From: an uncultured Desulfatiglans sp.
Lineage (GTDB): Bacteria > Desulfobacterota > DSM-4660 > Desulfatiglandales > Desulfatiglandaceae
Assembly (NCBI GenBank): GCA_900498135.1
Contig: LR026961.1
Span: 3,381,708 to 3,416,894 of the forward strand
Direction: 5' to 3'
Length of the DNA stretch: 35,187 nt
Shown: positions 1 through 35,187 of the stretch, piece by piece
How the letters are laid out: each line of letters starts with the position of its first letter
Position numbering within the stretch: the first letter of the stretch is position 1
The notes under the pieces: generated by a model
What the model was told of the DNA's origin: nothing
What the model saw: the letters and a program-made list of their open reading frames with translations, nothing else
The model's database searches: none
Made by a program: the position numbers and the translations under genes

Positions 1-1170
1 GAAGTCGGCGGATTGCAGGCTGCGCAGCAGGTTCAGGCGCAGCTGGGTCTCGCGGCCCGGGTCATTCAGGAAGGCGCCGGCCAGGCAGACGTTCAGGCTT
101 TGGTAGACCTCGCGATTGGGATAGCCCAGGCGGAAAAACCGCGCACCGGCGATATCCTCTGTGCGGTGAAAGGTCAGGTAGCCGGTCTGGAAAAGCAGGG
201 CCTCGGTGGGCATGGTGTCCACATCGAAGGTCGAAAGGAGCATTTCGGATGCCACGGTCTGGCCCAGGCTTGGGGTGAAGACGCCCCGTTCCGTAAGCAG
301 CTTGACCAGGAAGGTGGGGGTGCCGGTCTCGAACCAGTAGGCCCCGAAGGTGTGCTTGGAGAAGAGCAGCAGCACGTCGAAGGGGTTGTAGACGCTCTCC
401 CCCAGCCAGTTGTACCCGTCGTACCACTCCCGGATGAGCGCCCGGTCCAGGCCCGGCAGCTCAGGGGCGAAGACCGTCTCGAGGTCGGCCTCGGTGTAGC
501 CGCAGATGGCCGAGTAGGGCGCTTCCACCGTGATGTCCCGCAGGTTGTTCAGGCCCGAGAAGATTCCGGCCTTGCTGAACTTGGAGACTCCGGTCAGGAA
601 GGCGAAGCGGATGTGGGCGTCGTTGTCCTTGATCACCGAGTAGAAGTCGCGCAGCACGTCCCGCACCCGGGCGGCCTCTTCCCGGTCCGCGATGGCATCC
701 AGGATGGGCTTGTCGTACTCGTCCACCAGGATCACCATCTGCCGGCCGGTTTTTTCATGGGTTTGGCGGATGAGTTGTTTGAAGCGGCTGCGGATTTCGG
801 GAAACCGCATGCTGATCCCCCAATTCTCCTCAGCGTACGTAAGCTGCTCGATCAGGCTGTTTTCAAGCGCCTCGACCGATCCCAGCACGCCCCCGGCAAA
901 GCTGAAGAGCAAGACCGGGTGGGATACGGACCAGTCCCAATGGTCCTCGGCGTAAAGCCCGGCAAAGAGTTCTCGGCTCCCACTGAAGAGCTCCTTCAGG
1001 GTGTCCACCAGCAGGCTTTTTCCGAAGCGGCGGGGGCGCGAGAGAAAGTAGTAGCTTCCTTCCTCGATGAGCCCCAGAATAAATCCGGTCTTATCCACAT
1101 AATAATAATCGCCTTCCCGAATCTTGCGGAAAGACTGCATCCCGATCGGCAGCTTCTTTTTGGCGCTCAT
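1..1170 (-). CDS. AAA-ATPase-like protein (PD-(D/E)XK-associated family), 3' end cut by window edge
   Basis: Reading the minus strand from ATG at 1170 gives 390 codons with no stop before the window edge. The N-terminus starts MSAKKKLPIG and runs into GDYYYVDKTGFI and the P-loop SRPRRFGKS (about residues 44-52), then the Walker B-like ILVDEYDKPILDA. These are hallmarks of the AAA-ATPase_like family (Pfam 09820), whose members usually carry a C-terminal PDDEXK_9 nuclease-like domain. That domain would lie beyond the edge here. The family is abundant in anaerobes, often in many copies per genome, and its cellular role is not established; a mobile or defence-related role has been suggested. It diverges from the polysaccharide locus and shares the 1.3-kb intergenic region with it. 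Family confident, function unknown. Confidence 0.88.
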   Translation of the reverse strand, partial: MSAKKKLPIGMQSFRKIREGDYYYVDKTGFILGLIEEGSYYFLSRPRRFGKSLLVDTLKELFSGSRELFAGLYAEDHWDWSVSHPVLLFSFAGGVLGSVEALENSLIEQLTYAEENWGISMRFPEIRSRFKQLIRQTHEKTGRQMVILVDEYDKPILDAIADREEAARVRDVLRDFYSVIKDNDAHIRFAFLTGVSKFSKAGIFSGLNNLRDITVEAPYSAICGYTEADLETVFAPELPGLDRALIREWYDGYNWLGESVYNPFDVLLLFSKHTFGAYWFETGTPTFLVKLLTERGVFTPSLGQTVASEMLLSTFDVDTMPTEALLFQTGYLTFHRTEDIAGARFFRLGYPNREVYQSLNVCLAGAFLNDPGRETQLRLNLLRSLQSADF

Positions 1171-1616
1171 CTGGCGTGTGCTCCCGGATCTACACTCACT
1201 GCCCGGCGAAACTCCCTGGCCTGATCCGCGTGCGACAGGGTTTGCTTGAAGTATCTGTCATGTGGACTGTTTACCTTATTCGAAGCCATGTTAAACGGGC
1301 TCCCTCATCTCGTCAAGCTTCAAACCGGGCAGGGTGTGGCTCCATGCCCCGGCAGGGAGGGAACTCACCCCTCTCAGAGCTCATGCTCCTGCGGCGGCTC
1401 CAGACTTGAAGGGCAGGATTGCCTGTCTTGGCGCTCTGTTTTCCGGCAATAGGGCCCTGTTTTTCGACCGGCGTTCATAATGGAAGAACATCTCGGACTT
1501 TACCGCCTGATTCATAATCATGTGAAAATCCGTCTCGCGCCGGATGATCTAAAAGCCGACACGGGCTGCCTTCCCCCCGTGCCCCTATTGACCCATGAAT
1601 CCTGTCTTCCAGAGGT

Positions 1617-1639
1617 GGGTCTATCAAAATGATAGACCC
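1617..1639. promoter_or_regulatory. Palindrome copy 1, putative enhancer/operator site
   Basis: Perfect inverted repeat with 10-base arms GGGTCTATCA and TGATAGACCC around AAA. It shares the core GGTCTATCA-N3-TGATAGACC with the sites at 1877-1897 and 2234-2250. Its centre lies about 390 bases upstream of the expected sigma-54 start site. Size and symmetry suit a dimeric helix-turn-helix regulator, possibly a sigma-54 enhancer-binding protein. The regulator's identity is unknown. Confidence 0.6.
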
Positions 1640-1876
1640 TAATCAACATGCTGAGATCAATAACAATCTTAATCTAATGCGGCCTGTTTCGCCCATTCTC
1701 GTGCTTCATTCTACTTCAAAAAAACCTCCCGCGAGCATTTCCCCCAGGCTGGGGGTAACTTCCTATCCTCCACAACGGCCACACACCTAGCCTCTTGTAA
1801 ATACAAGCATAAAACCCACGGCAAGAACCGCGCCCCGGATCTGTCCCCTACCATCCTTCAGCCCGACACGATTCCA

Positions 1877-1897
1877 GGTCTATCAAATTGATAGACC
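1877..1897. promoter_or_regulatory. Palindrome copy 2, putative sigma-54 upstream activator site
   Basis: Perfect 21-base palindrome, GGTCTATCA-AAT-TGATAGACC. Its centre (1887) is about 130 bases upstream of the expected start of the sigma-54 promoter at 1990-2006, which is the classic distance for an enhancer-binding protein site. It is the same motif as at 1617 and 2234. Confidence 0.65.
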
Positions 1898-1989
1898 GGT
1901 CTGTTCAAGTCGATCAATATAATAGTTTTAACGCTGAACATAATGGTTTCACAATGTGAATCAATAAGGATGTCAGTGTCTTATATCGA

Positions 1990-2006
1990 TGGCACGCCTT
2001 TTGCAA
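1990..2006 (+). promoter_or_regulatory. Sigma-54 (RpoN) -24/-12 promoter
   Basis: TGGCACGCCTTTTGCAA matches the consensus TGGCAC-N5-TTGCA exactly, with GG (1991-1992) and GC (2003-2004) at the required spacing. Transcription would start near 2016-2018 and read toward the FlbD-like gene at 2512 and the sugar genes behind it, leaving a leader of about 500 nt. Sigma-54 promoters need an activator ATPase; the palindromes at 1617 and 1877 are candidate binding sites. No activator gene is in the window. Confidence 0.85.
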
Positions 2007-2096
2007 TTAGTACTGCGACCATGCGCCGGAGCAGGTTCTTCACCGGCGCCCACCTCGATTCCATAAAACGTGACACCATTTGGATGGACAGCCCCG

Positions 2097-2131
2097 GAAT
2101 GACCCTGAAGCCGTTCGTTTTAGGGTCATTC
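2097..2131 (+). terminator. Hairpin in the sigma-54 leader (attenuator or sRNA terminator candidate)
   Basis: Arms GAATGACCCT (2097-2106) and AGGGTCATTC (2122-2131) pair perfectly over 10 bp around a 15-base loop, followed by GGCGG and a short TTTT at 2137-2140. It lies about 80-115 nt downstream of the predicted sigma-54 start. The U-run is short, so termination would be partial at best. It could be a leader attenuator or the 3' end of a roughly 120-nt RNA. Confidence 0.4.
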
Positions 2132-2233
2132 GGCGGTTTTCGATCTTCGAGGCGCTCCATCCCCGGCCTCCGCGGATCAGTCGCAGCGCTGGTTCCGCGG
2201 CGTCGCATACGGCGGCAGACAGGGCCGGCCGGT

Positions 2234-2250
2234 GTCTATCATTTTGATAG
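2234..2250. promoter_or_regulatory. Palindrome copy 3, within the leader
   Basis: GTCTATCATTTTGATAG has arms CTATCA/TGATAG around TTT. Its 15-base core is the reverse complement of that at 1617-1639, but the outer right arm has decayed to GGG. It lies about 225 nt downstream of the predicted sigma-54 start, where a bound regulator might loop to the upstream sites or block transcription. Confidence 0.5.
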
Positions 2251-2511
2251 GGATGGGGGAGGGCCCGCGGACCGAGGGGCCTGCACCCAGGCGGGATCGC
2301 ACCCAGATGTGAGGATATGCGGCGAACGGGATATGAACGCCGGTCAAAAAATGGACAGATATAGCCGGTAGAAAACCGGCCAAAATGGGCGTCTGAAAAA
2401 GCGGCATCCGTTACACCCGGCTGAAGATCATCGCCAAGGCATATCCGGGAAGTCCTGCGATCCGAGACTCTGCCACCCGGGTCATGGATTCCGGGAGAAA
2501 GAAGGTCCGAA

Positions 2512-2763
2512 ATGATCGAGGTGGTGCTCCTCGACAATTCGAAGATGTGGCTGAACCCCTTGCACATATTCTCCATCAGGTCCAAGCCCGACACGGTCAT
2601 CACCTTCACGACGAAGCAGACGCTGACCGTCCGGGACTCGGTGCAGGAGTTGTGCAGGAAGATCGACGACTATTTCCGGTTCATCAATCTCGGCCAAGGA
2701 GTTTCTGTGGAGCAGGATACGGAAGAGAGCACCAAGCCATCATTGATCAAGCAGACGGTCTGA
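2512..2763 (+). CDS. FlbD-family small protein
   Basis: 83 residues from ATG 2512, preceded by an AAGAAGG-like ribosome site. The N-terminal 60 residues follow the FlbD pattern (Pfam 06289): [19 protein letters not shown], then the conserved P-D-T-V-I-T segment and a C-terminal helix starting around [11 protein letters not shown]. The last 20 residues are polar and not conserved. FlbD proteins are usually encoded in flagellar operons of spirochaetes, Firmicutes and deltaproteobacteria and are linked to motility, with no known enzymatic activity. Here it is the first gene after a sigma-54 promoter and 70 bases ahead of polysaccharide genes, with no flagellar genes around. It may therefore act as a small regulator or adaptor for polysaccharide production; that is inference. 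Family assignment is good, role open. Confidence 0.78.
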
Positions 2764-2833
2764 GAAGTTAGAAATCTGCTGTAAAATCGTAAGCTTATAT
2801 GATAATCGGCTATGGAACCGAAGGAGCGGAGCT

Positions 2834-4507
2834 ATGTTGAGCAAAAGCAATATCCTGGATTCTTCTGTCTTGGCGGACGCGGTGGATCGAGATGCCCATG
2901 CCGCTCAGGCGTCCAATCCTTGCATCGCTGTGATCGGTTCCGGCTATTGGGGCAAAAACCTCGTCCGCAACTATCACCAGCTCGGCGCCCTGAGCCTGAT
3001 CTGCGACAGCAGCGAGACGACCCTGGCCTCCTTCAGGCAGCAGTACCCCGATGTCCCATCGTGTTGCGCCCTGGCCGAAGTCATCGGCCGCAGCGACATC
3101 AAAGGCGTGGTGATTGCGACCCCGGCCGAAACCCATTTTTCCCTGGCCCGTGAGGCCTTGATGGCCGGAAAGCACGTCTACGTCGAGAAGCCCCTCGTGC
3201 TCGATGAACGGGAAGGGCAGGAGCTGATCGACCTCGCCGCCAAGAAAAACCTCACCCTTATGGTGGGTCACCTCCTCCAGTACCACCCCTGCTTCGTCCG
3301 TTTGAAGGAGATGGTCCAAAACGGCGAACTCGGCCGCATCAATTACATCTATTCGCACCGCTTGAACCTCGGCAAGATCCGCCGCGAGGAGAACATCCTC
3401 TGGTCCTTCGCCCCGCACGACATCTCCATGATCCTTTCGCTCGCCGACGAGATGCCCGAGACGGTCTCGGCCACGGGCGGGTGCTACCTCCACCAGAAGA
3501 TCGCCGATGTCACCACCACGCACCTGGAGTTTCCCTCCGGTCTGCGCGCCCACATATTCGTCTCGTGGCTGCACCCATTCAAGGTACAGCAGTTGGTGGT
3601 CGTAGGCGAGCGCAAGATGGCGGTTTTCGATGACACCCGACCCTGGGAAGACAAACTTCTGCTCTACCCGCACCAGATCAACTGGCACCACAACCTCCCC
3701 GTCCCGGTCAAGGCCGAGCGCGAACGTCTGGACATCCCCCAGGACGAACCCCTCAAGCGCGAGTGTCTGCACTTTCTTGCCTGCCTCGGCAACGGCCACC
3801 GGCCGGCGACCGACGGCAGCGAGGGCCTCAGGGTCCTGCGCATCCTCAACGCCGCCCAGGAATCCCTGGATGACAGCGGGGCCAAAGTCCCCCTGAACGG
3901 CAAGGGCGCCACCGCCTCCGCCCGGCCCGATTCGCCTTCCGCCCAACCCTACTTTGTGCACGAATCGTCCCTGATCGACGACAACTGCGAGATCGGTGCC
4001 GGCACCAAGATCTGGCACTTCTGCCACGTGCTCTCGGGTTCCCGGATCGGCCCCAACTGCAACATCGGCCAGAATGTGATGATCGGCCCCAATGTGGCCA
4101 TCGGCAAGGGATGCAAGATTCAGAACAACGTCTCCCTCTACAAGGGCATCACGCTCGAGGACGGTGTCTTCTGCGGCCCCTCGATGGTCTTCACCAACAT
4201 CTACAACCCCCGGGCCGAGATCCGCAAGATGGACCAGGTGCGGCCGACCCTCGTCAAGCACGGCGCCACCCTCGGCGCCAACTCCACCATCGTCTGCGGC
4301 AACACCGTCGGCCGCTACGCCTTCATTGGGGCCGGCGCCGTGGTGACCCGCAACGTTCCGGATCATGCCCTCATGGTCGGCAACCCTGCGCGCCGGATCG
4401 GCTGGATGTGCCAGTGCGGCGAGCGGCTGACCGATGATCTCGAGTGCCTGCTTTGCGGGAAAACCTACCTTGAAAATGGTCACGGCCTGCAGGAAAAGCA
4501 GAACTGA
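2834..4507 (+). CDS. Fused UDP-sugar 3-dehydrogenase (Gfo/Idh/MocA, WlbA/WbpB-like) and N-acetyltransferase (WlbB/WbpD-like)
   Basis: 557 residues, ATG after AAGGAGCGG. Residues about 30-370 are a Gfo/Idh/MocA oxidoreductase: the Rossmann motif [12 protein letters not shown] (31-42), EKP (118-120), GHLLQYHP and the APHD motif. This half would oxidise C3 of UDP-GlcNAc-uronic acid using NAD. After a Pro/Ser-rich linker, residues about 375-530 form a left-handed beta-helix acyltransferase with hexapeptide repeats ([35 protein letters not shown]) like WbpD/WlbB, which acetylates the 3-amino group. The last 30 residues hold two CxC/CxxC pairs (CQCGERL and CLLCGKTY), a zinc-ribbon-like tail. Steps one and three of the pathway are thus fused, and the aminotransferase for step two follows 21 bases downstream. 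Such fusions are known. Assignment strong; exact sugar stereochemistry unproven. Confidence 0.9.
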
Positions 4508-4528
4508 CGATATTCAACCGGAGAACCC

Positions 4529-5617
4529 ATGCAATTCATCGACCTGGCGGCGCAGCAAAAGCGCATCCGCACCAACATTGAAGAGAGGATCAAAAAGGTC
4601 CTCGACCACGGCCAGTACATCATGGGCCCGGAGGTCAGGGAACTCGAGGAGAAGCTCGCCGCGTACATCGGCGTCAAACACGCCATCACCTGTTCGAGCG
4701 GCACGGACGCCCTCCTGATCGCGCTCATGGCATTCGACATCGGCTCCGGCGACGAGGTGATCACGGTCCCCTACACCTGGATCTCGACCGCCGAGGTGAT
4801 CGCGCTCCTCGGGGCCGAACCCGTTTTCGTCGACATCCAGCCGGACACCTTCAACATGGACCCGGAGAAGCTCGAGGCCGCCATCACCCCCAGGACCCGG
4901 GCCATCATGCCGGTCTCCATTTACGGCCAATGCGCGGACATGACCCGCATCGAGGCCGTCGCCCAAAAACACGGGATCCCGGTCATCGAGGATGGGGCCC
5001 AGAGCTTCGGCGCCACCCATCATGGAAAACCATCCTGCGCCCTCTCCGCCATCGGGTGCACGTCGTTCTTCCCCTCCAAACCCTTGGGCTGCTATGGGGA
5101 CGGCGGCGCACTCTTTACCCAGGAGGACGCCCTGGCGGACAAAATGCGGCAGATCCGCGTCCATGGCCAGAGGGTCAAGCATCAGCACCCCCTCGTGGGG
5201 ATCAATGGCCGTCTCGACACCCTTCAGGCCGCCATCCTCCTCGAAAAGCTGGAGATCTTCCCTGAGGAATGCCGCCTGCGCCAAGAGGTCGGCCAGCGGT
5301 ACAACACCTTTCTGTCCGGCATCCCGGGGATCGCGCCCCCGGTCGTAGCCGAGGGAAACACCTCGGTCTACGCCCAATACACCCTTTTGGCGGAGGACCG
5401 CGCCAAGGTCGAAGCCGGCCTGAAGGCCCAAGGCATCCCTTCGGTCGCCTACTACGCCGTGCCGCTCCACCTCCAAGGCGCATTCGCCAACCTGGCGCAC
5501 CAACCCGGGGACTTCCCCGTGGCCGAACGGGTTGCCTCCCGGTGCCTCAGCCTGCCCATGCACCCTTACCTGGCCCCCGAAGACCAGTCGCGGATCGCAG
5601 AGGCCCTGGGCGGCTAA
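4529..5617 (+). CDS. wbpE: DegT/DnrJ/EryC1 sugar aminotransferase (WbpE/WlbC-like)
   Basis: 362 residues, PLP-dependent aspartate-aminotransferase fold. The start MQFIDLAAQQKRIR is typical of the WbpE/WlbC group. TCSSGTDALLIAL binds the PLP phosphate, VIEDGAQSFGA holds the Asp that contacts the pyridine nitrogen, and the Schiff-base Lys is in FFPSKPLGCYGDGG. The likely reaction is glutamate-dependent amination of the 3-keto sugar made by the preceding dehydrogenase domain, giving the 3-amino sugar that the fused acetyltransferase acetylates. In Pseudomonas and Bordetella these three activities make UDP-2,3-diacetamido-2,3-dideoxy-glucuronic acid. The 6-dehydrogenase (WbpA) and any 2-epimerase (WbpI) are not in the window. 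Family very secure; substrate inferred from the neighbour. Confidence 0.9.
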   Translation: MQFIDLAAQQKRIRTNIEERIKKVLDHGQYIMGPEVRELEEKLAAYIGVKHAITCSSGTDALLIALMAFDIGSGDEVITVPYTWISTAEVIALLGAEPVFVDIQPDTFNMDPEKLEAAITPRTRAIMPVSIYGQCADMTRIEAVAQKHGIPVIEDGAQSFGATHHGKPSCALSAIGCTSFFPSKPLGCYGDGGALFTQEDALADKMRQIRVHGQRVKHQHPLVGINGRLDTLQAAILLEKLEIFPEECRLRQEVGQRYNTFLSGIPGIAPPVVAEGNTSVYAQYTLLAEDRAKVEAGLKAQGIPSVAYYAVPLHLQGAFANLAHQPGDFPVAERVASRCLSLPMHPYLAPEDQSRIAEALGG

Positions 5618-5632
5618 CACTGGACGCGCTGA

Positions 5633-6130
5633 ATGACGATAGACAAAGGCCTGGAAAGAGTTATCGGCCGGCCGAATCAGCTTCGGAGCCTTGCGGAAGG
5701 GGCATCGCCATCGGTATCGATCATCCTGCAGGTCATTCTGGCCATAAGCTGCCTGGCGCTGACGATGACAGGATCGCCGTGCACCTCTTTGGCCCAGGAG
5801 GTTCACGTCGAAGGCCTGCAGATCCTGAGCGACGACAAAGCGGCTGCCAAAGTCTGTTTCCATCTCGAGCCCTTTTCCAATCCGAAGGTGTTTCCCATCC
5901 AAGGAGACGACCCTAAGATTGTGGTCGACGTCCCGAACGTGGTCTCGTGGAATGGGAAACCGAACATCCCTGTCGATGGGGCTGTGATCAGGCAGGTGCG
6001 CAGCTATCTCCACCGGGATGAGAAAAGGCTCCGGATCGTCCTGGATCTGGTGCCGAACCTGCATTACGCGGTAGAACCCCTCTATTACGAGGCGGAAGGG
6101 GTCTATTGCATTGCGGTTTCGGCCAAATGA
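5633..6130 (+). CDS. Secreted AMIN-domain protein
   Basis: 165 residues, starting 15 bases after the aminotransferase; ATG 5633 lacks a strong ribosome site, so coupling is likely. A hydrophobic segment (about residues 28-53, IILQVILAISCLALTM...LAQ) looks like a signal peptide with a long N-region. The rest (about 55-165) matches an AMIN domain: an alternating beta pattern with VHVEGLQILSD, PKIVVDVPNVV, IRQVRSYLHRDEKRLRIVLDL and a closing Y-x-V-x-P strand. AMIN domains target periplasmic or envelope proteins to septal peptidoglycan or secretin complexes. Its position in a polysaccharide operon suggests an envelope role in assembly or export. No catalytic domain is attached. Domain call moderate to good, function unknown. 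Confidence 0.7.
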   Translation: MTIDKGLERVIGRPNQLRSLAEGASPSVSIILQVILAISCLALTMTGSPCTSLAQEVHVEGLQILSDDKAAAKVCFHLEPFSNPKVFPIQGDDPKIVVDVPNVVSWNGKPNIPVDGAVIRQVRSYLHRDEKRLRIVLDLVPNLHYAVEPLYYEAEGVYCIAVSAK

Positions 6131-6161
6131 GCCCCCAGAGCCCGGCGACGAAGGCTTCCGG

Positions 6162-7013
6162 TTGGCCGGATTGAGGCGCACATGGCCCGTCGCCCTGTTG
6201 ACGCTGCTTCTCCCGCTCCAGACCGCCGCGGGCACCATCCGCACATCCATCACCACCACCCGCACCATCACGCAAGAGGGCATCATCGACCTCGATTGCA
6301 GGATACGGAACAGCGGCGATGCGACCGCGCACAAACTCTCTGCGACCCTGATGATGGGCGGCATAGTCAGAAAATTCGACCCGCTGGGCGACAATCCGCC
6401 AGGCGGAGAGATCCGGCTCGAAAAGAGGCTGGAGCCGCCCGGCCTCGACCCTGGTCTCTATACTGCCGTCATCCGCGTAGACTTCGAGGAGCAGGCAGGA
6501 AAACGTCACCATGCCTATCATCTTTTCCAGGTTCCGTATCGCGTGAAAGAAATGCCCGCCCCAAACCTGCCGGTCAAGATAGAGGCGACACCGCCCCGCT
6601 TCAACCGGAAGGGCTTCCGGGGCAAGGAGAGCCGCATCGCTCTAACGCTCGAGAACGACGCCCAAATGGAGATTGGCCTGCAGGCCCGGCTCCATCTCCC
6701 CCAGGGCTTCACGTCTACAGTCGAGAACCTGACGTTCCGTCTGGCCCCGGGAGAAAGCAAAACCGCCCGGATCCCCCTGCACCTGGGACCGGACGGGAAA
6801 GACTCGAGCCCGTACCATCTGATCGTTTGGGCGAACCACAACGGCGCCCATCACTCGTGGGACCTTGCAGGCCAGGTTCGGGTGGAGGACCGGCCTGTAT
6901 ACTTCAGGGCCTATTTCGCCTCGTCGGTGCTCGTGCTGCTCGGCCTTTTCGCTGCGCTTCAGCTCCGCAGCCGAAAGGCGTCCATCACCAGCCGTTTGAG
7001 TGTGAAGGCCTGA
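6162..7013 (+). CDS. Membrane-anchored Ig-like (NEW3/CARDB-type) hypothetical protein
   Basis: The frame opens at TTG 6111, overlapping the AMIN gene by 20 bases. I favour TTG 6162, because AAGG at 6151-6154 sits 7 bases ahead and the product then begins with a compact signal peptide (AGLRRTWPVALLTLLLPLQ, cut after TAAG). About 283 residues. Two beta-rich segments follow. The first (IDLDCRIRNSGDATAHKL) reads like a CARDB/NEW3 Ig fold that spaces other domains. The second has LTLENDAQMEI and LAPGESKTARIPL. A C-terminal membrane helix (ASSVLVLLGLFAALQL) and a basic tail (RSRK) would leave the domains in the periplasm. With the AMIN protein it forms a pair of envelope proteins of unknown function. 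No enzyme motif seen. Confidence 0.65.
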   Translation: MAGLRRTWPVALLTLLLPLQTAAGTIRTSITTTRTITQEGIIDLDCRIRNSGDATAHKLSATLMMGGIVRKFDPLGDNPPGGEIRLEKRLEPPGLDPGLYTAVIRVDFEEQAGKRHHAYHLFQVPYRVKEMPAPNLPVKIEATPPRFNRKGFRGKESRIALTLENDAQMEIGLQARLHLPQGFTSTVENLTFRLAPGESKTARIPLHLGPDGKDSSPYHLIVWANHNGAHHSWDLAGQVRVEDRPVYFRAYFASSVLVLLGLFAALQLRSRKASITSRLSVKA

Positions 7014-7019
7014 GCCTTC
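7004..7019. terminator. Small hairpin between convergent genes
   Basis: GAAGGC-CTGA-GCCTTC forms a 6-bp stem over the stop codons of the convergent genes ending at 7013 (plus) and 7018 (minus). There is no clear T-run on either side, so this is a weak bidirectional terminator candidate. Confidence 0.3.
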
Positions 7020-8808
7020 AGCCTTTGTCTTCGTCCGCTTCCTGCGCGGCCTTAAGCCGCATCCTGTAGAGCCCGTATGAAAAGTCCCGCTCGGTCGCCG
7101 CTGCCACTTCCTCCAAATGGTACCTGTCCTTGATTCCCTGGCACAACCGGCGGTTGCGCTCGTTTTGGGTGTTGCACCAGTAGTTGTAGTGAAAATAGAC
7201 ATGCCCCTGATATCTTTTGAACAGATCCTCGATCAGCCCGGGGTTGTCGATTCCCGCGTAGGTTTGAATGGCGCCCTGGCCCCACAGCAGGAACATGGTG
7301 GGGTTCTGGGTCAGGACGATCGAACGCTCAGGGATCTTCGCCACGAACTCCCGCGCATGCAGATGGTCGTACCGCGCTCCCCAGGCCTCCTGTCCGACCC
7401 TGCCGACCAGGGGTATGAACCGGATGAACGTAAAGGCGGCCAGCATGACCACCAGGGCGGAGGCAACTCCCCGTTGTCCAGGATGATTCGTAGCGGCCTG
7501 GATTTCGCCTCCGCCCTCGCTTGGTTCGACCGCCCATCGCAGGGCGGCCAGCCGCTCCCTCAGCCATGCTCCTCCCATCCCCGCCAGGACCGCGAGGGGC
7601 ATGAACGATACGAGAGCAAAGCGGACATCCGCGCCGTACTGATAGCTCCCCGCGTAAAAGAAGAGGAAGATCCCCCAGAAGAGAAGAAACCACACCGGGA
7701 GGATCATCCGCCACTTTCCAAGGCCCCTGGAGCAGAAAAGCCCCAGCCCCGCCAGCACGGTCAGCACCACGGGGAAATGCCGGCCGTCGAGATAATAGAG
7801 CCCGTTGGTCGACAGATTGTGCCCCAGGAAGGCCAAGGAAAACGTGCTGCCCTCCGCTCCCCAGGAATGGCCGCTGACCGCATAGACATGCAGCAGGTGG
7901 GGGAGAAGAAAGAGGGTGGTCAGAAGCCCCGAGGTCCACACCCTCTTCTCGGCGAATACCCCCGGCGAGACCACCAGCAGAACGAAGACGGCCAAGACCG
8001 CCACAAAGACCGATTCCGGCCGCATCTGGCAGGCAAAGGGGATGAGCAGAGACGCGACCAGCAGCTGCCTGCCCTGCCGCGTCTTGAGAAAGACCATCAG
8101 CGCAAGGACTGCAAGCCCTGTGAAAAGGGCGGCCGACGGCTCCGCGGCTGCCGTGTTGGACCAGACGATGTTATGCGGGATGAGGGCATAGGCAAGCCCC
8201 CCCAAAAAGGCGCCGAAAAAGCGTCCGCTGAGGTGCCAGCCGATGAAGAAGGCCGTCACGGCCCCGAAGGCGAATATCAGGTTGTTCAGCAGAAAGGCGT
8301 AGTGTTCATCGACCCCGAACACCTGAAAGGCCAGGCTGATGAGAAACGGCCAGCCGTTCGGCTCCTTGTTGTAGGTGATCCAATGGGGAAAATACTCCCC
8401 GTACTCGAAGGTCCCGTAGTTGCAGTACCCGGTCTGGTTGGCCAGCGCGATGTTCTGCCCCACGTTCCCGTAGATGTCTTCGTCATAGAAGATGCGGTGG
8501 GTCCGGGGGGTGTAAAGAGCGGTCATGCCGAAGGCAAAGACGAAGAGAAGGACGAGCAGAACCCCCTTCTGATTGAAAAACCCTTTTGCTGCACGGAAGA
8601 AATCTTTCCAGCAGAGGGCCGTCGCAACGAGCAGCAGAAAGAAATGGATCCTCAGGACCCAGGGCACCCATATCTTGAGGAGACCCGTGATCTCGTCCTT
8701 GGACCCATGATCCAGGAACCAGACATCGATTCCCAGCAGACACAAATAGCCGGCTCCAAGCAAAACAGGGTAGAGCCTGTGGTCATAGATTTTCTTCAGT
8801 ATGTTCAT
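7018..8808 (-). CDS. GT39/ArnT-PMT-type integral membrane glycosyltransferase
   Basis: 596 residues with about ten to twelve hydrophobic helices, the size and build of the dolichyl/undecaprenyl-phosphate-sugar dependent GT-C glycosyltransferases (GT39, ArnT/PMT-like). The first large loop carries an acidic pair in RIFYDEDIYGNVGQNIA (about residues 108-124), in the place of the catalytic Asp/Glu of this superfamily. A hydrophilic C-terminal domain of about 130 residues follows the last helix. Such enzymes use a lipid-phosphate sugar as donor on the outer face of the inner membrane. The GT2 gene at 12293-12988 is a plausible maker of that donor. ATG 8808 has no strong ribosome site. The acceptor is unknown. 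Confidence 0.8.
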   Translation of the reverse strand: MNILKKIYDHRLYPVLLGAGYLCLLGIDVWFLDHGSKDEITGLLKIWVPWVLRIHFFLLLVATALCWKDFFRAAKGFFNQKGVLLVLLFVFAFGMTALYTPRTHRIFYDEDIYGNVGQNIALANQTGYCNYGTFEYGEYFPHWITYNKEPNGWPFLISLAFQVFGVDEHYAFLLNNLIFAFGAVTAFFIGWHLSGRFFGAFLGGLAYALIPHNIVWSNTAAAEPSAALFTGLAVLALMVFLKTRQGRQLLVASLLIPFACQMRPESVFVAVLAVFVLLVVSPGVFAEKRVWTSGLLTTLFLLPHLLHVYAVSGHSWGAEGSTFSLAFLGHNLSTNGLYYLDGRHFPVVLTVLAGLGLFCSRGLGKWRMILPVWFLLFWGIFLFFYAGSYQYGADVRFALVSFMPLAVLAGMGGAWLRERLAALRWAVEPSEGGGEIQAATNHPGQRGVASALVVMLAAFTFIRFIPLVGRVGQEAWGARYDHLHAREFVAKIPERSIVLTQNPTMFLLWGQGAIQTYAGIDNPGLIEDLFKRYQGHVYFHYNYWCNTQNERNRRLCQGIKDRYHLEEVAAATERDFSYGLYRMRLKAAQEADEDKG

Positions 8809-8813
8809 GATAG

Positions 8814-8956
8814 AAGCTCGAAGGTAAAAGCGCGAAGCTCAAAGTTGAAAGCTCAGAGCGAAAAGACCGGGAATTGAAGCGCGAAGCATAAAGCATAAGG
8901 ATCAAACCGTCAAGCAGTCCGTTTTTGTCATCCCTTACCCTCTGGCTTTGAGCTTC
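8814..8956. repeat. Degenerate dispersed repeat (GCTCGAAG/GCTCAAAG type)
   Basis: This spacer is built largely from imperfect units such as GAAGCTCGAAGG, GCGAAGCTCAAAG, GAAAGCTCAGAG, GAAGCGCGAAGC and (3' part) GGCTTTGAGCTTCGAT. Similar strings occur at 10761-10786, 12206-12291 and 19030-19055, always between genes. It is a low-complexity dispersed repeat of unknown origin. Confidence 0.6.
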
Positions 8957-8969
8957 GATATGGAAATAC

Positions 8970-10676
8970 TTATCTTTTCTCTTTCGTTACAAGAAAATCC
9001 CCTATAAACAAATGCCTGACATCAGTTCTTCGAAACATATCCAAAGCGTCATCCGGGGAGCAGACCATCGGCTCGCCATGGATGTTCAAACTGGTGTTGA
9101 GCACCACGCCCATGCCGAGTTCCTCTTTGACCCGGATCAGCAGGTCCCGGTAACGGGGGTTTTCATCGCCCACAATATGCGGCCGGCACGTCCCGTCGAT
9201 ATTGCTGACCCCCTCCATGAGCGCCCTGTGGGCCTCGCGCACCCTGAAGGCCGTCGTCATGAAGCGGTTCCGCCCGGGGTCCTGTCCATCCACGCACAGA
9301 AGCGCCTCCGCATCGCTTTCCAGAATAGACGGGCAGAACGGCTGGTACCATACCCGCTTTTTGAGCACCAGGTTGAGCCGGTCCTTGATCTCCTTCCGGT
9401 CGGGCCTCGCGACGATGCTCCGGTTCCCGAGGGCCCTCGGGCCGATCTCCATCCGCCCCTGAAACCAGAAGATGATTTCGCCGTCGAGCACCAGCCGCGC
9501 GGCGCGGCCGGGGGCATCGTCCAGCTTCACATAGGGAAATCCGCAACGCTCGATGGCGCGCAGGATCTCGCCTTCCGTGAAAGCAGGGCCCAGATACAAG
9601 TCCCTCAGCCTGCAGCCCCGGACCCCATGCCGCTCGTAGTTGATTCCGATGGCTGCCCCCAGGGCGAGCCCGCCGTCCCCCATGTGGGGAAAAACGAAGA
9701 CCTCCTCCGCCTCGGGCAGCCGGGCGATCTTCATGTTCAGCTTGACGTTGGAAAATACGCCGCCCGCACACGCCAAAGAGCGCTCGCCTGTCAAACGCAT
9801 CGCGTTTTGGATGAGCGTCAAGGCCCTTTCTTCGAGGACCCGCTGGGCCATGTAGGCGAACTGCTCGGATGGGTACTGCCAGAGGATCTTTTTCAGTTCG
9901 CGGTGCATCTCCGTGGACGTGTAGGGGGAGACGAGCCTCAAGCCCCGCACCTCGATCAACGCCATGAGCGGATTGTCCCGATCGGGGATCGGGTAGGCGT
10001 AGTTGGCCAAGGCCATGACCTTCCCTTCGTCTTCCAACTCCCGCATGTTCATGAGGTTGGTCACATGTTCGAAAAAGATCCCGAGCGAGACGGACGAAGG
10101 CAAAGTCTGCAAGATATGAAGGCCGTCCCCGTCGAACCGCCACAGGGATCCGGAAAGGCCGTCCCCGACACCGTCGAGTGTGAGCACCAGACACCGTTCA
10201 AACCCGCTGGTCCGCGCCGCCGCCTCGGCGTGGCACCGGTGGTGATCCAGCAGGGACAGGCGGAAGCCGGCAAAGCCCTCGGCCTCGAGCCGGCTTCTGA
10301 GATGGATGCGGCTGAGCCGGCGGCTGATGAGGTTCGGCCCCAGTTCGGTGAACCGGTATTTGAAGCCCTTTTTGAAGGGGTCCGAGCCCCGGGGCCGCAT
10401 CTTTCTCCGGCGGATGAGGTAGTATTCCTCTTTCAACCCGGGCACCAGCCGGGTCAGCGTCTTGGCCGGGTCGGAGGTGGAGACGGCGATCTCCCCAACC
10501 GCGGAGGCCTCGATGCCTTCGTATTGGAGACAGGCCCGGATGGAGCGAAACGGAAATCCAACCTCCAGCTTCCGGCGGCTCAATCGTTCTTCGTTGACGG
10601 CAAAAACGATCCGGTCGCCCTCGACAAGGGCTGCGCCCGCGTCGTGTCCGTCCCAGATGCCCAGCGTGTAAGTCAT
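8970..10676 (-). CDS. NodU/CmcH-family carbamoyltransferase
   Basis: 568 residues, full length for the family. The N-terminal Kae1/ASKHA-like domain shows YTLGIWDGHDAGAAL, FAVNEERLSRRK, LLDHHRCHAEAA (the His-rich metal/carbamoyl-phosphate site) and LTLDGVGDGLS. The C-terminal domain includes LACAGGVFSNVKLN, FPHMGDGGLALGAA, GPRALGNRSIVA and FCPSILE. These proteins move a carbamoyl group from carbamoyl phosphate, via carbamoyl-AMP, to a hydroxyl of a sugar or antibiotic. Within this locus it probably decorates a sugar of the exported glycan. ATG 10676 follows GGGAG. It belongs to a four-gene minus-strand block whose spacers carry dispersed repeats. Family very secure; acceptor unknown. Confidence 0.92.
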   Translation of the reverse strand: MTYTLGIWDGHDAGAALVEGDRIVFAVNEERLSRRKLEVGFPFRSIRACLQYEGIEASAVGEIAVSTSDPAKTLTRLVPGLKEEYYLIRRRKMRPRGSDPFKKGFKYRFTELGPNLISRRLSRIHLRSRLEAEGFAGFRLSLLDHHRCHAEAAARTSGFERCLVLTLDGVGDGLSGSLWRFDGDGLHILQTLPSSVSLGIFFEHVTNLMNMRELEDEGKVMALANYAYPIPDRDNPLMALIEVRGLRLVSPYTSTEMHRELKKILWQYPSEQFAYMAQRVLEERALTLIQNAMRLTGERSLACAGGVFSNVKLNMKIARLPEAEEVFVFPHMGDGGLALGAAIGINYERHGVRGCRLRDLYLGPAFTEGEILRAIERCGFPYVKLDDAPGRAARLVLDGEIIFWFQGRMEIGPRALGNRSIVARPDRKEIKDRLNLVLKKRVWYQPFCPSILESDAEALLCVDGQDPGRNRFMTTAFRVREAHRALMEGVSNIDGTCRPHIVGDENPRYRDLLIRVKEELGMGVVLNTSLNIHGEPMVCSPDDALDMFRRTDVRHLFIGDFLVTKEKR

Positions 10677-10760
10677 TGGCCGTGCTTCTCCCTTTGTTTC
10701 GATGATATCCTTATCGTAACACCCCGCAGGAAGCGGCTCGGAGCTCCACGTGTATCCCCC

Positions 10761-10786
10761 TTTGGGCTTTCAGCTTCGAGCCTTCG
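10761..10786. repeat. Dispersed repeat overlapping a gene's stop codon
   Basis: Contains GGGCTTTCAGCTTCGAGCC, the same type as at 8814 and 12206. On the minus strand it supplies the last codons (KARS) and the TGA of the radical SAM gene, so the repeat has inserted at, or grown into, the 3' end of that gene. Confidence 0.55.
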
Positions 10787-12188
10787 TTGCCCACCCGAGG
10801 AACCGTGCCACCTGTTGCAGAACACCCCGTGCCGCGCCCAATCTGCTCAGCTTCAAGAGCCGCAGGATCGCTGCCGGCCGTCCGTAGAATCTCCGGTAGG
10901 CATGCCGGCGGAATCGGTCCACCTTTTGCCCGGGAAGACTCGGCAGTTCCATTCCCGCATGGTCCTGCCCGTAAAGGCCGCCCCCCCGGAGCCACCCCCT
11001 TCTCGAGGCCAGTTCGTAGAGCCGCGTCCCCGGAAAGGGCGCTGCCGCATAGAACTGTGCGATATCCAGGGGCAGTGCGAGTGCCAGGGCCAACGTGGCC
11101 TTCATGCTCGCCTCCGTTTCACCCGGGAGCCCCAGGATGAAATGACCGGATGTCTTGATCCCGAGGTCATGCGCCATGCATACGGCTCTTCGCGACTGCT
11201 CCAAGGTAATCCCTTTTTCCGCCTGTTCGAGGACATGCGCGCTCCCGGATTCCAGCCCGAAACTGATCATCCAGAGGCCCGCCGCCTTCATCAGCGACAG
11301 GGTCTCCCGGTCCACCGTGTCCACCCGGCTGTTGCAGGCCCACTGTATCCGGAGTCCCCGCTCGATGACTTCACGGCAAAATCCTGCCACGTAGGCCTTG
11401 TCGGCGGTAAACGTATCGGCCCAGATGAAAAAATCACGGACATGAAACCGCCTCATATCTTCGGCCATCTCATCGACCACCTGTCCCACGGGCCTCTTCC
11501 TGAGACCTCTTCCATAGTAAAGGGGCGCCGTGCAGAAGCTGCACCGGTATGGGCAGCCCCGGATGGGTGCGACGATGAGAAAAGGGTAGCCCCGCAGCGG
11601 AAGCCGGTAAGGGTAAAGATCCAGGTGATGCCAGGCGGGTGCCGGGATATCCTCTGCCTCGATCAGGGGCCGGTCCGGGTTGTGGCGGATCTCTCCCCCT
11701 CGGCCATGCCGGAAGGAGAGGCCCGCGATCCCCTCGAGCCCTCGCCCTTCCTTTTGGCAGACCTCCCGGATGGTCTCTTCCGGTTCCCGCCGGATCACCA
11801 GATCGATCCATGGATGCCGCAGGGCCGCCTCAGGGAGCGCCGTTACATGCGTCCCGAAGACGCCGGTAACGCTTCGCGGTGCCGCCTGCTTCACGAGGGT
11901 GGAGAGATTGAGATCATAAGTCAGGGTAGGGGTCCCGGTTGTCCAGAAGACGAAATCCGGTCGAAAAGCCGCCAGCGCTCCGGCAAGCCGCTTCCGATCC
12001 ATCCCCGCAGCCGGACAGTCGGCCACTTTCAGGCGATGACCGTCTCTTTCCAGAGCCGCAGCCGTCGTAGCCAGGGACACCGGGGGCCACTGGGTGCCCC
12101 AGACGCCTGCCTCCTGAGTGCAGCGCCCTTCGCGGGTAAACCCCTTGCCCTCCGGATGGGGGGGGTTCAATAAAAAGACTCGTGCCAC
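10770..12188 (-). CDS. B12-binding radical SAM protein
   Basis: 472 residues from GTG 12188, preceded on its strand by GGAGA at good spacing. The N-terminal 150 residues form a cobalamin-binding-like Rossmann domain (RVFLLNPPHP, PPVSLATTAAALERDGH, GVFGTHVTALPEA). The radical SAM core starts with the cluster motif GCPYRCSFC (C-x3-C-x2-C, about residues 215-223), followed by FIWADTFTADK, FGLESGSAHVLEQ and GHFILGLPGET. This is the BchE/P-methylase-type (class B) architecture, whose members do methylations and ring or C-C chemistry. In a glycan locus, methylation of a sugar or lipid is a reasonable guess. A C8 tract (12158-12165) falls within the first ten codons and could slip. Family secure, substrate unknown. 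Confidence 0.9.
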   Translation of the reverse strand: MARVFLLNPPHPEGKGFTREGRCTQEAGVWGTQWPPVSLATTAAALERDGHRLKVADCPAAGMDRKRLAGALAAFRPDFVFWTTGTPTLTYDLNLSTLVKQAAPRSVTGVFGTHVTALPEAALRHPWIDLVIRREPEETIREVCQKEGRGLEGIAGLSFRHGRGGEIRHNPDRPLIEAEDIPAPAWHHLDLYPYRLPLRGYPFLIVAPIRGCPYRCSFCTAPLYYGRGLRKRPVGQVVDEMAEDMRRFHVRDFFIWADTFTADKAYVAGFCREVIERGLRIQWACNSRVDTVDRETLSLMKAAGLWMISFGLESGSAHVLEQAEKGITLEQSRRAVCMAHDLGIKTSGHFILGLPGETEASMKATLALALALPLDIAQFYAAAPFPGTRLYELASRRGWLRGGGLYGQDHAGMELPSLPGQKVDRFRRHAYRRFYGRPAAILRLLKLSRLGAARGVLQQVARFLGWATKARS

Positions 12189-12205
12189 TTGCCGTCTCCA
12201 AAAGG

Positions 12206-12291
12206 GCTCGAAGCCCCAGGCTCAAACCTCATAAACATAACCACAGGGCTTTCCCAGCGTGCCCCTTGGCCTTCGAGCTTCGAGCGTCGAC
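12206..12291. repeat. Dispersed repeat between minus-strand genes
   Basis: The spacer between the radical SAM and GT2 genes carries GGGCTCGAAGC near 12205 and GGCCTTCGAGCTTCGAGCG around 12268-12286, the same degenerate GCTTCGAGC family as at 8814, 10761 and 19030. Confidence 0.5.
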
Positions 12292-12292
12292 C

Positions 12293-12988
12293 TCAGAGAT
12301 ACAGATACTTGAACGCGCTCCACACATACCTGAACGCCACCTTCTTGACGCTGATCTTGGAATACCCGGCCTTGCGCCTCTGCTCGTGCGTCGGGACCTC
12401 GTCCATGCGATACCCCTTTTTCAGGGTCTTGATGATCATCTCCTGTTCGATGGTGGTGATGTTTTCCCGCAGCCCGAGCGCCCTCAAAACATCGGTCCGA
12501 ATGGCCCGAAAGCCGTTCTGGCTCTCCGAAAGACGGACCCCGAAGCGATGATTGATGCACGCCGTGATAAACGAACTTCCCATGAGCCTGAAACACTCAT
12601 CGAAGCCGCCGTGCAGTTCGCTGGACCCCCCGAGCAGCCGCGAACCCGAGACATGATCCGCCTTCCCCTCCAAAATGGGTGCGACCAGCGCCGGGATGTC
12701 GTCCGGGTCGTGCGAGCCGTCAGCGTCAACGAACACCGCGATCTCCCTCCGCAGATGGGGAATGACGGTCCGGATGGCCTCGCCTTTGCCTTTTCGGTGG
12801 TCGAAGATGACCCTCGCCCCGCATCCCCGGGCGATGGCCGGGGTCTCGTCCCGCGAGTGCCCGTCGATGACCAGGATGTCATCGGAGTATGCCCTGCATC
12901 CGTGGATGATCTCGGCAAGGGTAGCCGCTTCATCGAGGGCCGGAATGGCGATGCTGATCTCCGGGATGAGCGTTCCAGTGTTCGTCAT
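12293..12988 (-). CDS. GT2 glycosyltransferase, DPM1/polyprenyl-phosphate sugar synthase-like
   Basis: 231 residues, GT-A fold without membrane helices. ISIAIPALDEAATLAEII opens the nucleotide-binding half, ILVIDGHSRDET and VFVDADGSHDP (the metal-binding acidic motif) follow, and the C-terminal SQNGFRAIR...TIEQEMIIKTLKKGYRMDEVP segment is typical of dolichol-phosphate mannosyltransferase-like and related enzymes. It probably transfers a sugar from a nucleotide donor to a polyprenyl phosphate at the inner membrane. The product could feed the GT39-like enzyme at 7018-8808. It is the first gene of the minus-strand block, divergent from the export module at 13469. The ATG at 12988 is the natural start. 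Family secure; sugar and lipid unknown. Confidence 0.87.
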   Translation of the reverse strand: MTNTGTLIPEISIAIPALDEAATLAEIIHGCRAYSDDILVIDGHSRDETPAIARGCGARVIFDHRKGKGEAIRTVIPHLRREIAVFVDADGSHDPDDIPALVAPILEGKADHVSGSRLLGGSSELHGGFDECFRLMGSSFITACINHRFGVRLSESQNGFRAIRTDVLRALGLRENITTIEQEMIIKTLKKGYRMDEVPTHEQRRKAGYSKISVKKVAFRYVWSAFKYLYL

Positions 12989-13468
12989 GGTTTTTTACCC
13001 GTTTTCCTTGACTTCTCCCTGCAACACGGGTTAAACGAGCAGGCGATGAGTGATTCTGGGTTGTAGGCTGTGCGGTGGCAGTGTTCCGGTTGTTTGAGCG
13101 AGAGAATTCGATGCACCGATGACAACACGCCAATCTAATTCCTTCACTAGCGTAATTGTTTGATAAAATCAAGTAAAAGTACTCATAACACCGAATAAAT
13201 TTTTAGCTTTAAAATGTGGTGATTCGGATAAGCTAAAGGACGTATTGTATTTTCACCCAGTCCAATGCAATTGCAAAAACGCCATTGTGGAATGTGCGAA
13301 ACGAATTCTCTTGTTTGATGACTTCGTCACTTATAAAGTACCACTATTTTTTGGCTGTAGATGTGTTTAGGCAATCCTCTGCGTCATCAGAACTTGAAGG
13401 AAAATGGAACCGCAAACCTGGTTGTACGTTTAGCTGTGGCGATGAAGCCGTATGAGGGAGGAGGAGCG
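12989..13468. promoter_or_regulatory. Divergent AT-rich intergenic region upstream of the export module
   Basis: 480 bases, AT-rich against GC-rich neighbours, lying between divergent transcription units. No gene is seen. Weak sigma-70-like candidates reading right are TTGATA-N17-TCATAA (13158-13186) and TTGTTT-N17-TAAAGT (13311-13339). There is a small inverted repeat TTGAT-AAA-ATCAA (13158-13170). I found no correctly spaced sigma-54 promoter here. It must hold promoters for both sides but neither can be fixed by eye. Confidence 0.4.
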
Positions 13469-14059
13469 ATGATACGAAGATGGGTTCACTTGATTTTGGT
13501 GATGGGTGTCTGCCTGTGGTTCTCTGCGGCCTATGCGGAAGAGCCCGCCGAATACATCAACCCAGACGGAACCATCAACGAGGAAAAGCTGGTTGCTGAC
13601 ATAGAATCGGGTGTTATTTCCGATCCGGTGGCATTCACCGGCCTCCTCGTCGAGGTGGCTCCGGAGCAGGCTCCGACCATCGTAGGGATTATTGCCAAGG
13701 TGGTCCCGGAAAAAGCGCCCCTGATCGCAGAGGCCGCTGTAAACAAAGCCCCGCCCGAAAAGGCCGCCGATATCACGGTCGCAGCCGTCTTGGCCGCCCC
13801 TGAGCAGGCCGATGCGATTGTCGCCGCCGTCATCGCCGTTGTCCCCGCCGAGGCAGAGAAGATCCAGGCCGCCGTGGATGCGGTCAAGCCCCCGGTGACT
13901 GAGACCACCACCGAGACCACGTCGGAAACCACTGAAGAGACCACCGAAGAGACCACGGCCGAGACCACCAGCGTCGAAACCACCACGGTCGAGACGACGA
14001 CCACCACCACCACAACCACGACCACCAGCGTGGAAACGACGGTCAGTCCGGCCAGTTGA
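13469..14059 (+). CDS. Secreted repeat protein with Thr/Glu-rich tail, unrecognised family
   Basis: 196 residues from ATG 13469, preceded by GGGAGGAGGAG; the longer frame from 13361 is less likely. A signal peptide ends near AAYA (residue 23). Residues about 62-140 are five tandem 15-16 residue units of the form P-E-x-A-x-x-I-x-x-A-(A/V)-V/I-x-x-(A/V), each likely one short helix pair (VAPEQAPTIVGIIAKV, VPEKAPLIAEAAVNKA, PPEKAADITVAAVLAA and so on). Residues 143-192 are almost only Thr and Glu with Ser/Val, including a run of eleven Thr, encoded by an ACC/ACG-rich microsatellite. It precedes the beta-barrel gene by 44 bases, so it probably belongs to the export module as a periplasmic or surface protein. 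Thr-rich tails are often O-glycosylated. Function unknown. Confidence 0.75.
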   Translation: MIRRWVHLILVMGVCLWFSAAYAEEPAEYINPDGTINEEKLVADIESGVISDPVAFTGLLVEVAPEQAPTIVGIIAKVVPEKAPLIAEAAVNKAPPEKAADITVAAVLAAPEQADAIVAAVIAVVPAEAEKIQAAVDAVKPPVTETTTETTSETTEETTEETTAETTSVETTTVETTTTTTTTTTTSVETTVSPAS

Positions 14060-14103
14060 GCTTTTTGATCGCATTTGACAGCAGAAATTCGAGGGAACGA
14101 CCG

Positions 14104-15444
14104 ATGACAAAAAGATGGCTTTTTCACATATGTTTAGCGATGGCGCTGGTTGCCTTCACCTTCTCGCAGACCTTGGCCGAGGTCATCTGGCAGAGCGGCC
14201 CCATAAAGGTCGAGGATGAAATGGCGGAAGACAGGGGCAGGATCACCGTAGGGAAGCTCAAGGTGATCCCGACCATGAAGGTAGGCGGCGTTTATGACGA
14301 CAACATCTTCCTCGGCAACGACTATACGAACAACCCCAACAACCCCGGCACAACGGTGAACGGGCAGTTGACCAAGCCCCTCGAATCCGACTATATCCTC
14401 CATCTCATGCCGGGGCTCCTCGCCAACTACGCCATCCCAGGCGGGCGGGGGAACGTCAACCTGGGCTACGAAGGCGATTGGGCGTTCTACGAGAGCATGA
14501 CCGTCCAGAACTGGAACAACCAGCGCGGGATCTTCAACGCCGATTACAAGGCGCCGGCCGGCCTCCTGCTGGGGATCGACAATGTCTTCACCAGCGCCGA
14601 AGACCCTTACGGGGACGCCACCCAGTATGCCCTCGGTTACAGCAAGAAGCGCTGGAACAACGACCTCAACACCAAGGTCGGCTGGGATTTTCATAACCGC
14701 TTGAGGGTGCTGGGTTATTATGACTTCTACAAACAAAAATACGATGACGACCGGGACTACACCCAGAACTGGACCACCAACGGCTTCGGCATCGGCGTGG
14801 AGATGCGCGTCCTTCCCAGGACCTGGGCCTTTCTCAGGTACCACCTCTACGATCAGAACTTCGACACCAACCTCTTCGGCACCACCGACTCCAACAACGC
14901 CGACAACAAGCAGAACAGCATCAGCAGCGGTCTCCTGTGGGATGGAGGCGGAAAATTGGAAGGGGAGGTCAATTTCGGCTGGGGATGGCTCGACTTCGAC
15001 AATTCCGTCGATCGAAACGGCAGGGCCTACGAAAACTACAATACGTGGGTCGCGGCGACATCCTTGAGCTACAGGGTCCTGGCCAGAACGCGGTTGACTT
15101 TCAATATCGCCAGGGCTATAAGGCCCACAGGCGCGGACAAGCAGGAATACTACGATGACACCCAGGTCGGCCTCAACATCGCCCAGGATCTGCCCTATAA
15201 ACTGAGCCTGAACGCCGGTTTCATTTACAGCAGAAACGACTACAACACCGCCGTAAGCGCTGTTTCCCTGAGCACGGATAAGAGGGAGGACGACAACTAT
15301 CTGGCAGCGGTCAACCTCAAATACAAGATCCGCCCCTGGCTGGACGCCTCGCTGGGATACCGGTACCTCAAGAAGGATTCGAACGATGTGCTCCAGTCCT
15401 TCACCGACAACCAGGTGATCCTCGCCGTAGGGGCCTCCTATTAG
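14104..15444 (+). CDS. Outer-membrane beta-barrel protein of the polysaccharide export module
   Basis: 446 residues. ATG 14104 follows GAGGGAA; the upstream TTG 14056 would spoil the signal peptide. MTKRWLFHICLAMALVAFTFSQTLAE is a clear signal peptide. The mature protein is rich in alternating aromatic/polar strands (LHLMPGLLANYAIPGG, VNLGYEGDWAFYES, VLGYYDFYKQKYDDD, LDASLGYRYLKKDS) and ends in VILAVGASY, a terminal strand finishing in an aromatic residue as expected for BAM-dependent barrels. It resembles the EpsL-type or BBP2-like outer-membrane proteins found beside Wza/Wzc genes in deltaproteobacteria. It could be an export pore or surface anchor for the polymer. Barrel call strong, exact role inferred from context. 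Confidence 0.8.
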   Translation: MTKRWLFHICLAMALVAFTFSQTLAEVIWQSGPIKVEDEMAEDRGRITVGKLKVIPTMKVGGVYDDNIFLGNDYTNNPNNPGTTVNGQLTKPLESDYILHLMPGLLANYAIPGGRGNVNLGYEGDWAFYESMTVQNWNNQRGIFNADYKAPAGLLLGIDNVFTSAEDPYGDATQYALGYSKKRWNNDLNTKVGWDFHNRLRVLGYYDFYKQKYDDDRDYTQNWTTNGFGIGVEMRVLPRTWAFLRYHLYDQNFDTNLFGTTDSNNADNKQNSISSGLLWDGGGKLEGEVNFGWGWLDFDNSVDRNGRAYENYNTWVAATSLSYRVLARTRLTFNIARAIRPTGADKQEYYDDTQVGLNIAQDLPYKLSLNAGFIYSRNDYNTAVSAVSLSTDKREDDNYLAAVNLKYKIRPWLDASLGYRYLKKDSNDVLQSFTDNQVILAVGASY

Positions 15445-15575
15445 TTCGATCGTCCGTTTATTCCTCCTCTCCCGGGTCACGCCGAATGCAGCCTGAGGCG
15501 AAGATAGAGGATCCAGCCCCTTCGGCCGCATCGCCAACCCGGCCCTCAAAAGGCCCGAGAGAAGGAAAAAAGCCT

Positions 15576-16664
15576 ATGTCACCCATGGCCCGTTCGTTCG
15601 ATACCCGCTGTTCTCTTTCTCCATCCCATACGCTGCGCGCTTTGCTCTTTGCGATGCTCCTTGGGGCCTTCGGCTGCGGCCATGGCGGCGAGATTGTCAA
15701 GGAGACCACCGTCGCCACCGGCGATCTCGGTGGTCTCAAGGCGGAAGACCGGGCGATGCTCGACGAGATCAAAAAGACCGTCGTCAAGCCGGCGGCCGAT
15801 GAAGGCATCAGCAGCATCATCGAAGAAACGCCGCACTTCACCGTGTCCGAATACCTCGCCAGGTACCCTGAGGCCAGGGCGATGGTGGCCGACTACCGCG
15901 TAGGCGGAAATGACGTCCTGAACATCACGGTTTACGAAGAAAAGGACCTTTCCCGGGAGGCGGTCCGCGTCTCCGGAAAAGGGTACATCTCCTTCCCCCT
16001 AGTGGGCCAGCTCAAGGTTGCGGGTCTGACCACCACGGAAATCGAAAGGCTGATCTCCGACAAGCTGGCCGAGCAGCAGTACCTCTTGGACGCCCACGTG
16101 TCGGTCATGGTCACCGAATACAACAGCCAGCAGTTTTTTGTCCTCGGGGCCGTAGACAGTCCCGGAGCCTATCCCCTCCAGGCACGGGAGCGGGTTCTGG
16201 ACGCCATCTCCAAGGTAAAGGGCCTGGAGCATGAAAAGGCCAGCAGCAAATTGATGCTCATCCGGACCCTCAACCCCGACACCGGAAAAGAGCAGAAACT
16301 CGTGATCGACATCAACCTGAGGGACCTTCTGAACCGCGGGGACCAGGCCTCCAACATCTATCTCGCCGACCGTGATGTCCTCTACGTGTCGCCGGTGGAG
16401 CACTACTACATCATCGGACAGGTGAATACGCCCGGCTCCTACAACATACCCGAAAACGGGATCACCCTGGTCGAGGCCATCGGTATGGCCGGGGGCTTCA
16501 GCCGGATCGCCTCCCGCAACAATACCCGCATCATCCGCGTCGAAGACGGCGTCGAAAAGATCATCCAGGTAAAAGTCGATGCCATCACCGACGCCGGCAA
16601 AAAGATCCACGACGTGGTCATCAAGCCGGGCGACATCATCGTTGTGCCGGAAAGCTTCTTCTAG
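15576..16664 (+). CDS. Polysaccharide export outer-membrane lipoprotein (Wza-like, SLBB domains)
   Basis: 362 residues from ATG 15576, which has AGAAGGA 8 bases upstream; the frame is open from 15486 but that start lacks a site. The N-terminus (LRALLFAMLLGAFGC) is a signal peptide ending at a likely lipidated Cys. A Poly_export domain begins near residue 106 (YRVGGNDVLNITVYEE) and includes ISFPLVGQLKVAGLTTTEIE. It is followed by two SLBB-type segments, FVLGAVDSPGAYPLQ and YIIGQVNTPGSYNIPENGITLVEAIGMAGG, and the closing IKPGDIIVVPESFF. Wza-family proteins form the outer-membrane channel for capsule or EPS and dock on the Wzc-type kinase, encoded 17 bases downstream. Secure family assignment. 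Confidence 0.92.
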   Translation: MSPMARSFDTRCSLSPSHTLRALLFAMLLGAFGCGHGGEIVKETTVATGDLGGLKAEDRAMLDEIKKTVVKPAADEGISSIIEETPHFTVSEYLARYPEARAMVADYRVGGNDVLNITVYEEKDLSREAVRVSGKGYISFPLVGQLKVAGLTTTEIERLISDKLAEQQYLLDAHVSVMVTEYNSQQFFVLGAVDSPGAYPLQARERVLDAISKVKGLEHEKASSKLMLIRTLNPDTGKEQKLVIDINLRDLLNRGDQASNIYLADRDVLYVSPVEHYYIIGQVNTPGSYNIPENGITLVEAIGMAGGFSRIASRNNTRIIRVEDGVEKIIQVKVDAITDAGKKIHDVVIKPGDIIVVPESFF

Positions 16665-16681
16665 GACTTTCGAGATACCCT

Positions 16682-19006
16682 ATGCCTGACGACCCCCAAG
16701 GCGAAGAACAACTCGACCTTCGCGACTACCTTCGCGTGATTCTCAAACGCCGGTGGACCATCATCACCGTCTTTGCGGTAATCTTCATCAGCGTGGGCAT
16801 CTATACCTACACGGCTACGCCGATCTACAAGGCCTCCACCCGCCTGGTCATCGAGAAGGAAAACCCGAACGTGGTGTCCATCGAGGAGGTCATGGCGGTG
16901 GACTCCTCCGGCACGGACTACTATCAGACCCAGTACAAGATCATCGAAAGCCGCTCCGTCGCCCGTGAGGTCATCAGCCGCCTCGATCTGAACGAGAGCG
17001 AGGAGTTCTTCCCCGAGCCCAAGGACGACATCCTCTCCAACCTGAAGCGCTCCGTCCGGGAGACCATTCATTCCTGGAAAGAGGGCATCCAGTCTCTCCT
17101 CAAAAGCGGCGAGGACAAGGCCGATGCGTCGACCGTTGAACTGGATCCCGACTCCGCGCTGGTCTCCGCCTTCATCGGCCGGATCGAGGTCTCTCCCATC
17201 CGCAACAGCCGCCTGGTCGACGTAGGCTTCGAGGCCAAGGACCCCCTTCTCGCCACCCGGATCGTCAACACCCTTGCAAAGGCCTACATCGACCAGAACC
17301 TGGAGATCAAGCTGAGGGCCGCCCAGGACGCGGTCAGGTGGCTCCATGAGCGGATCGAAGTGGAGCGCAAAAAGGTCGAGCAGGCCGAGCAGGCGCTCCT
17401 CAGATATAAAGAGGAACACGATATCATCACCGATTTCACCAGCGACACCGAGCATGTGACGGCCCAGAAGCTCGCCCAGCTGAACGCCCAGGTCGTGGAT
17501 GCGGAGGCCATCCGTGTCGAGGCGGAGACCCGATACCAGCAGGCACTCCGGCTGAAGGGGTCGCCCGACCTGCTCGACTCGATCCCCGAGGTCCTCAACA
17601 ATGAACTGATCCGCCAGATCAAGACCATGGAGGTGGATCTCTTCAAGCGGATGTCCGAACTCTCCAAAAAATACGGGAGGAACCATCCCCAGATGGTGGC
17701 CATCGAGGCCGAGCTGAAGACCCTCGAAAGACGCAAGCAGCAGGAGATCAACCGGGTCATCAATTCCCTCAAGAACCACTACGAAGTGGCCGTCGCGAAG
17801 GAGGAATCGCTCAAGCTCGCCCTGGCCAACCAGAAGAAGGAGTCCCTCGAACTCAATCAGAAGGCCATCCAGTACAGCGTCCTCAACCGCGAGGTCGAAA
17901 GCGCCCGGGAGATGTACAACCTCCTGATCAAGCGCTTCAAGGAGACCACCCTCACAGAGGATATGCGGACCGGCAACATCCGGGTCATCGACCAGGCCGA
18001 GGTGCCTCGCAGCCCGGTAAAGCCCAACAAAAAGCTCAACCTCCTCCTGGGCCTGATCGTTGGCCTCGTGGCCGGCACGGGCCTGGCCTTCTTCTTCGAA
18101 TACCTGGACAACACCATCAAGATCCCGGACGACCTTAAACAGCACCTGAAGATCCCCTACCTGGGCCCGACCCCCTTGATAGAGGCAGCGGGAAATCCCG
18201 GGGATAAAGGTTCCCCATCTACCGATCTGGTCTGCCTGCACGCCCCCAAGTCCACGGCCAGCGAATCCTTCCGGGGGATCCGCACCAATATTCTTTTCTC
18301 CTCCGCCGAGGGGGCGCCCCAGGCGATCCTGGTGACGAGCCCCGGGCCCAGGGAAGGAAAGACCCTCACCACAACCAACCTCGCTGTCGCCATGGCCCAG
18401 TCCGGCAGCAAAGTGGTCCTGGTCGATTGCGATCTGCGCCGTCCCAAGATTCACAGCCTGTTCGGCGTCTCGAGGGAGCGTGGGTTCACCAATCTCCTGG
18501 TGGGGAATGCCGAGCTCGACACCACGGTGGTTTCGACCCAGGTGCCCAACCTGGACCTGATCGTCTCCGGGCCCCTCCCTCCCAATCCTTCCGAGATGCT
18601 CGGGTCGACCCGGATGGCGGACCTGCTCGCGGAGTTGAGAAAACGCTACGACCGGATCCTGATCGATTCACCCCCCATCACGGCGGTCACGGATTCCGTC
18701 ATCCTCTCCAAATACGTGGACGGGGTTGTCCTGGTCATCCGGGCTGGCGACACGGTCCGGGAAGTCGCCAAAAACGCCCTGAATCAGCTCCAGGCCGTCG
18801 GTGCCCACATCCTTGGCGGCATCCTGAACGCCGTCGATATCGGCAAGGACAAATACTACTATTACTACTACTATCAGTACTACCACTACTACTACGGCGA
18901 CGACGGCGAAAAGAAAAGATCCCGCCGCGCAAAGCGCAAAAAGAAGGGCTCCAAAAGCGCCTACTACGCCGGCAAAGACGAACTCGGCACAGAAAAAATC
19001 TCTTAG
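16682..19006 (+). CDS. wzc: Wzc-like polysaccharide co-polymerase and BY-type tyrosine autokinase
   Basis: 774 residues. A Wzz domain with a first membrane helix at about 21-40 (WTIITVFAVIFISVGIYTY) is followed by a long coiled periplasmic region (about 190-420), a GNVR-like segment with SRSPVKPNKKLN near 440, and a second helix near 450-470. The cytosolic BY-kinase domain has Walker A GPREGKT (about 554), Walker A' LVDCDLRRPK (about 580) and Walker B ILIDSPP (about 658). The C-terminus carries the autophosphorylation cluster: 12 Tyr in residues 725-738, interrupted by one Gln and one His, then a Lys/Arg-rich tail. Kinase cycling of this cluster controls polymer length and export; the phosphatase partner is encoded next. 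The Tyr codons form a TAC/TAT microsatellite. Very secure. Confidence 0.95.
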   Translation: MPDDPQGEEQLDLRDYLRVILKRRWTIITVFAVIFISVGIYTYTATPIYKASTRLVIEKENPNVVSIEEVMAVDSSGTDYYQTQYKIIESRSVAREVISRLDLNESEEFFPEPKDDILSNLKRSVRETIHSWKEGIQSLLKSGEDKADASTVELDPDSALVSAFIGRIEVSPIRNSRLVDVGFEAKDPLLATRIVNTLAKAYIDQNLEIKLRAAQDAVRWLHERIEVERKKVEQAEQALLRYKEEHDIITDFTSDTEHVTAQKLAQLNAQVVDAEAIRVEAETRYQQALRLKGSPDLLDSIPEVLNNELIRQIKTMEVDLFKRMSELSKKYGRNHPQMVAIEAELKTLERRKQQEINRVINSLKNHYEVAVAKEESLKLALANQKKESLELNQKAIQYSVLNREVESAREMYNLLIKRFKETTLTEDMRTGNIRVIDQAEVPRSPVKPNKKLNLLLGLIVGLVAGTGLAFFFEYLDNTIKIPDDLKQHLKIPYLGPTPLIEAAGNPGDKGSPSTDLVCLHAPKSTASESFRGIRTNILFSSAEGAPQAILVTSPGPREGKTLTTTNLAVAMAQSGSKVVLVDCDLRRPKIHSLFGVSRERGFTNLLVGNAELDTTVVSTQVPNLDLIVSGPLPPNPSEMLGSTRMADLLAELRKRYDRILIDSPPITAVTDSVILSKYVDGVVLVIRAGDTVREVAKNALNQLQAVGAHILGGILNAVDIGKDKYYYYYYYQYYHYYYGDDGEKKRSRRAKRKKKGSKSAYYAGKDELGTEKIS

Positions 19007-19029
19007 CTGCATGCCTGTAGTTTTGCCTT

Positions 19030-19055
19030 TCCTTTGAGCTTTCAGTCTCAAGCTC
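19030..19055. repeat. Dispersed repeat just upstream of the phosphatase gene
   Basis: CTTTGAGCTTTCAGTCTCAAGCTCC belongs to the degenerate family seen at 8814, 10761 and 12206. It occupies the place where a ribosome binding site for the gene starting at 19058 would be expected. Confidence 0.5.
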
Positions 19056-19057
19056 CA

Positions 19058-19825
19058 ATGATCGACCTTCACTGCCACATACTCCCCAACGTGGACGACG
19101 GGCCTCAGTCCGTGGATGAGAGCCTTGCCATGGCAAGACTAGCCGTAAAAGACGGCATCCGCGAGATCGTGGCTACGCCCCATTCCCTGAACGGCATCTA
19201 TTCGAATTCGACCCAAAATGTGGTTTCCGGAGTGGCAGCCTTTAATGAAATCCTCTCCGCCAACGGAATTGACCTGAAGGTGTATCCGGGCGCTGACCTT
19301 CATCTCTGCAAAAATATGATCCAGCGGATAGAAAACGGTGAGGCCTGCACCATCAATAACGCGGGGAAATTCATCCTGCTGGAGCTTCCATCCCAGATGG
19401 TCCCCAATGGCGTTAAAGATGAGATATTTGCCCTCAAACTGAACGGCATCACTCCGATCATTACCCATCCCGAACGGAATGCCGTCATTCAGCACGATCC
19501 AAACATCCTCTATGAGCTTATCCAGATGGGTGCGCTCGCGCAGGTGACGGCTATGAGCCTGACCGGCGATTTTGGAGAGTTTATTGCCAACGTGTCCGGA
19601 ATCCTTGTGCGGGATCGGTTGATCCACATGATTGCGACAGACGCCCATTCCTCCGTGGATCGACCCCCGGTTTTATCCGATGCGGTTGAACAGGTCGGTG
19701 AGCTGCTTAAAAACTATGACGAGGCCCTCAGCATGGTCAGGGCAGTTCCAGAGGCGATTTTCTCAGGGAGATTCCCCGATCTGGGCGAGCGCAGTCCGGC
19801 GAGACGTTCGGGAAAGGCTGCCTGA
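19058..19825 (+). CDS. CpsB/YwqE-type PHP-family protein-tyrosine phosphatase
   Basis: 255 residues from ATG 19058; the frame could also start at TTG 19034, but MIDLHCHILP is the natural beginning. PHP metal ligands are visible: DLHCHILPNVDDG (residues 3-15), VATPH, the Glu in LLELPSQ, IITHPERN and IATDAHS. This is the manganese-dependent phosphatase that dephosphorylates the Tyr cluster of Wzc/CpsD-type kinases, and the kinase gene lies 51 bases upstream. It acts in the cytoplasm at the inner membrane. No ribosome site is evident because a dispersed repeat fills the leader, so translation may be weak or coupled. It is the last gene of the GC-rich export module. Family secure. Confidence 0.9.
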   Translation: MIDLHCHILPNVDDGPQSVDESLAMARLAVKDGIREIVATPHSLNGIYSNSTQNVVSGVAAFNEILSANGIDLKVYPGADLHLCKNMIQRIENGEACTINNAGKFILLELPSQMVPNGVKDEIFALKLNGITPIITHPERNAVIQHDPNILYELIQMGALAQVTAMSLTGDFGEFIANVSGILVRDRLIHMIATDAHSSVDRPPVLSDAVEQVGELLKNYDEALSMVRAVPEAIFSGRFPDLGERSPARRSGKAA

Positions 19826-19907
19826 ACGTAAGCGTCACACCTACCCACCTAGCAAGGGGTTGCGGATGGGTGTAAGATCGTCGGCATCTGCTGTAATTAA
19901 TCCGAGT

Positions 19908-19951
19908 GGCCGGATGATCCCGGGCCGTTTCCGACCCGGGATCATCCGGCC
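19908..19951. terminator. Perfect 17-bp inverted repeat, strong hairpin
   Basis: Arms GGCCGGATGATCCCGGG (19908-19924) and CCCGGGATCATCCGGCC (19935-19951) pair without mismatch around a 10-base loop. It lies 83 bases after the phosphatase stop. No T-run follows, so it could be a factor-assisted terminator, an mRNA 3' stabiliser or a REP-like element. I found no second copy in the window. Confidence 0.6.
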
Positions 19952-20000
19952 GGCCTCAAAGTAGTATGCCAAGGCTTTCGCCCGGTTTGGAGGTGAATAG

Positions 20001-20036
20001 ATGAGCATGGTGGTTTTGAAGGGCAATTTTGTTTGA
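20001..20036 (+). other. Short frame with strong ribosome site (possible leader peptide or gene remnant)
   Basis: ATG 20001 is preceded by GGAGGTG at ideal spacing and encodes only MSMVVLKGNFV before TGA. It may be a leader peptide ahead of the variable cassette, or the surviving start of a gene replaced during cassette exchange. Nothing proves translation. Confidence 0.3.
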
Positions 20037-20163
20037 AGGGCTTTTTGGGCGGATAAAATGGGATTCCAACATCTAAAATGGAACCTTTTTTCAATCCTAA
20101 TGCAACTATTTCAATAGGTTGTTGGGATCTTACCCCAATATCGCATCTTAAATTTTGAATTGT

Positions 20164-21510
20164 ATGTTCGCTCTTTTCAAACGTAAATTCCACAACCTCA
20201 TCTCCGACAAAAAATTCTCTGAGATCCTCACCGGCTCCGTCTGGGCCCTGTCTGCGCGGGTCATCGCCACAGCCCTCGGCATGGTCAGTAGCATCATCAT
20301 CGTCCGATGGTACGGGGCCGAAGTTTTGGGCATCGTGGCCGTGCTCCAATCCTCCCTTATGTTGGCAACCATTTTTACGCTACTTGGTACAAATACCTCC
20401 ATCCTCCGCCTGATCCCAGAACATTTGGCCAAGTATTCGGCTACATCCGCGTTCAAGGTCTACCGTAAGACACAGTATTTTGTGGCGGGGCTATCGGTAA
20501 TCACGGGTGCCATCCTATTCTTCGCTTCGGGTTTCATTGCTTATACAGTTTTTCACAAACCCCATCTCCGCTTCTATTTTGCCCTTGCTGCCGTTTTCAT
20601 CATTTTTGAATCTCTGCTGAGTTTAAACACCCAGGCAGTGCGAGGGCTGCGTTTGATCAAGCTATTCGCCCTCATGCAGATGCTGCCTCAGTTTTGCAAG
20701 TTAATCATCCTGATCCCAATTACGATTTCTTTCCACAACTTGGATAATCCCGTTTATGCCATGTTCGCATCTATAGTGATCGCTGCCTTGGTTGGGGCGT
20801 TTATCGTAGACAGAGCTTTCAAAAGTAAGACAGGGGCGAACGACAGGGCACAGCATATGCCAATCCGAGAGATTCTGTCGATGTCGTTCCCCATGCTCAT
20901 GACTGCCACCATGACTTTTGTCATCGGACAAACCGGGGTGATCATGTTGGGTATGTTTAGATCGGAGGCAGAGATCGGCTACTATTCCATTGCCGTGAAG
21001 CTTGCAACTTTGACTGCCTTTGTGTTAAGCGCAGTAAATAATATGGCTGCTCCTAAGTTTGCTGAATTGCATTTTACTGATAATGTAGAAGAACTTTTTC
21101 GAATAGCCAAGAAATCTGCTAAACTCGTTTTCTGGATTACAACACCTATTTTGCTTGCACTTGTTACGCTTGGCAAGCCCATACTCTCCATATTTTTTGG
21201 CGAGGATTTTTCAGGATGTTATCCGGTTTTGCTGCTTCTGATTTTTGGCCAGTTCATTAACTATATGTCCGGATCAACGGCTATGTTTTTGAACATGAGC
21301 GGCCACCAAAAAGTATTCCAAAATATTATGTTCTTAGTTGCGATGTTCAACATTTCAATTAACGCTGTTATGATTCCAATCTCTGGGATGTATGGGGCAG
21401 CTATCGCTGCCACGTTAAGCCTTGCCGGCTGGAATATCGCCTCCCTCATGTATATTAAAAGCAAATATGGGAAAACAACAGCCTATTTTCCCATTTGGAA
21501 ATTCAAATGA
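20164..21510 (+). CDS. wzx: Wzx-type polysaccharide flippase (MOP superfamily)
   Basis: 448 residues from ATG 20164; a TTG three codons upstream is also open. About 12-14 hydrophobic helices run through the whole protein, as in MATE/MOP exporters. The N-terminal signature SVWALSARVIATALGMVSSIIIVRWYGAEVLGI is characteristic of the polysaccharide biosynthesis flippase family. It would move the undecaprenyl-PP-linked repeat unit across the inner membrane. It opens the AT-rich cassette, and its stop overlaps the next start (ATGA at 21507), so it is translationally coupled to the beta-propeller-like gene. Composition drifts from mixed at the 5' end to AT-rich at the 3' end. Family secure. Confidence 0.92.
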   Translation: MFALFKRKFHNLISDKKFSEILTGSVWALSARVIATALGMVSSIIIVRWYGAEVLGIVAVLQSSLMLATIFTLLGTNTSILRLIPEHLAKYSATSAFKVYRKTQYFVAGLSVITGAILFFASGFIAYTVFHKPHLRFYFALAAVFIIFESLLSLNTQAVRGLRLIKLFALMQMLPQFCKLIILIPITISFHNLDNPVYAMFASIVIAALVGAFIVDRAFKSKTGANDRAQHMPIREILSMSFPMLMTATMTFVIGQTGVIMLGMFRSEAEIGYYSIAVKLATLTAFVLSAVNNMAAPKFAELHFTDNVEELFRIAKKSAKLVFWITTPILLALVTLGKPILSIFFGEDFSGCYPVLLLLIFGQFINYMSGSTAMFLNMSGHQKVFQNIMFLVAMFNISINAVMIPISGMYGAAIAATLSLAGWNIASLMYIKSKYGKTTAYFPIWKFK

Positions 21511-22565
21511 AATATCTTATCACACTCAAGCCTCTTACCCATGAAACGACCATCCATTCTTATTCAGTCCTGGCTGAACTCAACTGGCGCACGAAAACCA
21601 TAGAAAGATGGTTGAAAATACCCGCCGCCAATTTCTCTGGCCGGAATTCATATATGAGGAGCTTTTCCCAAGGTATTTGTAAGGATGGCGACAAGTTGTT
21701 TCTATCAGGTTGGAACTTTTTAATTGAAATAAAGTATTCTTCTTTTGAAATAATTAATGTTTTTTCACATCGATTTATGTCTGATATTCACAGTTTAGAT
21801 GTTACGCGAAATGAACTATTTGTTTGCTCAACTGGGATTGATACGTTGTTGTGCTTTGATCGTGAAGATTATAGTTTGAAATGGTTTTGGCGTATTGAAG
21901 ATTCAGACTTGGAACGAAAGCAAGCAATTCCGACATCTCTGTCTTTTTTAAAAAAGAGAGGATCCTTCGTTGGAAAAGTGATCAGAAAGTCAGGCTTTTT
22001 CCACTTGTTAAGGCTTATTAAGGTTAGATTTGAAGATAATGAATATCGGGCAACAGACAAGACCAAGTCTGCATATCATGCATATCATATGAATGAAGTT
22101 AAACTAAATAAAAATAAAATTTATCTTTGTACAAAAGGTTGGAATGATATCAAATTTGTTAGAAGTTCTATAATAGAGCTTGATATGCAAACGCAACATG
22201 CTGATTTTTATGCAAGTCCAGGAAGTTTTTGTGGAGCTCATGATTTGCTATTTATGAACGGCCAAAATAAGCTGTTAGTTACGGAATCTGGAAGTGAATC
22301 AGTAGGGATAATGAACACAGTAAATAATAGCATTGAACATTATAAGCTTAGTCAAAACGACTATTTTGTTCGAGGCATAGCACCAAAACCAGATGGTTTT
22401 CTGATTGGATTCTCTCCTGATAGATTGCGAACTTGTGGGACATCTTATCCGTTCATTAGGGAGTACGATAAAAGGTTAAATCAAATTGGTGAGGATTTTA
22501 CTATTGAAGGTTTTTATTCTGATTGTGTTGGTGGCGCAATCCACAACTTGCTATTGGTGCAATGA
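21507..22565 (+). CDS. Hypothetical protein, probable beta-propeller, in the glycan cassette
   Basis: 352 residues, ATG overlapping the wzx stop. No signal peptide. The chain is a string of short beta segments with spaced motifs such as DIHSLDVTRNELFVCSTGIDTLLCFD, HMNEVKLNKNKIYLCTKGW, GAHDLLFMNGQNKLLVTESG and GIAPKPDGFLIGFS, each resembling one propeller blade of the NHL/WD-like kind. The order 'HSLDV', 'AYHMNEV', 'GAHDLLF' gives regularly placed His residues on blade starts. I do not recognise a named family. Proteins of this shape occur in O-antigen loci and may bind or modify sugars. The gene is strongly AT-rich. Cytoplasmic location is likely; function unknown. Confidence 0.6.
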   Translation: MKYLITLKPLTHETTIHSYSVLAELNWRTKTIERWLKIPAANFSGRNSYMRSFSQGICKDGDKLFLSGWNFLIEIKYSSFEIINVFSHRFMSDIHSLDVTRNELFVCSTGIDTLLCFDREDYSLKWFWRIEDSDLERKQAIPTSLSFLKKRGSFVGKVIRKSGFFHLLRLIKVRFEDNEYRATDKTKSAYHAYHMNEVKLNKNKIYLCTKGWNDIKFVRSSIIELDMQTQHADFYASPGSFCGAHDLLFMNGQNKLLVTESGSESVGIMNTVNNSIEHYKLSQNDYFVRGIAPKPDGFLIGFSPDRLRTCGTSYPFIREYDKRLNQIGEDFTIEGFYSDCVGGAIHNLLLVQ

Positions 22566-22617
22566 GGCGAGGCAGACAATTCCGTAATATAAAACATTTT
22601 GGGTAATTCAAAAAGCT

Positions 22618-23916
22618 ATGACAGCCGTAAATATGATTAGAAAAAGAATACCCACAAGAGCAAAAGTATTTTTAAAATCTTCTGCTGCACTATCTTTCCG
22701 AATTAGCCGCTATGGAATTAACTGGCGTCGAAAATTAGCTAATGCCATCACACTTTCAGACGGTGTGTCCTCCACATTTTTTGGGTACCATGACAAAACT
22801 CCTTTTAGTAGGGATGGTCGAAAAATCCTTGCCATGTCTATACCAATCTCCGATGTTAAACTTGAAAGTGAATGTACCCCTATTACTCTCGGCTATTTTG
22901 TTAAAATGGAAGATGGGGAGTTCAGAAATGAATTCATTCCATTTTCAGAGACAACGACTTGGTGTTGGCAACAAGGTTGCATGCTACAGTGGCACCCATT
23001 AAAGTCGGACACGCATGTTGTATTCAATGCGCTGATTGAGGACGGTGTCTATGGTTCAAAGATCTTCGACATTGTGCACCTGAGTGTAGTAAGAGAATTC
23101 GCATATCCGATTTATTCAATTGATCCCACAGGCAAATACGCTGCGAGCACTAATTTCTCACGATTAGGTCGTCTTCGCCCAGGTTATGGTTATCGAGTGC
23201 TTGCGGACCTTACGGCATCTGATTCTGCCCCTAGCCATCAAGGTCTTTCTATATTTGATTTGTCCAGCGGAGAAAAAATAATTTTGCTTGTTAGTCTCGA
23301 AGACCTTGCCAAAACGGCAGGGGACCCCGGAAGCCAGCACTACATCAACCACGCCACCTTTTCTCCCGATGGCAAACGAGTTGTTTTCTTCCATGTATGG
23401 GAGCGTGGGGGTAATAAGGGAAGAGGCTTGCGTGTATGCGAGGTGGATCTGACCACAGGAGAGTGGTCCGAGGTGGAGGGCGACCGGCTCGTATCGCATT
23501 ACTGTTGGCGGGATGAAGATTGTTTTCTGGCAACCACACTTGATAATACGGGCACATGGAACTATACACTTTACAACCGGCAGGAAAAAAGTCGTACGGA
23601 TTTAAGTTTGCCTTTTAGTGAAGATGGCCACCCAATGTTTCATCCCCATGACAAGAGGATTATTGTTACAGACACTTATCCTGATAACTGCCGTGATCAG
23701 AAATTGTTTTTGGCCAACCTGGAGACCAGGAAGGTCCACAAGATAGGAGCGCTATACAGCCCTGTTAAATATCGTAAAGAAGTCCGATGTGATTTGCATC
23801 CACGATGGGATAGGGAAGGAACCTATGTGGTGGTTGATAATACGCATTTAGGAAAGCGAAAGATGTCCTTAATCAAAGTTAACGCAGTATCTTTTAATAT
23901 GATGAACTTGCTTTAA
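22618..23916 (+). CDS. TolB/oligogalacturonate lyase-like beta-propeller protein
   Basis: 432 residues from ATG 22618 (ATG 22630 also possible; neither has a strong ribosome site). Recurrent blade motifs of the WD40-like/TolB type are visible: FFGYHDKTPFSRDGRKILAM, GCMLQWHPLKSDTHVVFN, YINHATFSPDGKRVVFF, DGHPMFHPHDKRIIVTD and RCDLHPRWDREGTYVVVDN. The repeated H-P/H-x-x-F-S-P-D pattern recalls oligogalacturonide lyase (Pfam 14583), a Mn-dependent seven-bladed lyase that uses blade His residues. No signal peptide, so it is not obviously secreted. It could be a sugar-modifying enzyme or a glycan sensor; there is no proof of lyase activity. The middle of the gene (about 23290-23480) is less AT-rich than its ends. 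Confidence 0.65.
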   Translation: MTAVNMIRKRIPTRAKVFLKSSAALSFRISRYGINWRRKLANAITLSDGVSSTFFGYHDKTPFSRDGRKILAMSIPISDVKLESECTPITLGYFVKMEDGEFRNEFIPFSETTTWCWQQGCMLQWHPLKSDTHVVFNALIEDGVYGSKIFDIVHLSVVREFAYPIYSIDPTGKYAASTNFSRLGRLRPGYGYRVLADLTASDSAPSHQGLSIFDLSSGEKIILLVSLEDLAKTAGDPGSQHYINHATFSPDGKRVVFFHVWERGGNKGRGLRVCEVDLTTGEWSEVEGDRLVSHYCWRDEDCFLATTLDNTGTWNYTLYNRQEKSRTDLSLPFSEDGHPMFHPHDKRIIVTDTYPDNCRDQKLFLANLETRKVHKIGALYSPVKYRKEVRCDLHPRWDREGTYVVVDNTHLGKRKMSLIKVNAVSFNMMNLL

Positions 23917-23928
23917 AAGGTTCAGCTT

Positions 23929-25224
23929 ATGTGCGCTGAAAAATATTACTATAAAATCACATTGCGACATAGATTATTGTATTTATACTTTTTGCTTTTT
24001 ATATTTTTGTGGACCTATCAAGAGGGAATTTATAGAGACAAGGTATTTTCCATTCCAGGACACGCTTTTTTGCTCTTTACTGTGGTATCGCTTCTTATCA
24101 TCAATTTGAAAAACAAGTATGTGCCAAAATTAGATAAAAAATGCATAGCCTGTTTTATTATTTTTAATGTATGGTCTTCTCTTTTGGCTGTTTTTGAAGG
24201 TGAATTTCTAAGTGCATATGTTACTGGTGGCGGCCAAATATTGTTATTTCTATGTTTCTATAATTTTGTTATTTTTTACAATCTAAAAAAAACAGAATAT
24301 GTTGTGCATTTTATTAATATGTTGATTATCCTGAGTGTTGTGTCGGTTATGGTTGCATTATATGTTTTCGCATTTGGTGGCTTTTCGTTAGGTATGATAA
24401 AGATTCAGCAGCCGTCATTTGGGGGGGGGGGTCGGCTTACTGGCTGGTATGGTAGTCCTAACAACTTAGCTCCTGTTTTTGCGGTTGCTATCATAGCTAC
24501 TTTATTTAAGCTAAGTCGCCAACAATATTTTCTTTTAAGCAAAAAATGGAGTATTGTGTACTCTATTATTATTTTTATTAATTTCATCGGATTGATATTA
24601 ACTGGCAGTAGAGGTACCTGGGTAGCGTTTGCTATAGGATTAATGTTATTTTTAATTTTAAACTTTTCTAAAATTATTTCTAAGCCTAAAAATACAATAA
24701 AAATATTGTTAAGCATATTATCGTTAAGCATTTCGACAATTATTTTATTAAGTTATATAGGATACGACTTGGGATCATTCATGCAGCAGTTCGTTCGACC
24801 AGACAAGATCACCGCCCAATTAGATTTCTACAATCGTGGCTGGGGTAGGGCGTATTATTGGAGAGAAAGCTTTGAATTGATGAGAACTGCAGATATTAGT
24901 ACTGCTTTGTTTGGTTATGGACTGTCAGGGTTTATGGAAATTGTGAATCGCTCGTCTCATAGTGGTTTCCTTACCGTTGCCGTAGATCGAGGTTTGATAG
25001 CCCTCCTTTTGTTTTTAATGCTAATATATTACTTGTTTAAAGACAGTATTTTAAATTTAAAACAATCCAGCATTAAGTTTTTCTCAATATGCCTTCTAAC
25101 GTTCCTGATGATTAAAAACACAACTACTGTTGATATCCCGTGGAATACATTTCCCGGTATCGTATTCGTGATGACCTTGCTCTTGATATCTATGAAAGAC
25201 GATTCGCCAAGATTGAAGAGATGA
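23929..25224 (+). CDS. wzy: Wzy-type O-antigen polymerase/ligase family protein
   Basis: 431 residues, ATG after AAAAGG. About ten to twelve membrane helices with a larger periplasmic loop near the C-terminal third. Motifs fit the O-antigen ligase/Wzy family (Pfam 04932): GGRLTGWYGSPNNLAPVFAV (about 167-186), LILTGSRGTWVAFAIGLMLF, then FGYGLSGFMEIV and HSGFLTVAVDRGLIALLLF. It would polymerise repeat units at the periplasmic face, working with Wzx (20164) and the Wzc co-polymerase (16682). An 11-G tract in codons 165-168 keeps it in frame here, so the gene is in the ON state (see the tract entry). The only such protein in the window, so polymerase is more likely than ligase. Confidence 0.85.
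   Translation: MCAEKYYYKITLRHRLLYLYFLLFIFLWTYQEGIYRDKVFSIPGHAFLLFTVVSLLIINLKNKYVPKLDKKCIACFIIFNVWSSLLAVFEGEFLSAYVTGGGQILLFLCFYNFVIFYNLKKTEYVVHFINMLIILSVVSVMVALYVFAFGGFSLGMIKIQQPSFGGGGRLTGWYGSPNNLAPVFAVAIIATLFKLSRQQYFLLSKKWSIVYSIIIFINFIGLILTGSRGTWVAFAIGLMLFLILNFSKIISKPKNTIKILLSILSLSISTIILLSYIGYDLGSFMQQFVRPDKITAQLDFYNRGWGRAYYWRESFELMRTADISTALFGYGLSGFMEIVNRSSHSGFLTVAVDRGLIALLLFLMLIYYLFKDSILNLKQSSIKFFSICLLTFLMIKNTTTVDIPWNTFPGIVFVMTLLLISMKDDSPRLKR
24421..24431 (+). repeat. Poly-G tract (11 G) inside wzy, candidate phase-variation switch
   Basis: Eleven consecutive G in an otherwise very AT-rich gene, encoding four Gly at residues 165-168 just before the conserved RLTGWYG segment. With 12 G the frame stops after seven further codons at TAG; with 10 G it stops after twelve at TAG. 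Slippage would therefore truncate the polymerase to under 200 residues. Confidence 0.75.
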
Positions 25225-25385
25225 AAGGTCGTTAAAATAGGTTACCTGAGTGATATACGCAAACCTGTTAGATTTTTTTCTCTGCAATTGTTCGTAAAGA
25301 TATGCTTGAGCGGCGCTCAAATGCAGCCCTACACAGGATTTAAAGTTACAATTTAAATACATTTAAACTTAAGGTATTTATTGAT

Positions 25386-26471
25386 ATGCTAACGAACAAC
25401 AATAAAACTTTATTTATAGTTGATCAAGTGCAATTTGGTTATCATACTGGAAATTATTATATTTGCAAATATTTGCGCGATTCCTATTCAATTATCTATA
25501 TATGTAAGGAGCATGGTTTGTCAAAAATTGAAATGAATGGAGTCCGCTCAGTATATGTCAGTCGGAAAGGAAATTCTTTAGTTCGAAGCATACGATTTTT
25601 TGGAAAAGCGCTTCAAGAAATAAGAAAGCACAGTAACTGTATTATTTTTATTAAATATTTGAAAGGGATTTCATTGGCGTTACGTTTATCTAACCCCTCA
25701 CATTTGGTTGTATTAGACGTTCGTAGCGCATCTGTTAGTCAAAAGCGAATCAGAAGATGGCTTTATGATTCAAGGCTAAAGTTTGAAACAAAGTTTTTCA
25801 AAAACATCACTGTTATATCGCAGGGGCTGGCTGATAAGTTGAATATGGGCCAAAAAGCCCATATCCTTCCCCTTGGCGCTGATGTGATATCATCTACCAA
25901 TAAGAATTTTGACCAAGTTCATCTTCTCTATGTGGGAACGCTTGTTAATCGAAACATCGATGTGACAATACATGGCTTTAAAAGGGTTTACGACGAGCTT
26001 GTTGGTCGCATACCCCTATCCTATTCTATTATCGGCACGGGATCCAATGACGAGGAAAGCTCATTGAGAGAACTCGTAGATAAGCTCGGATTGAAAAGTG
26101 TCGTCTTAGTTATTGGAAGAATTCCGCATACGGAGATCGCCCAATGGTTCGACAATACGAACATTGGTGTATCATATATACCGTTGACGGATTATTTCGA
26201 TGTTCAGCCACCGCTTAAAACTTTTGAATACTTACTGTCGGGTATGCCAGTGATAGCGACACACACTTCGGAAAACAGGAAAGTCATCAGTGAAAAAAAC
26301 GGCGTACTTGTGGGAGAATCCGTGAACGATTTTTATTTGGGGATCAAGAAGATATTGCAGAATAGGGCCTCTTTTGATTCGGAGGCAATTAGAAATGGAG
26401 CTAAACCTTATATGTGGAAAGCCATCGTAACAAATAACTTGAAACCTTACCTCCAAAGAATTTGTGAATGA
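25386..26471 (+). CDS. GT4-family glycosyltransferase
   Basis: 361 residues, GT-B fold without membrane helices. The C-terminal nucleotide-sugar domain shows VHLLYVGTLVNRN, YSIIGTGSNDEESSLRELVDKLGL, VVLVIGRIPHTEIAQWF and PPLKTFEYLLSGMPVIATHT, where Glu of KTFEYL corresponds to the second Glu of the GT4 E-x7-E motif; the first position is less canonical (around DVQPPLK). It adds one sugar to the lipid-linked repeat unit on the cytoplasmic side. It follows the polymerase gene after a 161-base AT-rich spacer that shows nothing else recognisable. Donor and linkage cannot be told from sequence. Confidence 0.82.
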   Translation: MLTNNNKTLFIVDQVQFGYHTGNYYICKYLRDSYSIIYICKEHGLSKIEMNGVRSVYVSRKGNSLVRSIRFFGKALQEIRKHSNCIIFIKYLKGISLALRLSNPSHLVVLDVRSASVSQKRIRRWLYDSRLKFETKFFKNITVISQGLADKLNMGQKAHILPLGADVISSTNKNFDQVHLLYVGTLVNRNIDVTIHGFKRVYDELVGRIPLSYSIIGTGSNDEESSLRELVDKLGLKSVVLVIGRIPHTEIAQWFDNTNIGVSYIPLTDYFDVQPPLKTFEYLLSGMPVIATHTSENRKVISEKNGVLVGESVNDFYLGIKKILQNRASFDSEAIRNGAKPYMWKAIVTNNLKPYLQRICE

Positions 26472-26610
26472 AGATGCTGAAGAATCTCCACACAAAGGAC
26501 GGAGTTTTAAGTGATTCCGCCAGGGGGGGTGGCATAGCACTGCCCCAGTGGCTGCGGGCCAAGGCTGCACCGCTAAGCCAAGTTCGACGTATCAATGATC
26601 AGGAGAAAAA
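26472..26610. other. GC-rich patch between AT-rich genes, possible remnant
   Basis: 139 bases that contrast with their AT-rich surroundings, including a G7 run (26523-26529) and GGCTGCGGGCCAAGGCTGC. No gene or transposon end can be recognised. It looks like inserted foreign sequence or a decayed fragment. The ribosome site AGGAG for the methyltransferase gene sits at its right end. Confidence 0.4.
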
Positions 26611-27570
26611 ATGGACGACACATATTTTGAACGACGGAAATCATGTCCAGCCTGTGGTTCAGCTAAATTCAGTATTATATATCAGAAAGACTATAACGAT
26701 CCTCTACTTAGAGATTATTTGACAGATTTTTATTGTTCAAATGGGATGGTTGAGTACCAGTATTTGAATGCAGGTGTGTATATCCTGTGTGAATGTGACG
26801 CTTGCGGATTAATTTTTCAAAGAGATATACCAAACGGATTATTCATGGCGCGTATATATGAGCATTGGATAGATCCAAAAAAGGTCTTTAACCTTCGTCG
26901 GCAGCAGGATTCCTTGGCTATTTATGCCAAACATGCACAAGAGATTATGCAAATCATTTCATACTTCAGAAGGGCGCCAACGACCTTATCTTTTTTTGAT
27001 TTCGGTATGGGATGGGGTCAATGGGCGTTAATGGCGAAGGCTTTTGGATGCGATTCATATGGCTCAGAGCTATCTCCCTCCCGAATCGAACATGCCAAAT
27101 CTAAAGGGATCAAAGTGGTTACGTGGGAGGAGATGCCGGAATCCCGCTTTGATTTTATTAACACTGAGCAAGTATTTGAACATATCCCAGAGCCTCTGCA
27201 GACATTGCGCCATTTGAGGAGGGCCCTAAAGGCAAACGGAATTTGTAAAATCAGTGTCCCCACTGCTAGTTACTTAAGACGAAGATTAGAAAAAATGAAG
27301 TGGAAAGCGGCAAAAGGCTCGAAAGATTCTCTTAATCTTGTTGCACCGTTAGAGCATATTAACTGCTTCAGGAGATCCTCTCTACTGAAGATGGCAGAGG
27401 CGGCGGACATGCAAGAAGTGTTAATCCCCATGAAAGTGCAATATAGATATATGCCCGATTGGAGCACCCCGAAGAAAATTGCAAGGAATCTTGGATTGCC
27501 GATATATCGGAATTTGCTAAAAAGACCGAACTATATCTTTCTTCGCAATATACAGGAGGATGTAATTTAA
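26611..27570 (+). CDS. Class I SAM-dependent methyltransferase with N-terminal zinc-binding motif
   Basis: 319 residues, ATG behind AGGAG. The N-terminus has CPACGSAKFS (residues 12-21) and CECDACGLIFQRD (about 64-76), two Cys pairs that probably bind zinc, as in many sugar C- and O-methyltransferases. A Rossmann methyltransferase core starts near residue 128 with FFDFGMGWGQWALMAKAFGCDSYGSELSP (glycine loop and acidic ribose contact), then FDFINTEQVFEHIPEPLQTLRHLRRALKANG, the usual motif order of Methyltransf_11/23. It probably methylates a sugar, for example as a cap or side decoration. The downstream glycosyltransferase starts immediately after its stop, so the two are coupled. Substrate unknown. 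Confidence 0.82.
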   Translation: MDDTYFERRKSCPACGSAKFSIIYQKDYNDPLLRDYLTDFYCSNGMVEYQYLNAGVYILCECDACGLIFQRDIPNGLFMARIYEHWIDPKKVFNLRRQQDSLAIYAKHAQEIMQIISYFRRAPTTLSFFDFGMGWGQWALMAKAFGCDSYGSELSPSRIEHAKSKGIKVVTWEEMPESRFDFINTEQVFEHIPEPLQTLRHLRRALKANGICKISVPTASYLRRRLEKMKWKAAKGSKDSLNLVAPLEHINCFRRSSLLKMAEAADMQEVLIPMKVQYRYMPDWSTPKKIARNLGLPIYRNLLKRPNYIFLRNIQEDVI

Positions 27571-28578
27571 TTGAACAAAAACAGAATATACTTATTGTAT
27601 CCCAGTTTTCGGAATGTTGGAGGAGTTCATAATGTTATTATCGACTTGTTTTCAGGGCTAAAAGCTGAATATGACGTTATAGTCTCGGGATACGATGAAT
27701 ATTGTCAAATAAATGAAAGATATAGAGAGGTTATACCGGAATCGAATTATTGGCGATTATCATTGTCTCGCCTCTTATTTGCAAAAGGGTTACTCATATC
27801 CCACCATCGAAAACTCACCACAAAGCTATTGTTATTGTCTCTGTTTCTGAAGAGAAATATTGTTCATGTAGCCCATAATGAGTTTTTTAATTTGAAGCAC
27901 GTTACGCTCTACCCGAAAAACATTATTGCTGTATCACATAGGGTCAAGAATAATTTGGTGGAATATTTTAAACAAGATCCATCGCGTATCATGGTTATAG
28001 AAAATGGTATTCATGATAGATACGCTGATGAGTATGGCAAACACAATTACAAGCAAACCGGCATTAAAATTCTATTTCCAGCACGAATTACAAAGATAAA
28101 GAATCAGGTGAACGTAGTCAATAAATTGAAAGGCAAAGTGGATGAAGAAGTAAACATATTTTTTGCAGGAAATGGTCCTTTATATGATGAATTAAAAAGC
28201 AAATGTAGAACGTCCTCTAATTTCGTGGCATTAGGGTTTGTTAGTGACATGCTTAGCCTATACAAGGAAATGGATTACGTTATGTTATTTACTCAAAAAG
28301 AAGGGCTGCCGATATGTCTGATTGAGGCAGCCATGATGGGGAAACCGATAATATGCAATGACGTGGGCGGAAATCTGGAAATTGTCGAACAAAAGGTAAA
28401 TGGATTCCTATGCAATTCTTTTTCTGAGCTAATAGATCGCATCAATAATTTACCGAACATAACATTTAGTGAGTATAAACATTTATCTGAAAACGCTCGT
28501 AAAACATATTTGGATAAATTTAACGTCGAAATTATGATAAACAAATATAGAAAAGTCATTTATCAATTTGGCATGTGA
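27571..28578 (+). CDS. GT4-family glycosyltransferase (TTG start)
   Basis: 335 residues. The start is TTG 27571, directly after the methyltransferase TAA, with AGGAGG about 12 bases ahead inside the preceding gene. GT-B fold: N-terminal YLLYPSFRNVGGVHNVIIDLFSGL (acceptor half, glycine-rich loop), HVAHNEFF, NIIAVSHRVKNNL and VIENGIHDRY. In the C-terminal half are ILFPARITKIKNQ, IFFAGNGPLYDELK and the E-x7-E motif EGLPICLIEA, followed by GKPIICNDVGGNLEIV. It builds the lipid-linked repeat unit in the cytoplasm. It is the last intact gene of the cassette; the next gene is broken by mobile elements. Family secure. Confidence 0.88.
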   Translation: MNKNRIYLLYPSFRNVGGVHNVIIDLFSGLKAEYDVIVSGYDEYCQINERYREVIPESNYWRLSLSRLLFAKGLLISHHRKLTTKLLLLSLFLKRNIVHVAHNEFFNLKHVTLYPKNIIAVSHRVKNNLVEYFKQDPSRIMVIENGIHDRYADEYGKHNYKQTGIKILFPARITKIKNQVNVVNKLKGKVDEEVNIFFAGNGPLYDELKSKCRTSSNFVALGFVSDMLSLYKEMDYVMLFTQKEGLPICLIEAAMMGKPIICNDVGGNLEIVEQKVNGFLCNSFSELIDRINNLPNITFSEYKHLSENARKTYLDKFNVEIMINKYRKVIYQFGM

Positions 28579-28935
28579 GAGCGTTACCAAAGAGTTTCTA
28601 CCTGCTTTATAAAGGACGGCCCCCAAAGGGACGTAGTCTTAGGCCACTTTTTAAAAGACGGGGCTCACCGAAATGCGAGGCATCGACAAAGCCTTGAGAA
28701 GGTCTATACCTTTTACAAAGCCCATTTTATTACGAAAGAAGGAATCCCCAAATTTTACCACAACAGCCTTTATCCAATGGAATGCACGGCAGCAGGCCAG
28801 ACCCTGTTGACCCTGTGCCGCTTTGGAAACAGGGCTTTGGCCCAAAAGGTGGCGACCTGCATGATCGGCAACATGCAGGCTGAAGACGGCCATTTCTATT
28901 TTCGAAAATTCCGCCGATACACCATCAAAACCTCC
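28579..28935 (+). pseudogene. Remnant of a helical-toroid sugar epimerase-like gene of the glycan cassette
   Basis: One frame stays open from 28579 into the mobile element, and its part from about 28681 reads HRQSLEKVYTFYKAHFITKE, GIPKFYHNSLYPMECTAAGQ, TLLTLCRFGN and GNMQAEDGHFYFRKFRRYT. This resembles the C-terminal region of alpha/alpha-toroid proteins common in O-antigen loci (annotated as N-acylglucosamine 2-epimerase-like or aminolevulinate dehydratase-like), where F/Y-Y-H-x-x-L-Y-P, the A-A-Q helix and the Y-T-x-K-x-S segment are conserved. Here the frame is cut at KTS where IS66-type sequence begins. At least the N-terminal two thirds are missing too, so only about 85-115 residues survive. 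Family match is by eye, moderate. Loss of this gene may have changed the glycan. Confidence 0.6.
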
Positions 28936-29649
28936 GTAATCGATCACAGGATCTGGATCAGGCGGTGGGCTGAGCGATCCAGGCGAGGTCGGGTTCCTGA
29001 CCCCGGAAGTCGGCGCGCAGGGCATCGACAAGGACGGGGAAGGTTGTTTTTTTCTGCAGGCGGCAGGTTTGCCTGAGTGAGAGGATACGCTCCACCCAGC
29101 GGTTGCCTTTTTCACTGGACGTACCCTGGCTGGATTTGCGCCACAGCACGGCGAATCGAAGCATCCGCTCAGCATGATTGTTCGTGGGATCCACCCCCTG
29201 CTCGAAGAGGAACGTCCAAAGGCTTTCGATCTCCCTGCGAAGACGGCGTGTAAATCTGCCGGCATCATCCTTGCGCTTCTCATGAAGGGTGATCAAGCGG
29301 ATCAAACGAGCATAAAAGGCCTGCCACTCTCCGACGGAGGGGGGATCCTTGGCCATATGACATAGTCGTTGGAGTTCATGGGTTGCCCAGAGACCGAACC
29401 GTTTTATGTCCGGGTCTTTCCTTTCGGAGAGTTCCTTGGCCTTGCGGATCAGATGAGCAAGGCAGGTCTGCCGCAGTCCGACCCATTTGCGGTACACGCC
29501 GTATCCGTCCGAGACCAGGATGCCGGTCCAGTCCTTGATCAATGCTTCGAACGCTTCCTTCGAGCGGTTGGAATGGATCATGAAGAAAGCCGCTGCCGGC
29601 CCCGCCATGACCCACAGCCATTGCAGGAGGCCGTTGAGGCGGTGGCTGG
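28936..29649 (-). mobile_element. IS66-family element, truncated
   Basis: Left end is set by GTAATCGATCACAGG (28936-28950), which marks the break in the epimerase-like remnant and looks like an IS66-type terminus. It carries the C-terminal half of the transposase on the minus strand. The other half of the element is missing: an IS21-type element starts at 29650, and no further IS66 sequence is found to its right. An immobile remnant. Confidence 0.7.
28958..29649 (-). pseudogene. IS66-family transposase, N-terminal part lost
   Basis: About 230 residues remain of a protein normally about 500 long. The sequence begins within the catalytic core at TSHRLNGLLQWLWVM, where family members read D-E-T-S, and continues with FFMIHSNRSKEAFEALI, ILVSDGYGVYRKW (catalytic Asp region), RQTCLAHLIRKAKEL, DPTNNHAERMLRFAVLWRKSSQGTSSEKG (catalytic Glu region) and the closing TFPVLVDALRADFRGQEPDLAWI. 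The first catalytic Asp is lost or displaced by the IS21-type insertion at codon level: the Asp now read before TSHR is supplied by the IS21 end. An in-frame ATG at 29680 in the IS21 terminus opens the frame but cannot restore function. Confidence 0.85.
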
Positions 29650-29655
29650 TGTCAA

Positions 29656-29699
29656 TGATCACCCTAATAGAGCCACCCATGATCGCCTTAATGGAGCCA
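29656..29699. repeat. IS21 terminal direct repeats
   Basis: TGATCACCCTAATAGAGCCA (29656-29675) and TGATCGCCTTAATGGAGCCA (29680-29699) are 24 bases apart with 16 of 20 positions identical. IS21-type elements carry several such transposase-binding repeats near each tip. Confidence 0.7.
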
Positions 29700-29739
29700 T
29701 TAAAAAGTGGCGGAAAAGGGTCTCGGGGCGCCTGTCAAA

Positions 29740-30543
29740 TCAAGCGATTTCACCCCTTTTCTGACCTGGTGTTTTTTGCGTTTTGGAGCAGGTGATTTTT
29801 TGGTCTTTCTGAGTCCCCCGTGGGGATCTGTAGCTTTTGCCCTCGAGCATGACTTTGTAGGCACCGTGCCGAAGCCTGTCGATGGTGGCTGCCCCGAGGA
29901 TACGGTTGGGGAAGGCGTCGGTCCACTCTGGAATATCGAGGTTCGAAGTCACGATGGTGCTTTTACGTTCATAGCGTTCGGCAATGACGTCATGGAAGTC
30001 TTCGTCCTGGCTGCCCTTGAGGGGCTTGAGGCCGAAGTCGTCGATGATGAGCAGATCGACGCCGGCCAGTTTGGCGAACTGGCGGTCAAAGGCGTTGATG
30101 GCCCTGGCTGCATGCAGCTGCGCGAGCATTTTGCTCTGGGTCGTAAAGAGGACATCATGCCCGGCGCGGATGGCGCAATGGCCCAGGGCCTGCGCGATAT
30201 GGCTTTTGCCGGTCCCGCAGGGCCCCACGATGAAGATGCAGACCTTCTCCTGCATGAAACGGCAGGAGGCAAGATCCATGATCAGGCTGCGGTTGATGTG
30301 GGGGTTAAAGGTGAAGTCGAACTCCTCCAGGGTTTTGTGATTGCGGAAGTTGGCCCGGCGCAGTGCCGAGGCCAACTTCTTCTGGGTTCTGCGGGCCACC
30401 TCGTCCTGGATGATGGTGGCGAGGAAATCCATGTAGGAGAGTTTCTCGTCGATAGCCTGGCGGTTGCGGCTCTCGATAGAATCAAGAATGCCTGAGAGGC
30501 GCAGTTGCTTGAGCATGGGGATCAGATCCGGCATGGGATTCAT
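29740..30543 (-). CDS. istB: IstB transposition helper ATPase
   Basis: 267 residues, ATG behind AAGGAGG on its strand. A DnaC/DnaA-like AAA+ protein with Walker A GPCGTGKSH (about residues 105-113) and Walker B LLIIDDFGLKPL (about 158-169), preceded by the N-terminal helical segment LKQLRLSGILDSIESRN typical of IstB. It forms an ATP-dependent oligomer on target DNA and activates the IstA transposase. It starts 14 bases after the istA stop. Full length and apparently functional. Confidence 0.95.
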   Translation of the reverse strand: MNPMPDLIPMLKQLRLSGILDSIESRNRQAIDEKLSYMDFLATIIQDEVARRTQKKLASALRRANFRNHKTLEEFDFTFNPHINRSLIMDLASCRFMQEKVCIFIVGPCGTGKSHIAQALGHCAIRAGHDVLFTTQSKMLAQLHAARAINAFDRQFAKLAGVDLLIIDDFGLKPLKGSQDEDFHDVIAERYERKSTIVTSNLDIPEWTDAFPNRILGAATIDRLRHGAYKVMLEGKSYRSPRGTQKDQKITCSKTQKTPGQKRGEIA

Positions 30544-30557
30544 GGGCGCCTCCTTTC

Positions 30558-32096
30558 TCAGTGAACCTGAAGCTCAGAGCGTTTTCTGATGAACCGACCG
30601 GATGCCTGGTAGACCGAAGCGAGCGCAGGCTGTGGTTCCTCTTTGAAGGGGACCTGATCGAGTCCTTTCTCGAGGATGGTCTTGACGGCCCGGTAGCGGG
30701 GGTTATCGAAGTGCAGGGCCCTCTCACAGGCCTCTTCGAGCCTCCCGGTGCCATACTTCTTGCCGAGGCGGATGACGCCTTGCGCGGCCCGCAGATTATC
30801 GAGGACACGGTTGCTAAAAAGTCTGCGGATCAGGCGGTGGCAGTGCTCGCCGACCAGCTCAGCCTGCTTGAGGCACCATTGCGGATCCTGCAGTTTATAG
30901 GCCAGGGCCTCGGGTGGAAGATGTTCGTCCACTGTAGCGTGTCTTCCAGGGGTGTAGAGGCGAGGATGAACCGCCACAAGCTCAAAGTCCTTGCAAAGCT
31001 TCACGGTCTTCTCCGTTGCCTTGAGCCAGAGCTTGCGGTGCACGAGGCTGAAGGGCGCCGAGTAATAGGCCTTCTCGAACTGCACATGGCAGTTGGCATG
31101 GACCTTGGCGTGCGTCCATACGGCCATCTCCGGTGCGACGTCGGGCAAAAGCTTCAGGAACACTTTCTCGGTTTCGGCGAAAACGCTCAAAGGCTTCTGT
31201 CTGGTCGTGCCATGAATCCGGTTGCCTGCTTCCTCGAGCACCCACCGCTGGAGTTGCTCGTTGGCATCGCGGAGGCTGCGGAACTCTCGCAAGGGCAGAA
31301 AACTCCTTTTGATGTACTTGACCCCGCTCTCCACCCGGCCCTTTTTCTTCGGATCCCGAGGCGGGCAGGGGCTGATCAGAAAGCCGTAGGCCTCCGCAAG
31401 GTCCCCGTAAGAGCGCTGTACATCAGGGTCATAATAACATGCACGGGTAATCGCGCACTTCGGGTTGTCGATAATCACTTTACAGGGAATCCCATTGAAA
31501 AACTCAAAAGCATGGCGGTGAGAGCAAAGCCACGTTCTGACCGTCTGGTCCAGGACCAGTTCGGCATACTGGTGGTGGCTGTAACAAAGTGTCATGACAA
31601 AAATCCAGGTCTTGAGCACTTCGCCGGTAAACACATCCGTAATGGTCGGACCCGTTCTGAAGTCCACCTGTGCAGCCTCGCCGGGCTCAAAATCGAGCAC
31701 ACAGCTTGCCTGTATGTTGCGCTTATCAAGTTTCTGCAGGAAACGCCGCACAGAGGAGTAGCTGCCGGCAAACCCGTAATGGCTGTTAAGCGCCCGGTGA
31801 ATCGTCGTTCCGCAAATACCCTCCTGCCACCACTGTTTGACCTGACTTTCAAACGGTTCAATCAAAGAGGGCTGAGCCGCTCGCTCCGTGCTAATCTCAA
31901 ACAATTTGCCCAAGATCTGATCCTCAGGGAGAGGAACGGCCGACAGAAGGCCGTTCCTCTCCGCAACGGCCCGTACCTCGGCACACTTGATCCGGCCCAT
32001 CAGCCCGCTCTTGGCAATGGCACGGTCGCTTTGCCCCATGCGCATCCGAAAAATAACCTGGCGGTAATGATGCATCTCGAACCTCCTGTTTGCCAT
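30558..32096 (-). CDS. istA: IstA transposase of the IS21 family
   Basis: 512 residues, ATG 32096 behind GGGAGG on its strand. The N-terminal helix-turn-helix (MHHYRQVIFRMRMGQSDRAIAKSG) binds the terminal repeats. The DDE integrase core begins at GEAAQVDFRTGPTI (first Asp), includes FNGIPCKVIIDNPKCAI (second Asp) and DPKKKGRVESGVKYIKRSF (catalytic Glu). A C-terminal Mu-type beta domain follows (VHANCHVQFEKAYYSAPF). Length and motifs are complete. It catalyses strand transfer with IstB. It has inserted into an older IS66-type copy. Confidence 0.95.
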   Translation of the reverse strand: MANRRFEMHHYRQVIFRMRMGQSDRAIAKSGLMGRIKCAEVRAVAERNGLLSAVPLPEDQILGKLFEISTERAAQPSLIEPFESQVKQWWQEGICGTTIHRALNSHYGFAGSYSSVRRFLQKLDKRNIQASCVLDFEPGEAAQVDFRTGPTITDVFTGEVLKTWIFVMTLCYSHHQYAELVLDQTVRTWLCSHRHAFEFFNGIPCKVIIDNPKCAITRACYYDPDVQRSYGDLAEAYGFLISPCPPRDPKKKGRVESGVKYIKRSFLPLREFRSLRDANEQLQRWVLEEAGNRIHGTTRQKPLSVFAETEKVFLKLLPDVAPEMAVWTHAKVHANCHVQFEKAYYSAPFSLVHRKLWLKATEKTVKLCKDFELVAVHPRLYTPGRHATVDEHLPPEALAYKLQDPQWCLKQAELVGEHCHRLIRRLFSNRVLDNLRAAQGVIRLGKKYGTGRLEEACERALHFDNPRYRAVKTILEKGLDQVPFKEEPQPALASVYQASGRFIRKRSELQVH

Positions 32097-32230
32097 GGCA
32101 GTCCCTCCCGGAAAATTTTTTCCCGGAAGTCTACCCTATGATGAACTCTTGCCTGGGTTCCGGGTGGGTAGTCAAAGGGTAGCCGAAAACGGCATTAAAT
32201 CCGAACGGTTAGATGCAGGCCCGAAAAACG

Positions 32231-32241
32231 CGTGTTACTAC
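32231..32241. repeat. 11-base direct repeat at the IS1634-type element, left copy
   Basis: CGTGTTACTAC, repeated in the same orientation at 34022-34032. The left copy contains the transposase stop codon (read as TAG on the minus strand). It is either a long target duplication, for which this family is known, or an internal sequence near both ends. Confidence 0.6.
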
Positions 32242-33968
32242 GCCTCTGAATGACGGTTCACAATTTCTAGAATCGGCTTAGGGATTGAAATCTTTAATGT
32301 TTTCAGCGTAGACAGGACCTCCTCCGGGGGTTCATTGCGTCGAAAGAATAGGTGACTGGGGGTCTCGAATTCCGTGGCCTGGAACTGAGCCAAGGCATGA
32401 TGGAGCCACCCCCATGTCTTGCCGGTCATGAACTCGGCTACCCGTTGGAGCAACAGGGCCAGCACACAGATTTTGATATGCGCTTCAATTCGACGCGGCA
32501 ACCAATGATACATGGGAGTCATATGGATCTGAGTGCTCTTCATCGTACGGAAACAGCGCTCGATGATCAGGAGGTTTTTGTACCCTGTGGCGGCATCCTC
32601 TGCCTGGAGGGTGTCATCATTGGTGATGAGGACCCATTTGCCGTCATGCTTGCGGGCCGCTTCGATCTTGGCGGTGTCGATGAAGATTTTCCCGGCCTTG
32701 CTGATGCCCAGATAGCGTCTGGTGCGTTGGGAGGCCAGCAGCTCGATCGCCCATTTGGCCGTGGCATCCCAATCCCTGTGCCGGTCGAGTTCCTGGCGCA
32801 GCTCTTCCAGGACAGATTCCCGGTGCAGATTCTGCCGTTCCGCTTCCCTGGGGTTGAAGCAGACGAAGTAACGCCTGCGCAAGACCCCGGTGCCGATTTC
32901 GACCTCTTTGACCTGGAGATTGTCCCCTACCTTTTTGTATCGTCCCCCACGGGTCAAGACCTCATCCTTGATCTCTTTGACGCTCCCCGCCCTGGCCGCC
33001 AGGAGGTATTTCCCTCCGCCCAGAGACAGGCGTTTGCGGTTGTCTTCAGAGTTCATGCCAGCATCGGCGACAAAGAGGCAGCGATTCAACTGCCATCCCC
33101 TCAGATCTTGTTTGACCGTTTCGATCGTGGTCACATCCGCCGTGTTGCCCGGGAACACCCAGGAGCGGACCGGAAACCCCTCTCGGGTGACCGCCAGAGC
33201 CACCACCACTTGAGGGTTCCACGTCCCATTTTTGGATTTCCCGCGCTTGCGCAGGCCGGATACGGGCCGGGACAGATCCTCTTCGCCGCCCTCCGCGCTC
33301 GCGACGAGCTCGGCATCTTCGAAGTCGATCTCGAAAGAGGCCGTGGTCGTATCGTAGAACACCACATCGACCTCAAGGTTGAAGAGGTTGGCGGTGTTGA
33401 AGAAAATGGTTTTTTCGACCTCCCCCGCGCTTGCATGGAGCAGGTCCATCGCTTCATAAAAGTGGTCAAGCTTCAGTCCCTGGCAAGACGGGAGATGGAC
33501 TGTCGGGAGCCACCGGTCCCACACTCCCAGCTTGCTGCGCGGTTCGCAAAGCCGGTTGGCGGTCATCGCAAAAAGCGCTCGCTCATAAGGGACTTGACAG
33601 TTTGCATCTGCGGCAACCTTGCGCAGCGCCTCTCCGATACCCAGGCGCTCCCACAACGCCTCCGCGACCAACACCGGGCCCAATTGCCGGGAACCCAGGA
33701 GTTTAAGCTCGGCTGGCCACGTTTTCTCAAGCGAGGTTCTTCCCGGCACGGCGGTCCCGCCCACTTCCAACTCGAGCCCGCAGGCGCGCGCAATCGATTG
33801 GCACAGGCGCATCATGGCATCACGGTCGATCAAGTCAGCCCGCCCGAAATTATGAATGATCTGGGCGGTCGGTTTGCGCGTCTCAGGATGGCGAACGTTA
33901 TGCGCGAGCTGAAGGTACTCGACCACGGAGCCGTCTCGATTTTTGCGTTTGGTCGTTCGAATAAACAT
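32238..33968 (-). CDS. IS1634-family (IS4 superfamily) transposase
   Basis: 576 residues from ATG 33968, which gives MFIRTTKRKNRDGSVVEYLQL, the usual family start; the frame is open 17 codons further upstream but that part is unlike the family. A DDE transposase with a beta-strand insertion: VDVVFYDTTTASFEI holds the first Asp, CLFVADAGMNSEDN the second, and YKNLLIIERCFRTMKS the catalytic Glu (Y-x(n)-E-x-x-F-R-x-M-K). The long N-terminal region and IPKPILEIVNRHSEA end are present, so it appears intact and may be active. Confidence 0.92.
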   Translation of the reverse strand: MFIRTTKRKNRDGSVVEYLQLAHNVRHPETRKPTAQIIHNFGRADLIDRDAMMRLCQSIARACGLELEVGGTAVPGRTSLEKTWPAELKLLGSRQLGPVLVAEALWERLGIGEALRKVAADANCQVPYERALFAMTANRLCEPRSKLGVWDRWLPTVHLPSCQGLKLDHFYEAMDLLHASAGEVEKTIFFNTANLFNLEVDVVFYDTTTASFEIDFEDAELVASAEGGEEDLSRPVSGLRKRGKSKNGTWNPQVVVALAVTREGFPVRSWVFPGNTADVTTIETVKQDLRGWQLNRCLFVADAGMNSEDNRKRLSLGGGKYLLAARAGSVKEIKDEVLTRGGRYKKVGDNLQVKEVEIGTGVLRRRYFVCFNPREAERQNLHRESVLEELRQELDRHRDWDATAKWAIELLASQRTRRYLGISKAGKIFIDTAKIEAARKHDGKWVLITNDDTLQAEDAATGYKNLLIIERCFRTMKSTQIHMTPMYHWLPRRIEAHIKICVLALLLQRVAEFMTGKTWGWLHHALAQFQATEFETPSHLFFRRNEPPEEVLSTLKTLKISIPKPILEIVNRHSEA

Positions 33969-34021
33969 ATCTACGTGGTTAGCATATACCACATAGCATG
34001 TCAATATGATAACGATCACGT

Positions 34022-34032
34022 CGTGTTACTAC
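34022..34032. repeat. 11-base direct repeat at the IS1634-type element, right copy
   Basis: CGTGTTACTAC, identical and same orientation as 32231-32241; see that entry. Confidence 0.6.
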
Positions 34033-34238
34033 AGGTTTTTGCGGTTTTTCAGATGCCCCCCTTGATTTTATTAGGAAAATCCGGCTTCGGAGGCCAAAAA
34101 GTGCCTACTGAGCCGGAACTCAGGTCTTGGTCCGAGACCCTTTCTTTCCTTCAGGCAGAAAACGATTCCTCCACATTGGCTCCAGGGAGCATTACGCGTT
34201 TCTAAAAAAACCCTTGCGTTCCAAGATTGGGCTTGCTA

Positions 34239-34255
34239 CCTTCCTGTCAGGAAGG
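34239..34255 (+). promoter_or_regulatory. Palindrome overlapping the ribosome site of the DruA-like gene
   Basis: CCTTCCTG-T-CAGGAAGG is a perfect 8-bp inverted repeat. Its right arm runs into the ribosome binding site AAGGAGG (34252-34258) of the gene starting at 34266. It could be an operator for an autoregulator, or sequence that hides the ribosome site; a one-base loop is too tight for a full hairpin, so a protein site is more likely. Confidence 0.4.
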
Positions 34256-34265
34256 AGGCAAGACC

Positions 34266-35168
34266 ATGGGTACGGATCTCATCATTCGCGGCAGACAGAT
34301 CGGATCGAAAGAACTGATTCAGATCCGATCGGTTATCGCCCGACAATGGACTCAGGGCCGTGTGGCCATTTCCAGGGAGCTCTGCCGGCTGTGGAACTGG
34401 CGGCAGGAAAACGGCCACCTCAAAGGGCAGGTATGCAGGATCCTGCTGAGGAAGCTCGAAAGCAAAGACCTCATCACCTTGCCGCCGTCGAAAAGGGGTC
34501 TTGCGAACCCGCCCAACCGGCGCTACTACGTTCCGCCGCCTGAACCGCCGGAAGTCGATACTAGCCCTTTGGAAAAGGCGATCGAAGACCTGCCCCCCGT
34601 CAGACTGGCAATGGTCAGGCGGACAGCCCATGAGGGATTGTGGAACTATCTGGTCTATCGGTATCATTACGAAGGCTTCCGAATCATCGTCGGATCCCAC
34701 CTGAAGTACATCGCCTGGGCCGGCGACCGGCCGGTTGCGTGTCTGTCGTGGAGCTCGAGTGTATTCCGGATTGCCGCCCGGGACCGTTTCATCGGTTGGG
34801 GCCCTCAGGCCCGAAACAGAAACATCCGCCATGTGGTGAACAACAACCGCTTTCTCCTGCTTCCCTGGGTCCGCTGCAAGAATCTGGCATCCCATCTGCT
34901 CGGTCTTTCGGCTCGGATCATTGGCAGGGACTGGCACGCCTTTTACGGCTATCCGGCCTATCTGCTCGAAACCTTTGTCGACCAGGCTCGGTTTCGCGGA
35001 ACCTGCTACAAGGCTGCCAACTGGACCCTGGTAGGAGAAACGGCCGGCTATGCCAAGAAGGACAACCGGTTTTATGAACACGGCAGGAAAAAAGATGTGC
35101 TCCTTTTCCCGCTTGTCCGTGATTTCCGCAAGCGATTGCAGTATCTTGGCGAAGGAGGCGTCCCATGA
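34266..35168 (+). CDS. DUF4338 / DruA-like protein
   Basis: 300 residues from ATG 34266 with AAGGAGG at good spacing; the frame extends to 34227 but the upstream part is leader. It fits DUF4338, the family of DruA from the Druantia anti-phage system. The N-terminal winged-helix-like part runs IGSKELIQIRSVIARQW...RVAISRELCRLWNWRQENG, and the core has YHYEGFRIIVGSHLKYIAWAGDRPVACLSWSS, RNIRHVVNNNRFLLLPWVRCKNLASHLLG and ETFVDQARFRGTCYKAANWTLVGETAGY. Single DUF4338 genes are common in mobile DNA outside Druantia. Here it lies among insertion sequences, and its TGA overlaps the next ATG, so it is coupled to a partner gene that the window cuts off. Family secure; defence role unproven. Confidence 0.87.
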   Translation: MGTDLIIRGRQIGSKELIQIRSVIARQWTQGRVAISRELCRLWNWRQENGHLKGQVCRILLRKLESKDLITLPPSKRGLANPPNRRYYVPPPEPPEVDTSPLEKAIEDLPPVRLAMVRRTAHEGLWNYLVYRYHYEGFRIIVGSHLKYIAWAGDRPVACLSWSSSVFRIAARDRFIGWGPQARNRNIRHVVNNNRFLLLPWVRCKNLASHLLGLSARIIGRDWHAFYGYPAYLLETFVDQARFRGTCYKAANWTLVGETAGYAKKDNRFYEHGRKKDVLLFPLVRDFRKRLQYLGEGGVP

Positions 35169-35187
35169 TGAACGCCGCCCTCGATCT
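35165..35187 (+). CDS. Start of a gene coupled to the DruA-like gene, cut by the window edge
   Basis: ATGATGAACGCC overlaps the preceding stop (ATGA), so a product beginning MMNAALDL or MNAALDL is likely. Only seven codons are visible; the product cannot be identified. Tight coupling suggests it works with the DUF4338 protein. Confidence 0.45.

Follow-up and report, generated by a model that had tools for sequence, protein, structure and literature searches.

Genes and Features of the Locus

The window analyzed here is a stretch of 35,187 nucleotides from the 4.80-Mb single-contig genome of an uncultured Desulfatiglans species. It was compared with the start of contig C19 of one congener, the sister species (genome G001). 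Palindromic sites lie around a sigma-54 promoter, and a polysaccharide locus follows. The features are as follows (window positions):

1618..1638, no strand: site 1, GGTCTATCA-AAA-TGATAGACC, perfect 9+9 palindrome, centre 1628
1877..1897, no strand: site 2, GGTCTATCA-AAT-TGATAGACC, perfect palindrome, centre 1887
1911..1925, no strand: site 2b, CGATCA-ATA-TAATAG, degenerate copy, centre 1918, 31 bp from site 2
1990..2006, + strand: sigma-54 (-24/-12) promoter, TGGCACGCCTTTTGCAA, predicted start near 2016
2007..2180, + strand: conserved leader, probably untranslated, 156 of 174 aligned columns identical in the sister species, stable predicted fold
2236..2250, no strand: site 3, core CTATCA-TTT-TGATAG (CTATCATTTTGATAG), centre 2243, about +227, within the leader
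2512..2763, + strand: FlbD-like ORF, first gene after the promoter (PF06289, 1.8e-15)
2834..4507, + strand: GFO/IDH/MocA oxidoreductase fused to a hexapeptide acyltransferase, a sugar-nucleotide enzyme by its domain matches
4529..5617, + strand: DegT/DnrJ/EryC1 sugar aminotransferase by domain match
14056..19825, + strand: export core with an outer-membrane barrel (BBP2_2), a Poly_export/SLBB export protein, a Wzz/AAA chain-length protein/tyrosine kinase and a CpsB/CapC phosphatase

The other polymer genes in the window encode flippase-like, Wzy_C and glycosyltransferase proteins. Beyond the window, the locus goes on with Epimerase_2, ATP-grasp, bacterial sugar transferase and a second Wzy_C protein; its size is about 50 kb in both genomes. 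The first-pass annotation, made from the window alone, had noted that activators of this kind drive EPS genes in some species. A polysaccharide locus does lie downstream, but the first ORF is the FlbD-like gene and not an EPS enzyme.

In both species, a FlbD/SwrD-like motility-family protein heads the polysaccharide operon. A paralogue of the FlbD-like ORF is present at C1:2484389 of the same genome (G000, L078), beside a MotA-like ORF (MotA was named by eye). The AlphaFold model of the FlbD protein is poor (pLDDT 57.3).

Several other genes were observed in the window. An AAA-ATPase-like gene (PF09820; window 1-1170, - strand) lies directly upstream of the palindromes and promoter, and the sister species has a different ORF there. 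A minus-strand block at 7018-12988, within the plus-strand polysaccharide genes, encodes a PMT_2 glycosyltransferase, a NodU-like carbamoyltransferase, a radical SAM/B12 protein and a family-2 glycosyltransferase; no DNA match to this block was found in the sister contig C19. The right part of the window contains mobile-element-like genes, namely an IS66 transposase fragment (28958-29680, - strand) and a DruA-domain protein (34227-35168, + strand).

Palindromic Sites and the Sigma-54 Promoter

The window was searched for GGTCTATCA-N3-TGATAGACC, with up to 3 mismatches in the 18 specified bases. Sites 1 and 2 were the only matches, and 0.01 were expected from shuffled sequences. Thus, the motif occurs in no other place of the 35 kb, as had been proposed. 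The previously described perfect copy at 1877-1897 was confirmed. The upstream copy is also a perfect palindrome, but it occupies 1618-1638 instead of 1617-1639. The core copy, previously given as 2234-2250, is real and is placed at 2236-2250; the T at 2235 fits the motif as well.

All three copies of the first-pass annotation are therefore real, but a degenerate fourth at 1911-1925 had been overlooked. A scan of the whole window for places that match at least 10 bases of the 12-base core gave five: sites 1, 2, 3 and 2b, and position 27986. Site 2b matches 10 of the 12 core bases, and the aligned place in the sister species, CGATCA-AGA-TGATAG at 1448-1462, matches 11. In a joint column shuffle of the 92 aligned columns, this pair gave a P of about 1e-4, which is somewhat optimistic because site 2b was noticed after inspection of the alignment. 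In the first 20 kb of C19, the same scan gave one other 11/12 match, at 3820, which was taken for chance. The spacers of the three strong sites consist of A or T at all 9 bases.

The sequence TGGCACG-N4-TTGCW was found at 1990 with 0 mismatches, and this is the sole match in the window at up to 1 mismatch. Thus, the previously proposed promoter at 1990-2006 has the full consensus. The sister promoter, TGGCACGCCTTTCGCAA, is identical at 16 of 17 positions and carries TCGC instead of TTGC in the -12 element. The genome possesses rpoN (PF04552, 212.6 bits, C1:1975973). On the plus strand between the promoter and flbD, neither a terminator-like nor a sigma-70-like site was found. Since no terminator was found, read-through into flbD is expected. 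The two-species alignment gave no conserved IHF site between site 2 and the promoter.

Relative to the start that we infer near 2016, the centres of sites 1, 2 and 3 lie at about -388, -129 and +227, and that of site 2b at -98. The distance of 31 bp between sites 2 and 2b corresponds to about three helical turns. In addition, TGTTCA and TGAACA form an inverted repeat with a wide spacer at 1902-1940, in the interval between site 2 and the promoter, with the same spacing in both species. This repeat is possibly a second binding site.

Conservation of the Sites in the Sister Species

Since the element was found in two species only, the conservation test is a single comparison of one species pair. 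The counterpart of site 2 (C19 1414-1434) is identical at 21 of 21 positions, and that of site 1 (C19 1156-1176) at 19 of 21. At site 3, 29 of the 30 positions of 2223-2252 are identical. The background is 126 of 238 columns between sites 1 and 2, and 63 of 92 from site 2 to the promoter (53-68%). Against this background, a result of 21/21 has a probability of about 2e-6, and one of 19/21 or better a probability of about 3e-4. Upstream of site 1, 185 of 467 columns are identical; the aligned DNA there is probably unrelated between the species.

The spacings are also kept. In the window and the sister species, respectively, sites 1 and 2 are 259 and 258 bp apart, sites 2 and 3 are 356 and 355 bp apart, and site 2 lies 103 bp before the promoter start in both. 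The two species also share the N3 spacers (AAA, AAT and TTT). Among the perfect palindromes in 1201-2600 with arms of at least 6 and a spacer of up to 8, the three sites alone were found again within the first 2.3 kb of C19. The enhancer-like placement proposed earlier is thus borne out by both the positions and their conservation.

Rarity of the Motif

In the genome, TCTATCA-N3-TGATAGA was found at 8 places with up to 2 mismatches. The three sites have 0, 0 and 1 mismatches, and the other five places have 2; two of these five were inspected by eye and taken for coding DNA. At up to 1 mismatch in the 14 arm bases, the genome contains no further copy beyond the three sites. Thus, the predicted regulon is a single promoter. 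Genome-wide uniqueness also means that no activator gene is flagged by autoregulation through the motif. Many copies unrelated to promoters, which the first-pass annotation had named as an argument against its own reading, did not appear in this search.

In 46 genomes of the family, the 14 bases at up to 1 mismatch matched in 17 genomes. Clusters of sites were found solely in the two genus members, and they were absent from the 44 other family genomes at this threshold. The 24 places in 15 non-genus genomes were isolated; a control pattern gave 8 places. The hope that the motif would expose a wider regulon must be given up, since neither an extra genome site at up to 1 mismatch nor a clustered family site outside the genus was found. 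With the 18-base motif at up to 2 mismatches, 6 of 61 relatives' genomes had a match; four of these are single places outside the genus, two of which were read by eye. When 395 phylum genomes were searched for the palindrome and the promoter 80-110 bp apart, there was one match in our own genome and one in each of three others. The sister species was overlooked by this search because its -12 element is TCGC.

Among 84,980 species genomes, the exact 18-base motif was found in 4 stretches, and 3.7 are expected by chance (our own arithmetic). Three of the stretches lie within open frames; one lies in no long open frame and is followed by T's. Since this count is at the level of chance, the motif as such is not widespread. 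When the palindrome halves were searched as text in the literature, no related report was found among the matches listed, as judged by title.

A Predicted Structured Leader That Includes Site 3

The leader gave a folding z of -4.39 in the window sequence; the sister leader is less stable (z -1.82). The alifold consensus energy was -88, compared with -63.8 (sd 5.1) for column shuffles, and 0 of 300 shuffles were as low; the consensus is of two sequences, and the shuffles did not preserve dinucleotides. Covariation was not above the shuffles: 4 pairs changed on both sides, and 64 of 300 shuffles reached 4. As judged by eye, no reading frame is preserved through the leader between the species. 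The leader was also considered as a small protein and rejected, since a 1-base gap and a premature stop break the frame that is open from 2021 when the sister species is compared (by eye).

Site 3 lies at the leader end, so that a role in DNA, in RNA or in both is possible. In the consensus fold, site 3 pairs as a hairpin beside a GACACC/GGUGUC stem, and it lies inside a 31-bp stretch that is identical in the sister species. Given this well-conserved stretch, site 3 could have an RNA role instead. In that case, sites 1 and 2 would be enhancers, site 3 would be kept as a hairpin that closes the folded domain of the leader RNA, and its match to the motif would be incidental or secondary. The low consensus energy is consistent with this explanation. 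However, the chance that the 12 core bases recur in a given 600 bp is about 4 in 100,000 (our own arithmetic), and pair changes on both sides are no more frequent than in the shuffles. We therefore regard an RNA role in place of a DNA role as possible but unlikely.

JUMPstart and eps-associated (EAR) elements are conserved leaders that head variable polysaccharide loci. The leader described here resembles them in its place at the head of a polysaccharide locus; it differs in that it has no Rfam match and has a sigma-54 promoter. Rfam cmscan of 1200-2900 gave two matches (E 2.9 and 3.9), both far under the gathering score, and neither belongs to the JUMPstart or EAR families. A covariance model (R1) searched over 395 relatives found the two genus members, and none else was accepted; four other matches (E 0.02-0.07) were discarded as chance. 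A DNA search with the leader in 148 relatives gave three short matches outside the genus, which were judged by eye to be chance, in apparently coding DNA.

Candidate Activators

The AAA+ domain of enhancer-binding proteins (EBPs; PF00158) has 37 matches in our genome and 40 in the sister genome. No match lies inside the locus in either genome (C1:3382-3433 kb of G000 and C19:1-52 kb of G001). Thus, an EBP gene in or beside the polysaccharide locus, as in the SypG type, was found in neither species. On the right, the closest domain match lies about 62 kb from the promoter (C1:3445894); on the left, the closest is about 56 kb away (C1:3327066). The former belongs to a PAS-type EBP that is 99.8% identical to its counterpart at C19:64556 and has the same relative place in both genomes. 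In view of this distance, the protein is no more than a lead as a candidate activator. Two short stretches of our genome (L064 4107-4505), outside the main copy, are about 95% identical to parts of the PAS-EBP region (C19 64094-65287 of G001). This suggests a partial duplication beside that EBP gene. In a comparison of 28 of the 37 own and 28 of the 40 sister matches, a counterpart with at least 90% identity was found for 23 of the 28 own proteins.

The typical distance of EBP sites is 100-150 bp upstream (PMC7057263), and positions as far as 3 kb upstream and 1.5 kb downstream of the start have been reported (PMC7408454).

Comparison with Known Systems

Vibrio SypG and LuxO: The syp locus of Vibrio fischeri has four sigma-54 promoters. 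The locus described here has one promoter and no EBP gene inside it; its palindrome is fuller, and one of its sites falls within the leader. The likeness lies in sigma-54 control of a polysaccharide locus, as predicted here, by an NtrC-type EBP, and in a site of the form ...CA-N3-TG.... The SypG motif quoted there is TTCTCANNNTGMDWN (TTCTCA-NNN-TGMDWN), from which the core of our sites differs at 2 specified positions (by eye). The LuxO site quoted in the same report is TTGCAWWWTGCAA (TTGCA-WWW-TGCAA); it shares the short inverted repeat, the inner CA/TG, the three-base A/T spacer and the paired enhancers (by eye), whereas the outer half-site bases and the target genes differ. Thus, the site geometry resembles that of the SypG and LuxO sites.

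NtrC at glnA: The tandem NtrC sites of glnA have three-turn spacing. They lie about 90-140 bp upstream of a sigma-54 promoter and act with DNA looping (PMC7408454); sites 2 and 2b, with the loop predicted for them, are like them in these respects. The recognition sequence is another one, and the additional sites at -388 and +227 belong to the locus described here.

FleQ and PrsR: For Pseudomonas FleQ, an EBP-family regulator, two or three predicted sites per biofilm-matrix promoter are given in PMC5026340, and a reference title there mentions enhancers downstream of the RpoN site. Our locus, in contrast, has no evidence for FleQ or c-di-GMP. The PEP-CTERM element, with PrsR, places an activator motif before a sigma-54 promoter and occurs in genomes that carry EPS loci (PMC1569441). 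In our genome, the element heads an EPS locus and not PEP-CTERM genes, and no protein exceeds the cut-off for PrsR (TIGR02915), the best score being 451.1 bits against 502.6.

Predicted Function of the Sites

We consider it probable that the palindromes are the binding sites of one dimeric sigma-54 EBP encoded elsewhere in the chromosome. The sites and the promoter are probably one dedicated switch of the polysaccharide cluster. Sites 2 and 2b would form the main, tandem enhancer. The activator would assemble there, loop to the RNA polymerase-sigma-54 complex at 1990-2006 and open the promoter. Sites 1 and 3 may be auxiliary and may raise the local concentration of activator or set a DNA loop. 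Transcription from the promoter would yield the long structured leader, followed by the FlbD-like gene and the first polysaccharide-locus genes. As judged from its sequence, this arrangement of EBP enhancer and sigma-54 promoter is of a known type, and a wider regulon is apparently absent. Against this reading stand the absence of an EBP gene from the locus, the lack of further motif copies that could flag an activator gene, the TCGC in the sister -12 element, the absence of a conserved IHF site, the restriction of the comparison to one species pair, and the possible RNA role of site 3.

The palindromes may instead be operators of a repressor or one-component regulator outside the EBP class, which would repress or modulate the sigma-54 promoter by a loop between the upstream and downstream sites. 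Near-perfect 9+9 dimer palindromes would fit such a regulator, one site lies 227 bp downstream, and the wide spacing of the sites suits looping repressors. Furthermore, the half-site CTATCA is common to our sites and the tet operator. The centre of the tet operator, however, is 1 bp and that of our sites is 3 bp. No site overlaps the promoter, and sites 2 and 2b lie at the usual distance of an EBP enhancer, with fixed spacing to a full-consensus sigma-54 promoter, which requires an activator anyway. We thus consider a non-EBP regulator rather improbable.

Apparent Exchange of the Polysaccharide Locus

After the FlbD-like gene, the sister species has WecG-like and family-4 glycosyltransferases and Wzy_C, and then the barrel protein. 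The identity between the species differs along the locus. The regulatory head is 78.8% identical over 543 bp, and the region of the FlbD-like gene is 89.3% identical over 280 bp. For the export genes, the figure is 67% over 3,068 bp, compared with 97.1-98.0% for three long blocks of the right flank (2,884, 3,883 and 4,831 bp). Because of this difference between the export genes and the right flank, exchange of the locus is the simplest reading. The left border is less sharply marked: the last flanking match of the sister contig ends at C19:1057 (91% over 501 bp), and its counterpart in our genome is DNA about 2.7 kb left of the window. The locus looks to have been exchanged under a conserved head that consists of the sites, the promoter, the leader and the FlbD-like ORF.

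The divergent locus starts near site 1, since the flanking homology of the sister contig ends at C19:1057 and its site 1 is at 1156. The palindromes might accordingly be taken for recombination sites of the exchange. Such sites would be expected at both ends; however, neither the right end of the locus nor the rest of the genome has a copy, and fixed distances to the promoter would be unexpected, so that this explanation is very improbable. That the palindromes are chance or an inert repeat can be dismissed, even though the exact 18-base pattern is as frequent in the 84,980 species genomes as chance predicts, since the window holds two full copies where 0.01 are expected, plus a third core, all retained in the sister species with a conserved spacing that already refutes it.

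Of all these observations, a constant head above an exchanged locus most deserves further study. We tentatively put forward one joint possibility. The sites, the promoter, the structured leader and the FlbD-like gene may be a constant head for loci that are swapped between close relatives. A resident activator that recognises the head would immediately bring any incoming locus under sigma-54 control. Transcription through the long locus would be aided by the leader RNA and perhaps also by the FlbD-like protein. The head would then do, with sigma-54, what JUMPstart does at the head of enterobacterial capsule loci.

A survey of Desulfovibrio vulgaris (PMC4641369) predicted no sites for 23 sigma-54 operons, a few of which are linked to exopolysaccharide. 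The gene content of the window suggests that it comes from a relative of this group. Activators of polysaccharide loci in sulfate-reducing relatives are partly unassigned, and a motif with fixed geometry at a single promoter would be a clean bait for one. A conserved head over an exchanged locus, if true, would explain how the host controls swapped polysaccharide genes.

Follow-up and report, generated by a model that had tools for sequence, protein, structure and literature searches.

A G11 tract in a predicted wzy-type polymerase gene of Desulfatiglans as a candidate site of phase variation

Results

A predicted exopolysaccharide or capsule locus with a cassette of low GC content

The window, by which we mean the whole 35,187-nt stretch of DNA analysed, comes from an uncultured Desulfatiglans sp. 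and bears the following genes.

2834..5617, + strand: sugar-nucleotide genes (Gfo/Idh-hexapeptide transferase fusion and DegT aminotransferase)
14056..15444, + strand: outer-membrane beta-barrel protein (BBP2_2; PF10082, 6.7e-19), kept in the congener G001
15486..16664, + strand: Wza/EpsE-like polysaccharide export protein (PF02563, 1.8e-22; SLBB; EpsE 2.8e-46, below the model's cut-off)
16682..19006, + strand: Wzc-like chain-length determinant with tyrosine autokinase (Wzz, GNVR and AAA_31 domains; TIGR01007 9.5e-63, above the cut-off)
19034..19825, + strand: CpsB/CapC-like phosphatase (PF19567, 8.8e-53)
20155..21510, + strand: wzx flippase (Polysacc_synt_3; PF13440, 3.4e-19)
21495..22565, + strand: cassette gene without a family match
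22618..23916, + strand: cassette gene with a weak hint of beta-propeller repeats (PD40), below the cut-off
23929..25224, + strand: predicted wzy-type polysaccharide polymerase, 431 aa (Pfam PF04932, Wzy_C, 2.9e-11, residues 214-363), with many predicted membrane helices
25386..26471, + strand: glycosyltransferase (Glyco_trans_1_4; PF13692, 1e-13)
26611..27570, + strand: methyltransferase (Methyltransf_23; PF13489, 4.9e-19)
27571..28578, + strand: GT4 glycosyltransferase (PF00534, 2.1e-21)
29740..32096, - strand: IS21-type element, IstB ATPase and IstA-like transposase (PF01695, 1.6e-61; PF22483, 4.6e-17), at the right border of the AT-rich cassette
32238..34019, - strand: DDE_Tnp_1 transposase (PF01609, 1.6e-13)

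Judged by its gene content, the layout of the locus is that of a Wza/Wzc-exported EPS or capsule system. Of the three components that mark a Wza/Wzc-dependent locus, the Wza-type exporter and the Wzc-type autokinase are encoded in the window, and the initiating sugar-phosphate transferase (PF02397; L195:10590-12623) is encoded outside it. The gene for this transferase and that for a 712-aa Wzy_C protein are located 10-15 kb beyond the window's right end. Between the sugar-nucleotide and the export genes, the minus strand (7018-12188 of the window) bears genes for a PMT_2-type transferase, a carbamoyltransferase and a B12-binding radical SAM protein.

The GC content drops to 35-45% over approximately 20-29 kb of the window, and this cassette is bordered on the right by the IS21-type and DDE transposases. 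The export, kinase and phosphatase genes along with the outer flanks are conserved in G001, the only congener, and no match to the 20-29 kb cassette was found in the two G001 contigs compared. Altogether, the region looks the way exchangeable serotype cassettes usually do.

The predicted polymerase

The Wzy_C match of the 431-aa protein exceeds the curated cut-off (43.8 bits vs 31.7), and the protein is hydrophobic throughout, its hydropathy profile giving roughly ten membrane segments. As expected for a wzy gene, the ORF is found in the company of wzx and glycosyltransferase genes. These data agree with the assignment to Wzy-type polymerases made in the earlier note, which we keep as a prediction since PF04932 also covers ligases. 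A sequence search among solved structures gave no match to the polymerase. In the AlphaFold model built from this one sequence, confidence was so low (pLDDT 45) that the loop bearing the tract could not be located.

The 712-aa Wzy_C protein, encoded about 23 kb downstream of wzy in the same region, past the window's right end, has a counterpart in G001. It may be a ligase or another polymerase, and it might supply polymerase activity. If it is redundant with the wzy product, a switch at wzy would be weaker.

Position of the G11 tract and the effect of slips

The features of the polymerase gene that are relevant to slippage are as follows.

24421..24431, + strand: G11 homopolymer encoding Gly4 (codons 165-168) of the polymerase, just ahead of the R-L-T-G-W-Y-G-S-P-N segment
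24453..24455, + strand: TAG, the end of translation if the tract gains one G (G12), product of 175 aa
24467..24469, + strand: TAG, the end of translation if the tract loses one G (G10), product of 179 aa

The tract lies exactly where it had first been reported and begins in phase at codon 165, so that Gly165-168 are encoded by GGG GGG GGG GGT. The earlier note had expected a stop within seven codons upon the gain of one G and within twelve upon its loss; translation of the altered sequences places the stops 7 (G12) and 11.7 (G10) codons past the tract, in full agreement. The G9, G10, G12 and G13 versions all yield products of 174-180 aa without Wzy_C, and any slip other than a multiple of three removes this domain entirely. 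The gene thus shows two features of SSR-based phase-variable genes, a G/C homopolymer of at least about 8 inside the ORF and a unit change that shifts the frame and abolishes the product. A tandem-repeat search of wzy revealed no further repeat likely to act as a switch, and the A8 run at 24285 is not unusual for a gene of this base composition.

The tract is improbable in its gene and unremarkable in the genome

The GC content of the wzy gene is 33.8% vs approximately 59.5% for the genome (400 kb sample). By a first-order Markov estimate, 2e-5 runs of at least 11 G are expected in the gene and 0.02 in the window. When the protein was kept and synonymous codons were redrawn (Monte Carlo), a run this long appeared with p of about 5e-5 under the gene's own codon use and of about 6e-3 under that of the cassette; outside the tract, GGG serves as only 1 of the 25 Gly codons of the gene. 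The results support the initial claim that such a tract is improbable in so AT-rich a gene.

The genome (4,801,105 bp, one contig) contains one G11, which is its longest G run, two G10, about ten G9 and about 80 G8. By simple extrapolation from the genome background, represented by the 400 kb composition sample and the genome pattern counts, a single G11 somewhere in a GC-rich genome is unremarkable. The surprising part is its placement in one of the most AT-rich genes of the genome. In other words, the tract exceeds the prediction from composition at the level of the gene and does not do so genome-wide.

Conservation among relatives

No relative of the polymerase was found at E<=1e-3 in the 45 other genomes of the taxonomic family; neither plasmids nor a GTDB scan with the polymerase protein yielded one, and five distant relatives were found among 395 genomes of the phylum. 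The nearest of these, L070, is collinear with the query on both sides of the tract and bears LYRGFPYQRL where the query has SFGGGGRL, thus indicating that the gene is not a chimera and that the glycines are not required. In about 25 other Wzy_C-type ORFs from the family and the congener, the longest G runs comprise 3-8 nucleotides. A search of 84,980 GTDB species genomes for G9 followed by 0-9 bases and the R-x-x-G-x4-PN-x-x-A/G motif gave four hits, none of them in a polymerase; an exact pattern of this kind would miss relatives with a differing motif, such as L070.

In these searches the tract is unique to one genome, so that the proposal to look for it in polymerase homologues had a negative outcome: none of the homologues found keeps it. 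This absence does not refute switching, because close homologues of genes with known switch tracts often lack the tract (PMC6321876).

Long G runs elsewhere and mismatch repair

The next-longest G runs of the genome are found in genes for an Hsp70-like protein (VGGGTTDF), TrkA (VGGGLTG), MnmE, a protein kinase, a lysine-2,3-aminomutase-like enzyme and FrhB. All are in frame and encode mostly glycine-rich stretches of ordinary proteins; both G10, those of the hsp70-like gene and trkA, and most coding G9 tracts sit in genes not expected to switch. The enrichment of long tracts in surface or contingency genes, which is usual for SSR-based phase variation though not strictly required, is not seen here, the other runs of G>=9 being mostly in housekeeping genes, as they are in relatives.

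Runs of at least 11 G are present in 22 of the 46 genomes of the family and in 150 of the 297 sampled genomes of the phylum. Those of the family include G16 in TauE and G11-G12 in genes for a cytochrome, a Cache/SpoIIE protein, a histidine kinase and a beta-propeller protein; sequencing artefacts may account for some of the runs close to contig ends. Given these housekeeping-gene runs in both genome and family, long G runs are not confined to genes of the cell surface. The earlier view that poly-G tracts are unusual outside host-associated bacteria does not fit these counts: long G runs are common in this phylum, which is not known here to be host-associated. MutS (MutS1) is full length in the genome, and MutS was found in almost all of the family; intact MutS should slow slippage.

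Several further tracts were recorded during these counts. At L142:1458-1466 (about position 507457 of the genome), a G9 joins an N-terminal fragment resembling ABC substrate-binding proteins (frame 0) to the C-terminal part of a methyltransferase (frame 2), which is without the first SAM motif; this joint would have arisen between two G-rich motifs, by deletion or by a collapse of the assembly. At L015:1501-1509 (about position 175489), a C9 encodes, as assigned by eye, part of the SPPHMSG start of a DegT-like sugar aminotransferase; it lies about 6 kb from another Wzy_C gene (169329) and represents a second, weaker glycan-gene candidate. One family genome (G011; L111-L116, L120) has about 13 tracts of G11-G28, several of them just upstream of start codons, e.g. 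before pyruvate dehydrogenase E1-type, M48 peptidase and radical SAM genes, where changes in length could alter translation or promoter spacing. In the near-complete genome G045, the in-frame G16 (L152:1501-1516) encodes glycines of the TauE/SafE exporter, and there is also a G17 (L167) with no long ORF across it. The abundance of poly-G per phylum genome is very uneven, from none in half of them to more than 100 overlapping hits in G284, G181, G159 and G231; mutation bias, repair or sequencing artefact may be the cause.

Discussion

The reading that we prefer, and to which we assign about an even chance, is that the G11 is a slippage-prone functional contingency site in the serotype-specific wzy gene of an exported EPS or capsule locus. 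In its favor, the tract keeps the reading frame while both alternative frames soon run into a stop, and the longest G run of the genome is placed in one of its most AT-rich genes, against an expectation close to zero. The Gly run is not conserved in L070 or in the other Wzy_C ORFs, and the gene belongs to an exchangeable, IS-bordered cassette between machinery conserved in the congener. In Campylobacter, tracts of G>=8 in ORFs are known to switch genes, and there are many such tracts per genome (PMC6321876). Phase variability of the polymerase is therefore plausible on sequence grounds. Against it stand the intact MutS1, the location of the other long G tracts of the genome in genes not expected to switch, the presence of G>=11 in half of the phylum genomes, the absence of the tract from all homologues found, and the second Wzy_C gene, which might provide polymerase activity.

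As to the slippage rate, its reversibility, the phenotype and selection for the tract, we infer the following course of events. Replication slippage would add or drop a G in a small fraction of cells; at lengths other than 11 ± a multiple of three, only the N-terminal stub of 174-180 residues would be made, and these rare OFF cells would produce no polymer. A second slip would rarely restore the polymer, giving still rarer revertants. Clonal cells would then differ in their coat, which could be useful against phages or in attachment.

The main alternative, which we regard as quite possible though short of probable, is that the tract is passive: a short Gly-Gly stretch, situated in a permissive loop of a gene acquired recently, grew longer by slippage and drift, and the tract was never selected as a switch. 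It would mutate somewhat above the average and be nearly fixed by mismatch repair. The frequency of long G runs in the phylum, many of those in the family being in housekeeping genes, the G9-G10 runs on Gly codons of ordinary proteins in the same genome, the presence of MutS and the restriction of this tract to one genome in the searches all speak for a passive tract, as do relatives that also have glycines before the motif Arg (HGGRSEG in L071). However, the other runs of this genome belong to GC-rich genes, and such genes have long G runs more often, whereas in wzy the tract departs strongly from both composition and Gly codon use; moreover, the gene class and the outcome of frameshifts are as in known switches.

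It is improbable that the recorded length is wrong, or that the tract is a product of sequencing or assembly, the true gene having another in-frame length or a mixture of lengths. Homopolymer length is error-prone, G-tract lengths that depart from the reference record were found in a study of Bifidobacterium (PMC9187656), and in this very assembly one G9 sits where fragments of two unrelated genes meet. Nevertheless, the reading frame of wzy is undisturbed to either side of the tract and collinear with L070, the seven other G9/G10 (or C9) coding tracts read keep the frame, unlike random length errors, and in an assembly of one contig a run of 11 G is unlikely to be purely artefactual. Least of all do we expect that the protein requires Gly4 as a flexible turn ahead of the conserved Arg segment, with incidental GGG codons: the tract does directly precede an R-x-x-G-x4-P-N segment seen in some Wzy_C proteins, but relatives do without Gly4 at this place (RGFPYQ, VVHGG, GSE) and GGG codons are rare elsewhere in the gene.

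If the G11 does act as a contingency site, what an OFF state would mean depends on the locus. In the Akkermansia Wza/Wzy capsule system, a wzy::Tn gad::Tn strain, in which gad::Tn is a second Tn insertion, lost its capsule (PMC13343947). The earlier note had suggested a toggle between polymer and single repeat units. This is less likely because Wza-like, Wzc-like and CpsB-like genes, i.e., those of an exported EPS or capsule system, are present; a Wzy OFF cell would probably make no exported polymer at all.

Poly-G switches of glycan genes are well known. Like the candidate described here, the poly-G/C glycan genes of Campylobacter, Neisseria and Helicobacter have a G tract of at least 8 in a surface-glycan ORF, where a slip leads to a truncated product. 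They encode a transferase or modifying enzyme rather than a polymerase; here, in addition, MutS is present, there is a single tract rather than a set, and the candidate is known from one sequence. The polymerase itself is toggled within a population in Salmonella Typhimurium, where phages are the proposed cause of reversible wzy loss, but there the wzy locus is excised and re-acquired (PMC12074656). The phase-variable Wzy-dependent capsule of Akkermansia resembles our case in its Wza/Wzx/Wzy locus and in the lack of capsule in the wzy-disrupted strain, but it switches by invertible elements instead of a homopolymer (PMC13343947). Closest in the repeat itself is the Bifidobacterium breve pilus switch, with an intragenic G11/G12 tract that turns the gene ON and OFF in a beneficial bacterium; it concerns a pilus gene, and measurements in cultures and mice gave a mixture of tract lengths (PMC9187656). 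In the literature covered, which is partial and has most subscription journals outside it, we found no description of a poly-G/C switch in wzy.

Long G runs being common in this phylum, finding one there does little by itself to indicate phase variation. We put forward only tentatively, as something rather less than probable, the broader view that a homopolymer switch at the level of the polymerase turns an entire exported polymer on and off in a bacterium with intact mutS outside the usual pathogens, and that poly-G tracts may serve as contingency sites across the phylum. A switch at wzy, if real, would mean that a lineage little studied so far turns an entire surface polymer on and off at random, probably to hedge against phages or in attachment, and tract-length heterogeneity would be worth counting when such organisms are sequenced.
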